Assembly (NCBI GenBank): GCA_017398725.1
Contig: JAFQFA010000002.1
Location: 1 to 64,000, forward strand
DNA from: Oscillospiraceae bacterium
Lineage (GTDB): Bacteria; Bacillota; Clostridia; Oscillospirales; Oscillospiraceae
Direction of reading: 5' to 3'
DNA: 64,000 nucleotides
Shown here: positions 1-64,000 of the stretch, in pieces
How positions within the stretch are numbered: position 1 is the stretch's first letter
Layout of the letters: every line of letters begins with the position of its first letter
Made by a program: the position numbers and the translations under genes
The notes under the pieces: model-generated
Seen by the model: the letters and a program-made list of their open reading frames with translations, nothing else
What the model was told of the DNA's origin: nothing
The model's database searches: none

Positions 1-45
1 AGATATATTCATTTCTATAACCACGAGCGCATCCAGAATAAAACC

Positions 46-75
46 GGAGTGGCGCCGCTGACGCTGCGCCACTCC
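46..75. terminator. Hairpin with 10-bp perfect stem, probable terminator
   Basis: The arms GGAGTGGCGC and GCGCCACTCC pair perfectly around a 10-base loop. On the minus strand the stem is followed by GGTTTTATT, a modest T tract, so it could end the minus-strand array that finishes with the gene at 167-928; on the plus strand it is followed by A/T-rich sequence and could end a gene beyond the left edge. Bases 76-166 show no gene. Confidence 0.5.
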
Positions 76-166
76 GCATAAAACTAAATATTTCCTACAC
101 AGGTGCTTTTTTGTGCTGTCCGCACAAACTGGGGCAGTTCATCCGTGCAAGGTGCTTGAAAGCGTA

Positions 167-928
167 TCATTGATAACGGCAGTTACAAAAGGCAACGATT
201 TTCTTGGCTGCATTTAAAGCATCGATAGCGTTGTATAACGCTATATCACAGCTAGCATCGTTGCTCATTACAAAAAGAATGGACCTATCCTCCCAAAGAT
301 CGACATCTAATGTTTTCTCTTTGCGGGAGTCTAAATTAATCCGTGTCTTATACTCGTCTGGCCACCAGTAATTCGTTTCTATTTTGACATATTTATAGTG
401 CTCTTTTAGGAGGGGTAACAACGCATCAATAACTTGCTGATACCATGTGTACCTTTGCGCTGTCCAGAGATTACACTCTGCCTCTATTTCTTGAATCGCC
501 AAATCTAAGAAGTGTTTTTCACATTTATGAGCAAAGTACCCCGACGGATGTGGGTACGATTGCTTCATTTCATCATATAGCGGAAGAAGGCAGGACGGCA
601 CACACCATCTGTTCATACGGGACAAACTGTCTGCAAGGAAAAACAGATTTTCATCTGTTTTAGTGGCGATTGTGTAGTCATTTTCCGAATAGACATCGTC
701 GCACAAAGGAACACTGTGATAGTTAATAATCAATTTTTGAGGCTTTCCGATTGTAGGATTTGTTAGACGGTAAATACGGATGGGTAGTGTGGCGTCCTCT
801 GTTCCAACCACCAGCCACCACTTGGATGTTGTGCACAGCACCATCGCTTCAAACATTTCCTCTGTTACGGTTTCTTGTAAATGCTGGCAAAACATTTTAT
901 AAGCTTCTTCGTATGCCTTGTCGGTCAT
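167..928 (-). CDS. Unknown cytoplasmic protein, 253 aa
   Basis: No family is recognised. The protein has no signal peptide and no membrane segment; it is rich in Trp, Tyr and Cys (three WW/WY-type pairs), with an acidic helical start and a C-terminal third that alternates hydrophobic strands and acidic loops. The ATG at 928 is preceded by a strong AAAAGGAGG at a good distance, so this start is secure. It is the last gene of the minus-strand accessory array and is separated from its upstream neighbour by a 15-bp-stem hairpin at 955-994, so it forms a one-gene unit. Its place at the end of an array of replication-enzyme relatives is the only hint to role; function cannot be stated. Confidence 0.75.
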   Translation of the reverse strand: MTDKAYEEAYKMFCQHLQETVTEEMFEAMVLCTTSKWWLVVGTEDATLPIRIYRLTNPTIGKPQKLIINYHSVPLCDDVYSENDYTIATKTDENLFFLADSLSRMNRWCVPSCLLPLYDEMKQSYPHPSGYFAHKCEKHFLDLAIQEIEAECNLWTAQRYTWYQQVIDALLPLLKEHYKYVKIETNYWWPDEYKTRINLDSRKEKTLDVDLWEDRSILFVMSNDASCDIALYNAIDALNAAKKIVAFCNCRYQ

Positions 929-954
929 AGTGATGTCCTCCTTTTGTAACGAAA

Positions 955-994
955 CCCCATCGGGGATGGTTTCATTCTACCATCCCCGATGGGG
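955..994 (-). repeat. Array hairpin H1 (intergenic, 15-bp perfect stem)
   Basis: CCCCATCGGGGATGG and its exact reverse complement flank a 10-base loop. It sits 26 bases upstream of the ATG at 928 and 20 bases after the stop of the gene at 1014. It belongs to the positional family of hairpins that cut this minus-strand array into units; its arm sequence is the most diverged of the set. It may be a terminator for the upstream gene, an RNA leader element for the downstream gene, or both. Confidence 0.8.
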
Positions 995-1013
995 CAAAAG
1001 TGGGTCATCATAT

Positions 1014-1652
1014 TTAGAGCTGAATCAGTTTTTTTAACGAACATTGATACTTGCGATAGCTAAAACCTTGGGAGGGGTGTTTTAAACCGTAAACAGTAAC
1101 TGATTTTGAAAGGGGTACGGATACCGTAGCTCTCCCTCCTGCACCATATACGCACTTATCTAAACGGTGGGAGTCACTTTTATCGCCTTTTATCTCATTG
1201 TCACCCAATGATTCTTCTAAGGGTGGCAGCTTGTCATACACTTTTCTGCTGAAACAGAATACAATATCGATTTTATTCTCTTCAATAAATTCAAATAACT
1301 GTTTGTTTAGAGCATCGCGCTTACCAGACCTCTTGAGTACTTTAGTTGCCTGAGAATCTCTGACTCCACACGGTTCATCGATGTAGTTCCCGAACCAAAC
1401 ACGGTTCCAGAAATCGGTTCGGTTTTCGGGATCAATTCCGAAAGCCTGCACAATATTATCAAAGAATCGATAGGAGCGATCCTTTTCTGAACGAATCCGG
1501 GAGTTGTATTTTTTTAAATAGGTTTCAACCACTTTAGATGTTAGCTTGTCTTCCTCTTTTTTATCTTCGCCCCAATAGTGGGATTCTCCCAGAATCAAAA
1601 TTTTTACTAGTTGGTCTTTTGCTTTTTCGCCCTCAAATACACCATCATGCAT
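1014..1652 (-). CDS. Uracil-DNA-glycosylase-superfamily-like protein, 212 aa
   Basis: Near the N-terminus, residues 19-28 read I-L-I-L-G-E-S-H-Y-W, a strand followed by a polar loop as in motif 1 of the UDG fold; near the C-terminus, residues 189-200 contain G-L-K-H-P-S-Q-G, matching the HPS motif 3 that follows the last core strand. Between them is a region with conserved-looking F-W-N-R-V-W-F-G-N-Y. These two motifs in this order are what define the superfamily, but the GESHY variant is typical of poorly studied members, so DNA base excision is inferred, not shown. The start at 1652 has AAGGAG eight bases upstream. It is the last gene of a unit that begins with the WYL regulator at 3600. 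Some phage-defence proteins are UDG-fold glycosylases, which would suit an accessory locus. Confidence 0.6.
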   Translation of the reverse strand: MHDGVFEGEKAKDQLVKILILGESHYWGEDKKEEDKLTSKVVETYLKKYNSRIRSEKDRSYRFFDNIVQAFGIDPENRTDFWNRVWFGNYIDEPCGVRDSQATKVLKRSGKRDALNKQLFEFIEENKIDIVFCFSRKVYDKLPPLEESLGDNEIKGDKSDSHRLDKCVYGAGGRATVSVPLSKSVTVYGLKHPSQGFSYRKYQCSLKKLIQL

Positions 1653-1714
1653 AATGTATTCTCCTTTTCTTTATTTGCACCATAACCGGATATTGGGTAC
1701 AAATTAGTCCAGTT

Positions 1715-2026
1715 TTATAGTTGTAGAATGAGTCCGACCGCTTCTTCTGGAGTGACAATGCTGATTATGGGATCTAAAGTCATACACGAAACTTCAACGT
1801 GATCTGCGGAATATGGGTCAACATGAACCATTGCTTTTTTACCACACTTTAGCTTCAGGTAGAAACACGCACCGCGATAAGTACCAATTTGTGTCATATC
1901 TTGGCCGCGCTTTTTGTACACCTCATAGGCAACCCATCCGCATAATTCATTAGCGAACGTATTGCAAACCAGTTCGTATTCTTCCTCACTTATATCCTCA
2001 AGATATACCACTTCATCTTCGTACAT
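1715..2026 (-). CDS. Unknown small acidic protein, 103 aa
   Basis: A short, acidic, soluble protein with no recognised family. It begins with an acidic stretch (E-D-I-S-E-E-E-Y) followed by a helix and then several predicted strands (Y-L-K-L-K-C-G-K-K-A-M-V-H-V). GAGGGTG lies upstream of the ATG at 2026. It lies between the 161-aa unknown gene and the UDG-like gene, with 31- and 62-base gaps and no hairpin, so all are likely one transcript headed by the WYL regulator. Being small and acidic it could be an inhibitor, antitoxin or DNA mimic, but nothing in the sequence proves this. Confidence 0.65.
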   Translation of the reverse strand: MYEDEVVYLEDISEEEYELVCNTFANELCGWVAYEVYKKRGQDMTQIGTYRGACFYLKLKCGKKAMVHVDPYSADHVEVSCMTLDPIISIVTPEEAVGLILQL

Positions 2027-2057
2027 AATACACCCTCTTTTCTTTCGTGTTTATAGG

Positions 2058-2543
2058 TTAATTCCACGATTCGCGGTATTTTGCAAGCTTCTGTAGGTCG
2101 GACAAATCACCGGTTTCAATATTGTAGGAATAGGATCGTTCACCGTCGGTGAACTCCATATCATCCGTAAGAACAGTCTCGCTGGAAATGGATGTGCCCC
2201 AAATCATATTATGAAGGAAAAGTCTAACCGCATATTGAGAAGCAGTAAAAATCAGGTCATCGCTCTCATCACCCACAAAGCAATCCGATGCGTAATCGGA
2301 CATGTGCTGAATCAGTCTGTAAAAATCCAACACAGAAACATACTCATGGGAGGCCATGTCGTAAAATGTAACAGGCAGTCTTTCAGCGCCTTTTGTAAGA
2401 CAAAAAAGGTCAAATGCGTGTTTCATCGCATCTTTGAATAATTCTTTATCAAAGGTCGCTTCTGCAAAAACAAAATCGTTTTTCATGTTCAACAGGCGTT
2501 CCCATTTTGATAAAGTCTCCATAACAATCATTGCGTTTTTCAT
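2058..2543 (-). CDS. Unknown protein, 161 aa
   Basis: A soluble, mostly helical acidic protein with no recognised domain. Its start at 2543 has GGGAGG about eight bases upstream and lies 16 bases after the stop of the WYL regulator, so it is almost certainly co-transcribed with it. The C-terminal part holds an acidic patch (D-D-M-E-F-T-D-G-E) and a Y-S-Y-N strand. Nothing supports a function; its tight coupling to a ligand- or DNA-responsive WYL regulator suggests expression under conditions sensed by that protein. Confidence 0.7.
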   Translation of the reverse strand: MKNAMIVMETLSKWERLLNMKNDFVFAEATFDKELFKDAMKHAFDLFCLTKGAERLPVTFYDMASHEYVSVLDFYRLIQHMSDYASDCFVGDESDDLIFTASQYAVRLFLHNMIWGTSISSETVLTDDMEFTDGERSYSYNIETGDLSDLQKLAKYRESWN

Positions 2544-2559
2544 TTCTTTTTTCCTCCCA

Positions 2560-3600
2560 TTAATCTTGATAGTTATTTAATGCGTTTTGCAGATCTTCCT
2601 TGATGGTCTGTGCCAAATCAGGGGGCGACAAGACACGAACATGGCGGCAGTATTGTAATGCCCAGTGACGCATAGCGCTCCAGTTGACGGTGACACGAGC
2701 GGTGACTTCATCCTCGGTTTCGTCGGTAAAGGCGATGTCTGAGCCAAACCAGTCGATCACATCGTTCATGATGATTTTCTTTATCCGGAAGGTTACAGGA
2801 ATGCTCTCACCGCTGAACATATAGAGATGCTCCGCCATGTGCTTGGGGAGCGAAAAATGCTTTCCGCCTTGTACCTGCTCCTTGGGCTTTATCGGTGTAT
2901 CCAGCAGACGGATGTTGGTGATGCGATCCATACGGTAGTTGGCAAGATTATCATATTTATCGTAATTGCTGATTAAGTAATATCGACCGTTGGTAGCTGC
3001 CATCTGATAGGGATTGACGATGTATTCCCGTTCTCGCTTGGAGTGCAGCTTTTTGTCGGTGCCGTACTCGTTGTAGGTAAAGGCAACCTGCTTGCCGGCA
3101 GCAATCGCTTCGTCGATGATCTCAATGGTATAAAACAGCTGGGGATTCTTGGGTTTCGTTTCCTCCATAGTGGAGATAAACCGCACTCTGGACTTGAAGT
3201 ACCGGTTGCTTAGACCCTCCAGCTTTTCAACAAGCTCTTTGCACTGGCTATAGGGGATGTGCTTGGAGAACAGCAAGCTATCTATCAGCAGCCGCAGCTC
3301 GGCGTCTGTAAAGTCCCGCTCCAGGTAGAAATCGGAGAGAATATAGCTGGTTTCTTTCTTGCCCTGTTTATTGATGTAGGTGCGTGCAACATCATCCCTG
3401 CATTCAATGGGGTAACCGGCTGCCATCAAGTTGCTTAGATTCCGGGCAACGGTTTTGCGGTCAGCAGCCATATCATAGTCGGACCAGAGAATATCCATGA
3501 TCTGCTTTTGACTCAGCTTGTGTTCTTCGTCTGTATATCGCTTCAGGATATCCAGGATGTTCATAATGAGCATTTTCTTTGCCGGTGCGGTTTGTGCCAT
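2560..3600 (-). CDS. WYL-domain transcriptional regulator
   Basis: The N-terminal 70 residues form a winged-helix (L-S-Q-K-Q-I-M-D-I-L, then A-A-D-R-K-T-V-A-R-N-L as recognition region). Residues from about 150 to 230 match a WYL domain, with P-Y-Q-M-A-A-T-N-G-R-Y-Y-L-I and Y-R-M-D-R-I-T-N-I, followed by a WCX-like C-terminal domain. Such proteins bind DNA and respond to nucleic acid or small ligands; several control phage-defence islands. I place the start at the ATG at 3600, because GAGGTG lies six bases before it; a GTG at 3609 is the alternative. It heads the unit WYL, 161 aa, 103 aa, UDG-like, directly downstream of hairpin H2, and is the likely local regulator. A second WYL protein is encoded at 30634-31620. 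Confidence 0.9.
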   Translation of the reverse strand: MAQTAPAKKMLIMNILDILKRYTDEEHKLSQKQIMDILWSDYDMAADRKTVARNLSNLMAAGYPIECRDDVARTYINKQGKKETSYILSDFYLERDFTDAELRLLIDSLLFSKHIPYSQCKELVEKLEGLSNRYFKSRVRFISTMEETKPKNPQLFYTIEIIDEAIAAGKQVAFTYNEYGTDKKLHSKREREYIVNPYQMAATNGRYYLISNYDKYDNLANYRMDRITNIRLLDTPIKPKEQVQGGKHFSLPKHMAEHLYMFSGESIPVTFRIKKIIMNDVIDWFGSDIAFTDETEDEVTARVTVNWSAMRHWALQYCRHVRVLSPPDLAQTIKEDLQNALNNYQD

Positions 3601-3646
3601 TTCAATCACCTCGTGTTTAGTGTATCATGTTTGACACCATATTACA

Positions 3647-3680
3647 ACACCAGATGTGGCATTTCTGCCCCATCTGGTGT
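3647..3680 (-). repeat. Array hairpin H2
   Basis: Arms ACACCAGATGTGGC and GCCCCATCTGGTGT pair with one mismatch around a six-base loop. It begins six bases after the Spo0A-like stop at 3687 and lies 47 bases before the WYL start. In the sense of the genes its 5' arm contains CACCAGATGGGGC, matching H3-H5. It is followed by TTGTAATATGG, an A/T-rich stretch. Confidence 0.8.
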
Positions 3681-3686
3681 GGATTG

Positions 3687-4445
3687 TTATAATGCAAAAC
3701 CGTTAGCGTTCATCAAAAGGCTGAGTTTATCTGCCAGGAGGGCAATAAACTCACTGTTCGTCGGTTTACCCTTTGTGTTGCTGACAGTGTAACCAAAGAA
3801 ACTCTGCAGGGTATCTAAATCCCCTCGGTCCCAGGCAATTTCGATTGCTCGCATAATTGCTGTCCGTACCCGTTTTGGGGTAGAGCCATCCGTCAACGCA
3901 ATAGGTTTGTAAATGCACTCGGTCATATTGTTAATGCGGTCCATATCCTCTACTGCAAGTTTGATCGCCTCGCGGAGATACCGGTATCCCTTGATATTAG
4001 CAGGCACACCAATGTTGTGAATCATTTCTGTAATCTGCTGATTAAGCGCCGGAAGTTTTTCTTCAATGGGAAGGTCGCTGTGTTTCAACGTTTCATTGAT
4101 TCGATCTACAACACATTGTGCGGTGCAGGGCTTTTTCAGCAAAGCAGAAACCCGTCTTGCTGCCAATGCAGATACAATATAGTTGCTGATAAAGCCGGTG
4201 GCAACAAACACCTTGCAGTCAGTATATCGGACAGAAATTAAGTCCAAAACACTAATGCCATCGTACTGCGGTAGCAACAGATCAAGAATAATGATATCTG
4301 GTCGATTCTCGCTGGCTATTTGGAGTGCCTCTTGACCATCTGCAGCCACACCCATTACTTCAAATTCTTTATTACCTTCCAAGGCGTTCACCAGTTCATA
4401 GCGGAATTGCTCATCTGCATCTGCGATCAATACTTGCTTTTTCAT
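3687..4445 (-). CDS. Spo0A-like response regulator, copy 1 (252 aa)
   Basis: Full-length Spo0A architecture. The receiver domain (1-125) keeps the acidic pocket (A-D-A-D-E at 8-12), the phospho-acceptor in I-I-I-L-D55 and the K-K-P lysine. The C-terminal effector domain carries hallmark Spo0A stretches: G-V-P-A-N-I-K-G-Y-R-Y-L-R-E-A-I, then R-V-R-T-A-I-M-R-A-I-E-I-A-W-D-R-G as recognition helix, then F-G-Y-T-V-S-N and K-P-T-N-S-E-F-I-A-L-L-A-D-K-L. It should bind 0A-box-like DNA when phosphorylated. The start at 4445 is fixed by AAAAGGAGA. It follows a second Spo0A-like gene by 29 bases. Being in an accessory array and paired with a paralogue, it is unlikely to be the master sporulation regulator; it could interfere with or retarget that pathway. 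Confidence 0.9.
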   Translation of the reverse strand: MKKQVLIADADEQFRYELVNALEGNKEFEVMGVAADGQEALQIASENRPDIIILDLLLPQYDGISVLDLISVRYTDCKVFVATGFISNYIVSALAARRVSALLKKPCTAQCVVDRINETLKHSDLPIEEKLPALNQQITEMIHNIGVPANIKGYRYLREAIKLAVEDMDRINNMTECIYKPIALTDGSTPKRVRTAIMRAIEIAWDRGDLDTLQSFFGYTVSNTKGKPTNSEFIALLADKLSLLMNANGFAL

Positions 4446-4474
4446 ATGTATATCTCCTTTTGAATATTGCATTC

Positions 4475-5230
4475 TCATGGTGTGCGCATAGTGCGCTGAA
4501 TGTTATCCACAATTACAGCAAGAAACTCTGCAACCGAGGGCTTGTCCTCTCGCTTATTGACCGTATACCCAAAGAATTGGACAAGCCCATTTTGCTCTCG
4601 GCGATCCCAAGATATCTCAATTGCGTGCTGAATGGCACGTGCTACCCGAGCAGGGGCGGTTTGGAAGGTTCTGGCAACTTGCGGATACAACACTTTGGTA
4701 AGAGCGTTAATCACATCCGGGTCTTCTACGGCAATCATAATTGCTTCACGCAGGTAGTGGTAGCCTTTTATATGTGCCGGCACACTAATGTCACGGAGGA
4801 TATCTGTAGTCAGTGTTTCTATTTTACATACAGTGGTTTGCTGAGATGCTTTTCTCGGTTCATTACCACACCAATATTCCTCCATAATCTCTGCCAAGGC
4901 ATCTGTATCACAAGGCTTCAGCATTAGATAACGGACACCTAAATTAGCAGAAGCAGACGCTACGTAATCCGTAATAAACCTTGATGTAGCAACCACAACC
5001 GGCCGGTTTTCCATACCGTGGATTTCTTTGAGCACACCAAGGCCATCCTGCTTAGCAAGCAGGAGATCAAGCACCAACATGTCCGGCTTTAGTTGCTTTA
5101 TCATGCGAACAGCTTGTTCGCCATCATTGGCAATTCCTACAACTTCAAGCATATCGTGCTTCTTTAAAGATTGCACAAGCCGATTGCAAAATTCCTCCGA
5201 ATTATCAGCAATTACAATTCTCTTTTTCAT
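4475..5230 (-). CDS. Spo0A-like response regulator, copy 2 (251 aa)
   Basis: The second tandem Spo0A-like protein. Receiver: I-A-D-N-S-E-E-F near the start, M-L-V-L-D55 as phospho-acceptor, M-L-K-P-C lysine. Effector domain: V-P-A-H-I-K-G-Y-H-Y-L-R-E-A-I, recognition helix R-V-A-R-A-I-Q-H-A-I-E-I-S-W-D-R, then F-F-G-Y-T-V-N and K-P-S-V-A-E-F-L-A-V-I. It is clearly a paralogue of the neighbouring copy but diverged throughout, so the duplication is old or both were acquired separately. AAAGGAGA precedes the ATG at 5230; upstream in-frame codons run into hairpin H3 and are not coding. It is the first gene of a two-gene unit. Confidence 0.9.
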   Translation of the reverse strand: MKKRIVIADNSEEFCNRLVQSLKKHDMLEVVGIANDGEQAVRMIKQLKPDMLVLDLLLAKQDGLGVLKEIHGMENRPVVVATSRFITDYVASASANLGVRYLMLKPCDTDALAEIMEEYWCGNEPRKASQQTTVCKIETLTTDILRDISVPAHIKGYHYLREAIMIAVEDPDVINALTKVLYPQVARTFQTAPARVARAIQHAIEISWDRREQNGLVQFFGYTVNKREDKPSVAEFLAVIVDNIQRTMRTP

Positions 5231-5282
5231 ACATGTATCTCCTTTCTGGCGGAAATGATTTTCACTTCCTGCCATAAAGATA

Positions 5283-5320
5283 CACCACCCGACGGGGCAT
5301 TTTCGTCCCATCAGGTGGTG
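5283..5320 (-). repeat. Array hairpin H3
   Basis: Arms CACCACCCGACGGGGC and GTCCCATCAGGTGGTG flank a short loop. Read in the sense of the genes, two of the three arm differences become G-U pairs, suggesting selection on the RNA. It begins three bases after the helicase stop and lies 52 bases before the Spo0A-like start; GTATCTTTATGG follows it. Confidence 0.85.
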
Positions 5321-5323
5321 TTT

Positions 5324-8176
5324 TTATCGGAGTTTTTCTAAAGCTTCAAAGGCTGCATCCATAGCTTCTTCCTGTGTGGGGTAAATCTCTGGGCAGAATA
5401 CATTGTCCAAGGAATACTTCCAAGTATCGTTTTTCTTATTGTGATACAACACTACAAGGTGATCCTTGATCTTTATGTAACTGTTGGAATTCTTAGAGGT
5501 TTTCCATTGCCGGTTCTTAAAGTTTTCCTTCCGGGATTCCTTGCTCTTGAAATCTTGTTCGCGCTTCTTGGCCTGTTCAATGTTGCCCTCCATTTTGCCG
5601 GCGCAAATACAGCCAACGCCCAAACTTCCAAAATTGGGGTGATACATATGGTGTACATAGCGAATAATCTGATGTCCGCACATTTCACACACCCCCACGG
5701 GTTCACCTAAGTCGGTGACACCGGTACAAACCCAGCCGGTTTTCGGCACATCATCCCGTTTCCAGAGATTATCGTAATCTTCCAGGTTCGGCTGTGGTTG
5801 CGGCTCATTCACAGGTTCTTTCTTTTCTGTTGTAGACTGCCTGGACTCCTTGGTTTGCAACTTGAATGCATCTACTTGCTCGTAACCATCCAAAGAATTG
5901 TTGGTTGGTTTTTCTTCCTGCGGTTTTTTCTCAGCCGGTTTGGGTGGTTCTTCTCTGGGTGGCTCTGTCTTTTCCACTATCGGTTGTGGAAACTCCACAG
6001 GTTTCTCAGGAGTAGGAGCCGGTATTTGCGGTAATGTTCGAGGTCTGTTAAAGAAATCAACGGAAATCTCTCGCTCACTTGATAGCTTGTCAAATTTTAC
6101 GCGGTAGCTGTTATTATTTCGACCAAAACCCAAAACCTCGCCTTCACCAAATGCCGGATGTGTCACTCTCGCTCCAGCGGTCTTGGGTGGCGTAACGATC
6201 GGTTCATCATACAGCTGCGCTGCATACCGATCAGCATTGTATTGCAGTTCCTTGGAGATAGTACCCACACGGATATAATTCTCCTCGCCGATTTCTTTTA
6301 GAAAACGAGAGGGGAGCTTTTGTTTGCCGTTCTGGGTATATCCCTCACTGTCCAGCAAGAACAGCCTTTTTTCTGCCCTGGTGATCGCCACATAGCATAG
6401 TCTGCGCTCTTCTTCCAGCCCCATCTTCTTCCGTTCCTCAATGGTCTTGGCAGAGGGGAATATACCTTCTGAAAAGCCTATGATAAACACATAGGGGAAC
6501 TCCAAGCCCTTGGCCGCATGGATGGTCATTAGCTTCACCATATCGCAGGCTTCCTCACCGTCATCCTCCGATTGTAAGGAAATCTGATTGATGAACTCTT
6601 TTAGCGATACTTGTTCTCCAAAGTTATTTTCATATTCCGAAGCGATCCGCTTGAACTCCGACAGGTTTTCAAACCGCTCCATATCGCCCAGCTCCCGGAT
6701 GTATTTTTCATATCCACTGTCTGCGCAGATGTGTTCTACACACTCGGATAGGGGAATGGTTTGATGCAGTTGCCGCACTGTGTTAATAACAGCAACAAAC
6801 TCTTTTGCGCCGCTTCCCTTAAAAGTGGGATCATCCAAATTGTTCTGGAGGGTTTGGAACAAAGATTCCCCGTCTTTTTGCAGTGCCAGCAGTCGCTGCA
6901 GCTTGATCCTGCCGAATTTCCGGCGGGGTTTATTTACGATGCGTTTGAAAGAAATGTCATCGTCAAAAGCCACCAGCCGCAAGTATGCCATAACATCTTG
7001 GATCTCCATGCGCTGATAGAATTTGACACCACCGAATATCTCATAAGGCACACCGTTCTCAGTGAACTTCTTTTCGATGACCCGGGAGAGGAAACCGGAA
7101 CGGTACAGAACCGCAAAATCTGCATAATTACAGCTGGTCTCTTTGCGGATCTGATGGATATTGGCGATGATTCGATCTGCCTCTGCGTACTCGTTCTTTT
7201 CATGGTAATGGTATACCTGCACACCGTCACCGCTTTTAGTAAACAGATCCTTTTTCAGCCGGAACACATTCTTTTCAATTAGTGTGTTGGCACAGCGCAG
7301 AATCTGCGGTGTGGAGCGATAGTTCTGATTCAGAATGACTGTTCGGGTAGGGATATGGGTCTTATCAAAATCCACCAACAGCTTCACATCAGAGCCGCGC
7401 CATTCATAGATATTCTGATCCGGGTCGCCTACGATCATCAAATTCTTATGCTTTTCCGAAAGCCTGTCCACCAGTTCCATTTCTGTGTTGGAACTGTCCT
7501 GAAACTCGTCCACCTGGATATAGTTCAGCCGGTCCTGCCATTTCTCCAAAACCTCCGGACACCGGTTAAAAATATCCAGCACGAAATACAGAAGGTCGTG
7601 GAAATCCATAGCGTAGATCTGCTTCTGTTTTTGCAGGAATTCTTCAATGATTTGATCGTCCATGGACACGATCTCAGGCATGATCTGACAATGATCGGTG
7701 CAGCACATTTTCGCCACATAATCCCGATGCCTCGCTTTGAAGAATGCGATCTGCTTGATGATCTTCTCAAAGCTTGCGTGGTCCAGCTTCAGCTCAAATT
7801 TCTGATAGATATCCCCTAAGATTGCTTTCTGCTGGGCATTGTCGATGATCTGGAACTCTTTAGGATAGAAGATCTTTTCAATATCCTCCCGGAGTACACG
7901 AACACAGAAACCGTGGTATGTACAGATCAAGGAAGTGTCGTATTCCTGACCAATTAGGCTGCGAATACGACGCTTCATTTCTCCGGCGGCTTTATTAGTG
8001 AAAGTTACGCAGAGAATATTGGCAGAATTGATGCCATACTCCTTTACAAGATAGGCATACCTACTCACCAGCAGCTTAGTTTTGCCGCTGCCTGCGCCGG
8101 CAATTACCCGGAGATATCCCTCCGTGGCCGTTACAGCTTCCAGTTGTTTTTCATTTAATGCGGATAAATAATCCAT
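5324..8176 (-). CDS. UvrD/PcrA-type SF1A helicase with Cys/His-rich C-terminal extension
   Basis: An ATP-dependent 3'-5' DNA helicase of 950 residues, about 200 longer than PcrA. Motifs are intact: Q-motif L-N-E-K-Q, Walker A A-G-A-G-S-G-K-T at 26-33, V-D-E-F-Q-D-S at 222-228, G-D-P-D-Q-N-I-Y at 250-257, N-Q-N-Y-R-S-T, T-I-H-A-A-K-G-L-E-F and Y-V-A-I-T-R-A-E-K. A PcrA-like Tudor segment (V-T-H-P-A-F-G-E-G-E-V-L-G) follows, then a Pro/Glu-rich linker, then a distinct module with C-E-M-C-G-H, H-P-N-F and V-G-C-I-C-A, a likely zinc site, ending in a basic then folded tail. The extra module is unusual for PcrA. The gene follows the PolC-like gene by 31 bases in the unit LRR, PolC-like, helicase, which suggests a joint job in DNA metabolism. 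Confidence 0.92.
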   Translation of the reverse strand: MDYLSALNEKQLEAVTATEGYLRVIAGAGSGKTKLLVSRYAYLVKEYGINSANILCVTFTNKAAGEMKRRIRSLIGQEYDTSLICTYHGFCVRVLREDIEKIFYPKEFQIIDNAQQKAILGDIYQKFELKLDHASFEKIIKQIAFFKARHRDYVAKMCCTDHCQIMPEIVSMDDQIIEEFLQKQKQIYAMDFHDLLYFVLDIFNRCPEVLEKWQDRLNYIQVDEFQDSSNTEMELVDRLSEKHKNLMIVGDPDQNIYEWRGSDVKLLVDFDKTHIPTRTVILNQNYRSTPQILRCANTLIEKNVFRLKKDLFTKSGDGVQVYHYHEKNEYAEADRIIANIHQIRKETSCNYADFAVLYRSGFLSRVIEKKFTENGVPYEIFGGVKFYQRMEIQDVMAYLRLVAFDDDISFKRIVNKPRRKFGRIKLQRLLALQKDGESLFQTLQNNLDDPTFKGSGAKEFVAVINTVRQLHQTIPLSECVEHICADSGYEKYIRELGDMERFENLSEFKRIASEYENNFGEQVSLKEFINQISLQSEDDGEEACDMVKLMTIHAAKGLEFPYVFIIGFSEGIFPSAKTIEERKKMGLEEERRLCYVAITRAEKRLFLLDSEGYTQNGKQKLPSRFLKEIGEENYIRVGTISKELQYNADRYAAQLYDEPIVTPPKTAGARVTHPAFGEGEVLGFGRNNNSYRVKFDKLSSEREISVDFFNRPRTLPQIPAPTPEKPVEFPQPIVEKTEPPREEPPKPAEKKPQEEKPTNNSLDGYEQVDAFKLQTKESRQSTTEKKEPVNEPQPQPNLEDYDNLWKRDDVPKTGWVCTGVTDLGEPVGVCEMCGHQIIRYVHHMYHPNFGSLGVGCICAGKMEGNIEQAKKREQDFKSKESRKENFKNRQWKTSKNSNSYIKIKDHLVVLYHNKKNDTWKYSLDNVFCPEIYPTQEEAMDAAFEALEKLR

Positions 8177-8207
8177 ATTACATCACCCCAGAATACAGGA
8201 TAACACT

Positions 8208-9635
8208 TTAACTGTCCAATAATTCGGGACTAATTAATGCTTTCAGCATGAAAAACAGATATTCCAGTATTGTTGCTTTCGAAGGTAGTCTGCGACATTT
8301 CTCGCATTGTGTTAATACCCAGTTATCCTCAGATGCACGCATTTCATCGGTAATAACAGGAAAACCCCGACCTTTGCGTACCCAGTTCATCCCTCGAAAC
8401 GCATCTTTATCAACAAAGCCATGGGCCTTTAGATAAAAGAAAATATCTTCCCGACAGGAAATTAACTCAGATAGTTTCAATGTGCCGTCGCGAAGCATTG
8501 CACTATATTTATCCCAAGCGTTATTATCATCTGCTAAACACAAAAGAGCAATCATCTCTCCTACACAATTGGGTGAAGGTATATCTTTGGCTTTCCCAAT
8601 TCGAGTGATATAATTTCGGTTTTCTGCGGTGATGGCTTTTGTATGAAAGTCTTTTGCGATGCGGTTGCGGTTCAGCGTGAATTCAAAAAACAAATTGCCA
8701 CGCTGAATATACTCTGCTTCTGTGGATGCAGTAAAATCCCATATATCGGATTTTAATAGTTTCAACCAGTGGTTATCCAGCCAATGCTCTATCTGCTCAC
8801 GCATATCCTCCGGCAAGCTGAAATCATAAACAGGGTTATTGCCATAGCTGCAATAGCTTTGCCAGACAAGGTTATGGCCGTCAGGAATCATTGCTACATC
8901 GCAACAATTAATTGGTGGGATGTCAAACCCGTCTGTATATGCAGGCTGCCAGATGGTACGGTGGCACTTGGGACAATGAAGATGGGGCGGTAATGGGTTT
9001 ACATTCGTGATTCCCAAAAGGTATGGAATGAGGCCGGAGGTTGCATCTCCGGATATCTTATATGGGTGTTGATTCCTCTTTAGCCAGCTGGTCAGTTCAT
9101 AGACTGCAGCAAGATCCGCGACGTTGCCGCTTTCCAACAAGGCAGTCCATTCCTGCCGCATGCGCTTGAGAATTAAGGAGTCTGGTTTTTCTCCATATTT
9201 GCGATGCAACGCTGAATATATATCTCCCTCGAGACTCTCCTCAATGGCGCGTTTCGGCAGATACGCATATTCGCTGCCGTACATCTGCATGGTATCGTAA
9301 TGGACTTGCGCCCGAGTTAGGATGCTTTTCAGTTCCGTCAACAATTCTAGAAAACTATCGCAACGCACAAATGACGGCAGATCGGGTAGCTCAGCATCCC
9401 CTAGCCATACCACTGTTTCATCCAGCCAATCACCCACATCCATATAGTAGGCGAGCAGCGTGTTTAGAGCATCCTTACGCATCTGTGTTGCATCTACGAT
9501 AACGCAGATAGCATCTGCGACAAGTAAATCTGTCACGCACTCTGCTGTCATCGGTTTATATCCTTCCGTTAATGACGCCTCCAAATGAGATATCTGCCCC
9601 TCTGCTAAGCCATAGGCTGCAATCTTATGGTTCAT
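8208..9635 (-). CDS. Degenerate PolC-like protein (DNA polymerase III alpha palm/fingers relative), probably inactive
   Basis: A 475-residue protein. Residues 1-110 look like a Rossmann/receiver-like alpha-beta domain with no known match. From about 130 it aligns with the genuine PolC encoded at 56620-60942: L-H-R-K-Y-G-E-K-P with L-H-R-L-Y-G-E-N-P, G-I-T-N-V-N-P-L-P-P-H with G-I-T-E-V-N-S-F-P-P-H, then two Cys pairs and P-D-G-H-N. Further on, I-S-C-R-E-D-I-F-F-Y-L matches I-G-C-R-D-D-I-M-I-Y-L and V-R-K-G-R-G-F-P matches V-R-K-G-K-G-L-P. The catalytic P-D-I-D of PolC is P-V-Y-D here, so one metal-binding Asp is lost, and the exonuclease, PHP and OB parts are absent. Polymerase activity is therefore unlikely. 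The ATG at 9635 overlaps the stop of the LRR gene (TAATG) with AAAGGAG upstream, so it is translationally coupled. Confidence 0.8.
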   Translation of the reverse strand: MNHKIAAYGLAEGQISHLEASLTEGYKPMTAECVTDLLVADAICVIVDATQMRKDALNTLLAYYMDVGDWLDETVVWLGDAELPDLPSFVRCDSFLELLTELKSILTRAQVHYDTMQMYGSEYAYLPKRAIEESLEGDIYSALHRKYGEKPDSLILKRMRQEWTALLESGNVADLAAVYELTSWLKRNQHPYKISGDATSGLIPYLLGITNVNPLPPHLHCPKCHRTIWQPAYTDGFDIPPINCCDVAMIPDGHNLVWQSYCSYGNNPVYDFSLPEDMREQIEHWLDNHWLKLLKSDIWDFTASTEAEYIQRGNLFFEFTLNRNRIAKDFHTKAITAENRNYITRIGKAKDIPSPNCVGEMIALLCLADDNNAWDKYSAMLRDGTLKLSELISCREDIFFYLKAHGFVDKDAFRGMNWVRKGRGFPVITDEMRASEDNWVLTQCEKCRRLPSKATILEYLFFMLKALISPELLDS

Positions 9636-10951
9636 TAATCTTTCTCCTTTACGTCCGTATAATTGACACAATGATAGGGAATATTATTTTCTATGGCATA
9701 GTGTTCAGCACAAGACCCAGCGTTGCAATGAATTACTAGATTCGGACACTGCAAAAAGGACTCCCTGTGAATTTTAACTACGCTATTTGGGATAAAGAGT
9801 TCCTTCAGATCGGGGCAATCCGCAAAAGCTCCTGTGTCGATTTCTTTTGTTCCGTTAGGGACTGCCGTGCCATTACAGCCTACCCACAACACATCGCTAT
9901 ACACAATCGCATTGATTGCAAAACCATCCCGGGTATAACCAGGCGTGTCATGAATAGCAATTTTACGTAAATTGGGACAAGCGCCAAAGGGATTGCCTTC
10001 CGGTATTACATCCTGAGGAAGAATAATCTCAGTTAAACTTATGCAGCCCCGAAAGGCATCCTTTGATAAATACAAGTCGTGCGTCTGCTGAGCTTCAAAA
10101 CAAACTGTCTGAAGGCGTGTGCATTCAGAAAATGCATCTTCACAAACATCCCATATGCTGGGAGGCAGAAGCAATATTTCGATTCCGCAGCATCCGGAAA
10201 ACGCCCTCTTATCAATTGTCTGCACAGTGTCAGGGAATACGATCTTTCTTATTTCCTTATGCCCGGAAAAAGCCTCCGATCCAATCCGATCAACACCTTC
10301 CGGAATGTTCACAGTTTCCTCGCATCCGTTATATTTCAATAATACAAATTCATCTCCATAACAGGTTGTTTCGAATATTGGATGAACCATACCCTCCAGT
10401 TTGGCGCACAAAATTGATCGATCACTAATGATTTCCTGTTTTCCGTATAACCCTTCCAAGACACAGAATTCGTGCAGCTGTGCATTATTCTCACAAGCAA
10501 ACAATCCAGTATATACTTCGTTAGGAATACGATAAACTGAGGAAAGCATTGCACACCAATCTATTGTCCCTTTAAAATATGCCAGAGCATCTTCTTTATC
10601 CAAAAATCTGTTGTACACAAGATACAAAATAGGCAAATTAATTTGAATAAAAGTCGTTATCTGATTTATGAACTTATCATCATACACATTGGGGCAGTTA
10701 TTTTCATTCATCCACATAGCCGGAACAATCTTACAGTCTCCGTAAATATTGAAGCACATAACTGGAGCATTATCCAATCGACCGGAAAAAGGCGATCCTC
10801 CGTGAAATCGAATCGATGGTCCATCACAGCTGTCAACCCAATTGCCAAAGGCTATGTATTCCTGGAAATATCCGGTGCGGGACATATTTGCGTCACTTGC
10901 ATGTAGCACACACAAGGTATTTGCATCTGTTTGTTTTTCAAGTCGTTTCAT
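9635..10951 (-). CDS. BspA-type leucine-rich-repeat protein (LRR_5), 438 aa
   Basis: The C-terminal two thirds contains repeated LRR_5 units such as I-P-E-G-V-D-R-I-G-S-E-A-F-S-G, then F-P-D-T-V-Q-T-I-D-K-R-A-F-S-G-C, then L-P-P-S-I-W-D-V-C-E-D-A-F, ending with I-D-T-G-A-F-A-D-C-P and F-I-P-N-S-V-V-K-I. The first 220 residues are a non-repetitive domain of unknown type. No signal peptide is seen, so it probably works inside the cell as a binding scaffold, unlike secreted BspA. The ATG at 10951 has AAGGAGG upstream; codons before it lie in hairpin H4. It opens the three-gene unit with the PolC-like and helicase genes, so its partner is plausibly one of them or the nucleic acid they act on. Confidence 0.85.
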   Translation of the reverse strand: MKRLEKQTDANTLCVLHASDANMSRTGYFQEYIAFGNWVDSCDGPSIRFHGGSPFSGRLDNAPVMCFNIYGDCKIVPAMWMNENNCPNVYDDKFINQITTFIQINLPILYLVYNRFLDKEDALAYFKGTIDWCAMLSSVYRIPNEVYTGLFACENNAQLHEFCVLEGLYGKQEIISDRSILCAKLEGMVHPIFETTCYGDEFVLLKYNGCEETVNIPEGVDRIGSEAFSGHKEIRKIVFPDTVQTIDKRAFSGCCGIEILLLPPSIWDVCEDAFSECTRLQTVCFEAQQTHDLYLSKDAFRGCISLTEIILPQDVIPEGNPFGACPNLRKIAIHDTPGYTRDGFAINAIVYSDVLWVGCNGTAVPNGTKEIDTGAFADCPDLKELFIPNSVVKIHRESFLQCPNLVIHCNAGSCAEHYAIENNIPYHCVNYTDVKEKD

Positions 10952-10980
10952 AGATTCGCCTCCTTCTGCTATAAGTATAA

Positions 10981-11016
10981 CCCACCGGGCGGGGCAAAAA
11001 CGCCCCATCCGGTGGG
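10981..11016 (-). repeat. Array hairpin H4
   Basis: Arms CCCACCGGGCGGGGC and GCCCCATCCGGTGGG around a short A-rich loop. It starts six bases after the macro-domain stop and 29 bases before the LRR start. In gene sense the 5' arm is CCCACCGGATGGGGCG, identical with H5, and the downstream TTATACTTATAG resembles TTATTTTTATAG after H5. Confidence 0.88.
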
Positions 11017-11022
11017 TCTTTC

Positions 11023-11589
11023 CTATAAGCAGATTTCATGTTCCTCTACATAGTCCCAGTCCAGCTTCTTTGGCGGGTTATGAATTTGTTCATATGCCTT
11101 CCACATCATTTCCGCAATTAGTTTTGGATGCACCTCACCGCAACCACCGCCAAACAAGGGAATTAAAATGCTATCCACATTGTTCTCGTACGCACACATC
11201 AGTGTTGTACGCATGCATTGATAGATAACCAGCGGATCTTTGATTGGTTGTGGTGTTCGCATAGTCGGGGTGTGGATCAGATTGCGTCCCTCTTTGCCCG
11301 TGTCAATCATAAAACTCGATCCAACGGGCTGTTCTCCATAATAGTGTTCAATAATATGCTGCTGAACCCGTTTTTGCAGCTGATCTCCAAAGTAATTGGT
11401 AATGGCAAGATCATATCCGCCATCCATTAACCCAAAGGCATTGGCAGGGGAAACAATGCACTGCACTGGATTTGACCTTATAAATTCATCAAATTCTGCA
11501 GCTACGCACTCGACATTCGATTCTCCATGAAAGTATAGCTTTACATAGCGCAGCTGTACTTCACCTTTGTTGATGATGTATATTTTCAT
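11023..11589 (-). CDS. Macro-domain protein (ADP-ribose binding/hydrolase family), 188 aa
   Basis: The macro-domain loop is clear: C-I-V-S-P-A-N-A-F-G-L-M-D-G-G-Y-D-L-A-I, and the second ligand loop I-P-L-F-G-G-G-C-G-E-V follows near residue 145. Members bind ADP-ribose or remove it from proteins or DNA. The S-P-A-N-x-F-G-x-M-D-G-G version is common in phages and mobile elements. The start ATG at 11589 overlaps the TGA of the DnaB-like gene (ATGA), so the two are translationally coupled. It could reverse ADP-ribosylation of a target or sense such nucleotides; no partner ADP-ribosyltransferase is visible nearby. Confidence 0.88.
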   Translation of the reverse strand: MKIYIINKGEVQLRYVKLYFHGESNVECVAAEFDEFIRSNPVQCIVSPANAFGLMDGGYDLAITNYFGDQLQKRVQQHIIEHYYGEQPVGSSFMIDTGKEGRNLIHTPTMRTPQPIKDPLVIYQCMRTTLMCAYENNVDSILIPLFGGGCGEVHPKLIAEMMWKAYEQIHNPPKKLDWDYVEEHEICL

Positions 11590-12410
11590 TCTACTACCTC
11601 CTCGTCAGAAAAGGTTGCTTTTTCCGGATCCCACCGTAATTTGACTGTGCCGCAATCTCCATGTCTGTTTTTCGCCACAATACATTCAGCTATATCGCCC
11701 AGCGGCGTTTCCGGGTTATAATAGCGATCTCGGTACAGTAGCAGAATCTGATCAGCATCCTGCTGCAAAGCACCATAATCATTTAAATCCTTAAAAACAG
11801 GTCGTTTATCTTCGCGATAGTCTACCTGCCGACCCAACTGCGCCGTACAAATAACCGGCACACTTAATTCCCGTGCTAGAAGTTTTAGGTCCCGCGACTT
11901 AGAATTATAAGCCCGGCTAAATCGGTCTTTACTATTTGTGTGATATGCCGGATCGTCAAGTAAATTAAAATAGTCAATGATTATAGCGCCGAGGTTTTCA
12001 ACTCTCTTACAAATATCATGAATCTTCTTCACCGTCATCCACGGATCATCACAGATTACAAGGTTGCCTTCTTTTTTGTGTCAGTTTCCGCTTGCCCTTT
12101 GTGAGCGGCGGATAATCTGTACTTCGGACATTTCTAAAGAAAAAAGCACAGTCGTTTTGGATGCTTCTTTTGCTAGGTTATTGGCAATGTCTAACGCTAA
12201 TGCCGTTTTACCCATTGCCGGACGGCTTGCAATAACAACCAGGTCTTCATCCACTAACCCAGTTGTTAACTTGTCGATAGCCAGGAGCCCTGTAGACTGT
12301 CTTGGCTTTTGCGCATCTTCGAGTGCTATTTGCGCAAGCTTCTCAAGCACTAGGTTCATTGTTTCGGGAATATCGCCATTTCTTTTGCTGTACACATAGT
12401 TATTTGCCAT
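11586..12410 (-). pseudogene. DnaB-like helicase C-terminal domain with in-frame TGA and internal deletion
   Basis: A DnaB-family gene reduced to the RecA-like domain. Codons 1-109 give a linker helix, D-K-L-T-T-G-L and Walker A A-S-R-P-A-M-G-K-T-A (61-70), then F-S-L-E-M-S. A TGA at 12081-12083 interrupts it; reading resumes in the same frame with I-C-D-D-P-W-M-T-V, Walker B G-A-I-I-I-D-Y, D-Y-G-A-L-Q-Q-D-A-D and I-V-A-K-N-R-H-G. Between S-L-E-M-S and D-D-P about 20 residues usual in DnaB are missing. The N-terminal domain is absent. No good ribosome site precedes the second part. Most likely it is a broken gene, though the second half remains well preserved and is coupled to the macro gene, so readthrough or use as two pieces is possible. 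Confidence 0.85.
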
Positions 12411-12449
12411 TGTGACACCCTTCCTAATTTGTTTCCACTATAAAAATAA

Positions 12450-12485
12450 CCTACCGGACGGGACAAATTCGCCCCATCCGGTGGG
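12450..12485 (-). repeat. Array hairpin H5
   Basis: Arms CCTACCGGACGGGAC and GCCCCATCCGGTGGG, six-base loop. In gene sense two of three differences are G-U wobbles. It begins seven bases after the GyrA-like stop and 40 bases before the DnaB-like start; TTATTTTTATAG follows, which could serve as the T tract of a terminator. Confidence 0.88.
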
Positions 12486-12492
12486 TTTCGTA

Positions 12493-13683
12493 TTATACTA
12501 GATCAATGATTTCCGTTCTTCTGGGTTTTCCGTGTTTTTTCTTGATTGCGAGCAGTTCTTGGCACATTTCTTCATTTGTTGGTGCTACGCCATTTTTCTT
12601 TTGAAGGAAATCTCGATAGAATGCCAAATGCTCCGAAAGAATGTTGTACAGCGACATCCTTGCAGGCTTATTGTCGGAGAGCAAAATCGCCTGATAATCA
12701 ATAACGTCTTCAAGCCCAGTCTTGAGATAAAGCAAATCCAGCACTTTTGACACATCTGCGTCAGCTGTTAGTTCAATCCAAAACTCAACCTCCGGGAACC
12801 AATGCTTTGAGTAAACTCCAACGACACCCGGCAGTTCTCGGTCACGGACTAGCTCATCAACAAGAGTCCCAAATGCATCAATATCTCGATCCATTGTGAC
12901 CGGAACTTCCCAAATGGCCAATATTGGTCTTTCTTTTCCAAAAGATCGAATTAAGCTCGATTTGCATCGGACCCGGATTTGTCCGCGCCCTGTGCGATAC
13001 ATTTCCGGTAATTCACTTTTATTTACGATCACACCGCCGGTTATAAAATCAGGACCCTTTACGTAGTCCAAGACCCTCTCCGGTGCTAAGTCAGGATCAT
13101 TGATCATTGCTATCATTGCGTCAATTACTTCTCCCAAATTGTGTGGGGGAATTTGACTGTAGAATCCATCGGCAATCACGTCTGTGCCCAGCACGATAGA
13201 ACCGGGGATGCGCTCAGGCAACACAAGTGGCACTTTACCGCAGGCAATACCGGTATCCTCCTTAAAGTCTACCATTCTTTTGCTTATATACTTAAGCATT
13301 GCGTCCTCTGCAAATGTATGCAATCTTATTTCAGTAAAGCGAGGGGATGTAGGATTGCCTCCGTGCTGTCCCCAATTGCCCCGCGGTGCATCTACTAAAG
13401 GAATTGTATTAAAATGCTCAGTCATTAAAGCAATCGTGTTGTTAATTGTATCCGCTTCTCCAAATCCCCAATGGTCACTCATTGTTCCAACTTGACCACC
13501 GGCATCATAGAGCGTCTTTGCAGTCATTTCATATTCAGACCTGCTGGACAACTTTCGTTGCCGCATGGTCCAAAGAATTCTGCGTTGTCTAGGCGTTAAA
13601 CCATCCCGCGCATCAGGAAGGTTATAGCTCTCAAAGGTTTCCTTGCCTTCGGTTTCTACTTTCATTTTCAATGCATCTGCCAT
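12493..13683 (-). CDS. GyrA/ParC-like protein with Tyr-to-Phe at the catalytic site
   Basis: 396 residues matching the breakage-reunion half of type IIA topoisomerase A subunits: L-P-D-A-R-D-G-L-T-P-R-Q-R-R-I-L near the start, I-P-P-H-N-L-G-E-V-I-D-A at about 180, G-P-D-F-I-T-G-G and T-G-R-G-Q-I-R-V-R further on. The active-site segment R-Y-T-E-x-R is R-F-T-E-I-R here (Phe116), so the DNA-linking tyrosine is missing. The quinolone-region helix G-x-Y-H-P-H-G-D is also rewritten to S-D-H-W-G-F-G-E. The C-terminal beta-pinwheel and the coiled-coil end are absent. It may still bind DNA or a topoisomerase partner but should not cut DNA. The start at 13683 has only a weak site (GAGAGTGGA). It is the first gene of the minus array and forms its own unit between H6 and H5. 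Confidence 0.88.
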   Translation of the reverse strand: MADALKMKVETEGKETFESYNLPDARDGLTPRQRRILWTMRQRKLSSRSEYEMTAKTLYDAGGQVGTMSDHWGFGEADTINNTIALMTEHFNTIPLVDAPRGNWGQHGGNPTSPRFTEIRLHTFAEDAMLKYISKRMVDFKEDTGIACGKVPLVLPERIPGSIVLGTDVIADGFYSQIPPHNLGEVIDAMIAMINDPDLAPERVLDYVKGPDFITGGVIVNKSELPEMYRTGRGQIRVRCKSSLIRSFGKERPILAIWEVPVTMDRDIDAFGTLVDELVRDRELPGVVGVYSKHWFPEVEFWIELTADADVSKVLDLLYLKTGLEDVIDYQAILLSDNKPARMSLYNILSEHLAFYRDFLQKKNGVAPTNEEMCQELLAIKKKHGKPRRTEIIDLV

Positions 13684-13742
13684 AATGTGTCCACTCTCTT
13701 TCTGTACTGGTTTTCTGTTCTGAAAATATAATAGCCAGCCTC

Positions 13743-13762
13743 ATGGGGCAAAATCGCCCCAT
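13743..13762 (-). repeat. Array hairpin H6 (short form)
   Basis: ATGGGGC and GCCCCAT pair around AAAATC, 60 bases before the GyrA-like start. It shares the ATGGGGC core and the position in the 5' leader with H2-H5 but lacks the outer CACC/GGTG part. In gene sense TATTATATTTTC follows. No minus-strand gene precedes it, so termination cannot be its only role. Confidence 0.7.
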
Positions 13763-13774
13763 ATACAATCAAAC

Positions 13775-13841
13775 TACCGGCAACAATCAAAAATAAACAC
13801 ACGGAAAATGTATTGCTATTTTGCCGGTAATGTGGTATAAT
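13775..13841 (+). promoter_or_regulatory. Promoter of the Fic gene with a divergent 9-bp inverted repeat
   Basis: TTGCTA (13813-13818) and TATAAT (13836-13841) are 17 bases apart. TACCGGCAA at 13775-13783 and its exact reverse complement TTGCCGGTA at 13821-13829 lie 37 bases apart, the second inside the promoter spacer, and a third partial copy TTTGCCGG lies just before the Fic ribosome site. This is a likely operator pair serving the Fic gene and perhaps also the divergent GyrA-like gene. The Fic protein carries an N-terminal helix-turn-helix, so autoregulation is plausible. Confidence 0.65.
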
Positions 13842-13871
13842 AATGACAAGAAAATTTGCCGGGAGGGAACT

Positions 13872-14759
13872 ATGGAATATATATCTGTCGCAAAAATGGC
13901 TGTAAAATGGGGACTTTCTGAACGAAGTGTGCGGAATTACTGTGCCCACGGCAGAATTGCCGATGCCAAGCTTATCGGCAAAACTTGGTACATTCCAGAG
14001 AATGCACAAAAGCCGGATCGTATCAACAAAAAGAAAGATACCCCTTCCTTGCTGCAGATCCTGCGGGAGCAGAAAGCGGCAAAAATGACTGGAGGTATCT
14101 ATCATAAGGTGCAGATCGATCTGACCTATAACTCCAACCACATTGAGGGTAGCCGTCTTACTCACGATCAGACGCGGTATATCTTTGAGACCAATACCAT
14201 CGGTTTTGAAAATGAGTCTGTGAATGTGGACGATGTGATTGAAACATCAAACCACTTCCGTTGCATTGATATGGTGATCGATCAGGCTGGTAATGCACTT
14301 ACTGAGAGATTCATCAAGGAACTGCATTTCGTACTGAAAACCGGCACCAGCGATAGCCGCAAGGCTTGGTTCGCGGTAGGGGAGTACAAGAAGTTACCCA
14401 ACGAGGTGGGCGGTAATGATACTACTCTGCCGGAGAATGTTGCCGAGGCGATTCGTAAACTGCTGGCAGAGTATAATGCATTGCTCTCTAAGACCTTTGA
14501 GGACATCGTAGCCTTCCATGTGGCATTTGAACGCATTCATCCCTTCCAGGACGGAAATGGCCGCGTAGGCCGCCTGATCCTCTTTAAGGAGTGCCTGAAG
14601 CACAATATCGTCCCGTTTATCATTGAGGATAACTTGAAGCTGTTTTACTACCGCGGTCTCAAAGAATGGGATCACGAAAAAGGCTTCCTCATAGACACCT
14701 GCCTCACCGCCCAAGACCGCTTTAAGGCTTATTTGGATTACTTTAGAATTGTATATTAA
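13872..14759 (+). CDS. HTH-Fic domain protein (AMP-transferase family, class II)
   Basis: 295 residues. An N-terminal MerR/excisionase-like helix-turn-helix (I-S-V-A-K-M-A-V-K-W-G-L-S-E-R-S-V-R-N-Y) precedes a Fic domain with the complete motif H-P-F-Q-D-G-N-G-R-V-G-R at about 223-234. Residues 88-93, S-N-H-I-E-G, form the inhibitory helix motif (S/T)xxxE(G/N) upstream of the Fic core, which marks class II self-inhibited enzymes. Fic proteins usually transfer AMP from ATP to Ser, Thr or Tyr of a target. The start at 13872 is chosen for GGGAGGG six bases upstream. It opens the plus-strand defence region and diverges from the GyrA-like gene. It needs no separate antitoxin; the target is unknown. 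Confidence 0.9.
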   Translation: MEYISVAKMAVKWGLSERSVRNYCAHGRIADAKLIGKTWYIPENAQKPDRINKKKDTPSLLQILREQKAAKMTGGIYHKVQIDLTYNSNHIEGSRLTHDQTRYIFETNTIGFENESVNVDDVIETSNHFRCIDMVIDQAGNALTERFIKELHFVLKTGTSDSRKAWFAVGEYKKLPNEVGGNDTTLPENVAEAIRKLLAEYNALLSKTFEDIVAFHVAFERIHPFQDGNGRVGRLILFKECLKHNIVPFIIEDNLKLFYYRGLKEWDHEKGFLIDTCLTAQDRFKAYLDYFRIVY

Positions 14760-14868
14760 TCTCAATATAAATATAGCCAAAAGGAAACTCTAAAAAATTG
14801 TCACATTAATAAGGCTTAATACTAATAACTTTTTGAATGATGTTCAATACAGGAATATGGAGGACATT

Positions 14869-16839
14869 ATGTTATTGACTAAAATTGCAATCAAAAACTT
14901 TCGCCTATTGGTTAATGCAGAATTGAATGTTGATGAAGATATTACACTGATTGTCGGTCGGAACAACACAGCAAAAACATCTTGCATGGATATGCTAGGG
15001 AAGGTTATCAAGGGGAAACCGCTAACATATGATGATTTTCCTTTAAGTAAGCGAAAGTATGCATATTTCTTGCTTGAGCATTTTATTAAGGGTACGATTA
15101 CCTATGAACGCCTTTGTAAAAAATTTCCCCAAGCTGCCATTGAGTTCTGGGTGGACTATTCTTTGGATGATCCTGATGCGAATCTGGGTGCACTTTCTCC
15201 GTTTATCATTGATGTGGATGTTGATACCACACAAGCTGTTATTCGTGCAGAGTACAAACTTAAAATGGAAGAAAATACATTGCGTGAATTGTTTGCACCG
15301 TGCTTCTTTGAAAACGGCGTATTCGTAAAGCGACTTGAAGATGTGCGCGACATATGTATAGCAAACTTCCCAAAAATGTTCGACTTAACCATTTATGCAA
15401 TTAACCCTAAAAATACTGCAGATGTTCAAGTTAAGACGCAAAAAGAACTCTCAGATCTTTTCCCTTTTTACCCAATCCATGCAGAACGGTTTTTGGGTGA
15501 GGCCGCAGAAGATAATCAGAGCTCACTAGGGTCATTGATTACCAGCTATTTTAGCGTTGACCTTGATAATCTTGATCCGCAAATTGCAAATGATGTGAAA
15601 GTGTTGCGAGAAACGGTTGAGAAAGCAAATATTGCAATTCAAAGAAAGAGTAGCGAACTACTTAGTTCCATTGTTGATCGGTCTGTCGGCTTTGGTTATC
15701 CTAATAGCGAGGAGCTAAAACTTGGTGTCAACACGAAATTACAGATCGATAATCAAATCAAGGATCAGACGGAGCTTACTTATACTTCAAAAGTTGCAGG
15801 AGAATCTCTTCCAAGTTCTCATAACGGATTAGGATATAAGAATTTGATTAAAATTGAGTTCCAGCTTGCAGCGTTTGCAGGAAAGATTAAGCAAGGAAGC
15901 ACGGCGTGCATCCCATTGCTATTTATAGAAGAACCAGAGTCGCATATGCATCCGCAAATGCAACACACATTTGCCAGTTATTTGAGAACTTTCTTGGGAG
16001 AAATATCCGATGTTCATATTCAGTCGTTTCTCACATCACACTCCGCACATATTGCAAATACAATTGACTTCTCAAAAATAAGATATGCACAAAAAACAAG
16101 GCGGGGTGTTGTGTATAAGGACCTAAATATCTTTTCGCAGATCCAAACAGTAAATTTGGAGTTCATTCAAAAGTATCTTACACTCAGCCGGTGTGATATG
16201 TTTTTCGCGGATAAGATCATTTTTGTGGAAGGCGCCTCCGAAAGGCTCCTTTTGCCTGATATGATTGAAAAATGTGCCAATGCGGGACTATTCGATTCAC
16301 AAGAATATAAACTACCTGCTCAATATTATGCTTTGATTGAAATTGGCGGAGCGTATGCGTATAAGTTTATTCCTTTTATAGAATTCTTGGGAATACCGTG
16401 CCTTATACTAACTGATATTGATGCTATGGAAGATGGACGGACAAAGGCTGCTGTCAGCAAGGGTAAGGTTACATCTAACTCTACGTTAAAGTGGTGGATG
16501 CGCAAACATAAGAATTTGCCAGAGGACGACCCTTCTACAATTAATCTTTCCGAGATTATAGCGTTAACAGCTGAGGAGAAGACACGCGGGACTTGTCACG
16601 TGGAGTTCCAAACCAGTGAATATGGCCTGTGTGGGCGTTCTTTGGAAGAGTCAATTATGAATGTAAATCGAGCTCATTACGAATTGGCGGAGCCGGTCAC
16701 AGAGGACAAGTTGTCATTTAAGGATAAAAGCAAGACTGATTTTGCACTTAATCTTATCACGAAAAAGCCAGATTATGCGATTCCAAACTATATTAAGAAT
16801 GGTTTGGTTTGGCTTAATGATCAGCAGGTATTGATATAG
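14869..16839 (+). CDS. gajA: GajA-like OLD-family ATPase-TOPRIM nuclease (Gabija)
   Basis: 656 residues. The N-terminal ABC-type ATPase starts L-T-K-I-A-I-K-N-F-R with Walker A G-R-N-N-T-A-K-T-S at about 31-39, where the usual Gly before Lys is Ala. Walker B and the D-loop are in F-I-E-E-P-E-S-H-M-H-P-Q-M-Q. The C-terminal TOPRIM domain has I-F-V-E-G-A-S-E-R at about 450 and L-T-D-I-D-A-M-E-D at about 513, the metal-binding residues. In the Gabija antiphage system GajA nicks DNA and is held in check by nucleotides until phage replication depletes them. The ATG at 14869 has GGAGGA upstream; an ATG at 14857 is the alternative. The partner helicase begins 14 bases downstream. Family call is firm; antiphage activity is inferred from the pair. 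Confidence 0.9.
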   Translation: MLLTKIAIKNFRLLVNAELNVDEDITLIVGRNNTAKTSCMDMLGKVIKGKPLTYDDFPLSKRKYAYFLLEHFIKGTITYERLCKKFPQAAIEFWVDYSLDDPDANLGALSPFIIDVDVDTTQAVIRAEYKLKMEENTLRELFAPCFFENGVFVKRLEDVRDICIANFPKMFDLTIYAINPKNTADVQVKTQKELSDLFPFYPIHAERFLGEAAEDNQSSLGSLITSYFSVDLDNLDPQIANDVKVLRETVEKANIAIQRKSSELLSSIVDRSVGFGYPNSEELKLGVNTKLQIDNQIKDQTELTYTSKVAGESLPSSHNGLGYKNLIKIEFQLAAFAGKIKQGSTACIPLLFIEEPESHMHPQMQHTFASYLRTFLGEISDVHIQSFLTSHSAHIANTIDFSKIRYAQKTRRGVVYKDLNIFSQIQTVNLEFIQKYLTLSRCDMFFADKIIFVEGASERLLLPDMIEKCANAGLFDSQEYKLPAQYYALIEIGGAYAYKFIPFIEFLGIPCLILTDIDAMEDGRTKAAVSKGKVTSNSTLKWWMRKHKNLPEDDPSTINLSEIIALTAEEKTRGTCHVEFQTSEYGLCGRSLEESIMNVNRAHYELAEPVTEDKLSFKDKSKTDFALNLITKKPDYAIPNYIKNGLVWLNDQQVLI

Positions 16840-16852
16840 AGGAGGTGACTTT

Positions 16853-18589
16853 ATGAGCGGAGAAAACGAGAAGAATAACTACCAAATTGCAAAAGAAGAG
16901 GCTGATAAGGTTGACGAATTGATTATCTCTACCCTCCAACAAGGTCGCAGCTTTCGAGTAGAAGCAGGTGCGGGATCGGGCAAAACGTACTCACTTAACA
17001 GGGTTATTGAATGGGTACAAGCTAATAAGTGGAACGAATACAAGAGAAAGAATCAAAATGTGATATGTATCACTTATACCAACGCGGCGGTGGATGTAAT
17101 CGCAGAACGGCTTACAAACAATTCCTTTATTTTGCCGTCGACAATTCACTCATTTGCTTGGGGCGCAATAAAACAGTATCAAAGCACCCTAATGGATATG
17201 ATTGCAAAGGACGAAAAGTTGTGGGCAAAAGAATCTGATTTCTCAGGTATAACTTCTATCCAGTACGATAGAGGCTACCGATATGTCAGCAAGGGAACAC
17301 ATTACCTGTTTCATGATGATGTAATTAAACTCTTTGCTGCAATGCTGGACAATGCAAAATTTAGGCGTGTATTCAGCGATAAATACCCTTTAATCCTTAT
17401 TGATGAATATCAAGATTCCTTCCAATCGATTATCGATCGCTTTATCGAACATTTTATTTCTAAGGGAACAGGACCTCAGTTTGGCTTTTTCGGTGATGCG
17501 TGGCAGACAATCTATCAGTCTAATAATGCTTGTGGGTTGATTGATCATGATAACCTGGTTGTGATCCCTAAAGGATCAAATTTTAGGTCTGCGCCTAGAA
17601 TTGTAGAGTTGCTTAATAATATTCGTCCGGAACTGCCACAACAGTCCGCTGTAGATGAATTTGAAGGCGAAGTTGTTGTAGTTACATGTGAAGATTACAC
17701 AGGTGAGCGACGGACCGATCGAAATTTCAAAGAAGATTTACCGGCAGATGAACTAAGAATGCGAATAAATGCTATATCCGCTCACATAAAAGCATCTGTT
17801 CCTGAAGAAGAGACAATTAAAACTCTGATGATTACCCATAAGGTTCTTGCAGCACAACAAGGGTATGAAAAACTTTTAGATATTCTACAAGATGGTCTTC
17901 GGGACAAAGATGATCCTTTTCTGCTGTTCTTTATGGAGACTGTGGAACCTGTATATAAGGCGCTTCAAACTTCTGATATGCAATTGCTCTTCGATACATT
18001 AAAGAAACGATACCCCATTACCAAAAAAACTGAGAAACTCTGCTGGAAAGCATTGGAGCAGGATCTGGCAGAAGTCCGAGAAAAGCGAGCGGCAGATGTT
18101 CTTAAGACAGTAATTGAATCTAACCTAATACCAATTCCACCGCAAGTCGAAGGGTATTATCAACTGTATTGTACAACGCCTGAATTGATCTACCCTAATG
18201 GCGTGCCAATTCAGGAGTTCTTAGAATTGGAGTATGCTCAATTTTTGGCGGCAATTGATTTTCTGTATCCTGAAGCGGAGTTCTCTACAGAACACGGTGT
18301 AAAAGGAGAAGAATACGATAATATTATCTTTGTTATAAGCAAAGGTTGGAATCAATATCAGTTTGAAACCTACGCGCCTATGATTAATGGCTCTGTACCT
18401 ATTCCGAGAGGCAAGGAAGCTTCATTCGAACGGAATCGCAACCTGTTCTATGTATGCTGCTCTAGACCGAAGAAGAGATTAATATTCTTCGTTTCTGTGC
18501 CGATGACTGCCGCTTTTCGCGGTTTTCTAAGTGATCTTGTTGGTGAAGAAAATATCTTAACCTATGGTGAATACTTAGGCGGTATGTAA
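16853..18589 (+). CDS. gajB: GajB-like UvrD-family helicase/NTPase (Gabija)
   Basis: 578 residues of SF1A helicase type: Walker A A-G-A-G-S-G-K-T at 38-45, motif Ia I-T-Y-T-N-A-A-V-D-V-I, Walker B L-I-D-E-Y-Q-D-S at about 182, G-D-A-W-Q-T-I-Y-Q as motif III, N-F-R-S-A-P as motif IV, and F-Y-V-C-C-S-R-P-K-K-R as motif VI. It directly follows the OLD-type gene with GAGGAGGTGA before its ATG. This order and spacing are those of Gabija, in which GajB joins a GajA tetramer and hydrolyses nucleotides or DNA ends as part of the abortive response. It is shorter than the PcrA-like helicase at 5324-8176 and not closely alike. Confidence 0.9.
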   Translation: MSGENEKNNYQIAKEEADKVDELIISTLQQGRSFRVEAGAGSGKTYSLNRVIEWVQANKWNEYKRKNQNVICITYTNAAVDVIAERLTNNSFILPSTIHSFAWGAIKQYQSTLMDMIAKDEKLWAKESDFSGITSIQYDRGYRYVSKGTHYLFHDDVIKLFAAMLDNAKFRRVFSDKYPLILIDEYQDSFQSIIDRFIEHFISKGTGPQFGFFGDAWQTIYQSNNACGLIDHDNLVVIPKGSNFRSAPRIVELLNNIRPELPQQSAVDEFEGEVVVVTCEDYTGERRTDRNFKEDLPADELRMRINAISAHIKASVPEEETIKTLMITHKVLAAQQGYEKLLDILQDGLRDKDDPFLLFFMETVEPVYKALQTSDMQLLFDTLKKRYPITKKTEKLCWKALEQDLAEVREKRAADVLKTVIESNLIPIPPQVEGYYQLYCTTPELIYPNGVPIQEFLELEYAQFLAAIDFLYPEAEFSTEHGVKGEEYDNIIFVISKGWNQYQFETYAPMINGSVPIPRGKEASFERNRNLFYVCCSRPKKRLIFFVSVPMTAAFRGFLSDLVGEENILTYGEYLGGM

Positions 18590-18651
18590 GAATAGTACCA
18601 AAGGAGCTTAAAGCAGCGTAATCGGATAGGCTTACTAAAAGTATTAATAAC

Positions 18652-18829
18652 GAAAAACACCCGGCGGTGGGACCGATTTGGTCTTCCCGTCGGGTGACTG
18701 TTTACGGTAGGAGTATGTGCCGTATCACAGGCGGCCAACTTGCTGTTCTCTGCGCCATTTAAATTATGAAAAGGTGTAGAGGCCTGTGCGCTTTAGAAAT
18801 ATTAGAAAACATGGTGGTTATCAAACTAT
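18652..18829 (+). repeat. Left direct repeat (DR-A) flanking the DUF2971-NACHT module
   Basis: It starts with a large hairpin at 18658-18696: CACCCGGCGGTGGGACC, loop GATTT, GGTCTTCCCGTCGGGTG, whose differences are mainly G-U pairs in plus-strand RNA. It continues with GACTGTTTACGGTAGGAGTAT, then TTCTCTGCGCCATTT and GCGCTTTAGAAATATT. The same blocks in the same order occur at 23268-23473. Identity is partial, with insertions, so the copies are old or under separate selection. Confidence 0.8.
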
Positions 18830-18878
18830 ATTGAAATTTAAACTCGGCAGTTATATTAGTTGGTTCATGTAACAAATG

Positions 18879-18907
18879 TTGACGAAAACAAGCAGAATGT
18901 GTAAAAT
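18879..18907 (+). promoter_or_regulatory. Sigma-A type promoter of the DUF2971 gene
   Basis: TTGACG at 18879-18884 and TAAAAT at 18902-18907 are separated by 17 bases. The ATG at 18942, with GGGGAG upstream, lies 35 bases beyond. The module therefore has its own promoter behind the left direct repeat. Confidence 0.7.
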
Positions 18908-18941
18908 GAAAATACAATGATACTCAGGGGAGTGCGGCCAT

Positions 18942-19844
18942 ATGGAAAATACAAAGAAAAAGCAAACAATACCTTCAGCCTTTTCAGGAATTAACACAAC
19001 AAGTGAGTTGCGTTTATATTTGGATGATAGCATCAACAGGTTAAAATCTAGTAAGTATATCCACCACTATACCACACTTGAAAATGTTGTAAAAATGATT
19101 TGTGGCGGCAGCTGGCATCTTGGGGATGCAGCGAAAATGAACGATAAACTTGAGTATGAAAACGGGGATGAGCAACGCTGGAATAATTTGTTTTTTAGCT
19201 GCTTTATGTGCGAAGATAAAGAGAGCATTGGTATGTGGAGTATGTATGCGCAGCCTTGGGAAAAGGGGGTAAAAATATCTCTCCCGAGTAAGGCTGTGCG
19301 TGATTGGATTTACTCAGCTAAAGAACTATGGGAAATTTCGGTTAAGGACTACACCCCAACAGGAAGGACAATACCATTAGATAATGATATAGTGTCCTTG
19401 CGTTTATCTGCGGTGGCCTATTCTAATGCTGATAGTATGCAGGAGATTACCGAAGAAAAACTGATGTGGAGCAATCAGACAAATAGAAACATTCATAATG
19501 CGGTACGAATTCCAGAGTTGACTGGATACGTCAAAGATATGGCGTGGGCCTATGAGAAAGAAATTCGTGTTAAAGCGGAATTTCATGATGCCGGTGGAAT
19601 TCAACGTGTAGCGGTCCCATTAATTAATGAGATTGTTAGCCAAATGATTATTACTGCAAGTCCGTTGTTTGAGGGGGACCTGCAGCGAGAACTTGAAAAA
19701 AGTGTTGCAAATCATATGGGTGCAAATAATCCATATAGTTTTCCTAACTCTATGAAAATAGATCATAGTATATTTACCCATAGACTAAATATTAAAACTA
19801 TTTGTCAAAACTGTCAGATCAAAGCAAATTATTTGAAAAAGTAA
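18942..19844 (+). CDS. DUF2971-family protein, 300 aa
   Basis: The family pattern is seen in order: Y-I-H-H-Y-T-T-L-E-N, then W-H-L-G-D-A-A-K-M-N-D-K-L-E-Y, then F-F-S-C-F with I-G-M-W-S-M-Y-A-Q-P, and K-E-I-R-V-K-A-E-F near residue 205. DUF2971 proteins are of unknown biochemical function and are often found in variable loci; the family's conserved H-Y-T, N-D-x-x-E and W-x-x-Y residues suggest an enzyme pocket. It is cytoplasmic. It has its own promoter and is followed after 69 bases by the NACHT gene, and both lie between the direct repeats, so they probably act and move together. Confidence 0.85.
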   Translation: MENTKKKQTIPSAFSGINTTSELRLYLDDSINRLKSSKYIHHYTTLENVVKMICGGSWHLGDAAKMNDKLEYENGDEQRWNNLFFSCFMCEDKESIGMWSMYAQPWEKGVKISLPSKAVRDWIYSAKELWEISVKDYTPTGRTIPLDNDIVSLRLSAVAYSNADSMQEITEEKLMWSNQTNRNIHNAVRIPELTGYVKDMAWAYEKEIRVKAEFHDAGGIQRVAVPLINEIVSQMIITASPLFEGDLQRELEKSVANHMGANNPYSFPNSMKIDHSIFTHRLNIKTICQNCQIKANYLKK

Positions 19845-19913
19845 TATAATTAAATACATAATCCACATAAGTTGCCTGCACAGTTTTCGTTATACAGAGA
19901 GAAGGTAAAATGC

Positions 19914-22900
19914 ATGGCTTTATTAATTAATCAATTTAATTTCGGAATATCATTTTTAGATGCATATATCCGTTTGTGCAATAAAACACGCCTTATGGAT
20001 ATTAATATCCTATCAGAAGGTTTTATGTGTGAGTTGTTAAATATTTTATATGGTTATGAATTGTCAAATGTTAATGATACTGATAATTTAACTGCTGGAT
20101 ATGATTTGTTTAGTGATTCTCAAAAAATACTTGTTCAGGTCACTAGCGAGTGCAGACCTGAGAAAATCACTTCATGTGTAGAGACGTTACAGAAACAGGT
20201 GACTGAAAGAAATAATCTAGAGGCGAGGTTGAAGAAACTCGAAGAGGAGTGCAAAAAGGATCCTTCGCTAAGGGATGATAGGGATAATTGCCGTATAAAA
20301 CTACGAAAAATCAAGGATATAAATGGCTATAACATTAAATTTCTCTTTCTTTGTGCAGATGGTGTAAAACTGAAAAAAAGCAATCCTGTGAAGCGTGTTG
20401 CTACATCCGACAATATAATATTTAATCCCCAGGATGACATATTAGATTTCTCTACATTATCTGAAAAAGTACACAGTATTCAATTCAGTGAAAATGCTGG
20501 ATTATTACAGAAATTTATGCAGCGCAATGGCGATATATTTATAAGCAGAAACGTTGTTCCGGATCGCGTGGAAGGAATTATTAAAGAATATGCGGATAAT
20601 TATACCAGCAAGCTGTTTTTGCATACATATGAGAATTCTAGGGTAACACTACAAAATCTTTATATAGATCCTTCTTTTTCTTGTGTTGATGATTCAAATT
20701 GTGGAGGGCAAATTAGCAATACCAGTTCGCGTGATCTGGTTGGCCTTTTATGTGATTTTTTGTGGCAAAAGAAAATAAATGATAAAGAACGCATTTTATT
20801 CATTGAAGGTGATGCTGCAATAGGAAAAACAAGTTTGGTTTCTTGGCTGTGTTATCATTATTTACAGGTGAATAATACAGATATATCTGAGGAAAGACAA
20901 ACCGGGCGTGCAATTTTCATGAATAGAAAAGTAGTATGCGTGCGGTTGAGGGAGCTTGTTTTTTCTGACTCATCTTTAAATCCATGTGAAGTAATGCTTT
21001 CGTATTTGAATATAGAAAGTGTCGAGGAATTTTCGCATCAATATGCAGATGCAATTATCATTCTTGATGGCGCTGACGAGCTTAGCATGGTAAGTGGTGT
21101 GGCAGCTTCTTCTATAGAGTCATTTGTTTTGGATATTAGAAAGGGGTTTAGTAATCATAAAATAATAGTGACAACACGTCCTCATTTTCTAAACATGGAA
21201 GTGTTCAAAAGAAATACATTTAAAATAAGACGGATTAGCTTGGATCATTTTAGCAAACAAATGAGAGAGGAGTGGTTAGAAAAGTATAAGAATTGTCAAG
21301 AGGCAATCCCAGATGCAACCGAAAAGTATATATTATCATTAACGGATGAGGTTGCAGCGGGTGTTGCTGATACACCGTTAGCGTTATATCTTTTAGTGCG
21401 TTGTGATATGCGTGAAGAACTTCAGGGTAATCATTGGGCATTATTTCACGAAATCTTTTCAAAAGCTATTGTTGATGCTGAATATAATGAGAATTTTAAA
21501 AACACCTCTAATGATTTGCGCTTTAGAAGGTCGCGTACAAATTATGAGATAGTTGAACGCATCGCATATAGAATGTTTCAGAACTCCAAGGAAGAACGGT
21601 ATTATGTTGTAGAAAAAGAAATCGAAGATATAATTAGAGATACTGCACTGGGTGGATTAACACCAGAAGCGGTTCGACAGACTTGTGTTTTGTGTGCCTA
21701 TTGGAAAAGCTCAGCGATTCTTGGAGCACTAGAGTTTTACCACAATGATATCAGAGATTACTTTATGTGTGAGTATATATGCGAATCCTTGTGTGATTGT
21801 TTAAATGGATTAAACCGGGAAAAAGTAGTTGATCACTTAATAGAACTTTGTTGCCGACTTTTCTCGTGGGGCGATATTGCTGGTACAACATGGGAACAAG
21901 CGTTTTCTTTCCTTTACTTAAGACTTAAATATGAATCTCAATATGGAGCTGAAACCGGGTCTTTATATCACTTGCTTCAACACAATAGTTGTGTCGCATC
22001 TTTAATGCAAGGAATGATCGAGTCAAAAAGCTTGTGGATATATGATTACAATGAAATGCCCTATATTGCGATAAAATATGTTTTCAGAAATACACTGATG
22101 CTATTCCGTATTTTAATGGAGTTTTTGGTTAATGAGGATAAGGACTCGGTTATTAATCTTTGGCCCACGGAAGAAGACAAGACACAGTGGGACCGCCTTG
22201 GTATTTTTGAGGACTGGCGAGAACTGTTCGTAAAATCAGTTAACATTTCGAAACACAAGAAGATTGGAATTGTAAGCAAAACTTATCTAGGTAATATCTC
22301 GTTAGAACGGTCTATATTGAACGATGCTGATTTTGAAGGATCAACTCTGAGAGATCTAAACTTTAGCATGGCTAACATGCGAAATTGCTCGTTTACATCA
22401 ACCCATATAACCGATGTAGATTTCTCTAATGCTGATTTGCGCAATGCGGATTTTAGTGACGCAGTGTTGACTGGCGTTAATTTCGCAGACGCCAATTTAG
22501 TTGGGGCAAAGTTTGTCGGAGCAAGAATTACAAAGTGTACTTGGAGAAATAGTCGCTTTGGAGAGAATGACTTTTCGAAATCTCACATTGACGAACTAAC
22601 GATTAGTGGTCGAAATGTTAGTGATCTGGTGTTTGCTAACTCTGTTATAAGCAATTCTGACTTTAAAAACTGTAAACTTAACAATGTAATTATCACAGCT
22701 AAAACAAGTTTTTCACAGGTAAATTTCTTAAAAGCAGAATTTGAGGGAATAGTCAGTGAAACGTCTTTTTCTGGTTGTAACCTTAGTAAATGCCGTTTTA
22801 CCGCACTATCAACTTTTAAGGAAAATGAAATAAAAGACTGTTCTTGTGCAGATGCATGTTTTAACGATTTAACAATAGAAAAAAGCAACTTTATTGATTG

Positions 22901-23111
22901 CAACTTTAAAAATGTAAGCTGTGTAGGTACTGTATTTAGGAGAACATGTTTTTTTGGTCAAAAAACGATGCTAGAAGGGTCGGATTTTTCTCGTGCCAAG
23001 GCATATAACTCATCATTTGATGGACTGAATTTTTACCGTGTCCATTTAAGAGCATCTAGCGGGTTTGAGAAATACTCTCGTGAAAATCCCTATTTAGTGG
23101 CATCTCGTTGA
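19914..23111 (+). CDS. SMEK-NACHT-pentapeptide-repeat protein (bacterial NLR-like)
   Basis: 1065 residues in three parts. Residues 1-180 resemble the SMEK domain: I-N-I-L-S-E-G-F-M-C-E-L-L-N-I-L-Y-G-Y, then a Q-V-T-S strand, then a coiled coil. A STAND/NACHT ATPase follows, with Walker A G-D-A-A-I-G-K-T-S at about 298-306, Walker B I-I-I-L-D-G-A-D-E-L at about 382 and T-T-R-P-H as sensor. From about 790 to 1050 there are pentapeptide repeats A-D-F/L-x-x, for example L-R-N-A-D-F-S-D-A and A-N-L-V-G-A. In bacterial NLR-like defence proteins the C-terminal repeats sense an invader and the N-terminal domain is the effector. The start at 19914 is set by GAAGG eight bases upstream. Codon use is A/T-rich compared with the core genes, in line with transfer. 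Confidence 0.85.
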   Translation: MALLINQFNFGISFLDAYIRLCNKTRLMDINILSEGFMCELLNILYGYELSNVNDTDNLTAGYDLFSDSQKILVQVTSECRPEKITSCVETLQKQVTERNNLEARLKKLEEECKKDPSLRDDRDNCRIKLRKIKDINGYNIKFLFLCADGVKLKKSNPVKRVATSDNIIFNPQDDILDFSTLSEKVHSIQFSENAGLLQKFMQRNGDIFISRNVVPDRVEGIIKEYADNYTSKLFLHTYENSRVTLQNLYIDPSFSCVDDSNCGGQISNTSSRDLVGLLCDFLWQKKINDKERILFIEGDAAIGKTSLVSWLCYHYLQVNNTDISEERQTGRAIFMNRKVVCVRLRELVFSDSSLNPCEVMLSYLNIESVEEFSHQYADAIIILDGADELSMVSGVAASSIESFVLDIRKGFSNHKIIVTTRPHFLNMEVFKRNTFKIRRISLDHFSKQMREEWLEKYKNCQEAIPDATEKYILSLTDEVAAGVADTPLALYLLVRCDMREELQGNHWALFHEIFSKAIVDAEYNENFKNTSNDLRFRRSRTNYEIVERIAYRMFQNSKEERYYVVEKEIEDIIRDTALGGLTPEAVRQTCVLCAYWKSSAILGALEFYHNDIRDYFMCEYICESLCDCLNGLNREKVVDHLIELCCRLFSWGDIAGTTWEQAFSFLYLRLKYESQYGAETGSLYHLLQHNSCVASLMQGMIESKSLWIYDYNEMPYIAIKYVFRNTLMLFRILMEFLVNEDKDSVINLWPTEEDKTQWDRLGIFEDWRELFVKSVNISKHKKIGIVSKTYLGNISLERSILNDADFEGSTLRDLNFSMANMRNCSFTSTHITDVDFSNADLRNADFSDAVLTGVNFADANLVGAKFVGARITKCTWRNSRFGENDFSKSHIDELTISGRNVSDLVFANSVISNSDFKNCKLNNVIITAKTSFSQVNFLKAEFEGIVSETSFSGCNLSKCRFTALSTFKENEIKDCSCADACFNDLTIEKSNFIDCNFKNVSCVGTVFRRTCFFGQKTMLEGSDFSRAKAYNSSFDGLNFYRVHLRASSGFEKYSRENPYLVASR

Positions 23112-23267
23112 AAGCTTATATGAATATAGTAGGGCACTGCGTGTTGATCGTTTATCTGCTGTGTTTAGGTTAATCATTGTAGGGACGAGTTTCTTCCTAA
23201 ACCTATTGTGGAGCGATTTAGTTATACTAGCCTTGCTGATTTATAAGGGTAACGCTAAAAACTAACA

Positions 23268-23473
23268 ACAAAAACACCCGGCGGTGAGACCGATTTGGTC
23301 TCGCCGCCGGGTGGCTGTTTATGGTAGCAGTATACACTTTTTCGCAGGCTGTCCGCTGATTTTCTCTACGCCATTTTACGCCAATTTTACGCCATTTTCC
23401 CGTGGGAAGGCATAGAGATGCATGGACTTATGTGTTTTAGAAATGTTGAAAAACCGAGTGTTTATCAAGCTTT
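23268..23473 (+). repeat. Right direct repeat (DR-B) flanking the DUF2971-NACHT module
   Basis: The hairpin at 23275-23313 has a 17-bp stem, CACCCGGCGGTGAGACC and GGTCTCGCCGCCGGGTG around GATTT, with one G-U pair. It is followed by GGCTGTTTATGGTAGCAGTAT, CGCAGGCTG, TTCTCTACGCCATTTT and GTGTTTTAGAAATGTT, all with counterparts in DR-A. Unlike DR-A it has an extra triplet of ACGCCATTTT-type units. The hairpin may also end transcription of the NACHT gene. Confidence 0.8.
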
Positions 23474-23731
23474 ATCGGCATTTGTGGAGATACATTGAAA
23501 TATGGAATCGGTAGTTTCATCACCGATACCTAATTTCATATATTTAATCTCCTTTGCTGTTTGTGTGCTTAGGGTTTGCGTTTTGAAGACGCATACATTT
23601 TTTGTATTATAGCATACCGTTACAACTTTCACAAGGTGATATTTTAAAATCTTGGTGTTGTGAAATGAAAATAAAATGAGGTACAACTGAGAAACATGCA
23701 GTATACTGAGTGTGAATATTGGAAGGTTTCT

Positions 23732-23759
23732 TTGCAATGTTTGCTTTTTCATATATAAT
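23732..23759 (+). promoter_or_regulatory. Sigma-A type promoter of the two-component operon
   Basis: TTGCAA at 23732-23737 and TATAAT at 23754-23759 with a 16-base spacer. The response-regulator ATG is at 23803. Confidence 0.65.
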
Positions 23760-23802
23760 GAATGGAAATAGAGAAAAAACGGCAAAAGAAAGATGGGTGA
23801 AC

Positions 23803-24474
23803 ATGAAACTGTTGATCGCTGAAGATGACAAGGACCTACGCTATGGGCTGCAGGTTTTCTTTCAAAAAAATAATTTTACTGTAGACGCAGTAGACAATGG
23901 CGCCGATGCCTTGGCGTACTTACAACTGGGTAACTATGATGCTGCGGTTTTGGATGTGATGATGCCCAAGATGGACGGTGTAACGGTTGTTAGAATGGTT
24001 CGTGCAGAGAAGAACGCCACCCCGATTTTGCTATTGACCGCTAAGTCTGAAATCGAGGATCGCATAGCCGGATTGGATGCCGGCGCAAATGACTATCTGC
24101 CGAAGCCTTTTGATATCCGGGAACTTCTTGCACGGGTGCGGGTATTGACCCGGCCACAAGGGCAGCAGTCTGCGAGAATGCAAATCGGCAATATTTGTCT
24201 TGATACGACTTGCTTTATGTTGATTGGACCAAATGGGGAACAGCCATTGACCAACAAGGAGTATCAGACATTCCTTTTGCTGATGCAAGCGCCCGCCACA
24301 CCGGTTTCCGTAGAAAGGATTATGTATAAGGTTTGGGAGCCGGATCGTGCCGGTCAGGAAAATGCGCTTTGGACGATCGTTTACAATCTCAGAAAAAAGC
24401 TTTCCGCCATAGGGGCAGATGTTACAATCCAAAATAAGCGAAATCTTGGCTATGTTTTGGAGGCGCGGCAATGA
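23803..24474 (+). CDS. OmpR/PhoB-family response regulator
   Basis: 223 residues: receiver domain with acidic pair E-D-D at 7-9, phospho-acceptor Asp51 in A-A-V-L-D-V-M-M-P-K-M-D-G and the K-P-F lysine near 101, then a winged-helix DNA-binding domain (L-T-N-K-E-Y-Q-T-F-L-L-L-M and W-T-I-V-Y-N-L-R-K-K-L). It should bind promoters when phosphorylated by the kinase whose gene overlaps its stop codon. The start M-K-L-L-I-A-E-D-D is the family-typical one, though its ribosome site is weak. The pair precedes the UGSC lipoprotein and redox genes by a short gap, so these are the likely targets. Confidence 0.95.
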   Translation: MKLLIAEDDKDLRYGLQVFFQKNNFTVDAVDNGADALAYLQLGNYDAAVLDVMMPKMDGVTVVRMVRAEKNATPILLLTAKSEIEDRIAGLDAGANDYLPKPFDIRELLARVRVLTRPQGQQSARMQIGNICLDTTCFMLIGPNGEQPLTNKEYQTFLLLMQAPATPVSVERIMYKVWEPDRAGQENALWTIVYNLRKKLSAIGADVTIQNKRNLGYVLEARQ

Positions 24475-25631
24475 AAATGACATTAAAAACAAAATTGCGG
24501 ATCCGCTTCGTGCTGCTGGCAATGCTGAGCTTGCTGCTCATTCAAAGCGGGATCGTAGGTGTAAGCATTTACAATAACTATCACGATCTTGTAACAAAAT
24601 CAGATATGCTGATTTCTCAGTTATACAACAACCCCTCCGGGGGAAACCGGTATTTTTCTGTAAAGATTCCTGCAGGTAAGAATACGGTATATCCGGACGT
24701 GGTACAGCATGTGTCCGTATCGGCGGAGGATGCGGCGGTATTTGCCCGTTGTGCGTTGTCACAAAATCGAGAAAAAGGGTTTGTTGAGGGATATCGCTAT
24801 CATATTTATCAGAATGAAAGCGGCTCGAAAATATATTTTTTATCCCGGGAATCCAGTGTTGAGATGTTTAGAACAGCAGCAGAGAACATGATCTGGGTCA
24901 GCTTGATGGGCCTGCTTGCAATCGCGGCTGTATTGACTCCGGTTTCCGGCTGGGTGGTAAAGCCCCTTGTGGACAATCATAACAAACAAAAACAGTTTAT
25001 TACATCTGCCAGCCATGAATTAAAAACACCGTTGACGATAATCAGCACCAATGCGCAGCTGCTGGAGACGGAAATCGGACAAAACGACTGGCTTGACGGC
25101 ATCGAGAAGCAAGTGACCAATTTGACAAAATTGACCCATGATCTTGTGACATTAAGCAAAGCGGAGGAATATGATCAACCTTTCCTGCGGGAGGACTTTT
25201 CTTTTTCGGATGCTCTACGGGATGTGGCTGAAACCTACGAAGTGATCGCCAAACAAAAGGGTATCCTGTTTGCTTGTGAAACGCAGAAAGAAATCGTATA
25301 TTCCGGTAGTAAGGAAGAGGTGCAGCAGTTGATACAGATCCTGCTGGATAATGCTTGCAAATATTGCCCTGCGGGAGGCATCATCCGTGTGGAATCAAAA
25401 AGAAACTTCCATGGTGTCATCTTGTCCGTTGTAAACACATCGGATTATCTGCCGGAAAAGAATGACCGGTTGCTGCTTCAGCGGTTTCAACGCGGGCAAA
25501 ATGCAGCAGGTAAGACCGGCTTCGGGCTTGGGCTGTCTATTGCGGAAGCTATCGCCAACCGGCACAACGGACATTTGACGGTATCAGCTGCGGCACAGAA
25601 AACCTTTCGGGTAGAGGTAGTGCTGCGCTGA
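24471..25631 (+). CDS. Membrane sensor histidine kinase
   Basis: 386 residues. Two membrane segments (about 12-34 and 138-160) enclose an extracytoplasmic sensor loop of about 100 residues. The dimerisation box is S-A-S-H-E-L-K-T-P-L-T-I-I near 180, with the phosphorylated His; the N box is L-D-N-A-C-K-Y-C and the G2 box G-F-G-L-G-L-S-I-A-E-A. It should phosphorylate the upstream response regulator, with which it shares an ATGA overlap. The signal sensed is not evident. The next gene starts 27 bases after its stop. Confidence 0.95.
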   Translation: MKMTLKTKLRIRFVLLAMLSLLLIQSGIVGVSIYNNYHDLVTKSDMLISQLYNNPSGGNRYFSVKIPAGKNTVYPDVVQHVSVSAEDAAVFARCALSQNREKGFVEGYRYHIYQNESGSKIYFLSRESSVEMFRTAAENMIWVSLMGLLAIAAVLTPVSGWVVKPLVDNHNKQKQFITSASHELKTPLTIISTNAQLLETEIGQNDWLDGIEKQVTNLTKLTHDLVTLSKAEEYDQPFLREDFSFSDALRDVAETYEVIAKQKGILFACETQKEIVYSGSKEEVQQLIQILLDNACKYCPAGGIIRVESKRNFHGVILSVVNTSDYLPEKNDRLLLQRFQRGQNAAGKTGFGLGLSIAEAIANRHNGHLTVSAAAQKTFRVEVVLR

Positions 25632-25658
25632 TTCACGGTTACCTGAAAGGAGAAATAT

Positions 25659-28271
25659 ATGAAAATATGCATGCGCAGTCTGTTTTGTTTTGTGCTGTGC
25701 TTTTTAGTGTTGCTGCCGTTGGCAGCCTGCGGCATAAAGGATTCCGTTAACAACTTAGAGGACACATGCATTGACGGCCAGTGCGTGATTCCGGACCATG
25801 ATGAACATGGCAATCAGGTCTATGCAATGGTATCGCCCGTTGGTTATCACAATGTGGATATGCTGGAGCAAGCGCCCCGGTTGGATACCTTGGAGGGGAA
25901 AACCATCGCCTTGGTAGGCGGCAGTTTTATGGCATCTACTACCCATCCGGAACTGAAAAAATGTATTCTGGATGCCTATCCCACAGCTACGGTCTATATG
26001 CTGCAGGAGGTTGGCTCGGGCGGTCCTTACTCGGTATTTGGACAGAGCGCGCAGACCAAAGCATTTCAAGATAAATTAAAGGCGCTGGGTGTTGACGCGG
26101 TGGTTTCCGGAAATTGCGGATGCGGCCTGTGCACCACAAAGGAATCCGGTTCTGCCATTGCGGCAGAATACATAGGCATTCCCACGGTTACTGTTGGCGC
26201 ACCTACCTTTATTGCACAGATCCACTCCACCGGTGTCAATCGCGGCGTGCCGGTGCTTCGCACTGCGGAATATCCGGGGGCGTTTGCTTCTCATTCCACA
26301 CAGGAGCTTTTGAAAAACACCCGGGAAACTGTTTTCCCTCAAATTGTGGAAGGCCTCACAAAGGAAATCACACAAGCAGAGGTGGATCTTTATGCTAATG
26401 ACGGGAAACGACCTTTCGATGAGATCATCTACTACGGCAATTATGACGAGATTCAGGAATACTGCAGGGTCAACGGTTGGACCGACGGTTTGCCGGTAGT
26501 GCCCCCTACAGACGAAAAGGTTCGTCAATATCTGCAATTTACTCCCTATGGGGCAGAGGATGTGCTGGGGACATATGCCCTTGCATATCGGGAGTGTACA
26601 GCCTACACGGTGGCGGCCAATGCGGTAATGGCTGGTGTACCGGCAGAATATATGCCTATTTGTATCGCTTTTGTGAAAGCAATGGCGGATGGTGAGTGGC
26701 GTAGACCCCTTGCCAGCACCCATGGATGGTCACCCTATGCGTGGCTCAACGGACCTGTTGCCCGGCAGTTGGGGATCGATCACGGACAGGGCATGATCAG
26801 CGAGGAAAATAATAAAGCGCTGGGGCGCTTTATCGATCTGGCCATGCTGAATATCGGTGGTTATTACGTAAAGGAAAACCGGATGGGAACCTTTGGTTAT
26901 CTGTCTGCATGGACCTTTTCCGAGGATGAGGAAGCCTGCGCGCGAGTTGGGTGGGATCCTTATCATGTAACGCAGGGTTATGATTGGAATGATAACACCA
27001 TCACCGCCGGCTCTGCGCTGCAATGGGGCAATAATGTGACCCCTGCAACCGATGATCCGGAGCAAATCATGACCTTGATGGCTTGGGACATTACAGAAAA
27101 ACAGCAAAACGGCTTAGGAAACACAAATCCGCAAGTGTACCGCACGGTATTTATTACTGAGTATGTGGCAAGAGATTTGGCTGCAAAATATCCCTCCAAG
27201 AACGTTCTGGAGGATGCACTGATTGAAACGGCCCGCCGCCCTCTTTATATGCGCGCCTATGCCAACTACTGGGCCAATACCGGCTCACAACAGTACGGTA
27301 AGTATACTTTTGATCAGTATTACAAGAAGCTGCTTAAAGACCCGGAGGAGCTTGCGGCCCTGACAAACACACCTGTATGGTTGAAAGGAATCGTAGACGA
27401 TCCTGAAATAGAGACCATCGCAACGATGCGCAAAGGGCAGACACCGATGCTGATCACCGGCGATACGGACCGGAATAAATTTCAGGTTATGCCCGGCGGC
27501 GGATATATAACCATTCAGATCGAACTGCCTGAGAACTGGGATAAACTGGTAGCGCCCTTAGGGTATGAGCCGCTAAGTAGTTTTTATATTGATCAGCGCA
27601 ACATAAATACGGATCATCAAAAGCCGACAGAAGAACCGACTCCTCCCGGTAACGGCAGAATGACTGTTCCTGATGCGTTGGAAGATGGCACCTATCGCAT
27701 TGTCCCTTCCGAAAAGCAGATGACCGAAGCGGGCCGTATCTATTGTAACGATTCTAATATCTCCTATTGGTCTGCCAATGCAACGGCTGCGGAAACGATG
27801 GAATATCCCGACTCGAATTTTGGAAAACTGCTTTCTGCACTTGGCTACAACTGTGGCTTTACTGTTAAAAACGGAATCGTTACCGAAATTACATTGCGAT
27901 TGTCTACGGTAGAAAAAAGACCTGCTACGGATGTGTCCGCACTGGATGATGCAATGCTTGCCGGAATAAAAATTTCTTTTAGTATTACATCAAAGCAAAG
28001 CAAGGAAGCCGGCGGAGTAACACCCGGCGGTACCAGTTTGACTCTGTCCGCACAGGTTACCCAACTTTCTTTGAATTTGGGCGGTCAAACGCAATTGAGC
28101 AAAGACAGTGCCTCCGGATTTGCGAAGCTGGACGGAAACAGTCTGATGCTTTCTACAGATGCTCCGGTTGGTGCAACGGCCAAGATCGGCATCAAACAAT
28201 CAGCCGGTACCAAAGCGTTGCTTATTACCAAAAAGACTGCGGACACGGTCGTGATCATGTATCAGGGGTAA
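25659..28271 (+). CDS. UGSC-family (Cys-form) surface lipoprotein, 870 aa
   Basis: A lipoprotein signal ends in L-A-A-C24. Residues 60-245 resemble the UGSC family of thiol or selenoproteins: G-K-T-I-A-L-V-G-G-S-F, V-V-S-G-N-C-G-C-G-L-C-T, then G-I-P-T-V-T-V-G-A-P-T. The position often held by selenocysteine carries Cys codons and no in-frame TGA is present. The second part has the associated T-D-G-L-P-V-V-P-P-T segment and a helical region with many conserved Trp and Tyr. The last 200 residues form a beta-rich, Ser/Thr-rich domain with FMN-binding-like or Ig-like character. It probably handles a redox substrate outside the membrane, fed by the TlpA-like and Fe-S proteins encoded next. Exact reaction unknown. 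Confidence 0.7.
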   Translation: MKICMRSLFCFVLCFLVLLPLAACGIKDSVNNLEDTCIDGQCVIPDHDEHGNQVYAMVSPVGYHNVDMLEQAPRLDTLEGKTIALVGGSFMASTTHPELKKCILDAYPTATVYMLQEVGSGGPYSVFGQSAQTKAFQDKLKALGVDAVVSGNCGCGLCTTKESGSAIAAEYIGIPTVTVGAPTFIAQIHSTGVNRGVPVLRTAEYPGAFASHSTQELLKNTRETVFPQIVEGLTKEITQAEVDLYANDGKRPFDEIIYYGNYDEIQEYCRVNGWTDGLPVVPPTDEKVRQYLQFTPYGAEDVLGTYALAYRECTAYTVAANAVMAGVPAEYMPICIAFVKAMADGEWRRPLASTHGWSPYAWLNGPVARQLGIDHGQGMISEENNKALGRFIDLAMLNIGGYYVKENRMGTFGYLSAWTFSEDEEACARVGWDPYHVTQGYDWNDNTITAGSALQWGNNVTPATDDPEQIMTLMAWDITEKQQNGLGNTNPQVYRTVFITEYVARDLAAKYPSKNVLEDALIETARRPLYMRAYANYWANTGSQQYGKYTFDQYYKKLLKDPEELAALTNTPVWLKGIVDDPEIETIATMRKGQTPMLITGDTDRNKFQVMPGGGYITIQIELPENWDKLVAPLGYEPLSSFYIDQRNINTDHQKPTEEPTPPGNGRMTVPDALEDGTYRIVPSEKQMTEAGRIYCNDSNISYWSANATAAETMEYPDSNFGKLLSALGYNCGFTVKNGIVTEITLRLSTVEKRPATDVSALDDAMLAGIKISFSITSKQSKEAGGVTPGGTSLTLSAQVTQLSLNLGGQTQLSKDSASGFAKLDGNSLMLSTDAPVGATAKIGIKQSAGTKALLITKKTADTVVIMYQG

Positions 28272-28274
28272 GAC

Positions 28275-28820
28275 ATGGGTAAAAAATGTGTGTTCCTTTG
28301 CGTGATTGTAATGCTTCTGCTGTTTTCCGGCTGTTCCGGAGAAACGGTATCTGTAGAGAAGGGAGAATGCGTTTTTGGGCCCTTCGCCACTACGGATATA
28401 GCGGGCAATCCGGTAAATGCGCAGATATTTACCGGTCATAAGCTGACGATGGTCAATATCTGGGCAACTTTTTGCAGCCCCTGTGTAGAAGAAATGCCGG
28501 ATCTTAAGCAGCTTCAAGTAGAATACGGGGATGCATTTCAAGTGATTGGCATTGTAGTGGATGCCGCGGATAAGAATGGAAATGTCCTGACGGATAAAAA
28601 AGCAGAGGCTGCATCCATCATTGAAACCACCGGTGCGGATTATTTGCATCTGCTGCCCTCTAAGAGCCTGAGTAAGGCGTATCTGATTCAGGTCCAATCG
28701 GTGCCGGAAACCATCTTTGTGGACGAAAACGGCAATCAGATCGGCATCCGTTATTTCGGGGCAAAGAGCAAAGACCAATGGAAGAAAATCGTGAATGCTT
28801 TATTGGAGAGCCTGCAATGA
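28275..28820 (+). CDS. TlpA/ResA-like thiol-disulfide lipoprotein
   Basis: 181 residues with a lipoprotein signal ending L-L-F-S-G-C18 and a thioredoxin fold with active site W-A-T-F-C-S-P-C-V-E-E-M-P-D-L. The insertion and cis-Pro region (V-Q-S-V-P-E-T-I-F-V-D) fit the TlpA/ResA/AhpC-TSA group. It likely reduces disulfides in extracytoplasmic proteins, perhaps the Cys-rich lipoprotein encoded three bases upstream. Its stop overlaps the start of the next small gene (ATGA). Confidence 0.92.
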   Translation: MGKKCVFLCVIVMLLLFSGCSGETVSVEKGECVFGPFATTDIAGNPVNAQIFTGHKLTMVNIWATFCSPCVEEMPDLKQLQVEYGDAFQVIGIVVDAADKNGNVLTDKKAEAASIIETTGADYLHLLPSKSLSKAYLIQVQSVPETIFVDENGNQIGIRYFGAKSKDQWKKIVNALLESLQ

Positions 28821-28960
28821 AAAGAAAAACATGGATCATACCTTCCTGCTTTTTGATTGCAGGATTTCTTATGATCGTGCTGGGGATCAGCCGGGGAGAA
28901 CATCATACGGTTTTGGAAAAAGCAATCAAGATCTGCTTGGAGTGTATAGGAATTGGTTAA
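28817..28960 (+). CDS. CD1871A-family CXXC-motif membrane microprotein, 47 aa
   Basis: A tiny protein with one membrane segment (I-P-S-C-F-L-I-A-G-F-L-M-I-V-L-G-I) and the family signature S-R-G-E, then A-I-K-I-C-L-E-C-I-G-I-G at the very C-terminus, giving a C-x-x-C pair near the membrane. The ATG overlaps the TGA of the TlpA-like gene and its end overlaps the start of the Fe-S gene, so all three are translationally coupled. The family regularly neighbours TlpA-like and 4Fe-4S genes in Clostridia; it may pass electrons or help assemble the Fe-S protein. Function unproven. Confidence 0.8.
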   Translation: MKRKTWIIPSCFLIAGFLMIVLGISRGEHHTVLEKAIKICLECIGIG

Positions 28961-29798
28961 GAAAAAGAAACGACCCGGGAAGATTCGCTTGTTAATACAA
29001 TGTGCGTTCGGGGCTTTATCAAATGGTCACTTGATTGGGTTTAAAACCGGGAAAATCTATACAGGAGCATTGAAAGTCCTTTGTGCCCCCGGAATGAACT
29101 GCTACTCTTGTCCGGGGGCGCTGGGCGCTTGCCCGATTGGCGCGTTGCAGGCGGTGCTGAACAGTAAACAGTATCATATTGCGCTGTATGTGTTTGGATT
29201 CATGACGGTTATGGGCACGTTCTTTGGGAGATTGATTTGCGGCTTTTTATGCCCGTTTGGGCTGGTTCAGGATATAATACACAAAATACCTACCCCGAAA
29301 AAAGTGCGCAAGCTTCCCGGTGAGGTTTATTGGCGCTGGTTGCGGTTTGTACTGCTTGGGGTGTTTGTAATTCTTCTGCCAATGATCGTACATAACCTTT
29401 TTGGCATTGGTGATCCATGGTTCTGCAAATACATTTGCCCTGTGGGCACATTGGAAGCCGGGGTTCCGCTGGTACTGTTAAATCCGGCATTAAAAGATGC
29501 CATCGGCTGGCACTATGCTTGGAAGATCGCAATTGCTGTGCTGATCCTCGTAGCTTCTGCGATGATTTACAGACCGTTTTGCAGGTATTTGTGTCCTTTG
29601 GGAGCGATATACGGTTTGTTTAATCGCTTTGCCATATACCGCTACCATATTGATACGGAAAAATGTGTGGGATGCGGCGCTTGTCAAAGTGCCTGCAAGC
29701 TGGAGATCCCCGTATGGAAAAAGCCAAACAGCATGGATTGTATCCGCTGTGGAGAATGCCGACATGCGTGTCCAACCGGTGCAATCAAAATAAAATAA
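28953..29798 (+). CDS. Polytopic 4Fe-4S membrane protein (NapH/NosR/YccM-like)
   Basis: 281 residues with about five membrane segments and cysteine motifs typical of the group: C-S-C-P-G-A-L-G-A-C-P-I-G, C-G-F-L-C-P-F-G, C-K-Y-I-C-P-V-G-T, C-R-Y-L-C-P-L-G-A, then two ferredoxin-type clusters, C-V-G-C-G-A-C-Q-S-A-C and C-I-R-C-G-E-C-R-H-A-C-P. It should carry electrons across the membrane towards extracytoplasmic acceptors. The start appears to be TTG at 28953, overlapping the previous gene by eight bases, with AGG upstream. It ends the redox cluster and is followed by a strong hairpin. Confidence 0.9.
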   Translation: MVKKKKRPGKIRLLIQCAFGALSNGHLIGFKTGKIYTGALKVLCAPGMNCYSCPGALGACPIGALQAVLNSKQYHIALYVFGFMTVMGTFFGRLICGFLCPFGLVQDIIHKIPTPKKVRKLPGEVYWRWLRFVLLGVFVILLPMIVHNLFGIGDPWFCKYICPVGTLEAGVPLVLLNPALKDAIGWHYAWKIAIAVLILVASAMIYRPFCRYLCPLGAIYGLFNRFAIYRYHIDTEKCVGCGACQSACKLEIPVWKKPNSMDCIRCGECRHACPTGAIKIK

Positions 29799-29845
29799 CA
29801 GCAGCCGGCGGTATGACGATGGTGGTCATACCGCCGGTTGCTGTT
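29797..29845. terminator. Strong hairpin between convergent genes
   Basis: About 20 bp pair (ACAGCAGCCGGCGGTATGAC with GTCATACCGCCGGTTGCTGT, one wobble) around GATGGTG, right after the Fe-S gene stop and before the convergent DUF1294 gene. It probably ends both transcripts, although the flanking T tracts are short. Confidence 0.75.
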
Positions 29846-29864
29846 TAAACAGAGAATGTAAATA

Positions 29865-30128
29865 TCATAATGCCCGGATAAGGATTCCGGCAATCAGCTG
29901 CAACGCAAACACCAGCGGCACGCCGATAGAAAATTTGGGGTGCAGAGTTTTGTGGCGGAACAGTCGCATGCCAATGATAACACCCAAGCTTCCGCCGAAC
30001 AGTGCGATCCCTATAAGTGTGGCTTCCGGAATCCGCCAACGATTTTTCCGGGCTTTTATTTTGTCGGCCAGCATAAAGCAAATGCCGAGCGCATTGATTA
30101 GAATGAGGTAAGTAATCAGTAGCTTCAT
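29865..30128 (-). CDS. DUF1294 small membrane protein, 87 aa
   Basis: The family pattern is present: M-L-A-D-K-I-K-A-R-K-N-R-W-R-I-P-E-A-T-L, then G-G-S-L-G-V-I-I-G-M-R-L-F-R-H-K-T-L-H-P-K-F, with membrane segments before, between and after. Function is unknown. A longer in-frame extension upstream overlaps the divergent lipoprotein gene and is rejected; AAGGAG lies before the ATG at 30128. Confidence 0.9.
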   Translation of the reverse strand: MKLLITYLILINALGICFMLADKIKARKNRWRIPEATLIGIALFGGSLGVIIGMRLFRHKTLHPKFSIGVPLVFALQLIAGILIRAL

Positions 30129-30155
30129 AGGAAGCTCCTTCCAAGGGGGAATATT

Positions 30156-30653
30156 ATGAAAAGATGGCTTGTTATCGTTATGGTTGCGGCATTGCTTTGC
30201 GGCTGCGGTGCGCAGCCGGTATTTGAACGAGTGGAGGATACGGATATGGTCAGTGCGGCAGCGGCGGTGCGGCAGGTCAAGCTGGATTTGCCGCAGGAAG
30301 CCGCATCGCCGGCTATGGAATCTGCCGATGGAGGTGCCTATTATCAGTGTGACGGATATGTACTGACTGTGCAGACCTTGCCCGGGGGAGATCTGGACCG
30401 GACATTGCGGCATGTTACCGGCTTTTCCGGAAGTCAGCTGCAAATGATCAAGACCAAAGCCGGACCGGCTGTGCGCTACAATACTGTTTGGACGGCAGCG
30501 GGGGAGGGCGGAGATCAAGTTGGCAGAGCGTTGATTCTGGACGATGGCCAGAACCACTATGCTGTCACGGTAATGGCAAACGCCGATTCTGCCGGCGATC
30601 TGCAGGAAACGTGGAACATACTTTTTAGCTCTGTCACCCTTGATGCTGACTAA
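30156..30653 (+). CDS. Unknown lipoprotein, 165 aa
   Basis: A lipoprotein signal ends in L-L-C-G-C-G, followed by a small soluble domain with alternating strands (Y-V-L-T-V-Q-T-L, H-Y-A-V-T-V-M-A). No family recognised. AAGGGGG precedes the ATG at 30156. It diverges from DUF1294, with 27 bases between the two starts, and its 3' end overlaps the convergent WYL gene by 20 bases. Confidence 0.8.
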   Translation: MKRWLVIVMVAALLCGCGAQPVFERVEDTDMVSAAAAVRQVKLDLPQEAASPAMESADGGAYYQCDGYVLTVQTLPGGDLDRTLRHVTGFSGSQLQMIKTKAGPAVRYNTVWTAAGEGGDQVGRALILDDGQNHYAVTVMANADSAGDLQETWNILFSSVTLDAD

Positions 30654-31620
30654 GGGCTTCTTTGCAGAGGGTTGCGCATTGTTCGCAAACCCATTGCGGA
30701 TATAAGATTTTGGCTTTGCTGCCAAAACCAATGACCCAGCTCAAGAACATAGGGGATACAGCGACTTTGACAGTGAAATTGAACCAGTCATCTCCATCGG
30801 GAATGAGCATGGTATCCTTGCCGAAACGGTCGATCACAACATTTACAAGATCCCGGTGGAAACGCATCTTCACATCGGTCTGGTCGCCGGAATACATTTG
30901 GAACAGGCGGTTGGCATGCTCGTGAAGCGCTTTGCCGGTCAGCTCCGGACAGGGTGTGCGCTTTTGGTCGGTCAGTTCAATGTGGGTCATCCGGTCTACC
31001 CGGTAGGAGGTAATTCCGTGCCGGTCAGAATAAGCAAGTAAATAGCAGTTTTCGTGATCCTGGCAAAGCCCATAGGGGCTTGCCAGGTATTCTTTTTCTC
31101 TGTAGCGGCGCTGTCCTTGCAGATCCCAGTCGAAATACCGGAATTTAATGGCTTTGTTTTGTGTGATTGCGTCTTGAATGGTGTCTACACTGATCAGGAT
31201 CGTCTCGTTCATGCTCTTGACCCGTCCGGAAACCAGCACATTTCGCTTCATCAGTGCTGCGTCGTGGGCGTTGCACTGGGCACAGAGCTTCTCAATCAAT
31301 TCTTTGGATTTTTTCTCTGTCAGGTATCGGCTGGACAGCACGGCGTCAATCAGCAATTTCAGTTCCGGAAGCTGGAATGTTCTGGGAGATGCCAGATAAT
31401 AGCCGCCTCCGCGACCGGGGATGGATACGACATCCAACCCGAATTCCTGCAAAGCAGCAATGTCAGAGTAAATGGTTTTTCGGTCACAGCTGATCCGATG
31501 ATCCCGATCCAGCATGGTAATTAATTCTGCCGCGTTGACCGGGTTGTGTTCATGGGCGTTCTTTTCCAAATAGTCCATAATATAAAGGATCTTTGCTTTC
31601 TGGTTATCTGACTTGGGCAT
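30634..31620 (-). CDS. WYL-domain transcriptional regulator
   Basis: 328 residues: an N-terminal HTH_11-type winged helix (C-D-R-K-T-I-Y-S-D-I-A-A-L, then G-R-G-G-G-Y-Y-L wing), a WYL domain (I-K-F-R-Y-F-D-W, S-P-Y-G-L, C-Y-L-L-A-Y-S-D-R-H, Y-R-V-D-R-M-T) and a WCX-like tail. GGAGGG precedes the ATG at 31620 and a TATAAT-like box lies about 30 bases upstream. It stands alone, divergent from endonuclease IV. It is a distant relative of the WYL protein of the accessory array; the two could sense similar signals, but nothing proves cross-talk. Confidence 0.92.
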   Translation of the reverse strand: MPKSDNQKAKILYIMDYLEKNAHEHNPVNAAELITMLDRDHRISCDRKTIYSDIAALQEFGLDVVSIPGRGGGYYLASPRTFQLPELKLLIDAVLSSRYLTEKKSKELIEKLCAQCNAHDAALMKRNVLVSGRVKSMNETILISVDTIQDAITQNKAIKFRYFDWDLQGQRRYREKEYLASPYGLCQDHENCYLLAYSDRHGITSYRVDRMTHIELTDQKRTPCPELTGKALHEHANRLFQMYSGDQTDVKMRFHRDLVNVVIDRFGKDTMLIPDGDDWFNFTVKVAVSPMFLSWVIGFGSKAKILYPQWVCEQCATLCKEALSQHQG

Positions 31621-31688
31621 AAATGTCCCTCCTAACGGTCATTTTCTTCATTATATCATATATGGCAGGAAAAGGGAAAGTACAGAAA

Positions 31689-31717
31689 TTGATTTTTTGC
31701 ACAAAATATGATATTGT
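31689..31717 (+). promoter_or_regulatory. Promoter of the endonuclease IV gene
   Basis: TTGATT (31689-31694) and TATTGT (31712-31717), 17-base spacer; ribosome site AAGGAGG and ATG at 31753 follow. Confidence 0.5.
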
Positions 31718-31752
31718 ATAGTAAATATACCAATTCAAGGAGGAAAATCCTT

Positions 31753-32580
31753 ATGCTATATGTGGGCTGTCATTTATCTGCCAGCGGCGGAAATTTGGAA
31801 ATGGTTCGTACCGCGCAGTCTATCGGGGCGAATACCTTTGCGTTTTTTACGAGAAATCCCCGGGGAAGTAAAGCAAAACCCGAGGACTTGGAAGATTGTG
31901 CACGGGCGATGGAAGCGTTAAAGGATGCGTCCTTTGGCCCTTTGGTGGCCCACGGTGCCTATACAATGAATCTTTGTACCTTAGAGCCGGATGCGAGAGC
32001 TTTTGCGGCCGGCGTTCTTGCGGATGATTTGCGCCGGATGGCGGCCCTGCCCGGCAACTACTATAATTTCCATCCGGGCAGCCATGTGGGACAGGGAACG
32101 GATACCGGCATCAGCCAGATCGTGGATGCCCTCAAAAAAGCGATGGCGCCGGGCTATCCTGTTACCGTGCTTCTGGAGACCATGGCAGGCAAGGGCAGCG
32201 AGATCGGCGGCAGATTTGAAGAACTCAAAGCCATTATTGATGGCGTTGGAAGCGAGCATGTAGGCGTATGCTTGGACTCGTGCCATGTTCATGATGGCGG
32301 CTACGACATTGTCAACGATCTGGATGGTGTTTTGGCAGAATTTGATCGGATCATCGGATTGGATCGGCTGAAAGCTTTGCATCTGAATGATTCTAAGAAT
32401 CCATTTGAAAGCCATAAAGACCGGCATGAACTGCTGGGGCAGGGAAGCCTCGGTGTGGGAGCATTTCGCGGTATCGTGAATCATCCGGTGCTGAAAAAGC
32501 TGCCTATGATCTTGGAAACCCCCAATGAGCTGCCCGGTTATGCCCGGGAGATCCAGCTGCTGCGGGATTTGGAAAAATAA
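31753..32580 (+). CDS. nfo: Endonuclease IV (AP endonuclease)
   Basis: 275 residues of TIM-barrel zinc enzyme that cuts DNA at abasic sites. Ligand motifs are all present: V-A-H-G-A-Y, N-F-H-P-G-S-H-V-G, L-L-E-T-M-A-G, C-L-D-S-C-H-V-H-D-G-G-Y-D, H-L-N-D-S-K-N, K-D-R-H-E-L-L-G-Q-G and I-L-E-T-P. The start M-L-Y-V-G-C-H is preceded by AAGGAGG. It has its own promoter and appears to be a single gene ahead of the cell-wall pair. Confidence 0.96.
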   Translation: MLYVGCHLSASGGNLEMVRTAQSIGANTFAFFTRNPRGSKAKPEDLEDCARAMEALKDASFGPLVAHGAYTMNLCTLEPDARAFAAGVLADDLRRMAALPGNYYNFHPGSHVGQGTDTGISQIVDALKKAMAPGYPVTVLLETMAGKGSEIGGRFEELKAIIDGVGSEHVGVCLDSCHVHDGGYDIVNDLDGVLAEFDRIIGLDRLKALHLNDSKNPFESHKDRHELLGQGSLGVGAFRGIVNHPVLKKLPMILETPNELPGYAREIQLLRDLEK

Positions 32581-32613
32581 TTTCTTTCAGATTTTTACAA
32601 AGGAGGTGAGCAG

Positions 32614-34338
32614 GTGCAGGAAGGAATCTTTGCTGTTTTGGAACAACAGCCGGTGTATTTACATGTATATATTGCGGTCTTTCGTTGGGTCGCACCAATA
32701 TTGATGTTTATGTTGCTTTGCCGCTGCTGTAAGCCCTTGCTCACATTCCGCCGAGAGCCGGAAATCTGGGCGTGGCTTTGCCTGCCGGATGAACGGAAGC
32801 TTCCTGTGACCCACTGGGAAAATGTGATCGGCAGAAGCAAGCGAAGCGATATTGTGGTAGATTTTCCCACAGTGTCGAAAAGTCATTGCGTCTTGACCCG
32901 TTATGACGATGGCAGCTGGACCATTACGGATGCGGACTCTAAGGACGGCGTCCGGGTCAATGGAAAGAAAGTCAAGATTCGGGCGCTGAAGCCGGAGGAT
33001 GTGATCAGCATCGGCGGCGTGGAAATGACGCTTCAGCCCATCTCCCGGAAACAGGAGCAGCGGCTGGCGCAGATCCGCTCCAAGGCTTCTTCCGTACTTT
33101 CCAGTTTTGGCAACCTGATGCTTTTAAGTGTTTTGCAGCTGCTGACCTGCGTTGCCTTTCTGCTGCGGGGTCAGGCAGATACCGCAATGTCCATTTTGAT
33201 GGGCTTTGGCGGCATCATGATCGCCCAATGGCTGTTACTTTTGTTTTATGTCTGCATTCGAAGGACTTCTTTTGAGGTGGAGACCATCGCTTTTATGCTC
33301 ACCACCCTTGGCATGGCGATGATCGCCACGGTCAAGCCCGCCGAAGCCGGCAAACAACTCGTTGCCATCGGCCTTGGCTTAGCAGCCTTCCTGTTTGTAG
33401 GTTGGGCCCTGCGTGATCTGGAACGGGCAAAACGGATGCGTCTGGTTGCGGCGGTGGCAGGTATTGCCTTTTTGCTGGTAACATTGGTGTTCGGTAAAGA
33501 ATACTATGGAGCTAAAAACTGGCTGGTGATCGGACCGCTTTCCCTTCAGCCCTCAGAATTAACAAAGGTATGCTTTGTATTTGTGGGCGCATCTGCCATG
33601 AACCGGATCATGACCAAACGAAATCTGTTTTTGTTCATTGCTTATTCGGTAATGATCTGCGGCTGTCTGGCGCTGATGAACGATTTTGGCACAGCGCTTA
33701 TATTCTTCTGCGCATTTTTGGTGATCGCGTATCTGCGCTCCGGTAATGTGGGCACATTGGCTTTGGCAATTACCGCCCTCGGTTTTGCAGGTGTGGTGGC
33801 GCTGAAGATCGCACCCCATGCATTGCGGCGCTTTGCTACATGGCGGCATATTTGGGAAACGCCGACTACCGGTGGCTATCAGCAAACCAGAGCGCTGATT
33901 TGCATGGCATCCGGCGGCTTGCTTGGCTTGGGCCCGGGACAGGGATGGATGAAGCATGTATTTGCTGCCGACTCCGATGTGGCGGTGGCCACACTGGGGG
34001 AAGAGTGGGGGCTTTTGGTTTTGATAATGGCAATTTTGTCCATTGTGGCCCTTGCGGCGTTTTGCGTTCGTTCTGCGGCTGTGGGGCGCAGTAGCTTTTA
34101 CACCATCGGCGCTTGTGCAGCTGCCAGTATTCTGCTGGTGCAGGTGATCCTCAATGCGTTGGGTACAGTTGATGTCCTTCCGCTGACAGGCGTTACATTC
34201 CCGTTCCTTTCCAATGGCGGATCCAGTATGATCTGCGCGTGGGGGCTGCTGGCGTTCATCAAAGCGGCAGACACCCGGCAGAATGCCAGCTTTGCTGTTC
34301 GGCTAATGAAGTCAGGAGGCGATGAAGAGGATGAATAG
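32614..34338 (+). CDS. FHA-domain FtsW/RodA-type peptidoglycan polymerase
   Basis: 574 residues. After one membrane segment (about 20-42), residues 65-135 form an FHA phosphothreonine-binding domain (V-I-G-R-S-K-R-S-D-I-V-V, S-K-S-H-C, D-G-V-R-V-N-G). The rest is a SEDS protein with about ten membrane segments, the G-A-K-N-W-L segment, P-S-E-L-T-K and the late N-D-F-G-T and P-F-L-S-N-G-G-S-S-M motifs. SEDS proteins polymerise lipid II glycan with a class B PBP, here encoded next with a 17-base overlap. The start is GTG at 32614 with AAGGAGGTGAG upstream. The FHA part implies control by Ser/Thr kinase signalling (PrkC/PASTA type). Confidence 0.93.
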   Translation: MQEGIFAVLEQQPVYLHVYIAVFRWVAPILMFMLLCRCCKPLLTFRREPEIWAWLCLPDERKLPVTHWENVIGRSKRSDIVVDFPTVSKSHCVLTRYDDGSWTITDADSKDGVRVNGKKVKIRALKPEDVISIGGVEMTLQPISRKQEQRLAQIRSKASSVLSSFGNLMLLSVLQLLTCVAFLLRGQADTAMSILMGFGGIMIAQWLLLLFYVCIRRTSFEVETIAFMLTTLGMAMIATVKPAEAGKQLVAIGLGLAAFLFVGWALRDLERAKRMRLVAAVAGIAFLLVTLVFGKEYYGAKNWLVIGPLSLQPSELTKVCFVFVGASAMNRIMTKRNLFLFIAYSVMICGCLALMNDFGTALIFFCAFLVIAYLRSGNVGTLALAITALGFAGVVALKIAPHALRRFATWRHIWETPTTGGYQQTRALICMASGGLLGLGPGQGWMKHVFAADSDVAVATLGEEWGLLVLIMAILSIVALAAFCVRSAAVGRSSFYTIGACAAASILLVQVILNALGTVDVLPLTGVTFPFLSNGGSSMICAWGLLAFIKAADTRQNASFAVRLMKSGGDEEDE

Positions 34339-35695
34339 AATCGCCGGTAGAGCCGGTATTACCATGCTTATCGCAGTGGTGCTTCTGATCGGTTTCGCCT
34401 TTTTCCTTGGAGAGTACTTCATGCAGGCGGATGAGTGGGCGGTATTCCCGGGTTCGCCCCATGTTTATAACGGTTCAAATATCGGCTGTGGCGTGACAAC
34501 GGATCGGGATGGCGTGTTGCTTTTGGACCTCAGTGGCGACCGCACCTATTCTGCGGATGCCCTTTTGCGCAAGGCCACGGTCCATTGGGTCGGTGACCGG
34601 CGGGGTTCTGTCAGTGCCCCCGCTCTTTCTCATTACGCTGCAGAATTTGCAGGCTACAATGTGCTCTCCGGCCTTTATTCCTACGGGGGTACCGGCGGCA
34701 CGGCTAAACTGACCCTGTCAGCTAAAGTGCAGGCTGCAGCACAGGAAGCTATGAAAAAGTATCGCGGCACAGTAGCGGTATACAATTATAAGACCGGTGA
34801 GCTTCTGTGTGCGGTAACCACTCCCAACTATGATCCTGATAATCCACCGCAGATTGATGAGAGCAATCCCGGTGAATATGAAGGTTTGTATGTGAACCGT
34901 TTTACGCAGTCATTATATATTCCCGGTTCGATTTTTAAGATCGTCACTTTGGCGGCGGCATTGGAAAAATTGCCGGATGCCGAGCAGATGTCCTTCCGGT
35001 GCGAAGGCAGCTATACCATCGGCGGCGATGCCATTACCTGTGAGTCTGTCCATGGCAAGCAAAGCTTAAAGGAAGCCTTCTGCAACTCCTGTAACTGCGC
35101 TTTTGCCCAACTGGTGGAAATGCTTGGGAAAGAAAATCTGCAGCGTTATGTGGAGCAGTTTGGGGTAATCGAGCAGGTGCGCTTCGATGGCATTACTACC
35201 GCGGCCGGCAAATTTGAGGGAGGTACTGCATCCAACTATCATGCGGCGTGGAGCGGCATCGGTCAGTATACCGACCAAATCAATCCCTGCGGTTTTTTGC
35301 GGTTTGTAGGTGCTGTTGCCGCTGGCGGTAAAGGGGTCGATCCCTACTTGGTTGACAGTATTACCGTTGACGGAATAAAAACCTATGATGCCAAAACCGT
35401 AAAAGGAGATCGGATTCTTTCTGAATCCACTGCACAGATTCTGGGGAGCTATATGCGCAATAATGTGCAAACAAAATACGGGGACAAAAATTTCCCGGGA
35501 TTGCATGTCTGCGCCAAGACCGGTACCGGTGAGGTAGGGGGCGGGAAAAAGCCCAATGCGATGCTGGCAGGTTTTGTGGAGGATGAACAATACCCATACG
35601 CCTTTGTGGTGGCTGTTGAGGACGGCGGATACGGTGCAAAGGTGTGTATACCGATTATTTCCCGGGTTTTGGCCGCTTGTAAAGAGTCTGTTTAA
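34322..35695 (+). CDS. Class B penicillin-binding protein (transpeptidase)
   Basis: 457 residues, anchored by one N-terminal membrane segment (about 12-33). Transpeptidase motifs are complete: P-G-S-I-F-K (SxxK) near 203, S-C-N (SxN) near 257 and A-K-T-G-T-G (KTG) near 398. It crosslinks peptide stems of new peptidoglycan outside the membrane. It is short for the class, like the PbpA type of Clostridia and actinobacteria. Its ATG overlaps the end of the SEDS gene, so the two are a polymerase/crosslinker pair. Confidence 0.94.
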   Translation: MKRMNRIAGRAGITMLIAVVLLIGFAFFLGEYFMQADEWAVFPGSPHVYNGSNIGCGVTTDRDGVLLLDLSGDRTYSADALLRKATVHWVGDRRGSVSAPALSHYAAEFAGYNVLSGLYSYGGTGGTAKLTLSAKVQAAAQEAMKKYRGTVAVYNYKTGELLCAVTTPNYDPDNPPQIDESNPGEYEGLYVNRFTQSLYIPGSIFKIVTLAAALEKLPDAEQMSFRCEGSYTIGGDAITCESVHGKQSLKEAFCNSCNCAFAQLVEMLGKENLQRYVEQFGVIEQVRFDGITTAAGKFEGGTASNYHAAWSGIGQYTDQINPCGFLRFVGAVAAGGKGVDPYLVDSITVDGIKTYDAKTVKGDRILSESTAQILGSYMRNNVQTKYGDKNFPGLHVCAKTGTGEVGGGKKPNAMLAGFVEDEQYPYAFVVAVEDGGYGAKVCIPIISRVLAACKESV

Positions 35696-35761
35696 AGGGA
35701 AATTGTACGAATTGCACAAAATGGGCGATATACGCACGGCGTATTTGGTGTTTTTTCTGTG

Positions 35762-35790
35762 TTGACAAATGTGCGCCGTAGAGATACAAT
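35762..35790 (+). promoter_or_regulatory. Strong sigma-A promoter of the liv operon
   Basis: Consensus TTGACA (35762-35767), 17-base spacer, TACAAT (35785-35790). The first gene starts at 35854. A small inverted repeat ATACGC/GCGTAT followed by six T lies just upstream near 35732-35757 and may end the previous operon. Confidence 0.88.
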
Positions 35791-35853
35791 CTAATCAATC
35801 TTAGGGAAACCGTTCCCATACGGTCATCCCGAAAATTGAAAGGAAGAAATGTA

Positions 35854-37002
35854 ATGAAAAAGGTACTTGCAATTACAATGGCTGCCTTGATGGTAGCCGC
35901 AATGTTCGCCGGCTGTACACCTGCCGGTACTGCTGGCGGTAACGCCAAGAACACCGAGTTTGTGATCGGTATGTCCGGTCCTCTGACCGGCGGTGCTGCC
36001 GTTTACGGTGTTGCTGTTAAGAACGCCGCACAGATGGCTGTTGACGAGATCAACGCTGCCGGCGGTCTGAACGGTGTTAACTTCAAGCTGATCGCTACTG
36101 ACGACCAGCACGATGCAACCAAGGTTGCTACCAACTATGCAAACCTGATGAATCAGGGCATGCAGGTCTCTTTGGGTACTGTTACCACCGCTCCCGGTCT
36201 GGAGTTCAAGCCTCTGGCTAAGGAAGACAATGTCTTCTTCCTGACCCCCTCTGCTTCCGGCGATAAGATTCCTGAGTTCGACAACGGTTTCCAGATGTGC
36301 TTCGCTGACGGCAACCAGGGCGCTGTTGCTGCTGACTATGTTAATAATGCTGGCCTGACCAAGATCGGCGTGTTCTACAAGTCCGATGACAGCTACTCCA
36401 ACGGTATCTACAAGCAGTTCAAGGAGAACCTGGATGCTGATATCGAGGTCGTTGAGACCAGCTTCACTGAAGCTACTTCCACCGACTTTGCTACTCAGAT
36501 CTCCCAGCTGAAGGAATGCCCCTTCATCTTCATGCCCATCTACTACCAGCCCGCTGCTGTGTTTATGGAGCAGGCTAAGAACGAGGTCCCCGCTGGTGTT
36601 ACTTACTACGGCTGCGACGGTTTCGACGGCCTGGCAGGTCAGCTGGATCTGACCACCATTCCTCAGGAAGTTTCCATGCTGTCCCACTTCGATGCAACCG
36701 CTACCGAGGGCAAGGCTGCTGAGTTTGTCAAGAAGTACACCGAGAAGTTCGGTGCTGAGACTCTGAACCAGTTCGGCGCTTCTGCATACGACTGTGTTTA
36801 CGCTATCTACGGCGCAATGAAGGAACTGATCGATGAGGGCAAGGAAGTCACTCCTCAGACCACCGCTTCCGACCTGTGCGATATGCTGAAGGCTAAGTTC
36901 ACCGGCGGCTACACTCTGGCTGAGGGTGCAACCGGCGCAAACATCAAGTGGAATGCTGACGGCACCGTTGCTAAGGGCGCTGTGAAGTACAACCTGAAGT
37001 AA
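35854..37002 (+). CDS. livK: Branched-chain amino-acid ABC transporter, substrate-binding lipoprotein
   Basis: 382 residues. Lipoprotein signal with M-F-A-G-C near 20, then the Peripla_BP_6 fold: F-V-I-G-M-S-G-P-L-T-G-G-A-A-V-Y-G, A-V-D-E-I-N-A-A-G-G-L-N-G, D-D-Q-H-D-A-T-K. It captures Leu/Ile/Val or related amino acids outside the membrane and delivers them to LivHM. Codon use is strongly biased to a small set (gct, ctg, aag, gac), unlike neighbours, as expected for a very highly expressed protein. AAAGGAAG precedes the ATG at 35854. A 13-bp hairpin follows the stop. Confidence 0.96.
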   Translation: MKKVLAITMAALMVAAMFAGCTPAGTAGGNAKNTEFVIGMSGPLTGGAAVYGVAVKNAAQMAVDEINAAGGLNGVNFKLIATDDQHDATKVATNYANLMNQGMQVSLGTVTTAPGLEFKPLAKEDNVFFLTPSASGDKIPEFDNGFQMCFADGNQGAVAADYVNNAGLTKIGVFYKSDDSYSNGIYKQFKENLDADIEVVETSFTEATSTDFATQISQLKECPFIFMPIYYQPAAVFMEQAKNEVPAGVTYYGCDGFDGLAGQLDLTTIPQEVSMLSHFDATATEGKAAEFVKKYTEKFGAETLNQFGASAYDCVYAIYGAMKELIDEGKEVTPQTTASDLCDMLKAKFTGGYTLAEGATGANIKWNADGTVAKGAVKYNLK

Positions 37003-37013
37003 TTTGTCTCTCT

Positions 37014-37043
37014 AATTTGCCGGCGGGCAACCGCCGGCAAATT
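37014..37043 (+). terminator. Hairpin between livK and livH (attenuator/processing site)
   Basis: AATTTGCCGGCGG and CCGCCGGCAAATT pair perfectly around GCAA. No T run follows, so it is more likely a partial terminator or a 3' stabiliser that lets livK mRNA exceed livHMGF mRNA. Confidence 0.75.
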
Positions 37044-37108
37044 GTCCGTTACTAGGATTTTCTATGTAACAGTTTTTGCTCTGTAATTGTTATAAAAAGG
37101 TTGATTGT

Positions 37109-37984
37109 ATGAAATTTTTAGAAACATTACTAAACGGACTCAGCTCCGGTAGTACCTATGCCATGATTGCTCTGGGCTATACCATGGTTTACGGTATTGC
37201 GAAGATGCTGAATTTTGCCCATGGTGATGTAATCATGGTGGGCGGCTATACGCTGTTCGTTACTGCGATGACCATGGGTATGCATCCGTTGGTGGCGCTT
37301 CTGCTGGCGGTTATTTGCTGTGCAATACTGGGTGTGACCATTGAGAAACTGGCATATAAACCCTTGCGTGGCGCTTCTCCCTTGGCGGTGCTGATCACTG
37401 CCATCGGTATGAGTTATCTGTTGCAATCTATGGCCCAAATGATCTTCGGTTCCGCAGATCGCATGGTGCGTCTTTTTGACTTGGGTAAGATTAACATCGG
37501 TTCTTTCCGCATTTCTGCCTATACCGTTGTTACCCTGAGCTGCTCTGCAGTGATCATGGTGGCGCTGAGCCTGTTTGTGAAATACACCCGTATCGGCCGT
37601 GCGATGATCGCTGTGTCTGAGGATAAGGCGGCAGCCCAGCTGATGGGTATTAATGTGAATTTCATTATTACCATTACATTTGCCATCGGTTCCGCTCTTG
37701 CGGCATTTGCCGGCTTCTTTATGGTGCTTAAGTCTCCTCCTGTTAACAGCACATTGGGTGCAATGCCCGGCATCAAGGCCTTTACCGCTGCGGTTATTGG
37801 TGGCATCGGCTCCATTCCCGGTGCTATGCTGGGTGGTATTTTGATGGGCGTTGTGGAATCCTTTGCGCAGACAAGCCCTGTTATTGCGCCCTTTACCGTA
37901 GCCATCGAATTTTCTATTTTGATCGTTATTCTGCTGGTGCGCCCCTCTGGTATTTTGGGTAAAAAGAGGAGGGAGAAGGTATGA
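37109..37984 (+). CDS. livH: Branched-chain amino-acid ABC permease LivH
   Basis: 291 residues, about eight membrane segments. Family signature: G-S-T-Y-A-M-I-A-L-G-Y-T-M-V-Y-G, L-N-F-A-H-G-D-V, and the late A-A-V-I-G-G-I-G-S-I-P-G-A-M-L-G-G. It forms half of the membrane channel with LivM. AAAAAGG lies before the ATG at 37109; its end overlaps the LivM start (ATGA). Confidence 0.96.
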   Translation: MKFLETLLNGLSSGSTYAMIALGYTMVYGIAKMLNFAHGDVIMVGGYTLFVTAMTMGMHPLVALLLAVICCAILGVTIEKLAYKPLRGASPLAVLITAIGMSYLLQSMAQMIFGSADRMVRLFDLGKINIGSFRISAYTVVTLSCSAVIMVALSLFVKYTRIGRAMIAVSEDKAAAQLMGINVNFIITITFAIGSALAAFAGFFMVLKSPPVNSTLGAMPGIKAFTAAVIGGIGSIPGAMLGGILMGVVESFAQTSPVIAPFTVAIEFSILIVILLVRPSGILGKKRREKV

Positions 37985-39123
37985 GCAAGTTTAGAAATGT
38001 TAAGTGGAAGCAGTATGTTGCCTATTTGCTGCTGATTGCCGCCACTTGCTATTTTGGCTTCTTCGGACTGCAGCGCAGTTTGGATCGAATTACCACGATT
38101 CTGCTGGAAAAAGCTGCGGTGGCTATGATCTTGGCAGTATCATTGAATCTGGTTGTTGGCTTCTTGGGCGAGTTGTCTTTGGGCCACGCCGGCTTTATGT
38201 GCGTTGGTGCTTATCTTGGCGCCAAGACTGCTGTTGCCTTGACCGCATCTATGGGTCCCGGTAATGAACTGGTGATTTTGCTGATCAGCCTTTTGGTTGG
38301 CGGCGTTGCAGCTGCTGTCTGCGGTGTGGTCATCGGCTTGCCGGCCCTCCGCTTAAGAGGCGACTATCTTGCAATCGTGACCCTTGCTTTCGGTGAGATC
38401 GTAAGATCGATCTTCGAAAACCTGCCGGACGAAATGTTTGGCGGCAGCTTGGGTCAGCAGGCGGTTCGGTATATCCGTCATCACCTGTTCATTATTGGCT
38501 TTATTCTGGTGATTCTGACATTGGCGATCATTCAGAATTTTATCCGTTCCAAGCACGGCCGTGCGGTTACATCCATCCGTGATAGTGAGATTGCTGCCCG
38601 TGCTACAGGTATCAATGTCACAAAGTACAAGCTGATGGTGTTTACGATTTCTGCGTTCTTTGCAGGCATTGCCGGCGTTCTGTTCTCCTTTACACAGAAT
38701 AAGGTTCAGCCTACCACATTTGACTATAACTACTCTATCGAGATTCTGGTTATGGTGGTGCTCGGTGGCATGGGCAGCCTGAACGGCAGTCTGATCGCCG
38801 CGTTGCTGATTACCTACCTGAATGAGCAGTTGCAGATCGTTCTGACCGGTGATCTGGCGGTTCTGCGGGGTCTCATGTATGCCCTTGTGATGATCCTGCT
38901 GGTCATCTACAGAAATGCACCGGCACTAAAGGTCTTCCGTGAAAAGGCCAGCATTAAGAATCTGCTGGCAAAGCTGAAGACCCACGATCCTTCCAAGATC
39001 CACGACGACGAAGCTAGCTGGGATCGTGTTCCCACTAAGATCATGGTGGATGAAGTGCTGTCTGTGGACATTCAGCCCCAATCTCCCTACACCCCCGACA
39101 AGCAATGGAAGGAGGAGAAATAA
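37981..39123 (+). CDS. livM: Branched-chain amino-acid ABC permease LivM
   Basis: 380 residues with about nine membrane segments; N-L-V-V-G-F-L-G-E-L-S-L-G-H-A-G-F and V-V-L-G-G-M-G-S-L-N-G-S-L are characteristic. The last 50 residues are a hydrophilic extension with H-D-P-S-K-I-H-D-D-E, longer than in proteobacterial LivM. It pairs with LivH. It overlaps LivH by four bases and its stop touches the livG start. Confidence 0.96.
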   Translation: MSKFRNVKWKQYVAYLLLIAATCYFGFFGLQRSLDRITTILLEKAAVAMILAVSLNLVVGFLGELSLGHAGFMCVGAYLGAKTAVALTASMGPGNELVILLISLLVGGVAAAVCGVVIGLPALRLRGDYLAIVTLAFGEIVRSIFENLPDEMFGGSLGQQAVRYIRHHLFIIGFILVILTLAIIQNFIRSKHGRAVTSIRDSEIAARATGINVTKYKLMVFTISAFFAGIAGVLFSFTQNKVQPTTFDYNYSIEILVMVVLGGMGSLNGSLIAALLITYLNEQLQIVLTGDLAVLRGLMYALVMILLVIYRNAPALKVFREKASIKNLLAKLKTHDPSKIHDDEASWDRVPTKIMVDEVLSVDIQPQSPYTPDKQWKEEK

Positions 39124-39894
39124 ATGGCTGAGACAGTTTTAAAGATTGAAAATCTCGGCATCTCCTTCGGTGGCTTGAAGGCTGTGCAAAACCTGAATCT
39201 TGAGATTAAAGAAAAGCAGCTTTACGGCCTTGTAGGTCCCAACGGCGCCGGCAAGACCACGGTGTTCAACATGATCACCGGCGTGTATAAGCCGACTACC
39301 GGTACATTCTACCTGTGCGGCGAAAATCTTACCGGCAAGAGTCAGGAAACCATCAATCACAAAGGAATTGCCCGTACCTTCCAGAATATCCGTCTGTTCA
39401 ACAACATGACGGTGATTCGGAATGTTATGGTGGGTCTGCATAATCAGCCGGAATATAAGTGCGGTATGTTTACCAGCATGCTGCGGCTGCCCCGCCACTT
39501 TAAGGTGGAAAAGGCCATGCGTCAGCGGGCTAAGGAAATCTTGGAAGTGGTCGGCCTGTTGGAAGAGCGAAACAGTTTAGCTTGCAATCTTCCTTACGGA
39601 AAACAGCGGAAACTGGAAATCGCCCGTGCATTGGCAACAAGCCCGAAGCTTCTTTGCCTAGATGAGCCGGCTGCCGGTATGAACCCCCATGAGACGCAGG
39701 AACTGATGGATATCATCCGCTTGATCCGGGAGCAGTTTAATGTGACCATTTTGCTGATCGAGCATGATATGAAGTTTGTTTCCGGTCTGTGCGATGAGCT
39801 GACTGTGCTCAATTTCGGCACGGTGCTTGCACAGGGTGAGACCAAGGAAGCACTGCAGGATCCCGAAGTGATTCGGGCGTACATTGGAGGTTAA
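39124..39894 (+). CDS. livG: Branched-chain amino-acid ABC transporter ATPase LivG
   Basis: 256 residues. Walker A G-P-N-G-A-G-K-T-T, signature-like L-P-Y-G-K-Q-R-K-L-E-I-A-R-A-L, Walker B L-L-C-L-D-E-P-A-A-G-M-N, and H-loop I-E-H-D-M. R-T-F-Q-N-I-R-L-F is the Q-loop region typical of LivG. It powers transport with LivF. The ATG directly follows the livM stop, with GGAGG inside the end of livM. Confidence 0.96.
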   Translation: MAETVLKIENLGISFGGLKAVQNLNLEIKEKQLYGLVGPNGAGKTTVFNMITGVYKPTTGTFYLCGENLTGKSQETINHKGIARTFQNIRLFNNMTVIRNVMVGLHNQPEYKCGMFTSMLRLPRHFKVEKAMRQRAKEILEVVGLLEERNSLACNLPYGKQRKLEIARALATSPKLLCLDEPAAGMNPHETQELMDIIRLIREQFNVTILLIEHDMKFVSGLCDELTVLNFGTVLAQGETKEALQDPEVIRAYIGG

Positions 39895-39898
39895 AGCC

Positions 39899-40609
39899 AT
39901 GGCAATGTTAGAAGTAAAAGACCTGCAGGTCTATTATGGCGTGATCTGCGCCCTGAAGGGCATCAGCTTTGAGGTCAATGAAGGTGAGATCGTTTCTTTG
40001 ATCGGTGCCAACGGCGCCGGCAAGACCACCATGATGCAGAGCGTCGTGGGTATCATCCCCAAGAAGGGCGGCAGCGTGGTTTTTGACGGTAAGGACATCA
40101 CCAAAATGCCTTGCCACAAGATCGTTCAGCTGGGCATGACGCAGGTGCCGGAAGGTCGCCGCATTTTCCAAGAGTTGTCCGTCTATGAAAACCTGATGAT
40201 GGGCGCCTACACGGTGCGTAATCAGCAGCAATTCAAAGAGGATCTGGAATCTGTATTTGAGCGGTTCCCCCGCCTTGCCGAGCGTCGCAACCAGATCGCA
40301 GGCACCCTTTCCGGTGGTGAACAGCAGATGCTGGCCATGAGCCGTGCGCTGATGATCCGGCCTAAGCTTTTGATGCTGGACGAGCCTTCCATGGGTCTTG
40401 CACCCATTCTGGTGGATCAGGTCTTTGAGATCATCAAGGAGCTGCATAAGCAGGGTACTACCATTCTGCTGGTGGAGCAAAACGCCAGTAAGGCATTGGA
40501 GATCTCTGACCGGGCCTACGTTTTGGAAACCGGTAAGATCACCCTCAGCGGTACCGGCGCAGAGCTTGCAAGCAGCGACGAGGTCCGCAAAGCTTACCTC
40601 GGCGGTTAA
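39899..40609 (+). CDS. livF: Branched-chain amino-acid ABC transporter ATPase LivF
   Basis: 236 residues. Walker A G-A-N-G-A-G-K-T-T-M, signature L-S-G-G-E-Q-Q-M-L-A-M-S-R-A-L, Walker B L-M-L-D-E-P-S-M-G-L-A-P, and V-P-E-G-R-R-I-F typical of LivF. GGAGG eight bases upstream supports the ATG at 39899. It is the last gene of the operon and is followed by an intrinsic terminator. Confidence 0.96.
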   Translation: MAMLEVKDLQVYYGVICALKGISFEVNEGEIVSLIGANGAGKTTMMQSVVGIIPKKGGSVVFDGKDITKMPCHKIVQLGMTQVPEGRRIFQELSVYENLMMGAYTVRNQQQFKEDLESVFERFPRLAERRNQIAGTLSGGEQQMLAMSRALMIRPKLLMLDEPSMGLAPILVDQVFEIIKELHKQGTTILLVEQNASKALEISDRAYVLETGKITLSGTGAELASSDEVRKAYLGG

Positions 40610-40616
40610 AAATAAT

Positions 40617-40654
40617 ACACCTCCCGCATAGACTAACGCGGGAGGTGTTTTTTT
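40617..40654 (+). terminator. Intrinsic terminator of the liv operon
   Basis: ACACCTCCCGC and GCGGGAGGTGT, 10-base loop, followed by a run of T. The right arm contains GGGAGGTG, which could also act as ribosome site for the small gene that starts at 40655. Confidence 0.93.
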
Positions 40655-40807
40655 ATGTGTCGGCGCAATCAGCTTTTTGGTTGTGGACTGTGCGCCTTTG
40701 GCGCCGGACTGCTGATCGGTATCTGGATCGATGGTGGATTCTTGCCATGTTGCCTTGGCTTGGGCTTGGTCTTTTTCGGTTTGTCTTCGTGGTGTCGGCG
40801 GTCATAA
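40655..40807 (+). CDS. Possible Cys-rich small membrane protein, 50 aa
   Basis: An ATG directly after the terminator T run opens a 50-residue frame: a basic start (M-C-R-R-N-Q), then G-C-G-L-C, a hydrophobic stretch with G-A-G-L-L-I-G-I-W-I-D-G-G-F, a C-C pair and a second hydrophobic stretch ending C-R-R-S. This two-helix, Cys-rich, positively ended design looks like a real microprotein. The only ribosome site is inside the terminator arm, so expression would need readthrough. No family is claimed. Confidence 0.45.
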   Translation: MCRRNQLFGCGLCAFGAGLLIGIWIDGGFLPCCLGLGLVFFGLSSWCRRS

Positions 40808-40861
40808 CCTTGTCCGGGTGTGCATACAGTGAATTATAACATGGGATAAGGAGTGATCCGC

Positions 40862-42349
40862 ATGGATTTACAATTCAGTCAATCGGTTTTTCAATGTTTG
40901 CAGCCGGCAACGCGGGAATACCAAACCCAAGAACAGACCCAAGATGTCCGGATCCCGGAGGGAATGCCGGATATCGGCACTGTGTTGGCTAGCTGGGGGC
41001 AGGTGATACTGCGGGGAAAAGAGTGGAGATCCGATCAAGTGGGGATCTCCGGCGGCGTGTTGGCGCGGGTCCTTTATTTACCGGAAGGCGGAGATACGCC
41101 CCACTCAGTGGAGGCATGGCTGCCCTTTCAAATGAAATGGACGATTCCCGGGGGATGTCAGGATGGGACGATCGTTGTGCAGCCCTGTTTGCGGAGTGCG
41201 GATGCGCGCAGCCTTTCAGCAAGAAAATTAATGGTTAGAGTCAATGTGGGCATATTGATGGAGGCATACTGCCCGGCTGAACATGTCGCCTATCGGGCAG
41301 AGTCTATTCCGGAGGATGTGCAAGTCCTTGAGAAATGCCATCATTTGACGGTTGCAAAAGAGGCGGGGGAAAAGGCATTCAATCTGGATGAACATTTAGA
41401 AATGCCCGGACAGGAATCTGCTCCGGAACAGATCCTTAAGGTAGGATTGACACCACAGGTGTTGGAGCAAAAAGTGCTTTCTGATAAGCTGGTATTTCGT
41501 GGCCTTTGCGTGGCGCATGTTCTTTATCGGGGAACAGACGGTCAACTATATAGCCGCGATTTTGATTTGCCTTTTTCACAGTACGCGGAGCTGGTGGGAG
41601 AGTATAGCGCTGAGGCGTATCCAACTGTTATTCCGGTGGTTACAAATCTGGAATTGGAAAGTACGCCTGAGGGGGCTATGCGCCTGAAAGGGGGGCTTTC
41701 CGGTCAGTACATCATATATGATAAATCAGAAGTTATCCTCGCCGGGGACGCGTTCAGTCCTTTGCGCAAGACGGAACTGACCATGGATCAATTCTGCGCG
41801 CCTTCTGTGGACGAACAAATCCTTCGCACGGTTTCTGCACAGACGGAAGTGCAGACAGATGTGATGCGGCCTATAGATGTGGTTTTTTGGCCGGAACAGC
41901 CTTACGCAGGCAGGGAAAATGATCGGATCGAAGCGGATTTAAGCGGCATATTCCAAATCCTCTATTACGATCCGGATGGGCAATTGCAAAGCATGCAAAG
42001 TCGCTGGCAGGAAACGGTTCCGTTCCCGGCGGAAAAGGAACAACATGCCGCTGTCTCTGTCCGTCCCGGCGGCAAACCCCAGTTTAGTGCCGGCATGCTT
42101 TGTGCGGATCTGTTGCTGGATTGCTGTATGACCTCCGGTCAGGGCTTGCCGATGGTAACCGCCATGGGTGCCACAGAAGCGGCAGAGCCGGATCCTCGCC
42201 GTCCCAGTCTGGTGGTTACAAAGGTTGGAAATAATACCTTATGGGACCTCGCAAAGGAAAACGGTTCTACTGTGGAAAAGATCAACCGCGCAAACGGGTT
42301 GCAGGCGGAACCAACACCGGATCAGGTCCTTTTAATACCGCTAATTTAA
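40862..42349 (+). CDS. DUF3794 (SPOCS) and LysM domain protein, spore-coat type
   Basis: 495 residues. The N-terminal and middle parts hold DUF3794/SPOCS repeats (Q-D-V-R-I-P-E-G-M-P-D-I-G-T-V-L-A-S-W-G near the start; L-V-F-R-G and V-L-Y in the second). The last 50 residues are a LysM domain (V-V-T-K-V-G-N-N-T-L-W-D-L-A-K-E-N-G-S, then I-N-R-A-N-G-L). Proteins of this design in Clostridia resemble SpoVID and assemble on the forespore surface or coat. AAGGAG precedes the ATG at 40862. It is a single gene between two terminators; no sporulation sigma-factor promoter was identified with confidence. Confidence 0.9.
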   Translation: MDLQFSQSVFQCLQPATREYQTQEQTQDVRIPEGMPDIGTVLASWGQVILRGKEWRSDQVGISGGVLARVLYLPEGGDTPHSVEAWLPFQMKWTIPGGCQDGTIVVQPCLRSADARSLSARKLMVRVNVGILMEAYCPAEHVAYRAESIPEDVQVLEKCHHLTVAKEAGEKAFNLDEHLEMPGQESAPEQILKVGLTPQVLEQKVLSDKLVFRGLCVAHVLYRGTDGQLYSRDFDLPFSQYAELVGEYSAEAYPTVIPVVTNLELESTPEGAMRLKGGLSGQYIIYDKSEVILAGDAFSPLRKTELTMDQFCAPSVDEQILRTVSAQTEVQTDVMRPIDVVFWPEQPYAGRENDRIEADLSGIFQILYYDPDGQLQSMQSRWQETVPFPAEKEQHAAVSVRPGGKPQFSAGMLCADLLLDCCMTSGQGLPMVTAMGATEAAEPDPRRPSLVVTKVGNNTLWDLAKENGSTVEKINRANGLQAEPTPDQVLLIPLI

Positions 42350-42352
42350 GAA

Positions 42353-42389
42353 CACCGCCGCTGCAAACCATGCAGCGGCGGTGCTTTTT
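42353..42389 (+). terminator. Intrinsic terminator
   Basis: CACCGCCGCTGCA and TGCAGCGGCGGTG, five-base loop, then CTTTTT. It ends the DUF3794/LysM gene. Confidence 0.92.
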
Positions 42390-42548
42390 GGCGGTTGTCG
42401 CATTCGGGGAGAATGACCGCCATTTGTAGTTTAGCGATATAAGAAAAAAGATACAAGTGCTTCTTGTCGAACCTGCTAATTTATCTTGTCATCTATGAAA
42501 GAAAGTGGTATAATACTCTTTGAAAATCTCATTAGAAGGGGATATACC

Positions 42549-43739
42549 ATGACAAAAATCGATATTTATTCCGGATTCCTCGGCGCAGGAAAAACCACAC
42601 TGATCAAAAAGATGATTCAGGAACACTATAGCGGTCAAAAACTGGTTCTGATCGAAAATGAGTTCGGTCAGATCGGTATTGACGGCGGCTTTTTGCAGGA
42701 TTCCGGCATTAACATTACTGAGATGAACTCCGGCTGTATTTGCTGCAGCTTGGTAGGTGACTTTGGCAAGGCGCTGACGCAGGTGATCAGCGAATACGCT
42801 CCGGAACGGATCATCATTGAGCCCTCCGGTGTGGGGAAACTTTCCGATGTGATCGGCGCGGTGAATAAGGTCACCAATGAAGATGTGACGCTTGGTTACA
42901 CCGTTGCTGTTGTGGATGCGGGCAAGGTAAAGGTTTATACCAAGAACTTTGGTGAGTTTTATAACAATCAGGTGGAAACCGCTACAACCATCGTCCTTTC
43001 TCGCACGGATTCTATTTCTCAGCAAAAGTTGGATCAGGCAGTTTCCCTTTTGCGGGAGAAAAATCCCAACGCAACGATTGTTACTACGCCGTGGGATCAA
43101 CTGACCGGTGCCCAGCTGGCGGAGGCGATGGAAGGTAACGCCCGCGTTGCTGCGGATCTGGAAGAATTGGAGCATGCCCACCGTCACCATGAAGAGGGTC
43201 TTTGCTGCTGCGGTCATGATCATGAGCACGAGCATCATGACCACCACCATGACCACCACCATGAAGACGGCCATTGCTGCTGCGGTCATGATCATGAGCA
43301 CGAGCATCATGACCACCACCATGACCATCATCACGAGGATGGCCATTGCAGCTGCGGTCATGATCATGTGCACGAGCATCATGACCACCACCATGACCAT
43401 CATCACGAGGATGGCCATTGCAGCTGCGGTCACGATCATGACCACGAACATCATCACCACCATGCGGACGAAGTGTTCACCTCTTGGGGTGTGGAAACGA
43501 CCAGAAAGTTTACTGTTGCCGGAATTGAAGCGGCACTTTCCCGGTTGGATACCCGGGAATATGGCTTTGTTCTCCGGGCAAAGGGTATTGTAGCCGGGGA
43601 AGATGGCAGCTGGATCCACTTTGATTATGTGCCCGGTGAACGGAATATTCGTACCGGCAGCGCAGCGATCACTGGTAAGCTGTGTGTGATCGGTTCGGAT
43701 CTGGACGAGCAGGATATTGCCGAATTGTTCGGGGTGTAA
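42549..43739 (+). CDS. CobW/G3E-family GTPase with His-rich metal-binding insert
   Basis: 396 residues. GTPase motifs: G-F-L-G-A-G-K-T-T at 9-17 and the metal-site G-C-I-C-C-S of the COG0523 family at about 62-67; I-I-E-P-S-G as switch. Residues about 210-310 form a long His/Asp/Cys-rich insert of nearly identical 24-residue units (C-C-C-G-H-D-H-E-H-E-H-H-D), followed by the CobW C-terminal domain (F-V-L-R-A-K-G). Members insert metals such as Zn, Co or Ni into client proteins; the insert suggests strong metal storage, most likely zinc. The ATG at 42549 has AAGGGG upstream. It is followed after three bases by a second GTPase gene of related fold. Confidence 0.93.
   Translation: MTKIDIYSGFLGAGKTTLIKKMIQEHYSGQKLVLIENEFGQIGIDGGFLQDSGINITEMNSGCICCSLVGDFGKALTQVISEYAPERIIIEPSGVGKLSDVIGAVNKVTNEDVTLGYTVAVVDAGKVKVYTKNFGEFYNNQVETATTIVLSRTDSISQQKLDQAVSLLREKNPNATIVTTPWDQLTGAQLAEAMEGNARVAADLEELEHAHRHHEEGLCCCGHDHEHEHHDHHHDHHHEDGHCCCGHDHEHEHHDHHHDHHHEDGHCSCGHDHVHEHHDHHHDHHHEDGHCSCGHDHDHEHHHHHADEVFTSWGVETTRKFTVAGIEAALSRLDTREYGFVLRAKGIVAGEDGSWIHFDYVPGERNIRTGSAAITGKLCVIGSDLDEQDIAELFGV
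43203..43463 (+). repeat. 72-bp tandem repeat coding for His-rich units
   Basis: Three full copies (43203-43274, 43275-43346, 43347-43418) and one partial copy of a 24-codon unit beginning TGCTGCTGCGGTCATGATCA. The copies are almost identical at DNA level, which points to recent expansion or gene conversion and to possible length variation between strains. Confidence 0.92.
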
Positions 43740-43742
43740 GAT

Positions 43743-44687
43743 ATGGTGCAGATACCTGTATATGTATTTACCGGCTTTCTGGATTCCGGTAAAACAAAAT
43801 TCATTCAGGAAACATTAGAAGATCCCCGCTTTAATGCCGGCGAGCGCACGTTGCTTCTGGTGTTCGAGGAGGGGGAGGAGGAGTACGATTTCTCCTTATA
43901 TCCCCATCAGAATGTATATCTGGAGATCCTTGATCAGGAGACGGTGACCACCAAGCAGCTGCAGACCCTTGCCAAAAAGCATAAGGTCCAGCGGGTCGTT
44001 GCGGAGCTCAATGGCATGCAGTTGGTAGGCGACCTATACAGCCGCTTCCCGGAAGAATGGGTAGTGGCGCAGGAGGTTATGTTTGCCGATACCACTACGT
44101 TCATGACTTATAACGCCAACATGCGCAATCTGGTGATGGATAAGCTGGTAGGCGGTCAAATGGTGATCTTTAACCGGGTACAGCCCGGGCAGGATACCAT
44201 GCCGTTCCATAAGCTGGCAAGAGCGGCCAATCGCCGGATCGACATCATGTACGAGTTTACGGATGGCTCTACTGCTTATGATGATATCGAAGATCCCCTT
44301 CCTTTTGATATTAATGCCCCTATTATTTATATCAAGGACGAGGATTATGCCCTTTGGTACCGGGATGTAACGGAAGAGCCCCAAAAATATGATGGGAAAA
44401 CTGTCTGCTTTAAAGGGCAGGTGGCAATGCTCCGCCGGAGCCGTGAGGATATGTTTGCCCCCGGACGATTTGTTATGACCTGTTGCGCTGATGATATCCA
44501 GTTTTGCGGTGTGCCCTGCCGTTATCCGGGCAGTGCCAAACTGGTTGGCAGGGAATGGGTCATGGTAGAAGCAAAGATTTCCTGTGAAAAGCATCCGCTG
44601 TACAAAGGAGAAGAAGGTCCTGTGCTGACAGCGGTGCGTGTTGAAACCGGTGCAGAACCTGCAGCGGAAGATGTAGCAACATTTTGA
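43743..44687 (+). CDS. CobW-like GTPase fused to a DUF1980/TIGR03943-like C-terminal domain
   Basis: 314 residues. The N-terminal P-loop G-F-L-D-S-G-K-T-K (10-18) belongs to the CobW fold, but the C-x-C-C metal motif is absent and the rest is diverged. The C-terminal 110 residues resemble the C-terminal part of YcgQ/TIGR03943 proteins (F-V-M-T-C-C-A-D-D-I-Q-F-C-G-V-P-C, then W-V-M-V-E-A-K-I), which partner with YcgR-type permeases under metal control. It likely helps in metal handling with the upstream gene, with which it forms an operon. No permease is encoded nearby. Confidence 0.85.
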   Translation: MVQIPVYVFTGFLDSGKTKFIQETLEDPRFNAGERTLLLVFEEGEEEYDFSLYPHQNVYLEILDQETVTTKQLQTLAKKHKVQRVVAELNGMQLVGDLYSRFPEEWVVAQEVMFADTTTFMTYNANMRNLVMDKLVGGQMVIFNRVQPGQDTMPFHKLARAANRRIDIMYEFTDGSTAYDDIEDPLPFDINAPIIYIKDEDYALWYRDVTEEPQKYDGKTVCFKGQVAMLRRSREDMFAPGRFVMTCCADDIQFCGVPCRYPGSAKLVGREWVMVEAKISCEKHPLYKGEEGPVLTAVRVETGAEPAAEDVATF

Positions 44688-44707
44688 TTTGTGAAAGGAA
44701 GACGGCT

Positions 44708-45982
44708 ATGTATCAGCCTCTTGCGGATCTGATCCGCCCCCAGTCGCTGGACGAGGTGTTTGGACAGGAGCATATATTGGCAGAAGGTGCGATCCTGCGC
44801 CGTCTGATCGATTCCGGGAATGTGCCCAATATGGTGTTTTACGGTCCCAGTGGCACCGGTAAGACCACCGTGGCGCAGATCATTGCCAAGCAGACCAAAC
44901 GGACTCTATATCAGCTGAATGCAACAACCGCCTCTACAGCGGATATTAAAAATATCGTGTCACAGCTGGATACCTTTATGGCGCCGAATGGTGTGCTTTT
45001 GTATTTGGATGAGATCCAGTCCTTTAATAAAAAGCAGCAGCAATCGTTGCTGGAATATATCGAGAACGGAAAAATCACCCTGATTGCATCCACTACGGAG
45101 AATCCGTATTTCTATGTGTTCAATGCGATTTTGAGCCGCAGCACGGTGTTCGAGTTCAAGCAGATCTCTCCGGCTGCTGCGTTGCAGGCGGTTCAGCGTG
45201 CGGTTGCCTTTTTAGAGCAGCGTACCGCATTAAAGGCGGTGCCTGAAGCGGGGACTTTGGAGCATATTGCCGGTGCTTGCGGTGGCGATTTGCGAAAGGC
45301 GCTGAATGCAGTGGAGGTTCTCTTTACTGCCGGCCGTCCGGATGGGGATATTCTGCCGCTGACATTGGCAGATGCGCAGGCGGTCACCCAAAAAAGCGCT
45401 TTGCGCGCGGATCGGGATGGGGATAATTTCTATGATCTGCTTTCTGCGCTGCAAAAATCCATCCGGGGGTCAGACCCGGATGCGGCGGTTTATTATCTGG
45501 GTGTTTTGCTGGAAGCCGGGCAGCTTCAAGCGGCTTGCCGCAGGCTTATGGTGATCGCTGCAGAGGATGTAGGGTTGGCATATCCCATGATCATTCCCAT
45601 TGTAAATGCCAGCGTGGATATGGCGCTGAAGCTTGGTATGCCGGAAGCCCGGATTCCATTGGGAGATGCGGCGGTTTTGATGGCAACATCTCCAAAATCC
45701 AACAGCGGCCATGTGGCGTTGGATGCAGCGCTGGCGGATATCCGCGCCGGCAAGGGCGGGGATTTCCCGCGACATCTGCAGAATGTCCATGCGGATACCT
45801 ATACACAGGAACGGCCACAAGGATATCAGTATCCCCATAATTATCCCAATCATTGGGTGCAGCAGCAGTATCTGCCGGATGAATTGGTAGGCACCCGTTA
45901 CTACGAGTACGCACCGAACAAGTTGGAGCAGGCTGCCAAGGCCTATTGGGAGGCGATCAAACATGGATATTCGACTCGGTGA
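44708..45982 (+). CDS. rarA: Replication-associated recombination ATPase RarA/MgsA
   Basis: 424 residues. P-L-A-D-L-I-R-P-Q-S-L-D-E-V-F-G-Q opens the family, Walker A G-P-S-G-T-G-K-T-T, Walker B L-Y-L-D-E-I-Q, sensor S-T-T-E-N-P-Y-F; the MgsA tetramerisation domain with V-Y-Y-L-G-V-L-L-E-A-G and A-E-D-V-G-L-A follows. It acts at stalled replication forks. Start at 44708 chosen for AAAGGAAG. The 3' end overlaps the DUF951 gene by 20 bases. Confidence 0.96.
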   Translation: MYQPLADLIRPQSLDEVFGQEHILAEGAILRRLIDSGNVPNMVFYGPSGTGKTTVAQIIAKQTKRTLYQLNATTASTADIKNIVSQLDTFMAPNGVLLYLDEIQSFNKKQQQSLLEYIENGKITLIASTTENPYFYVFNAILSRSTVFEFKQISPAAALQAVQRAVAFLEQRTALKAVPEAGTLEHIAGACGGDLRKALNAVEVLFTAGRPDGDILPLTLADAQAVTQKSALRADRDGDNFYDLLSALQKSIRGSDPDAAVYYLGVLLEAGQLQAACRRLMVIAAEDVGLAYPMIIPIVNASVDMALKLGMPEARIPLGDAAVLMATSPKSNSGHVALDAALADIRAGKGGDFPRHLQNVHADTYTQERPQGYQYPHNYPNHWVQQQYLPDELVGTRYYEYAPNKLEQAAKAYWEAIKHGYSTR

Positions 45983-46172
45983 TATTCTGACCATGAAAAA
46001 GCCCCATCCCTGCGGAGAGAAACGTTGGAAGGTGTTGCGCACCGGCGCAGATTTTCGGTTAAAATGTCTTGGGTGCGGACATGAGGTCATGTTGCCCCGA
46101 TTTAAGGCAGAGAAAAACATCCGCGGGGTATCCCATGCAGAAAACATATCGACAGATTCAAGCGGCAGCTGA
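45963..46172 (+). CDS. DUF951 small protein, 69 aa
   Basis: Matches the family over its length: D-I-R-L-G-D-I-L-T-M-K-K-P-H-P-C-G, W-K-V-L-R-T-G-A-D-F-R-L-K-C-L-G-C-G-H, with the conserved Cys residues that suggest a zinc site and a nucleic-acid-binding fold. The last residues lie in the terminator stem. It overlaps the end of rarA, so it is co-translated. Function unknown. Confidence 0.92.
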   Translation: MDIRLGDILTMKKPHPCGEKRWKVLRTGADFRLKCLGCGHEVMLPRFKAEKNIRGVSHAENISTDSSGS

Positions 46173-46194
46173 TTGTATCAGCTGCCGCATTTTA
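46162..46194 (+). terminator. Intrinsic terminator after DUF951
   Basis: GCGGCAGCTGAT and ATCAGCTGCCGC pair perfectly around TGT, followed by ATTTTATATTT. The stem overlaps the last codons of the DUF951 gene. Confidence 0.9.
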
Positions 46195-46336
46195 TATTTC
46201 TTCGTTAAGCTGTGGTGAACAACATGTGCCTAGGGCCGATTCATGGGTGAAAACCCGCAAGAGGAAATGACCTTCTTTTTACCCGTGGGGTTCTATAATC
46301 GTGGCATAACCGGAGCAGAACATAGGAGGGGATCAA

Positions 46337-47098
46337 ATGCAAAATTATTTGTGGTTGGTAATGCTGCTTGGGGCGGCGGTAGACTTTCTTTTGCTTATGG
46401 GATCAAGTGCTTTGGCTGGCTGCCCGCAGGATTGCCGCAGATTGATCCCGGGGGCCCTTCTCGGCGGGGTATATGCCGGTGCGGCGGCATCGGAACCATT
46501 GTATTTTTTGGGAAACTGGTATTGGCGGATTGTTTTTATGTGCATCATTTGCTGGGTCGGGTTCGGTGCGGAGCGGCCTGCTTTTCGCAAGGGAATATTG
46601 TTTGCTTTGCTGCGGTTTGCGTTAGATGGGATCGGTGCCGGTCTGGATCAAGGCGGCTTGTGGGCAATGGGCGCCGGGGCGTTGGGGCTGTGTCTTATTT
46701 GCACATTATTTTTTCGGGACAGCTTTTCAAAGCAATACGTACCGGTGCAGCTGAACTATGGCGGCAAAAAAATTCGCTTGACAGCGCTGCGGGATACGGG
46801 CAACACCCTGCGGGATCCTATGACCGGTCGCTCGGTGATGGTGGTTGGCCCGGAGCTTGCTCGTGACTTGGCGGGATTGTCGCCGGAGCAGCTGCGAACC
46901 CCCACCCATACCATCTTTCAACTGCCGGGTGGCAGGCTGATTCCTTATAAAACAGTAGGCAATCCAGCTGGGATGCTGCTGGCACTGCAGGTTCCGGATG
47001 TCAGTATCGGCAATTGGAGGGGGAGCTGTCTGGTGGCTTTTGCGCCGGATCGGTTGGGTAACGGTGAATTTCAAGCTTTGACAGGAGGATGCGCATGA
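46337..47098 (+). CDS. spoIIGA: Sigma-E processing protease SpoIIGA
   Basis: 253 residues. Five N-terminal membrane segments precede an aspartic-protease domain with [12 protein letters not shown], whose first Asp is catalytic. It activates pro-sigma-E in the mother cell during sporulation, and the sigE gene follows with an ATGA overlap. AGGAGGGG lies before the ATG. Upstream, TATAAT at 46294-46299 with ATGACC about 21 bases further up recalls the wide-spaced Spo0A-dependent spoIIG promoter, but no certain 0A box is seen. Confidence 0.94.
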
Positions 47099-47802
47099 AA
47101 AATCGGTTGCTGCAAATTTTCAGAAAACTATTTTATAAAGAAGGTTTCCTTTACTATATCGGCGGAGCCGATGTATTGCCGCCGCCTTTGAAAGGCAAAG
47201 AGGAACTCGATGCCCTCGCGGCGTTGGAAACCGGAGATCAAGAAGCCAAAAGCCTTTTGGTGGAGCGCAATCTGCGGCTGGTGGTTTTTATTGCCCGCCG
47301 TTTTGAAAACACCGGGATCAATCTGGAGGATTTGATTTCCATCGGTACCATCGGGCTGATCAAGGGCATCGATACATACCGCAGAGACAAGAACATCAAA
47401 CTGGCAACCTATGCATCCCGTTGCATCGAAAATGAGATCCTTATGTATATCCGTAAAACATCCCATCAAAAGAACGAGGTGTCGCTGGACGAGCCTATTA
47501 ACATGGATTATGATGGCAATGAGTTGCTGCTGTCTGATATTTTAGGCACGGAGGAGGATATGATCCTGCGTCCTATGGAGGACGCGGTGGATCTATATTT
47601 GCTGCGGCAATCGGTACTGGCGCTTCCGGAGCGGGAGCGGGAGATCATTTTGATGCGTTTTGGATTGGAGGGACGCCGAGAATTGACCCAGAAAGAGGTA
47701 GCGGCGAAGCTTGGGATTTCTCAATCCTATATTTCTCGTTTGGAAAAGCGGATCATGGAGCGATTACGGGGTGAAATATTAAGAAAAACGGCCTGCGTCT
47801 AA
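47095..47802 (+). CDS. sigE: RNA polymerase sporulation sigma factor SigE (pro-sigma-E)
   Basis: 235 residues with the pro-sequence ([19 protein letters not shown]), region 2 ([20 protein letters not shown] and [12 protein letters not shown]) and region 4 ([23 protein letters not shown]). It directs early mother-cell transcription after cleavage by SpoIIGA. The ATG at 47095 overlaps the spoIIGA stop with AGGAGG properly placed. sigG, often next in Firmicutes, does not follow; rex does. Confidence 0.96.
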
Positions 47803-47811
47803 AACAAATAC

Positions 47812-47874
47812 TTGCAATATGGGGATATGCTTGCTATAATCGATACGAAATAATATCGATAGTAAACTGTATCG
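47812..47874 (+). promoter_or_regulatory. rex promoter with two overlapping CGATA-N8-TATCG dyads
   Basis: TTGCAA (47812-47817), 17 bases, TATAAT (47835-47840). Right after the -10 box lie two dyads with the same arms and spacing: 47841-47858 and 47857-47874, sharing two bases. Their position over the transcription start is that of a repressor site. The arms differ from the usual TTGTGA/TCACAA Rex operator. Confidence 0.75.
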
Positions 47875-47894
47875 AAAGAACAGGAGAATGGAAT

Positions 47895-48533
47895 ATGCAG
47901 CATAAAGAGATTTCCAAAGCGGTCCTCAAGCGTCTGCCCGGCTACCTTTCTTATTTGCGTGCCATCCCGGAAGGAAGCAGCCCTTATATTTCCGCAACAT
48001 CTCTTGCCAACGCCTTGGGAATGGGTGAGGTGCAGGTCCGGAAGGATTTGGCGATGGTTTCTGATGGTGGCCGCCCCAAGATCGGTTACCTGCGGGAAAG
48101 CCTGATCGAGGATATCAGCCAGTTTTTAGGCTATGATAACACCACCGGTGCGATCTTGGTGGGCGCGGGAAAACTGGGTCAGGCATTGCTTGGCTACAGC
48201 GGTTTCAGTACCTACGGCTTGGATATTTTGGCGGCCTTTGATGCAAAGCCCGCTGAAAATAAGGTGGAAGAGGGAAGACCTGTTTATACCATGGACAAAA
48301 TGGAATCCTTCTGCCGGACCAACAAGGTGCTCATGGGCATCATAACTGTGCCCGCAGAGTATGCCCAAGAGGTTTGCGACCGGATGATCCGCTGCGGTAT
48401 TAAGGCAATCTGGAATTTTGCTCCTACCCACTTGGATGTACCTGCCAATATTCTGGTTCAGAATGAGAATATGGCTACCTCTTTGGCGGTTCTTTCTATG
48501 CACCTGCAGGCCCATATTAAAGATAAGAAATAA
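47895..48533 (+). CDS. rex: Redox-sensing transcriptional repressor Rex
   Basis: 212 residues. N-terminal winged helix (I-S-K-A-V-L-K-R-L-P-G-Y-L, V-Q-V-R-K-D-L-A) and a Rossmann NADH-binding domain (A-I-L-V-G-A-G-K-L-G-Q-A-L, A-A-F-D, W-N-F-A-P). Rex leaves DNA when the NADH/NAD ratio rises, derepressing fermentation genes. GGAG precedes the ATG at 47895. It has its own strong promoter and a shared terminator. Confidence 0.96.
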   Translation: MQHKEISKAVLKRLPGYLSYLRAIPEGSSPYISATSLANALGMGEVQVRKDLAMVSDGGRPKIGYLRESLIEDISQFLGYDNTTGAILVGAGKLGQALLGYSGFSTYGLDILAAFDAKPAENKVEEGRPVYTMDKMESFCRTNKVLMGIITVPAEYAQEVCDRMIRCGIKAIWNFAPTHLDVPANILVQNENMATSLAVLSMHLQAHIKDKK

Positions 48534-48540
48534 TAAAGAA

Positions 48541-48572
48541 CGCCCGCTGATTACTCAGCGGGCGTGATTTTT
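48541..48572. terminator. Bidirectional terminator between rex and glnS
   Basis: CGCCCGCTGA and TCAGCGGGCG around TTAC, then TGATTTTTATTT on the plus side and TTCTTTATT on the minus side, between convergent genes. Confidence 0.9.
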
Positions 48573-50250
48573 ATTTACCGGGCTTAAAACTGTCCTTCAG
48601 GCTGACAGAGCGGTTAAACACCAAATGACCGGGTTTGCAATCCTTGCTGTCGGGGCAGAAATAGCCAAGACGCATGAATTGGTAGGAGGCAGGTGCTTTG
48701 GCGTTTTCCAAACTCTTTTCCACCTTGCAGCCGGTGAGGGTTTCCAGAGAGTTGGGATTCAAGCAGGCCAAGAAGTCCTTGCCGGCGGCATCAGGATCTG
48801 CATCCTCAAAGAGATTGCTGTACTGACGAACCTCTGCTTCGGCGCAGTTGTTGGCATCGACCCAGTGGATGGTAGCGCCCTTGACTTTCCGTCCGTCGGC
48901 GGGATCGCCACCCCGGGAGTCGGGATCATAGGTGGCCAGCACTTCGATGACCTTGCCGTTTTCGTCCTTAACGCAGCCGGTGCAGGTGATCAGGTATGCA
49001 CCCTTCAGGCGGCACTCAGGACCATCGGGGAACAGGCGCTTATACTTGGGAACAGGCTCTGCCATAAAGTCTTCGCCTTCGATCCACAGATCCCGGGAGA
49101 AGGTGATCTGACGGGTACCGGCTTCCGGATCGTTGGGGTTGTTTTCCACCTCAAAGACCTCGCTCTGACCTTCCGGATAGTTGGTGATGGTCAGCTTGAT
49201 GGGATCCAGTACCGCCATAACGCGCTGAGCTGTTTCGTTCAGGTCTTCCCGCAGGCAGTACTCCAAGAAGGCGTATTCAATGGTGTTGGGGCTCTTTGCA
49301 ACACCTACGCGGTCGCAGAAATTGCGGATGGCTGCGGGGGTGTAACCCCGGCGGCGCAGACCGCACAGGGTGGGCATCCGGGGGTCATCCCAGCCGGAAA
49401 CATAGTTGTTTTCTACCAGTGCCCGCAACTTGCGCTTGGAAAGTACCGTGTGGTCAATACCCAAACGGGCAAATTCGATTTGCCGGGGCTGATGGGGCAC
49501 AGATACATTTTCGATCACCCAGTTGTACAGGGGACGGTGATTTTCAAACTCCAAAGAACACAGACTGTGGGTAATGCCTTCCAATGCGTCCTGAATGGGG
49601 TGGGCAAAATCGTACATGGGGTAGATGCACCACTTGTCACCCTGACGGTGATGGTGCATATGACGGATCCGGTAGATCACCGGGTCACGCATGTTGAAAT
49701 TGCCGGATGCCAAATCGATCTTGGCACGCAGAGTATAACGGTTGTCCTCGAATTCGCCGGCACGCATCCGCCGGAACAGATCAAGGCTTTCTTCAATGGG
49801 ACGGTCCCGGTAAGGGGAGGTGGCAGGGGTGTTCAGATCGCCCCGCATTTCTTTCGCCTGTTCCGGGGTCAGTTCGCATACATAAGCAAGTCCCTTGTTG
49901 ATCAGCTCTACGGCATATTCATAGTCTTTTTCAAAATAGTCAGAGCCGTAGTAGAACCGGTCACCCCAATCAAAGCCCAGCCAGTGAATGTCTTCCTTGA
50001 TGGCTTCTACGAACTCCACATCTTCTTTTGTGGGGTTGGTGTCATCCATACGCAGATTGCACAGACCGCCGAACTTTTCAGCAGTGCCGAAATCGATGAT
50101 CAGTGCTTTGCAGTGGCCGATATGGAGGTATCCGTTGGGCTCCGGCGGGAAGCGGGTGTGTACCGTCTTTCCGGCATAGCGGCCGCCCTCTGCAATATCC
50201 TCTTCGATAAAGGCATGGATGAAATTCTTGCTCTCAGTGATTTCAGCCAT
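48571..50250 (-). CDS. glnS: Glutaminyl-tRNA synthetase
   Basis: 559 residues, class I synthetase. Signature R-F-P-P-E-P-N-G-Y-L-H-I-G-H-C-K-A (HIGH) near 35-51, V-L-S-K-R-K-L (KMSKS type) near 265, and the GlnRS anticodon-binding beta-barrels at the end. It charges tRNA-Gln directly; many Firmicutes instead use GatCAB, but Clostridia with GlnRS are well known. The ATG at 50250 is chosen because AGAGAGG lies nine bases before it; an ATG at 50259 touches that site. Confidence 0.96.
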   Translation of the reverse strand: MAEITESKNFIHAFIEEDIAEGGRYAGKTVHTRFPPEPNGYLHIGHCKALIIDFGTAEKFGGLCNLRMDDTNPTKEDVEFVEAIKEDIHWLGFDWGDRFYYGSDYFEKDYEYAVELINKGLAYVCELTPEQAKEMRGDLNTPATSPYRDRPIEESLDLFRRMRAGEFEDNRYTLRAKIDLASGNFNMRDPVIYRIRHMHHHRQGDKWCIYPMYDFAHPIQDALEGITHSLCSLEFENHRPLYNWVIENVSVPHQPRQIEFARLGIDHTVLSKRKLRALVENNYVSGWDDPRMPTLCGLRRRGYTPAAIRNFCDRVGVAKSPNTIEYAFLEYCLREDLNETAQRVMAVLDPIKLTITNYPEGQSEVFEVENNPNDPEAGTRQITFSRDLWIEGEDFMAEPVPKYKRLFPDGPECRLKGAYLITCTGCVKDENGKVIEVLATYDPDSRGGDPADGRKVKGATIHWVDANNCAEAEVRQYSNLFEDADPDAAGKDFLACLNPNSLETLTGCKVEKSLENAKAPASYQFMRLGYFCPDSKDCKPGHLVFNRSVSLKDSFKPGK

Positions 50251-50439
50251 TTTCAGCATCCTCTCTTTTGGAAAATTTGCAAATATTATAACCTATTCAT
50301 TTCCATTTTGCAACTGGGTAACAGGAATATTCTTTATTATAAAAAAATCATCAAAACAATGGCTGAAAATTGAAAATTGTTGTTGTCAATTTGGCAGACT
50401 TATTATAAAATAGGGGATAGGCAGAGAGGAGTGTTTAAC

Positions 50440-51168
50440 ATGTCCAATATTAAGTACAAACGGATCCTGCTGAAAGTCAGCGGTGAAGCTCTTGGCCAGA
50501 AAACGGCGCAGGGAGATGGCTTCGGCTTGGATTTTACAAAGATCAATGAAGTTTGCCAGTCCATCAAAGCTTGTGTGGATATGGGCGTGCAGGTCGGTTT
50601 GGTAATCGGCGGCGGCAATTTTTGGCGCGGCGTGAAAAACGGCGAGGGTAAGATGCAACGTTCCCACGCGGATGCGATGGGTATGCTTGCAACGGTTATG
50701 AATGCCATTGCTGTGGCAGATGCCTTGGAAGAGCACGGCATGCAAGCCCGTGTGCTGACTGCAGTGGAAATGCACAAGTTTGCTGAGTATTTCACCCGGG
50801 ATACCGCCAATCGCTATTTGAATGAGGGAAAAGTTGTCCTGTTTGCTGCAGGTACCGGCAACCCCTATTTCTCTACTGATACCGGCGCTGTTCTGCGTGG
50901 CGTGGAGATCGAAGCGGATGCCATCCTGATGGCGAAGAACATTGACGGCATTTATTCGGCTGATCCTAAGAAGGATCCCACGGCGGTGAAGTTTGACCAT
51001 TTGACTTATAATGAAGTTCTGGAGCGGGGTTTGAAGGCTACCGATACCACCGCCATGGCGCTGGCTATGGATAACAATGTACCTATGGTCTGCTTCGGTT
51101 TGGCAGAAGAAAACAGTATTGTCCGTGTGGTCTGCGGTGAAAAGATCGGGACCACCGTTACCAATTAA
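50440..51168 (+). CDS. pyrH: UMP kinase
   Basis: 242 residues of the bacterial hexameric UMP kinase: R-I-L-L-K-V-S-G-E-A-L, G-L-V-I-G-G-G-N-F-W-R-G, F-A-A-G-T-G-N-P-Y-F-S-T-D-T and D-T-T-A-M-A-L. It makes UDP for nucleotide and cell-wall precursor synthesis. GAGAGGAG lies before the ATG at 50440. It begins the conserved block that runs to polC. Confidence 0.96.
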   Translation: MSNIKYKRILLKVSGEALGQKTAQGDGFGLDFTKINEVCQSIKACVDMGVQVGLVIGGGNFWRGVKNGEGKMQRSHADAMGMLATVMNAIAVADALEEHGMQARVLTAVEMHKFAEYFTRDTANRYLNEGKVVLFAAGTGNPYFSTDTGAVLRGVEIEADAILMAKNIDGIYSADPKKDPTAVKFDHLTYNEVLERGLKATDTTAMALAMDNNVPMVCFGLAEENSIVRVVCGEKIGTTVTN

Positions 51169-51186
51169 AACTTAGGAGGAACGAAT

Positions 51187-51741
51187 ATGAGCGTTGATTT
51201 TACCGAATACGGAAGAAGAATGGAAAAGGCTTTGGACCATCTGGGAGAGGAATTCGGTGCTGTTCGTGCAGGCCGTGCCAATGCCAAGGTTCTTGATCGG
51301 ATTACTGTTGAATATTATGGCAGTGAGACACCCCTCAATGGTGTTGCAACCATTTCTACCCCGGATGCCCGGACACTGGTGATTCAGCCGTGGGATACCA
51401 CTTTGCTGAAGGAAATCCAGAAGGCAATTCAGGCAAGTGAACTGGGCATCAATCCCCAGAATGACGGCAAGGTAGTCCGTTTGGTATTTCCCCAGCTGAC
51501 GGAGGAACGCCGTAAGGATCTGACAAAGCAGGTCAAGAAGTATGCGGAAGATGCCAAGGTCGCCATGCGCAATATTCGCCGTGACGGCATGGACTATATC
51601 AAGAAGCTGAAGAAGAATTCCGAGATTACCGAGGATGACCAGAAGAAGGCAGAAAAGGATCTGCAGGATCTGCTGGATAAGTATATCAAGAAGGCAGACG
51701 AAGCGCTGGCAGCCAAGGAAAAGGAACTGATGTCCATCTGA
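51187..51741 (+). CDS. frr: Ribosome recycling factor
   Basis: 184 residues, full length. V-R-A-G-R-A-N-A-K-V-L-D, Y-Y-G-S-E-T-P-L, I-Q-P-W-D and the long C-terminal helix with R-R-D-G-M-D are family hallmarks. It splits the post-termination ribosome with EF-G. AGGAGG precedes the ATG, 18 bases after pyrH. Confidence 0.97.
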   Translation: MSVDFTEYGRRMEKALDHLGEEFGAVRAGRANAKVLDRITVEYYGSETPLNGVATISTPDARTLVIQPWDTTLLKEIQKAIQASELGINPQNDGKVVRLVFPQLTEERRKDLTKQVKKYAEDAKVAMRNIRRDGMDYIKKLKKNSEITEDDQKKAEKDLQDLLDKYIKKADEALAAKEKELMSI

Positions 51742-51744
51742 TAT

Positions 51745-51764
51745 TGGGGGCGCTTGCGCCCCCA
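51745..51764 (+). terminator. Short GC hairpin between frr and uppS (partial terminator)
   Basis: TGGGGGCGC and GCGCCCCCA around TT, followed by TTTCTG. With such a short T tract and a downstream operon gene it is more likely an attenuator or mRNA-stability element. Confidence 0.6.
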
Positions 51765-51790
51765 TTTCTGACAGAAAGAGGTTTTATACT

Positions 51791-52513
51791 ATGGCACAAA
51801 CCGAAAACGCTGTGTTGCAGCCACCCCGGCATATTGCCATCATTATGGACGGCAATGGTCGCTGGGCAAAGCAGCGGGGATTGCCCCGTACTGCTGGGCA
51901 TGCCGCAGGGGCGGAGACCTTCCGCACCATCGCCAATTACTGCCGCACCTTGGGTGTGGAGTATCTGACGGTTTATGCTTTTTCCACAGAGAACTGGAAA
52001 CGTTCTCAGGAGGAAGTTTCCGGTATTATGAAGCTTTTAGGCAATTACCTGACAGAAGCCCTCCGGGATATGGAAAAGAACCATGTTCGCTTCCGCTTTT
52101 TTGGCGACCTGTCCCGCCTGAGTCCGCAGCTGCAAAAATTATGCGCGGAAGCGCAGGATAAAAGTGCAGGCTTTGGAGATGTACAGGTGAATTTTTGCCT
52201 GAACTACGGCGGACGGGATGAGATCGTGCGGGCTGCCCGTGCTTTTGCACAGGATGTTGCTGCGGGAAAATACCAGCCGCAGGATCTGAGTGAATCCTTG
52301 CTGTCAGGTTATTTGTACTCTGCAGGCGTGCCGGATCCGGAACTGATTATCCGTCCGTCCGGTGAACTGCGGACCAGTAACTTCCTGCTTTGGCAGTCTG
52401 CCTATTCAGAGTATGTGTTTATGGATGTGCTCTGGCCCGATTTCGGTCCCCGGGAACTGGACCGAGCAATTGAAGAATACCACCGGCGCAACCGCCGGTT
52501 TGGAGGCGTATAG
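51791..52513 (+). CDS. uppS: Undecaprenyl diphosphate synthase (cis-prenyltransferase)
   Basis: 240 residues. H-I-A-I-I-M-D-G-N-G-R-W-A with the catalytic Asp near 20, H-A-A-G-A-E, A-F-S-T-E-N-W-K-R, and R-P-S-G-E-L-R-T-S-N-F-L-L-W-Q near 195. It makes the C55 lipid carrier of peptidoglycan synthesis. AGAGG lies before the ATG. cdsA follows after four bases. Confidence 0.97.
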   Translation: MAQTENAVLQPPRHIAIIMDGNGRWAKQRGLPRTAGHAAGAETFRTIANYCRTLGVEYLTVYAFSTENWKRSQEEVSGIMKLLGNYLTEALRDMEKNHVRFRFFGDLSRLSPQLQKLCAEAQDKSAGFGDVQVNFCLNYGGRDEIVRAARAFAQDVAAGKYQPQDLSESLLSGYLYSAGVPDPELIIRPSGELRTSNFLLWQSAYSEYVFMDVLWPDFGPRELDRAIEEYHRRNRRFGGV

Positions 52514-52517
52514 AAAG

Positions 52518-53330
52518 ATGAAAACCAGAATTATCGCAGCCGTTGCGCTGCTGCCCCTGCTGCTGTTGATCGTGCTTGCAGCACCGAAGGTGTTTACCGC
52601 CATTTTGTTTGGTGCAATGGCAGCCATCGGCGCATATGAGCTGCTTTCCGGTACCGGCCTTGTAAAGCATTTCCGGCTGAATATCTATTCTATGGTCATG
52701 GCCTTTTGGTGCTGTTTGTGGTGCGGATTGGGCCTTGGATATAGCTGGCTGCTTTTGGGTATCCTACTGTTCTGGGTAGGCTTAATGGCAGAAGTAATGC
52801 TCAGTGAAATGAAGCTGGGCTTTTCCAAAGTGGCCCTTTGCTTCGTTGCCGGTTTGGTGTTGCCTATGCTGCTGGCATCCCTTGTGCGGATCCATAGCTG
52901 GGAAAAGGGCAGACACCTGATCTTTGTACCCTTTATGTTTGCATTCCTTTCCGATACCGGCGCCTATTTTGCAGGCCTTAAATTCGGTAAGCATAAGCTG
53001 GCTCCCGTTATTAGCCCCAAGAAGACTGTCGAGGGCGTGGTCGGTGGCATGGCTGCTACAGTTGTGGGTATGCTGATCTATTGTGTGATCATGCAGTATG
53101 CTTTTAAAATGCAGCCTAATTATGTGTTTGCGGTATTTTACGGTTTGATCGGTTCTGTTACTTCCGTATTCGGTGATCTGTGCTTCTCTGTGGTAAAACG
53201 GCAGACCGGCATTAAGGATTACGGCAATCTGATCCCCGGTCACGGTGGCATTTTGGACCGCTTTGATTCTATGATGCTGGCAGGCCCGTTGGCAGAAGTG
53301 ATGCTGCTTTTGCTGCCGCTGATGGTGTAA
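52518..53330 (+). CDS. cdsA: Phosphatidate cytidylyltransferase
   Basis: 270 residues with about eight membrane segments and the signature S-V-V-K-R-Q-T-G-I-K-D then P-G-H-G-G-I-L-D-R-F-D at the C-terminus. It makes CDP-diacylglycerol for phospholipid synthesis. The ATG at 52518 lies just after the uppS stop, with GGAGGC upstream. Confidence 0.96.
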   Translation: MKTRIIAAVALLPLLLLIVLAAPKVFTAILFGAMAAIGAYELLSGTGLVKHFRLNIYSMVMAFWCCLWCGLGLGYSWLLLGILLFWVGLMAEVMLSEMKLGFSKVALCFVAGLVLPMLLASLVRIHSWEKGRHLIFVPFMFAFLSDTGAYFAGLKFGKHKLAPVISPKKTVEGVVGGMAATVVGMLIYCVIMQYAFKMQPNYVFAVFYGLIGSVTSVFGDLCFSVVKRQTGIKDYGNLIPGHGGILDRFDSMMLAGPLAEVMLLLLPLMV

Positions 53331-53333
53331 GTT

Positions 53334-54476
53334 ATGGTAAAATGTATCAGTATTCTTGGCTCTACCGGCTCTATCGGCCGGCAGAGCTTGGATATTATTG
53401 ACCATCTTGGCATCCCGGTAGCGGCCTTGACTGCAGGCACAAATGTGGAGCGAATGGCACAGCAGTGCCGTAAGTATACCCCGAAGCTGGCGATAATGGC
53501 CACTGCGTTTGCGGCACAAGAGTTATCTGAAAAGATTGCGGATCTGCCCATTCGGGTCAGCTGGGGCGAAGAGGGCCTGATCGAAGCGGCTACCATGGCA
53601 CAAGTTGATTGCGTGATCACCGCAGTGATGGGGATGGTAGGCTTGAAGCCCACCTTAGCAGCCATTCGTGCCGGAAAACGGATTGGTCTTGCCAATAAGG
53701 AAACCTTGGTCTGCGCCGGTGAACTGGTAATGGCGGAGGCGAAGAAATATAATACTGAGATCATCCCTGTGGATTCTGAGCATTCTGCTATTTTCCAATG
53801 CCTGATGGGCTGTAATGATCGCCGGGAAGTGAAACGGCTGATCCTTACCTGCTCTGGCGGCCCGTTTTACGGAATGACCCGTCAACAACTGCAAAATGTA
53901 ACAAAAGCAGATGCCCTGCGGCATCCCAATTGGAAGATGGGAGAAAAAATCACCGTCGATTGTGCCACCCTGATGAATAAGGGCTTGGAAGTGATCGAAG
54001 CGATGCGCCTTTATGATCTGCCCTTGGAACAGGTGGATGTGGCCATCCACCGTCAAAGCATTGTCCATAGCTTTGTGGAGTTTACAGATGGCGCAGTGAT
54101 GGCGCAGCTGGGAAGCCCGGATATGCGGCTGCCGATCCAGCTTGCTATGACATATCCTCAACGCATGGCGTGTCCGGTGGAACCGTTGGATCTATTCTCC
54201 TGCGGTCCGCTGACGTTCAGTCCGCCGGATATGGAGAATTTCCCATGCCTTGCCTTGGCAAGAGCTTGCGCTAAGGCCGGTGGCACAGCTTGTCCTGTAA
54301 TGAATGGCGCCAATGAAGAAGCGGTGGCTATGTTCTTGGCGGGCAAGATCGGTTTCTATGACATTTATGAGCGGGTTTGCGCTGCGGTAGACAGTGTCCC
54401 CTTTATCCAGAATCCTGATTTGAAACAGATTTTGGAATCTGACCGGCTTGCCCGGCAGTGTGTGAAAGATTTTTGA
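53334..54476 (+). CDS. dxr: 1-deoxy-D-xylulose 5-phosphate reductoisomerase
   Basis: 380 residues. NADPH-binding I-L-G-S-T-G-S-I-G at 6-14; the active-site segments V-D-S-E-H-S-A-I-F-Q and L-T-C-S-G-G-P-F; N-K-G-L-E-V-I-E-A. It commits carbon to the MEP isoprenoid pathway, which supplies uppS. ispG of the same pathway lies two genes further. Confidence 0.97.
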   Translation: MVKCISILGSTGSIGRQSLDIIDHLGIPVAALTAGTNVERMAQQCRKYTPKLAIMATAFAAQELSEKIADLPIRVSWGEEGLIEAATMAQVDCVITAVMGMVGLKPTLAAIRAGKRIGLANKETLVCAGELVMAEAKKYNTEIIPVDSEHSAIFQCLMGCNDRREVKRLILTCSGGPFYGMTRQQLQNVTKADALRHPNWKMGEKITVDCATLMNKGLEVIEAMRLYDLPLEQVDVAIHRQSIVHSFVEFTDGAVMAQLGSPDMRLPIQLAMTYPQRMACPVEPLDLFSCGPLTFSPPDMENFPCLALARACAKAGGTACPVMNGANEEAVAMFLAGKIGFYDIYERVCAAVDSVPFIQNPDLKQILESDRLARQCVKDF

Positions 54477-54491
54477 TTTGCGAGGAATACC

Positions 54492-55565
54492 ATGAGCCTT
54501 TTTGTTTCGATCCTGTTTGCAGTGATCCTCTTTAGCTTTTTGATCTTTGTCCATGAGCTGGGCCATTTTGTGGCAGCGAAGCTCTCCGGGGTACAGGTCA
54601 ACGAATTTTCTATGTTTATGGGTCCTGCCATTGCAGGATGGAAGCGGGGAACGACCCAGTATACCATCCGCTGCATTCCCATTGGCGGCTATTGCGCCAT
54701 GGAAGGGGAGGAGGAGGATACAGACAGCCCCCATTCCTTCCAAAAGGCGGCGTGGTGGAAGCGTTTTGTCATTCTGGCGGCCGGTTCTTTTATGAATTTC
54801 CTTGCAGGTGTGCTGATCGTTTCTATTGTTTTGTTCTGTCAGCCCCGCTATACCACCACGCAGCTTGCGCATGTGGAGGATTGGAGCTCTGCAGCCATTT
54901 CTACCGGCTTGCAGGCTGGCGACCAAATTCTGGAATTTGACGGCAAAAGAATTTCTATCTACGAGGATTTTTCCTTGGCGACCATGATGGCGCCGGACGG
55001 CAATTATGATATTACTGTTTTGCGAAACGGGGAAAAAGTGCACCTTCAGGATGTCCCCATGATCCGCCAGCTGGTGGCGGATTCATCCGGCGCCCGTACG
55101 ATGCTCTTCGGCATTAGCTTTACCAGAGAGGATACGACTGCAGCGTCTGTGCCCGGACGGATCCTGCCGACCGCTTTCAATTATGTAAAATCCGTGATTG
55201 TCAGTTTGGAAATGATCTTTACAGGCAAAGCCGGTTTGCAAGATATGACCGGTGCGGTTGGCATTGTGCAGATTATGTCCGAAAGTGCCGCAGCAGCGGA
55301 AGATACCGGCTTAGCACTTTTGAATATGCTTTATTTTGGCGGTTTCCTTGCCATTAACTTGGCGGTCATGAACATTCTGCCGATTCCGGCACTGGATGGC
55401 GGCCGGATCGCCGGCCTTCTGCTGACTACCGGCATTGAAGCAGTCACTCGCAAAAAAATCAACCCCAAGTATGAGGGTTATGTCCATGCCATTGGTATGA
55501 TCGCCCTGCTGGCGCTGATGGCGCTGATTACCTTTAAAGATATTTTTGCCATTTTCAAGAGGTAA
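54492..55565 (+). CDS. rseP: Site-2 metalloprotease RseP/RasP
   Basis: 357 residues. Zinc motif H-E-L-G-H at 21-25 in the first membrane segment, a PDZ domain (A-A-I-S-T-G-L-Q-A-G-D-Q-I-L-E-F-D-G) and the second active-site segment N-I-L-P-I-P-A-L-D-G-G-R. It cuts transmembrane substrates such as anti-sigma factors and signal-peptide remnants. The conserved place between dxr and ispG supports the call. Confidence 0.96.
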   Translation: MSLFVSILFAVILFSFLIFVHELGHFVAAKLSGVQVNEFSMFMGPAIAGWKRGTTQYTIRCIPIGGYCAMEGEEEDTDSPHSFQKAAWWKRFVILAAGSFMNFLAGVLIVSIVLFCQPRYTTTQLAHVEDWSSAAISTGLQAGDQILEFDGKRISIYEDFSLATMMAPDGNYDITVLRNGEKVHLQDVPMIRQLVADSSGARTMLFGISFTREDTTAASVPGRILPTAFNYVKSVIVSLEMIFTGKAGLQDMTGAVGIVQIMSESAAAAEDTGLALLNMLYFGGFLAINLAVMNILPIPALDGGRIAGLLLTTGIEAVTRKKINPKYEGYVHAIGMIALLALMALITFKDIFAIFKR

Positions 55566-55569
55566 CATT

Positions 55570-56607
55570 ATGACACGACAGATCATGGTAGGCAATGTTC
55601 CCATTGGCGGCGGTGCCCCGGTGGTGATCCAGTCTATGCTCAATACAAAGACCACGGATGTGGCTGGCTCTTTGGCGCAGATCAAGGCGTTGCATGCTGC
55701 CGGTTGTCAGGTGGTTCGTTTGGCGGTTCCCAATATGGAGGCTGCAAAAGGGTTTTCTGAAATATGCAAGGAATCTCCGCTGCCCTTGGTAGCGGATATC
55801 CATTTTGATTATAAGCTTGCCATTGCTGCCGCCCAAGGCGGTGCCGCAAAGATCCGGATCAATCCCGGTAACATCGGCGGGGAAGACCGGGTAAAAGCAG
55901 TGGTGGATGTCTGTAAGGATCTGCATATTCCCATCCGTATCGGCGTCAACGGCGGCAGTTTGGATAAGAATCTACTGGAAAAATACGGTCATCCCACTGC
56001 AGAAGCCTTGGTGGAAAGCGCCTTCAGCCACTTGGCATTGCTGGAGAAATTCGGTTTTTATGAGACTTGCGTTTCCATGAAATCCTCCACAGTACCCACC
56101 ATGGTGGCGGCGGCCCGGCTGTTCCGCAGCAAGTGCGACTATCCGCTGCATATTGGCGTAACGGAAACCGGTCCGGTGCGTATGGGTCTTATGAAATCGG
56201 CTATGGGCATTGGCGCACTTTTGCTGGACGGCATCGGCGATACCGTCCGGGTCAGCCTGACGGACGATCCTGTGGAAGAGGTTTATGCCGCCAAGGATAT
56301 TTTGAAGGCTGCGGGGCTGCGCAAAGAGGGCGTAAACATTATATCCTGCCCCACCTGCGGCCGTACCCAGATCGATTTGATCTCTTTGGTAAATCAGGTA
56401 AATGACGCTTTGAAAAATTGCGAAAAGCCCATTACCGTTGCGGTCATGGGCTGCATTGTGAACGGTCCCGGCGAAGCCCGGGAAGCGGATATCGGCATTG
56501 CCGGCGGCGATGGTTGCGGCATGCTGTTTGAGAAAGGACAGCAGGTGGAGAAGTTACCCTATGAGCAGCTTCTGCCTGCACTGCTGCAAAGAATTGAGAA
56601 ACTTTAA
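55570..56607 (+). CDS. ispG: 4-hydroxy-3-methylbut-2-enyl diphosphate synthase (flavodoxin)
   Basis: 345 residues. V-G-N-V-P-I-G-G-G-A-P-V-V-I-Q-S-M-L-N at the start, and the 4Fe-4S cysteines in I-S-C-P-T-C-G-R-T and V-M-G-C-I-V-N-G-P-G-E-A. It performs the sixth step of the MEP pathway. The ATG at 55570 follows the rseP stop; GAGG lies at the end of rseP. Confidence 0.97.
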   Translation: MTRQIMVGNVPIGGGAPVVIQSMLNTKTTDVAGSLAQIKALHAAGCQVVRLAVPNMEAAKGFSEICKESPLPLVADIHFDYKLAIAAAQGGAAKIRINPGNIGGEDRVKAVVDVCKDLHIPIRIGVNGGSLDKNLLEKYGHPTAEALVESAFSHLALLEKFGFYETCVSMKSSTVPTMVAAARLFRSKCDYPLHIGVTETGPVRMGLMKSAMGIGALLLDGIGDTVRVSLTDDPVEEVYAAKDILKAAGLRKEGVNIISCPTCGRTQIDLISLVNQVNDALKNCEKPITVAVMGCIVNGPGEAREADIGIAGGDGCGMLFEKGQQVEKLPYEQLLPALLQRIEKL

Positions 56608-56619
56608 GGATGTTTTATT

Positions 56620-59600
56620 ATGGAAGAACATATCCTTTTTTTGAATATGTTTTCCGCCTTTGAACCGGATGAGGCTACAGGGGTTTGTTTTGCCAACACC
56701 CAGATTTTGTCTGCGGATGTGGATGCCCAACATCGTAAGATCGAGATGACATTATATTCTCCTGCCTACATACCCGCGTCCGTGATGCAATCGGTTCGTC
56801 AGCAGGTAATGGCGGCCTACGGTTTGGCGGACTTGCGGATCATGGCAACATTCCCGCCCACTGAGATCACCCGCATGGAAGCGGATGACCTGATGGCGTT
56901 GTTTGTGGCAGAAAATTCCATGACCCGCGGTTTTTTGGCAGGTGCCCAGTGGCTTTGGGATGCAAATGTTCTGACGGTAAAACTGCGAGCCAACGGAAAG
57001 AAGATTCTGGAAGAATGCATTCCGTCGGTCAAACGGGCGCTGCACGCACAGTTTGGGGTCATGGTGGATATTCAGATCGAAGCTGCCCAGAATCTGGATG
57101 GACAGGCACTGTTTGACGCCATGGAAAAAATGCGTCAAAGTGTGCTCAACGACTTGCCCAGAGTGGCAGAACCTGCCGTACAGGCACAACAGGCCGCCCC
57201 TGCGCAACAGACCATTTTTGGAAAGCCCTTTAAGGGAAGCGCCATCCCTATGCAGGATCTTACCTTGGATATGGGTTTTGTGATCGTGGAAGGCCGCGTG
57301 TTCAATGTGGAGCATAAAGAGCTTTCTAAGCGCAATGCATGGGTCATTAACTTTGATATTACCGACCACACCTCATCCATCCGCGTCAGCCGTTTTATGG
57401 AAAATAAAGACGCAAAGCCGATCTTGGAAGGGATCAGTGTTGGCGGTGTGGTGAAAGTGCAGGGCAAACTGCTGATCGATAACTATACCAATGAACTAAC
57501 CTTGCGACCGAATGCGATTATGCCCGGTACCATGCCGAAACGGAAGGATCTTGCCAAAGGGGACAAGCGTGTGGAGCTGCATTTGCATACGGTAATGAGC
57601 AACATGGATGCCTTGACCAACACCAAAGCGGCCATTAAGCAGGCTGCAGCATGGGGTCACCGGGCCATTGCCATTACAGACCACGGCTGTGTCCAGTCCT
57701 TTACTGATGCATTGCATGTGGTGGAAGATTGGAAGGGCGCACCCAAAGTGGCGGGTACCGATCAGGATATCAAGATTCTGTACGGCTGCGAAGGCTACTA
57801 TATCAATGACGTGGATGATCGGTTGGCGGTTCGCGGAAATGCTGACGGAGACTTGACGGAGTATGTGGCCTTTGACTTGGAGACCACCGGTCTGTATGCC
57901 CGCAGGGATAAGATTATTGAAATTGGTGCTGTCCGCATGCGCAACGGGCAGGAGATTGCGCGGTTCCAGACCTTTGTGGACCCGTGTAAAAAGCTGGAAA
58001 AGCGCACAACGGACCTAACCGGTATCAGCGATGATATGCTGGTGGGTGCTCCAAAGATCCAGCAGGCGCTACAGGAATTTTTGGATTTTGTAGGTGGCAG
58101 TGTGCTGGTTGCCCACAATGCGGAGTTTGATGTTACCTTTATCCAGTGGGCATGTAAGGCGCAGGGGATTGCCTATGAGCTGACTTCTGTGGATACTCTG
58201 ACATTATCCCAAAACCTGCTGCCGGGTCTGAATAAATACACATTGGATACGGTGGCAAAGCACTTTGAGCTGGAAGACTTTAACCACCACCGTGCCGGTG
58301 ATGATGCGCTGATCTGCGGTAAGATCATGGCAAAGCTGCTGCCCCTTTTGGAGGAGCGGAATATCCGGAATCTTGCAGATATTAATCCGCTGATGACCTC
58401 TTTGCGTCCTGCCCACCGGCAGGAGGGTGTCCATTGCCAGCACATTGTACTCTTTGCTAAGAATCAGACTGGCCTTCGGAATCTGTACCGCTTGATTTCA
58501 GAAGCCAATCTGAAATTCTTCCGGAAATTCCCCCGGATCTTCAAATCAGAACTGATAAAATATCGGGAAGGCCTGATCATCGGTTCTGCCTGCGAAAATA
58601 ATGAAGTGTTTCAGGCAGTGATCTCCGGCAAGGATGATGGGGAGCTTGCCCGTTTGGCTTCCTTCTATGATTATTTGGAAGTACAGCCCATTTCCAATAA
58701 CCGTTTTATGCTGGAAGCCAAAAAAGAAGGGGAAGAGTCCATAGCTGAAAATGAGGAAGAACTGCGCAATTTCAATAAGAAAATTGTGGAGCTGGGCGAA
58801 AAGCTGAATAAAATGGTGGTTGCCACCGGCGACGTGCATTTCCTCAATCCCGAAGATGAGATTTTCCGCCACATTCTGCTGGCGACCAAGGGCTTTTCCG
58901 ATTGTGATAATCCCAACCCGCTGTACTTCCGGACCACCGATGAAATGCTCCAAGAATTTGCCTATCTGGGTGAAGAGAAGGCTAGGGAAGTGGTTATCAC
59001 CAATCCCAATATCATCACGGATATGTGCGATACAGTGCGTCCTGTTCCCCATAACCTGTTTGCGCCTTCTATCGAAAATTCTGTGGAAGATCTGAAGAGC
59101 TTGGTTTACGGCAAACTGCACCGGCTTTACGGAGAAAATCCTCCGGAACTGATGGTCAAGCGCATCGAAACGGAATTGGGTGACATTATCAACTGCCACT
59201 ATGATGTGATCTACATGTCTGCACAGAAACTGGTGCAGAATTCTTTGGAACACGGCTATCTGGTTGGCTCCCGTGGCTCCGTGGGTTCTTCCATCGTGGC
59301 GTATATGTCCGGCATTACGGAGGTTAACTCCTTCCCGCCCCATTACCGCTGTCCCAATCCGGAATGTAAGTACACGACCTTTGATGTACCTCCCGGTTTT
59401 GGCTGCGGTGCGGACCTGCCGGATGAGGTGTGCCCCAAATGCGGTACCCGATTCGAAAAGGACGGCTTTAACATTCCCTTTGAAACCTTCTTGGGCTTCG
59501 GCGGCGATAAAGTGCCGGATATTGATTTGAATTTCTCCGGCGAATATCAGGCAAGAGCCCATGCTTACTGTACCCAAATGTTTGGTCCTTCCCATGTGTT

Positions 59601-60942
59601 CCGTGCAGGTACGGTTGGCACTGTGGCGGAAAAGACAGCCTTCGGCTATGTAAAAAAGTACATGGAAGAGCGGGGGAAATCCGCCACCAATGCGGAAAAG
59701 AGCCGGCTCGCTGCCGGTTGCGTAGGCGTGCGCCGTACTACCGGTCAGCACCCCGGCGGTCTGGTGGTTATCCCGCAGGAAAACGAAATTTGGGATTTCT
59801 GTCCGGTGCAGCATCCGGCAGATGATCCAAAATCCGACCAGATCACCACCCATTTTGAATATCACTCCATGGAAGAAAACCTGCTGAAGCTGGATATGTT
59901 GGGCCATGATGATCCCACCATGATCCGTATGATGGAGGATATGACCGGCGTGGATGCAAAGCAGATCCCCTTGGATGATAAAGACACCATGTCTATTTTT
60001 ACCTCTTCCAAGGTGCTGGGTTATGAGGATGATCCCATTCTCGGCCCTACCGGAGCGGTGGCGGTGCCGGAGTTTAATACCCGGTTTACCCGGGGTGTGC
60101 TTCTGGACACGATGCCGGAAAAATTTGATTTTCTGGTGCGGATCTCCGGCTATACCCACGGCACCGATGTGTGGCTGGGTAATGCGAAGGACCTGATCAC
60201 TTCCAAAACAGCCACTGTGGACCAGACCATCGGCTGTCGTGATGATATTATGATCTATCTGATCTCCTGCGGCATCCCGGAAAAGCGGGCTTTCAAAATC
60301 ATGGAAGCGGTTCGTAAGGGGAAAGGCCTGCCGGAGGGCGCGGAGCAGGAAATGATCGATGCCGGTGTGCCGGATTGGTATATCGGCTCCTGTAAGAAGA
60401 TCAAATATCTCTTCCCCAAAGCCCATGCGGTGGCGTATGTTATGATGGCGTTTCGTATTGCGTGGTTTAAGGTCAATCATCCCCTTGCGTTCTATGCGGC
60501 ATATTTCTACCGCCGCAGTCAGAAGGGCGGCTTTGACGCGGTGTTGATGACCAAGGGAATTGACCGGGTGAAAGAAAATATCAAGGCCATCGACGATAAT
60601 GAGGATGCCACCGCCAAGGATGAAGACTTGCTGACAACCTTGGAAGTGGTCTATGAGTTTTATCTGCGTGGTCTGGACTTTTTACCCATTGACCTTTATA
60701 AGAGCGATGCTACCAAGTTCCTCATTGAGGACGGAAAGATCCGCCCGCCCTTCGTTGCGATTTCCGGCTTGGGTGAAAGCGCCGCGGAAGACCTTGTTCG
60801 GGGCAGAGAGGGTAGAACATTTATTTCTATGGAAGAGGTTTCTATCGCCTGTCCCAAGGTCTCCAAGACCCATATGCAGATGCTCAAAGAGGCAGGCGCA
60901 TTCGGCTCTATGCCGGAGACGAATCAAGTCAGTTTGTTCTAA
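56620..60942 (+). CDS. polC: DNA polymerase III alpha subunit, Gram-positive type (PolC)
   Basis: 1440 residues, full length. Domains in order: N-terminal region, OB fold (about 215-305), PHP domain (V-E-L-H-L-H-T-V-M-S at about 323) split by the DEDDh proofreading exonuclease (F-D-L-E-T-T-G-L-Y near 419; V-A-H-N-A-E-F-D near 493), palm with Y-L-V-G-S-R-G-S-V-G-S-S, the zinc site with two Cys pairs, catalytic V-P-D-I-D-L-N-F-S-G near 968, fingers with I-G-C-R-D-D-I and F-P-K-A-H-A-V-A-Y, and a C-terminal clamp-binding tail N-Q-V-S-L-F. It is the replicative polymerase. It ends the conserved block and is the internal reference for the PolC-like gene at 8208-9635. Confidence 0.98.
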   Translation: MEEHILFLNMFSAFEPDEATGVCFANTQILSADVDAQHRKIEMTLYSPAYIPASVMQSVRQQVMAAYGLADLRIMATFPPTEITRMEADDLMALFVAENSMTRGFLAGAQWLWDANVLTVKLRANGKKILEECIPSVKRALHAQFGVMVDIQIEAAQNLDGQALFDAMEKMRQSVLNDLPRVAEPAVQAQQAAPAQQTIFGKPFKGSAIPMQDLTLDMGFVIVEGRVFNVEHKELSKRNAWVINFDITDHTSSIRVSRFMENKDAKPILEGISVGGVVKVQGKLLIDNYTNELTLRPNAIMPGTMPKRKDLAKGDKRVELHLHTVMSNMDALTNTKAAIKQAAAWGHRAIAITDHGCVQSFTDALHVVEDWKGAPKVAGTDQDIKILYGCEGYYINDVDDRLAVRGNADGDLTEYVAFDLETTGLYARRDKIIEIGAVRMRNGQEIARFQTFVDPCKKLEKRTTDLTGISDDMLVGAPKIQQALQEFLDFVGGSVLVAHNAEFDVTFIQWACKAQGIAYELTSVDTLTLSQNLLPGLNKYTLDTVAKHFELEDFNHHRAGDDALICGKIMAKLLPLLEERNIRNLADINPLMTSLRPAHRQEGVHCQHIVLFAKNQTGLRNLYRLISEANLKFFRKFPRIFKSELIKYREGLIIGSACENNEVFQAVISGKDDGELARLASFYDYLEVQPISNNRFMLEAKKEGEESIAENEEELRNFNKKIVELGEKLNKMVVATGDVHFLNPEDEIFRHILLATKGFSDCDNPNPLYFRTTDEMLQEFAYLGEEKAREVVITNPNIITDMCDTVRPVPHNLFAPSIENSVEDLKSLVYGKLHRLYGENPPELMVKRIETELGDIINCHYDVIYMSAQKLVQNSLEHGYLVGSRGSVGSSIVAYMSGITEVNSFPPHYRCPNPECKYTTFDVPPGFGCGADLPDEVCPKCGTRFEKDGFNIPFETFLGFGGDKVPDIDLNFSGEYQARAHAYCTQMFGPSHVFRAGTVGTVAEKTAFGYVKKYMEERGKSATNAEKSRLAAGCVGVRRTTGQHPGGLVVIPQENEIWDFCPVQHPADDPKSDQITTHFEYHSMEENLLKLDMLGHDDPTMIRMMEDMTGVDAKQIPLDDKDTMSIFTSSKVLGYEDDPILGPTGAVAVPEFNTRFTRGVLLDTMPEKFDFLVRISGYTHGTDVWLGNAKDLITSKTATVDQTIGCRDDIMIYLISCGIPEKRAFKIMEAVRKGKGLPEGAEQEMIDAGVPDWYIGSCKKIKYLFPKAHAVAYVMMAFRIAWFKVNHPLAFYAAYFYRRSQKGGFDAVLMTKGIDRVKENIKAIDDNEDATAKDEDLLTTLEVVYEFYLRGLDFLPIDLYKSDATKFLIEDGKIRPPFVAISGLGESAAEDLVRGREGRTFISMEEVSIACPKVSKTHMQMLKEAGAFGSMPETNQVSLF

Positions 60943-60954
60943 GGAGGTATTTTC

Positions 60955-61722
60955 ATGCAGGACATCGGAACCCAGTTTCATATTCGCTGTAATCCCGGCG
61001 ACGTAGGTAAATATTGCTTCCTACCCGGTGATCCGGGGCGCTGCGAGGCCATTGCCGCATACTTTGATGATCCGGTGCATATCGGCATGAACCGGGAGTA
61101 TAACATTTACACCGGTACCCTGTTGGGACAAAAGGTAAGTGTCTGCTCCACCGGTATCGGCGGTCCTTCTGCCTCCATTGCCATGGAGGAACTGGTTGCC
61201 ATCGGTGCGGATACCTTCATTCGCATCGGCACTTGCGGTGGTATTGCTATGGATGTGCTCCCCGGAGATGTGGTGGTAGCCACCGGAGCGGTGCGCTATG
61301 AACACACATCCATGGAGTACGCGCCCATCGAGTTTCCTGCCGTACCCGACTTTGATATTGCTACGGCGCTGAAAGCGGCCGGCGAGGAGTTGGGTTATCG
61401 TACCCATACCGGTGTTGTCCAGTGCAAAGATTCCTTCTACGGCCAGCACAGCCCCCAGAAATCCCCTGTTGGCTATGAGCTGCAACAAAAATGGGAATGC
61501 TGGAAGCGGCTTGGTGTGAAAGCCAGCGAGATGGAATCGGCGGCACTGTTCGTGGTGGCGGCCGCCCTTGGTGTCCGCTGCGGCAGCTGTTTCCATGCTG
61601 TGTGGAATCAGGAACGGGAAAAAGCGGGCCTTGCAATGCCAATGTCCGAAGATACCACCGCCGCGATCCGTGTGGGCATTGAAGGAATGAAGCGCATCAT
61701 CCGAGCAGATCTCAATAAATAA
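60955..61722 (+). CDS. udp: Uridine phosphorylase
   Basis: 255 residues of the trimeric/hexameric nucleoside phosphorylase family I: L-P-G-D-P-G-R near 24-30, [12 protein letters not shown] near 63, R-I-G-T-C-G-G near 89 and S-E-M-E-S-A-A-L-F near 188. It splits uridine to uracil and ribose-1-phosphate in pyrimidine salvage. AAGGAGG precedes the ATG, 12 bases after polC. Closely related purine enzymes are possible but the E-M-E-S segment and length favour uridine. Confidence 0.9.
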
Positions 61723-61723
61723 T

Positions 61724-61755
61724 AAATGCCGCTGTGATCTTCACAGCGGCATTTT
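61724..61755. terminator. Bidirectional terminator
   Basis: AAATGCCGCTGTGA and TCACAGCGGCATTT pair perfectly around TCT, between the convergent udp and EamA genes; A and T runs on both ends serve both directions. Confidence 0.92.
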
Positions 61756-61759
61756 GCCA

Positions 61760-62656
61760 TTATACTTTCTTTTTAGCGGGCAAGTTGATTTGGGAGAGAA
61801 TGACAGCCGCGAACAGCAGCCCGCAACCCAGCAGCTCCCAAGTGCTCATTCGTTCATGAAGAATGATCGCGCCAAAAATTACGGCAAAAACTGACTCCAG
61901 ACTCATAATCAAAGAGGCGGATGCGGGCTCCAGCTCCAACTGACCGAAGATCTGCATCGTGTAGGCTACACCCATGGAAAGGATACCGGCGTAGCACAGA
62001 GGGAACCAGTTTCCAAGCACCGCGTCCATTGTGGTGGTTTCTGTGGAAATCGCCACGATGGCGGACAGAACCGCACACACCGCTACCTGTAAAAGATTCA
62101 GCCGGACCGGATCAACCTGCGGCGCAAAAATATCCACAAAGGTGATCTGCACCGCAAACATCAGGGCGCAGCCAATCAGCAGTAAATCGCCGGTGCTGAT
62201 CTGGGTGACACCTACGCAACTAAGAAAATACAGGCCCATTACTGCCATTAAAACACTGATAGGGATCATTTTGGAGGGTTTTTTCTTCAGGAAAATGCCG
62301 ATAATAGGAACGATCACTATGTACATGGCAGTTAAAAAAGCGCTTTTTCCTGCATCGGTATCCACAAGACCGATCTGCTGCAAGTTGCATGCCAAAAACA
62401 GGGTAATGCCACAAAGCAGACCGCCCAGTAATAACTTTTTGTCATTCCACCGGGCCCAGTAGCCTTTGCCGTCTGCTTTGGAGCGGTCCAGCAAAACAGT
62501 TACGGGAAACAGCGCCAGCACGCCCAAGGAGCAACGAATGGCTTGGAAATAAAAAGGTGTCATACCGGACATTGCCAACCGCTGGGGGATGAAGGTGCTG
62601 CCCCAGATCAGTGTGGCAAGCAGCAACATAAAAATGCCTTTTAATTTGTTTTTCAT
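61760..62656 (-). CDS. EamA/DMT-superfamily transporter
   Basis: 298 residues with ten membrane segments in two EamA halves: W-G-S-T-F-I-P-Q-R-L in the first, and S-L-E-S-V-F-A-V-I-F-G-A-I-I-L-H-E in the second, the classic end motif. It is probably a metabolite or amino-acid exporter; substrate cannot be told. The ATG at 62656 has GGTGAT upstream; a TTG one codon earlier is possible. It diverges from pepF. Confidence 0.93.
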   Translation of the reverse strand: MKNKLKGIFMLLLATLIWGSTFIPQRLAMSGMTPFYFQAIRCSLGVLALFPVTVLLDRSKADGKGYWARWNDKKLLLGGLLCGITLFLACNLQQIGLVDTDAGKSAFLTAMYIVIVPIIGIFLKKKPSKMIPISVLMAVMGLYFLSCVGVTQISTGDLLLIGCALMFAVQITFVDIFAPQVDPVRLNLLQVAVCAVLSAIVAISTETTTMDAVLGNWFPLCYAGILSMGVAYTMQIFGQLELEPASASLIMSLESVFAVIFGAIILHERMSTWELLGCGLLFAAVILSQINLPAKKKV

Positions 62657-62697
62657 CAATAATCACCAAGCGATAATTTAACATATTTCCAAAGGAA

Positions 62698-62726
62698 TTG
62701 CAACCCAAGGTTTTCTGTGATATAAT
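62698..62726 (+). promoter_or_regulatory. Sigma-A promoter of the oligoendopeptidase gene
   Basis: TTGCAA (62698-62703), 17 bases, TATAAT (62721-62726); AAAGGAG and ATG at 62755 follow. Confidence 0.85.
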
Positions 62727-62754
62727 CAAATCAATAACTTAAAGGAGCGATCAT

Positions 62755-64000
62755 ATGAGCCAGCCTATTCGTAAAAGAGCCGAGATCCCTGTGGAAGATA
62801 CTTGGAATCTAGGGGATCTGTATGCATCCGATGATGCATGGGAACAGGATCTGGAACAATTAAAGCAAGAGGGAAGCCTGTTGGCTGCCTACCGTGACCG
62901 TCTGGGGCAGGCGGAAAGCCTTTACGGATATCTTTGCGCGATGGAAAAAGCGGACGAGCGGGCAGACCGTTTGGGAAATTACTGTATGCGAAAGGCCGAT
63001 GAGGATACCCGCAATGCTACCTATCAGGCTATGTCCGGTAAGTTTATGAATGCGGTGGTGGAGTTGGGCGCACAGCTGAGCTTTGAAACGCCGGAGATCA
63101 TGGCGATTGACGATGCAACTTTGGAGGGGTTCTATACTGCGTGTCCCGGCTTGGAGCGGTACCGCCGGTATTTGACAGATATGCGCCGACTGCGGGAGCA
63201 TGTTCTTAGCCCCGCAGAAGAAAAATTGCTGGCATCCGCCGGAGAAATGTCGCAGGCACCGGATAATATTTACAGTCTTTTTGCGGATGCAGACCTGACC
63301 TTCAAGGATACACCGGATGCAGAGGGCAAGCTTCATCCTGTTTCTCAGGGTACCTTTGTTGCCTGTGAGGAAAGCCCGGACCGTGTGCTGCGCAAAAACG
63401 CTTATGAAAGCCTTTACGATGGCTTTACCGCCTTCAAAAACACCGCGGCAGGTCTTTTGAATGCCCAAAATAAGCAGCTGAAGTTCTTTGCAGATGCCCG
63501 TAAATACCCCAGTGCCTTTGAAGCGGCACTGGAGCGCACCAATGTGCCTACTTCTGTATATTTGAACCTGATTGAGGCGGTCCACAACAACGCGGATAAA
63601 ATGCATCGCTATATCCGCCTGCGGAAGAAACTGCTAGGGCTGGATCAATTGCATTTTTATGATATCTATACCCCCTTGGTGCCGGATGTGGATCAGCACA
63701 TTCCCTTTGAACAGGCTAAAAACACGGTGTACGAAGCATTAGCACCCATGGGGGAGGCGTATCGGAAGATCCTGAAAGAGGGGTTTGAAAACCGCTGGAT
63801 CGATGTGTATCAGAATGAAGGTAAGCGCAGCGGCGCCTATTCTGCCGGCGCATCTGTCCATCCCTATGTGCTGCTTAACTATACCGGCACATTGGACAGC
63901 CAGTTTACATTGGCCCATGAGATGGGACATGCGCTCCATTCCTACCTGTCCAATAAGAACCAAAATCCCATTGACGCAAATTATGTGATCTTTGTGGCAG
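62755..64000 (+). CDS. pepF: Oligoendopeptidase F (M3 family), cut by the window end
   Basis: About 415 residues are present, roughly two thirds of the usual 600. The start reads R-A-E-I-P-V-E-D-T-W-N-L-G-D-L-Y-A, a PepF hallmark. Near the right edge are L-N-Y-T-G and the zinc motif T-L-A-H-E-M-G-H-A-L-H-S. It is a cytosolic metallopeptidase that degrades peptides of about 6 to 20 residues. AAAGGAG lies before the ATG at 62755. The 3' end lies outside the window. Confidence 0.95.
   Translation, partial: MSQPIRKRAEIPVEDTWNLGDLYASDDAWEQDLEQLKQEGSLLAAYRDRLGQAESLYGYLCAMEKADERADRLGNYCMRKADEDTRNATYQAMSGKFMNAVVELGAQLSFETPEIMAIDDATLEGFYTACPGLERYRRYLTDMRRLREHVLSPAEEKLLASAGEMSQAPDNIYSLFADADLTFKDTPDAEGKLHPVSQGTFVACEESPDRVLRKNAYESLYDGFTAFKNTAAGLLNAQNKQLKFFADARKYPSAFEAALERTNVPTSVYLNLIEAVHNNADKMHRYIRLRKKLLGLDQLHFYDIYTPLVPDVDQHIPFEQAKNTVYEALAPMGEAYRKILKEGFENRWIDVYQNEGKRSGAYSAGASVHPYVLLNYTGTLDSQFTLAHEMGHALHSYLSNKNQNPIDANYVIFVA

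Follow-up and report, generated by a model that had tools for sequence, protein, structure and literature searches.

We identified a mobile, modular, and recurring gene array of gut bacteria in which derivatives of the replication proteins PolC, GyrA, and DnaB (and of DnaA in a sister array) are under purifying selection after losing catalytic motifs or entire parts. The array lies on the minus strand at 2.6–13.7 kb of the window, the 64,000-nucleotide stretch of Oscillospiraceae contig JAFQFA010000002.1 that was analyzed, and combines the three derivatives with a UvrD/PcrA-type helicase, two Spo0A-like regulators, a macro-domain protein, and a WYL-domain regulator, with a near-identical palindromic hairpin between units and a Fic gene divergent from the rest. 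A first-pass annotation had reported relatives of PolC, GyrA/ParC, and DnaB at 8208–13683, interleaved with macro and leucine-rich repeat (LRR) genes, and all of these are present (Pfam matches; PVYD in PolC, Tyr to Phe in GyrA, TGA in DnaB). The UvrD-type helicase that it placed among them is indeed uninterrupted but lies just outside that interval, and the copies it called shortened are also pruned internally, in an array larger than it had described.

The array head carries the divergent gene for an HTH and Fic protein (HPFQDGNGRVGR; 13872–14759, plus strand; Pfam Fic, 6.4e-16), with counterparts in the corresponding position in G256 (94% identity) and G230 (89% over 70 aa, where the contig end cuts the gene) and a dN/dS of 0.042. 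The gap between this gene and the GyrA derivative holds the core palindrome ATGGGGC-N6-GCCCCAT (13743–13762, no strand assigned), with the outer arms unformed. The GyrA derivative follows (12493–13683, minus strand; 396 aa; Pfam DNA_topoisoIV, 5e-56) and reads SPRFTEIR, with Phe at the position of the catalytic Tyr in all 3 copies from 2 genera, where the aligned solved gyrase has Tyr. It resembles subunit A of gyrase and topoisomerase IV over about residues 21–364 of the N-terminal part and stops close to the expected start of the exit-gate part; unlike a functional subunit A, it lacks the catalytic Tyr, the C-terminal domain, and apparently the exit gate, whose loss we infer from the protein length and the alignment break. 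Its tail is similar to the last part of the GyrA N-terminal construct, although this second match is weak (1.1 bits), and its NCBIfam score of 214 bits is far below the cut-off of 902 for GyrA. No GyrB partner was seen among the array genes.

Downstream of an array hairpin (12452–12483, minus strand), the DnaB derivative consists of the C-terminal domain split by a TGA over 2 open reading frames, piece 1 at 12081–12410 with the TGA at its end (DnaB_C, 8e-20) and piece 2 at 11586–12038 (DnaB_C, 1.4e-39), both on the minus strand. The profile match begins at position 153, and 26 codon positions, TGA included, face the 53 profile positions 243–295, about half the length, so that neither the N-terminal domain nor the full RecA domain of a DnaB replicative helicase is present. 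The G230 ortholog has 274 aa and is uninterrupted, and the G230 array also has a DnaB-like domain fused to the PolC derivative. In the G256 array, the PolC derivative adjoins a protein that consists of the DnaA ATPase domain and little else; by eye, the Walker A motif is retained in both the DnaB-like (piece 1 in the window) and the DnaA-like pieces. The macro-domain gene overlaps the end of the DnaB derivative (11023–11589, minus strand; Pfam Macro, 4.8e-14) and is 94% identical to the G230 copy, with a dN/dS of 0.064.

The next hairpin (10983–11014, minus strand) precedes a unit of 3 minus-strand genes, comprising a BspA-type LRR protein (9635–10951, with the reading frame open to 11008; Pfam LRR_5, 3.3e-28) whose end touches the start of the PolC derivative, the PolC derivative itself (8208–9635), and the UvrD/PcrA-type helicase, which has a long C-terminal tail (5324–8176; Pfam UvrD-helicase, 4.4e-70) and shares 95% identity with its counterpart in G230 (dN/dS 0.036). 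The PolC derivative joins an N-terminal domain of its own (about residues 1–130) to a dead PolC fragment that reads PVYD at the PDID of PolC. It aligns with the housekeeping PolC of the window (56620–60942, uninterrupted, with PDIDLNF) at residues 823–970 and 1192–1279, whereas PolC residues 971–1191, with the LKLD motif at 1089, have no counterpart, which means that the derivative is pruned internally and not merely shortened; about 180–220 residues of the catalytic core are without a counterpart in the window copy. The 2 segments, homologous to the outer 2 core segments of PolC, also align with the solved PolC 3f2b (profile E 1.7e-51).

We take the aspartates of PDID and LKLD to be the catalytic residues of PolC. 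PDID and KLD are absent from all 11 short PolC copies, which thus lack the motifs of an active polymerase: the first Asp is lost in 11 of 11, the second is kept in 4 (window, G598, G779, and G820), and the third motif is absent throughout. These copies are deeply diverged from housekeeping PolC. A short PolC frame in G616 carries a TAA. An HTH joined to the dead fragment was found in 4 genomes of other families, plus 1 case at a contig edge, with the HTH of the G598 protein assigned by PHROGs; to judge from these joinings outside the family, the dead PolC fragment is an older module. The HTH-joined proteins sit in ordinary-looking chromosomal surroundings, which we count against our preferred reading below. 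The N-terminal domain of the array protein gave no convincing match among solved structures and recurs on 202-aa proteins of G155 and G039, whose tail is HTH-like by eye; a fusion of this domain to an exonuclease in G155 and G039, suspected by eye, was dropped when the profile gave no match at E 1. A phage or plasmid origin of the PolC derivative was also rejected, with no phage match and 2 plasmid records (1 annotated as PolC, 1 unannotated). The first PolC tree comprised 35 of 36 candidates, omitting L015 (G169) since its frame lacks PDIDLNF; a later tree included it, the fragment G610 is in neither, and both trees may be affected by long-branch attraction.

Beyond a further hairpin (5286–5317) lie the 2 Spo0A-like regulators (4475–5230, with receiver and Spo0A_C domains, and 3687–4478), then a hairpin immediately before the putative WYL promoter (3648–3679) and the WYL regulator (2560–3600), in which both the WYL domain and the WCX extension of WYL/BrxR-type regulators were found (Pfam WYL, 4.8e-12; WCX, 6.8e-6; dN/dS 0.07–0.08), all on the minus strand. 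The WYL regulator, which has relatives in other arrays, and the Spo0A-like regulators are each present in 7 of 8 array loci. A 212-aa protein frequently found next to the WYL gene (1014–1652, minus strand) had no Pfam match at E 0.01; a motif resemblance to the uracil-DNA-glycosylase fold found no support in solved structures. A terminal hairpin (954–995, minus strand) is matched by a 91% identical stretch where the G230 array ends.

In its own genome (66% complete) the hairpin is confined to the array, with 4 sites in 1.41 Mb against 0 for a control pattern. A search of genome contigs gave 7 hairpin stretches, 5 of them within 4 related arrays; single hairpin-like sites in G285 and G295 were judged to be chance. 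With 1 mismatch allowed, the core pattern and its reversed control occur at about equal frequency in array genomes (10 versus 10 in G000), so only exact, array-bound palindrome matches carry weight. The distance from hairpin to start codon follows the downstream gene, at 41–42 nt for the PolC and DnaB derivatives (n = 5), 47 nt for WYL (n = 4), and 52–58 nt for Spo0A-like genes (n = 4), and in 4 arrays a promoter-like TTGTAA-N17-TACACT (by eye) starts at the hairpin end before WYL. From the position of the palindrome and from weakly similar sequence upstream of WYL genes outside the arrays, we predict that the WYL regulator uses the core as its operator, and the outer arms may form a hairpin serving the preceding unit. 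A plain terminator is possible: a terminator scan gave 22 terminator-like sites versus 12.0 (sd 3.4) in shuffles. It recovered the full stem of the hairpin at 12482, but only a 5-pair part of those at 10993 and 5299. Rfam at gathering scores (window, L039, and L061) returned a cobalamin riboswitch only and no family for the hairpin.

Related hairpin-bearing arrays were identified in 5 more genomes of the genus, 1 genome of another genus, and 1 contig of a viral collection, with a patchy distribution and differing surroundings. The viral collection gave no relative when scanned with the hairpin or with 2 short peptide patterns each for the GyrA derivative and WYL, and 1 relative when scanned with the PolC derivative. 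Gene content varies, G052 having the GyrA derivative and WYL, and G240 a Spo0A-like gene, WYL, and the 212-aa gene, which we also count against the preferred reading. Other arrays end beside YchF-like, Hfq-like, or recombinase genes (by eye), a further point against that reading; the window array adjoins known defence genes, its neighbors being a Gabija-type pair, Fic, and a SMEK-STAND gene. Among the array proteins queried with PADLOC, UvrD matched helicase components and Fic the candidate family PDC-S04 (8.9e-112), with no match for the GyrA derivative, macro, LRR, or the PolC derivative.

All computable dN/dS values fall within 0.036–0.30, with orthologs in several species (0.12–0.13 for the GyrA derivative, 0.11–0.13 for the PolC derivative, and 0.18–0.19 for its HTH-joined relatives). 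The recurring set, the conserved dead positions, and these values together indicate that the non-catalytic versions are kept by selection. The first-pass annotation had asked whether the same set exists elsewhere, and its recurrence with the same dead positions is more than chance. Diversifying selection on the GyrA derivative was rejected, because its divergent middle also has high synonymous divergence (pS 0.6–0.9); set against the young stretches, namely its last 43 codons and the DnaB derivative and macro gene (pS 0.16–0.33), this looks like mosaic exchange and not an arms-race signature.

Our preferred reading, held tentatively and at somewhat less than even confidence, is a WYL-controlled modular regulon whose pruned replication proteins would attach to partners or DNA, perform no catalysis, and thereby either interfere with replication or shield it; the likeliest use appears to be interference with replication in invaders or in the cell itself. 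The WYL regulator would sense DNA damage, single strands, or an invader and allow expression of the units; the pruned proteins would occupy, without turnover, the partners or DNA structures that the real proteins engage, and, once bound, would arrest or shield replication of invader or cell, while Fic may act on topoisomerases within the same programme. A more specific form is possible but somewhat less probable, namely an inducible dominant-negative or decoy set for immunity or arrest, built from repeatedly captured PolC, DnaB, DnaA, and GyrA with catalytic parts pruned and placed under one WYL-type switch with repeated operators.

The first-pass annotation had suggested decoys or sponges for phage proteins. 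Its interpretation is partly supported, in that non-catalytic versions are kept by selection. Pure decoys or guards, keeping the surfaces hit by phage anti-replication proteins to soak up or signal attack, would fit homologous segments conserved despite lost motifs, the patchy distribution, and the adjoining defence genes. However, the synonymous divergence of the GyrA middle removes an arms-race signal, Walker A is retained in the DnaB- and DnaA-like proteins, UvrD and the Spo0A-like regulators look active by eye, and a dead PolC fragment that elsewhere is fused to an HTH and here carries a distinct N-terminal domain suits a regulator or sensor; we regard pure decoys as unlikely, and the interference with replisomes that the annotation also proposed fits at least as well. 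Equally unlikely in our judgment is a stress or development regulon outside defence, in which the dead PolC fragment would read the replication state (primer ends, nucleotides, or replisome partners) for attached domains, DNA-binding or other. The HTH-joined fragments of other families, the N-terminal domain on the G155 and G039 proteins, and the prevalence of Spo0A-like genes point to it, but by itself it leaves the GyrA and DnaB derivatives, macro, and Fic unexplained, and the array PolC derivative has no recognized HTH.

Less likely again is a mobile-element toolkit slowing host replication or sporulation for the element's own maintenance: integrase- or recombinase-like genes (by eye) lie near the G259, G315, G240, and G145 arrays and on the viral contig, surroundings differ, and dS is unequal along one array, yet within the arrays we noticed neither a replication-origin gene nor a transfer gene, and the recombinases differ among loci and may be later insertions. 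Still more doubtful are hairpins acting as attC-like recombination sites with the genes as incidental cargo. Hairpins do stand at unit borders, 2 blocks of homology that the window shares with G230 stop at them (10977 and 3680), and a 169-aa gene is inverted between 2 hairpins in 2 arrays; against this, hairpin-to-start distance is gene-specific, a hairpin leads into the WYL promoter, recombinases differ among loci, and the replication theme would be a coincidence. Integron cassette arrays likewise share border hairpins and variable content but not a spacing that follows the downstream gene. The 2 interruptions seen, the TGA of the DnaB derivative in the window and an interrupted UvrD in G259, indicate that parts of the array are dispensable and would suit decaying duplicates of housekeeping genes, a reading the annotation had tied to missing co-occurrence, neutral dN/dS, and frequent stops; the low dN/dS, orthologs across several species, and deep divergence from housekeeping PolC make it very improbable.

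Known systems resemble the array in part. WYL (BrxR/CapW)-regulated defence islands share the WYL regulator, inverted repeats before genes, and, for the window array, adjacent defence genes, and BrxR is a WYL repressor that binds inverted repeats ahead of defence genes (PMC9122601); in contrast, the array carries pruned replication proteins and not a known defence system, and its palindrome recurs ahead of many units. Fic proteins that AMPylate GyrB/ParE share the Fic motif, and the array-head gene stands beside a GyrA derivative in 2 of 3 cases; its tie to gyrase is by analogy (PMC7479194 and PMC13327609). The short PolC copies differ from C-family PolC in their N-terminal domains and lost motifs, and the C-family section of a recent bacterial polymerase census (PMC12926913) covers PolC, DnaE1, DnaE2, DnaE3, and proofreading domains that are inactive, without mention of a catalytically dead PolC. 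Among the open-licence papers listed in literature searches, no title or abstract beginning described anything resembling the array.

An array that does interfere with replication would amount to a new principle, whether of immunity or of cell-cycle arrest, and its dead fragments of PolC, GyrA, and DnaB would then reveal which replisome surfaces matter. Even if the array is merely regulatory, a polymerase turned regulator domain would be unexpected and directly testable.

Arrays of pruned replication genes recur: their catalytic motifs are consistently lost, they are under purifying selection, and they share a near-identical palindrome between their units (the array hairpin). In the window, the minus strand carries, from 13683 to 2560, GyrA*, a hairpin, DnaB* and an overlapping macro gene, a hairpin, touching LRR and PolC* genes followed by UvrD, a hairpin, two Spo0A-like genes, a hairpin, and a WYL regulator, the asterisks denoting internally pruned copies of GyrA/ParC, DnaB, and PolC. 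Small genes and then a 212-aa protein (1014-1652) come after the WYL regulator, and the final hairpin lies at 954-995. Five array genes fall inside the interval 8208..13683, delimited in the first-pass annotation as a replication-protein island, but UvrD lies outside it. The 212-aa protein adjoins WYL genes in several genera and has conserved LILGESHH and HPS motifs, with no match in Pfam or PHROGs. A Fic protein (13872-14759), divergent from the array, is followed by a Gabija-type pair (14833-18589; PADLOC GajA, 1.5e-200, and GajB, 4.4e-199), a DUF2971 protein, and a SMEK-STAND-pentapeptide gene. G+C is 0.34-0.47 over 0-24 kb of the window vs. 0.47-0.55 further on; the genome measures 1.41 Mb at 66% completeness, and the window opens its contig C1. 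The DUF2971 and SMEK-STAND genes are flanked by another hairpin, unlike that of the array (18658-18696 and 23275-23313; an 80-nt repeat with 83% identity). In G256, a genome of the same genus, resembling sites (C14:154146, 155536) are 6-8 kb away from the first array hairpin; the four genomes searched contained no others at ≤3 mismatches.

All three alterations described in the first-pass annotation were confirmed. Alignment with the window's own housekeeping PolC (56620-60942) identified PVYD in place of PDID in PolC*, with the second Asp kept; the window PolC* covers residues 823-970 and 1192-1279 of the housekeeping protein. As the latter has PDID at residue 966 and LKLD at 1089, nothing in PolC* corresponds to the third catalytic region. 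A profile of five PolC* copies matched solved PolC (3f2b) at 412-575 and 754-872 (E 1.7e-51). In GyrA*, the Tyr of GyrA/ParC is Phe, and 46 distinct solved gyrase or topo IV sequences matched at E ≤1e-10, the best to about residue 364; a weak further match (1.1 bits) places the tail against the last part of the solved construct. DnaB* lacks the N-terminal domain and is split by a TGA into two pieces, and one inner stretch is about half the length of its counterpart in the profile; by eye, it retains the linker, Walker A (SRPAMGKT), and Walker B (IIIDYFNLL). The catalytic residues of PolC and GyrA and the roles of the missing parts are as we presume them to be.

The hairpin probe (≤2 mismatches) identified 24 forward sites in 8 of 136 genus genomes, vs. 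5 sites in 4 genomes for the reversed control, and six of the eight were arrays (the window, G230, G256, G259, G315, and G240). The single sites in G285, which also had a control site, and G295 were judged to be chance. An exact degenerate hairpin search of genome_contigs returned 7 stretches, five in four of the known arrays and two in Sphaerisporangium. GyrA* occurs in 2 of 101 genus genomes, that of the window and G230. The G230 array encodes GyrA* (64% identity, same Phe), an uninterrupted 274-aa DnaB*, macro (94%), an AAA ATPase, PolC* fused to a DnaB-like domain, UvrD (95%), Spo0A-like genes, and WYL. Its 268-aa protein (L039 11720-12526) resembles, by eye, a pair of Spo0A C-terminal domains lacking a receiver. 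Two arrays contain a 169-aa gene of unknown family in inverted orientation, with a hairpin on either side (L039 10158-10667, L061 15633-16142). Across 8 loci with array hairpins, we counted WYL in 7, Spo0A-like genes in 7, PolC* in 5 (that of G315 being 6.6 kb from its WYL), GyrA* in 3, UvrD in 3 (one interrupted), macro in 3 (one of a different sort), Fic in 3 (one cut by a contig end), DnaB* in 2, and DnaA-like in 1. A contig from a viral collection (L108) carries hairpin, PolC*, hairpin, and a Spo0A-like gene, adjoining a recombinase-like gene. Of 300 family genomes, the WYL profile at E 1e-70 matched that of the window and eight more: G052, of another genus, has GyrA*, a hairpin (3 mismatches), and WYL, G145 a dead PolC relative, the 212-aa gene, and WYL without a hairpin, and G197 the 212-aa gene and WYL, with no replication-derived array gene seen in the stretches fetched from the remaining five. 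A lack of co-occurrence elsewhere had been named in the first-pass annotation as one sign of decaying duplicates. Related arrays do recur, but the complete set is rare: macro occurs in 2 of 136 genus genomes, and UvrD (E 1e-220) in a single one of 400 family genomes, that of the window, G230 not being among those listed.

The loss of catalysis in PolC copies is of long standing. Among 394 genomes of other families of the order, at least 4 (G598, G779, G607, and G820) encoded a 472-473-aa protein with an N-terminal HTH and a PolC fragment (HTH-PolC*), and a fifth among the matches listed, G610, had the start of one at a contig edge. The HTH was supported by PHROGs in G598, and we take it to be XRE-type in these proteins. 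In G598 (L093 10000-11418), the gene lies just upstream of a same-strand run, by eye with a pyrH-like gene first and housekeeping polC last. The array PolC* N-domain also occurs on 202-aa proteins in mobile-looking clusters (L023 9083-9691, L024 8007-8615), next to a metallo-beta-lactamase-like gene and a serine recombinase (by eye). PDID and KLD were absent, with no internal stop, in all 11 short PolC copies examined; the first Asp was lost in 11 and the second kept in 4. Nine short copies formed one clade within PolC in a first tree (UFboot 91). In a larger tree with more rows, the short copies and the dead 733-aa frame of G169 formed a clade with a support of only 56, G315 and G169 paired at 100, and the whole group joined the 810-aa L091 at 99, which suggests that shortening may have had more than one origin within an accessory PolC line; grouping in these trees could be exaggerated by long-branch attraction. 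By eye, the open frames of the accessory relatives L015 (G169; 733 aa) and L091 (G876; 810 aa) resemble PHP-containing PolC; catalytic positions are altered in the former, and PDID is kept in the latter.

Neutral dN/dS had been named, together with frequent stops, as a further sign of decaying duplicates; the computed pairs (Nei-Gojobori) spanned 0.036-0.30 and were not neutral, the PolC* window/G230 pair being incomputable (pS 0.76). For GyrA*, the window/G230 pair gave 0.13, at a dS of 2.0 that is close to saturation, and the G230/G052 pair 0.12. Other values were 0.11 and 0.13 for PolC*, 0.19 and 0.18 for HTH-PolC*, 0.30 and 0.18 for the DnaB* pieces, 0.064 for macro, 0.036 for UvrD, 0.042 for Fic, 0.09 for Spo0A-like, 0.07-0.08 for WYL, 0.17 for the 212-aa protein, and 0.22 for a 253-aa protein. 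The arrays are mosaics, since dS between window and G230 ranges from 0.18 to 2.0 and homology blocks stop at hairpins (10977, 3680), slightly beyond one (5240), or within GyrA*.

The 24 hairpin copies (20 distinct) align gap-free, with 13-bp arms and a 6-base loop, and six folded copies gave -23.7 to -36.4 kcal/mol (z -3.7 to -7.5). Pairing held in 90.4% of cells vs. 87.3 in shuffles, and the covariation score was 0.147 vs. 0.090 (0/500 as high; 0.017-0.062 when slid). Covariation is concentrated in one position, as pair 5-28 is the only one in which both bases vary (CG, GC, AU, UG), with no excess of such pairs (1 vs. 1.4 in shuffles) or of further pair types (8 vs. 7.9). Hairpin-to-start distance tracks the downstream gene, at 41-42 nt for PolC*/DnaB*, 47 for WYL, 52-58 for Spo0A-like, 31 for LRR, and 53 for AAA. 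Before WYL genes of four arrays, a promoter-like TTGTAA-N17-TACACT directly abuts the hairpin, the last hexamer varying in the other three (by eye). The heads of some arrays have lost the left outer arm and retain the core, ATGGGGC-N6-GCCCCAT, and exact core matches are all inside the array in G000, G230, G256, G259, and G315. On our reading, the core is a putative operator and the outer arms form a hairpin that serves the preceding unit and could be a terminator. By eye, a promoter of this kind follows a CCCAT half-site at the non-array WYL genes in G145, G019, and G360, and a full core at 1 mismatch lies upstream of that in G066; such sites are only suggestive as operators because 1-mismatch cores are common in the background (16 forward vs. 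control 13 in G066; 10 in all vs. control 10 in G000).

In the open-licence literature, as far as its accessible text extends, we found no published description of such an array. BrxR, a WYL protein that represses a defence island, binds inverted repeats (PMC9122601). In the array, the WYL protein would be the switch. The pruned proteins would bind without turnover; we infer this for dominant-negative, decoy, and sensor forms alike, which would differ in their targets. Gyrase or topo IV is AMPylated by known Fic proteins (PMC7479194, PMC13327609); by analogy, the presence of Fic and macro in one locus hints at protein modification. The Spo0A-like genes could link the array to arrest or sporulation.
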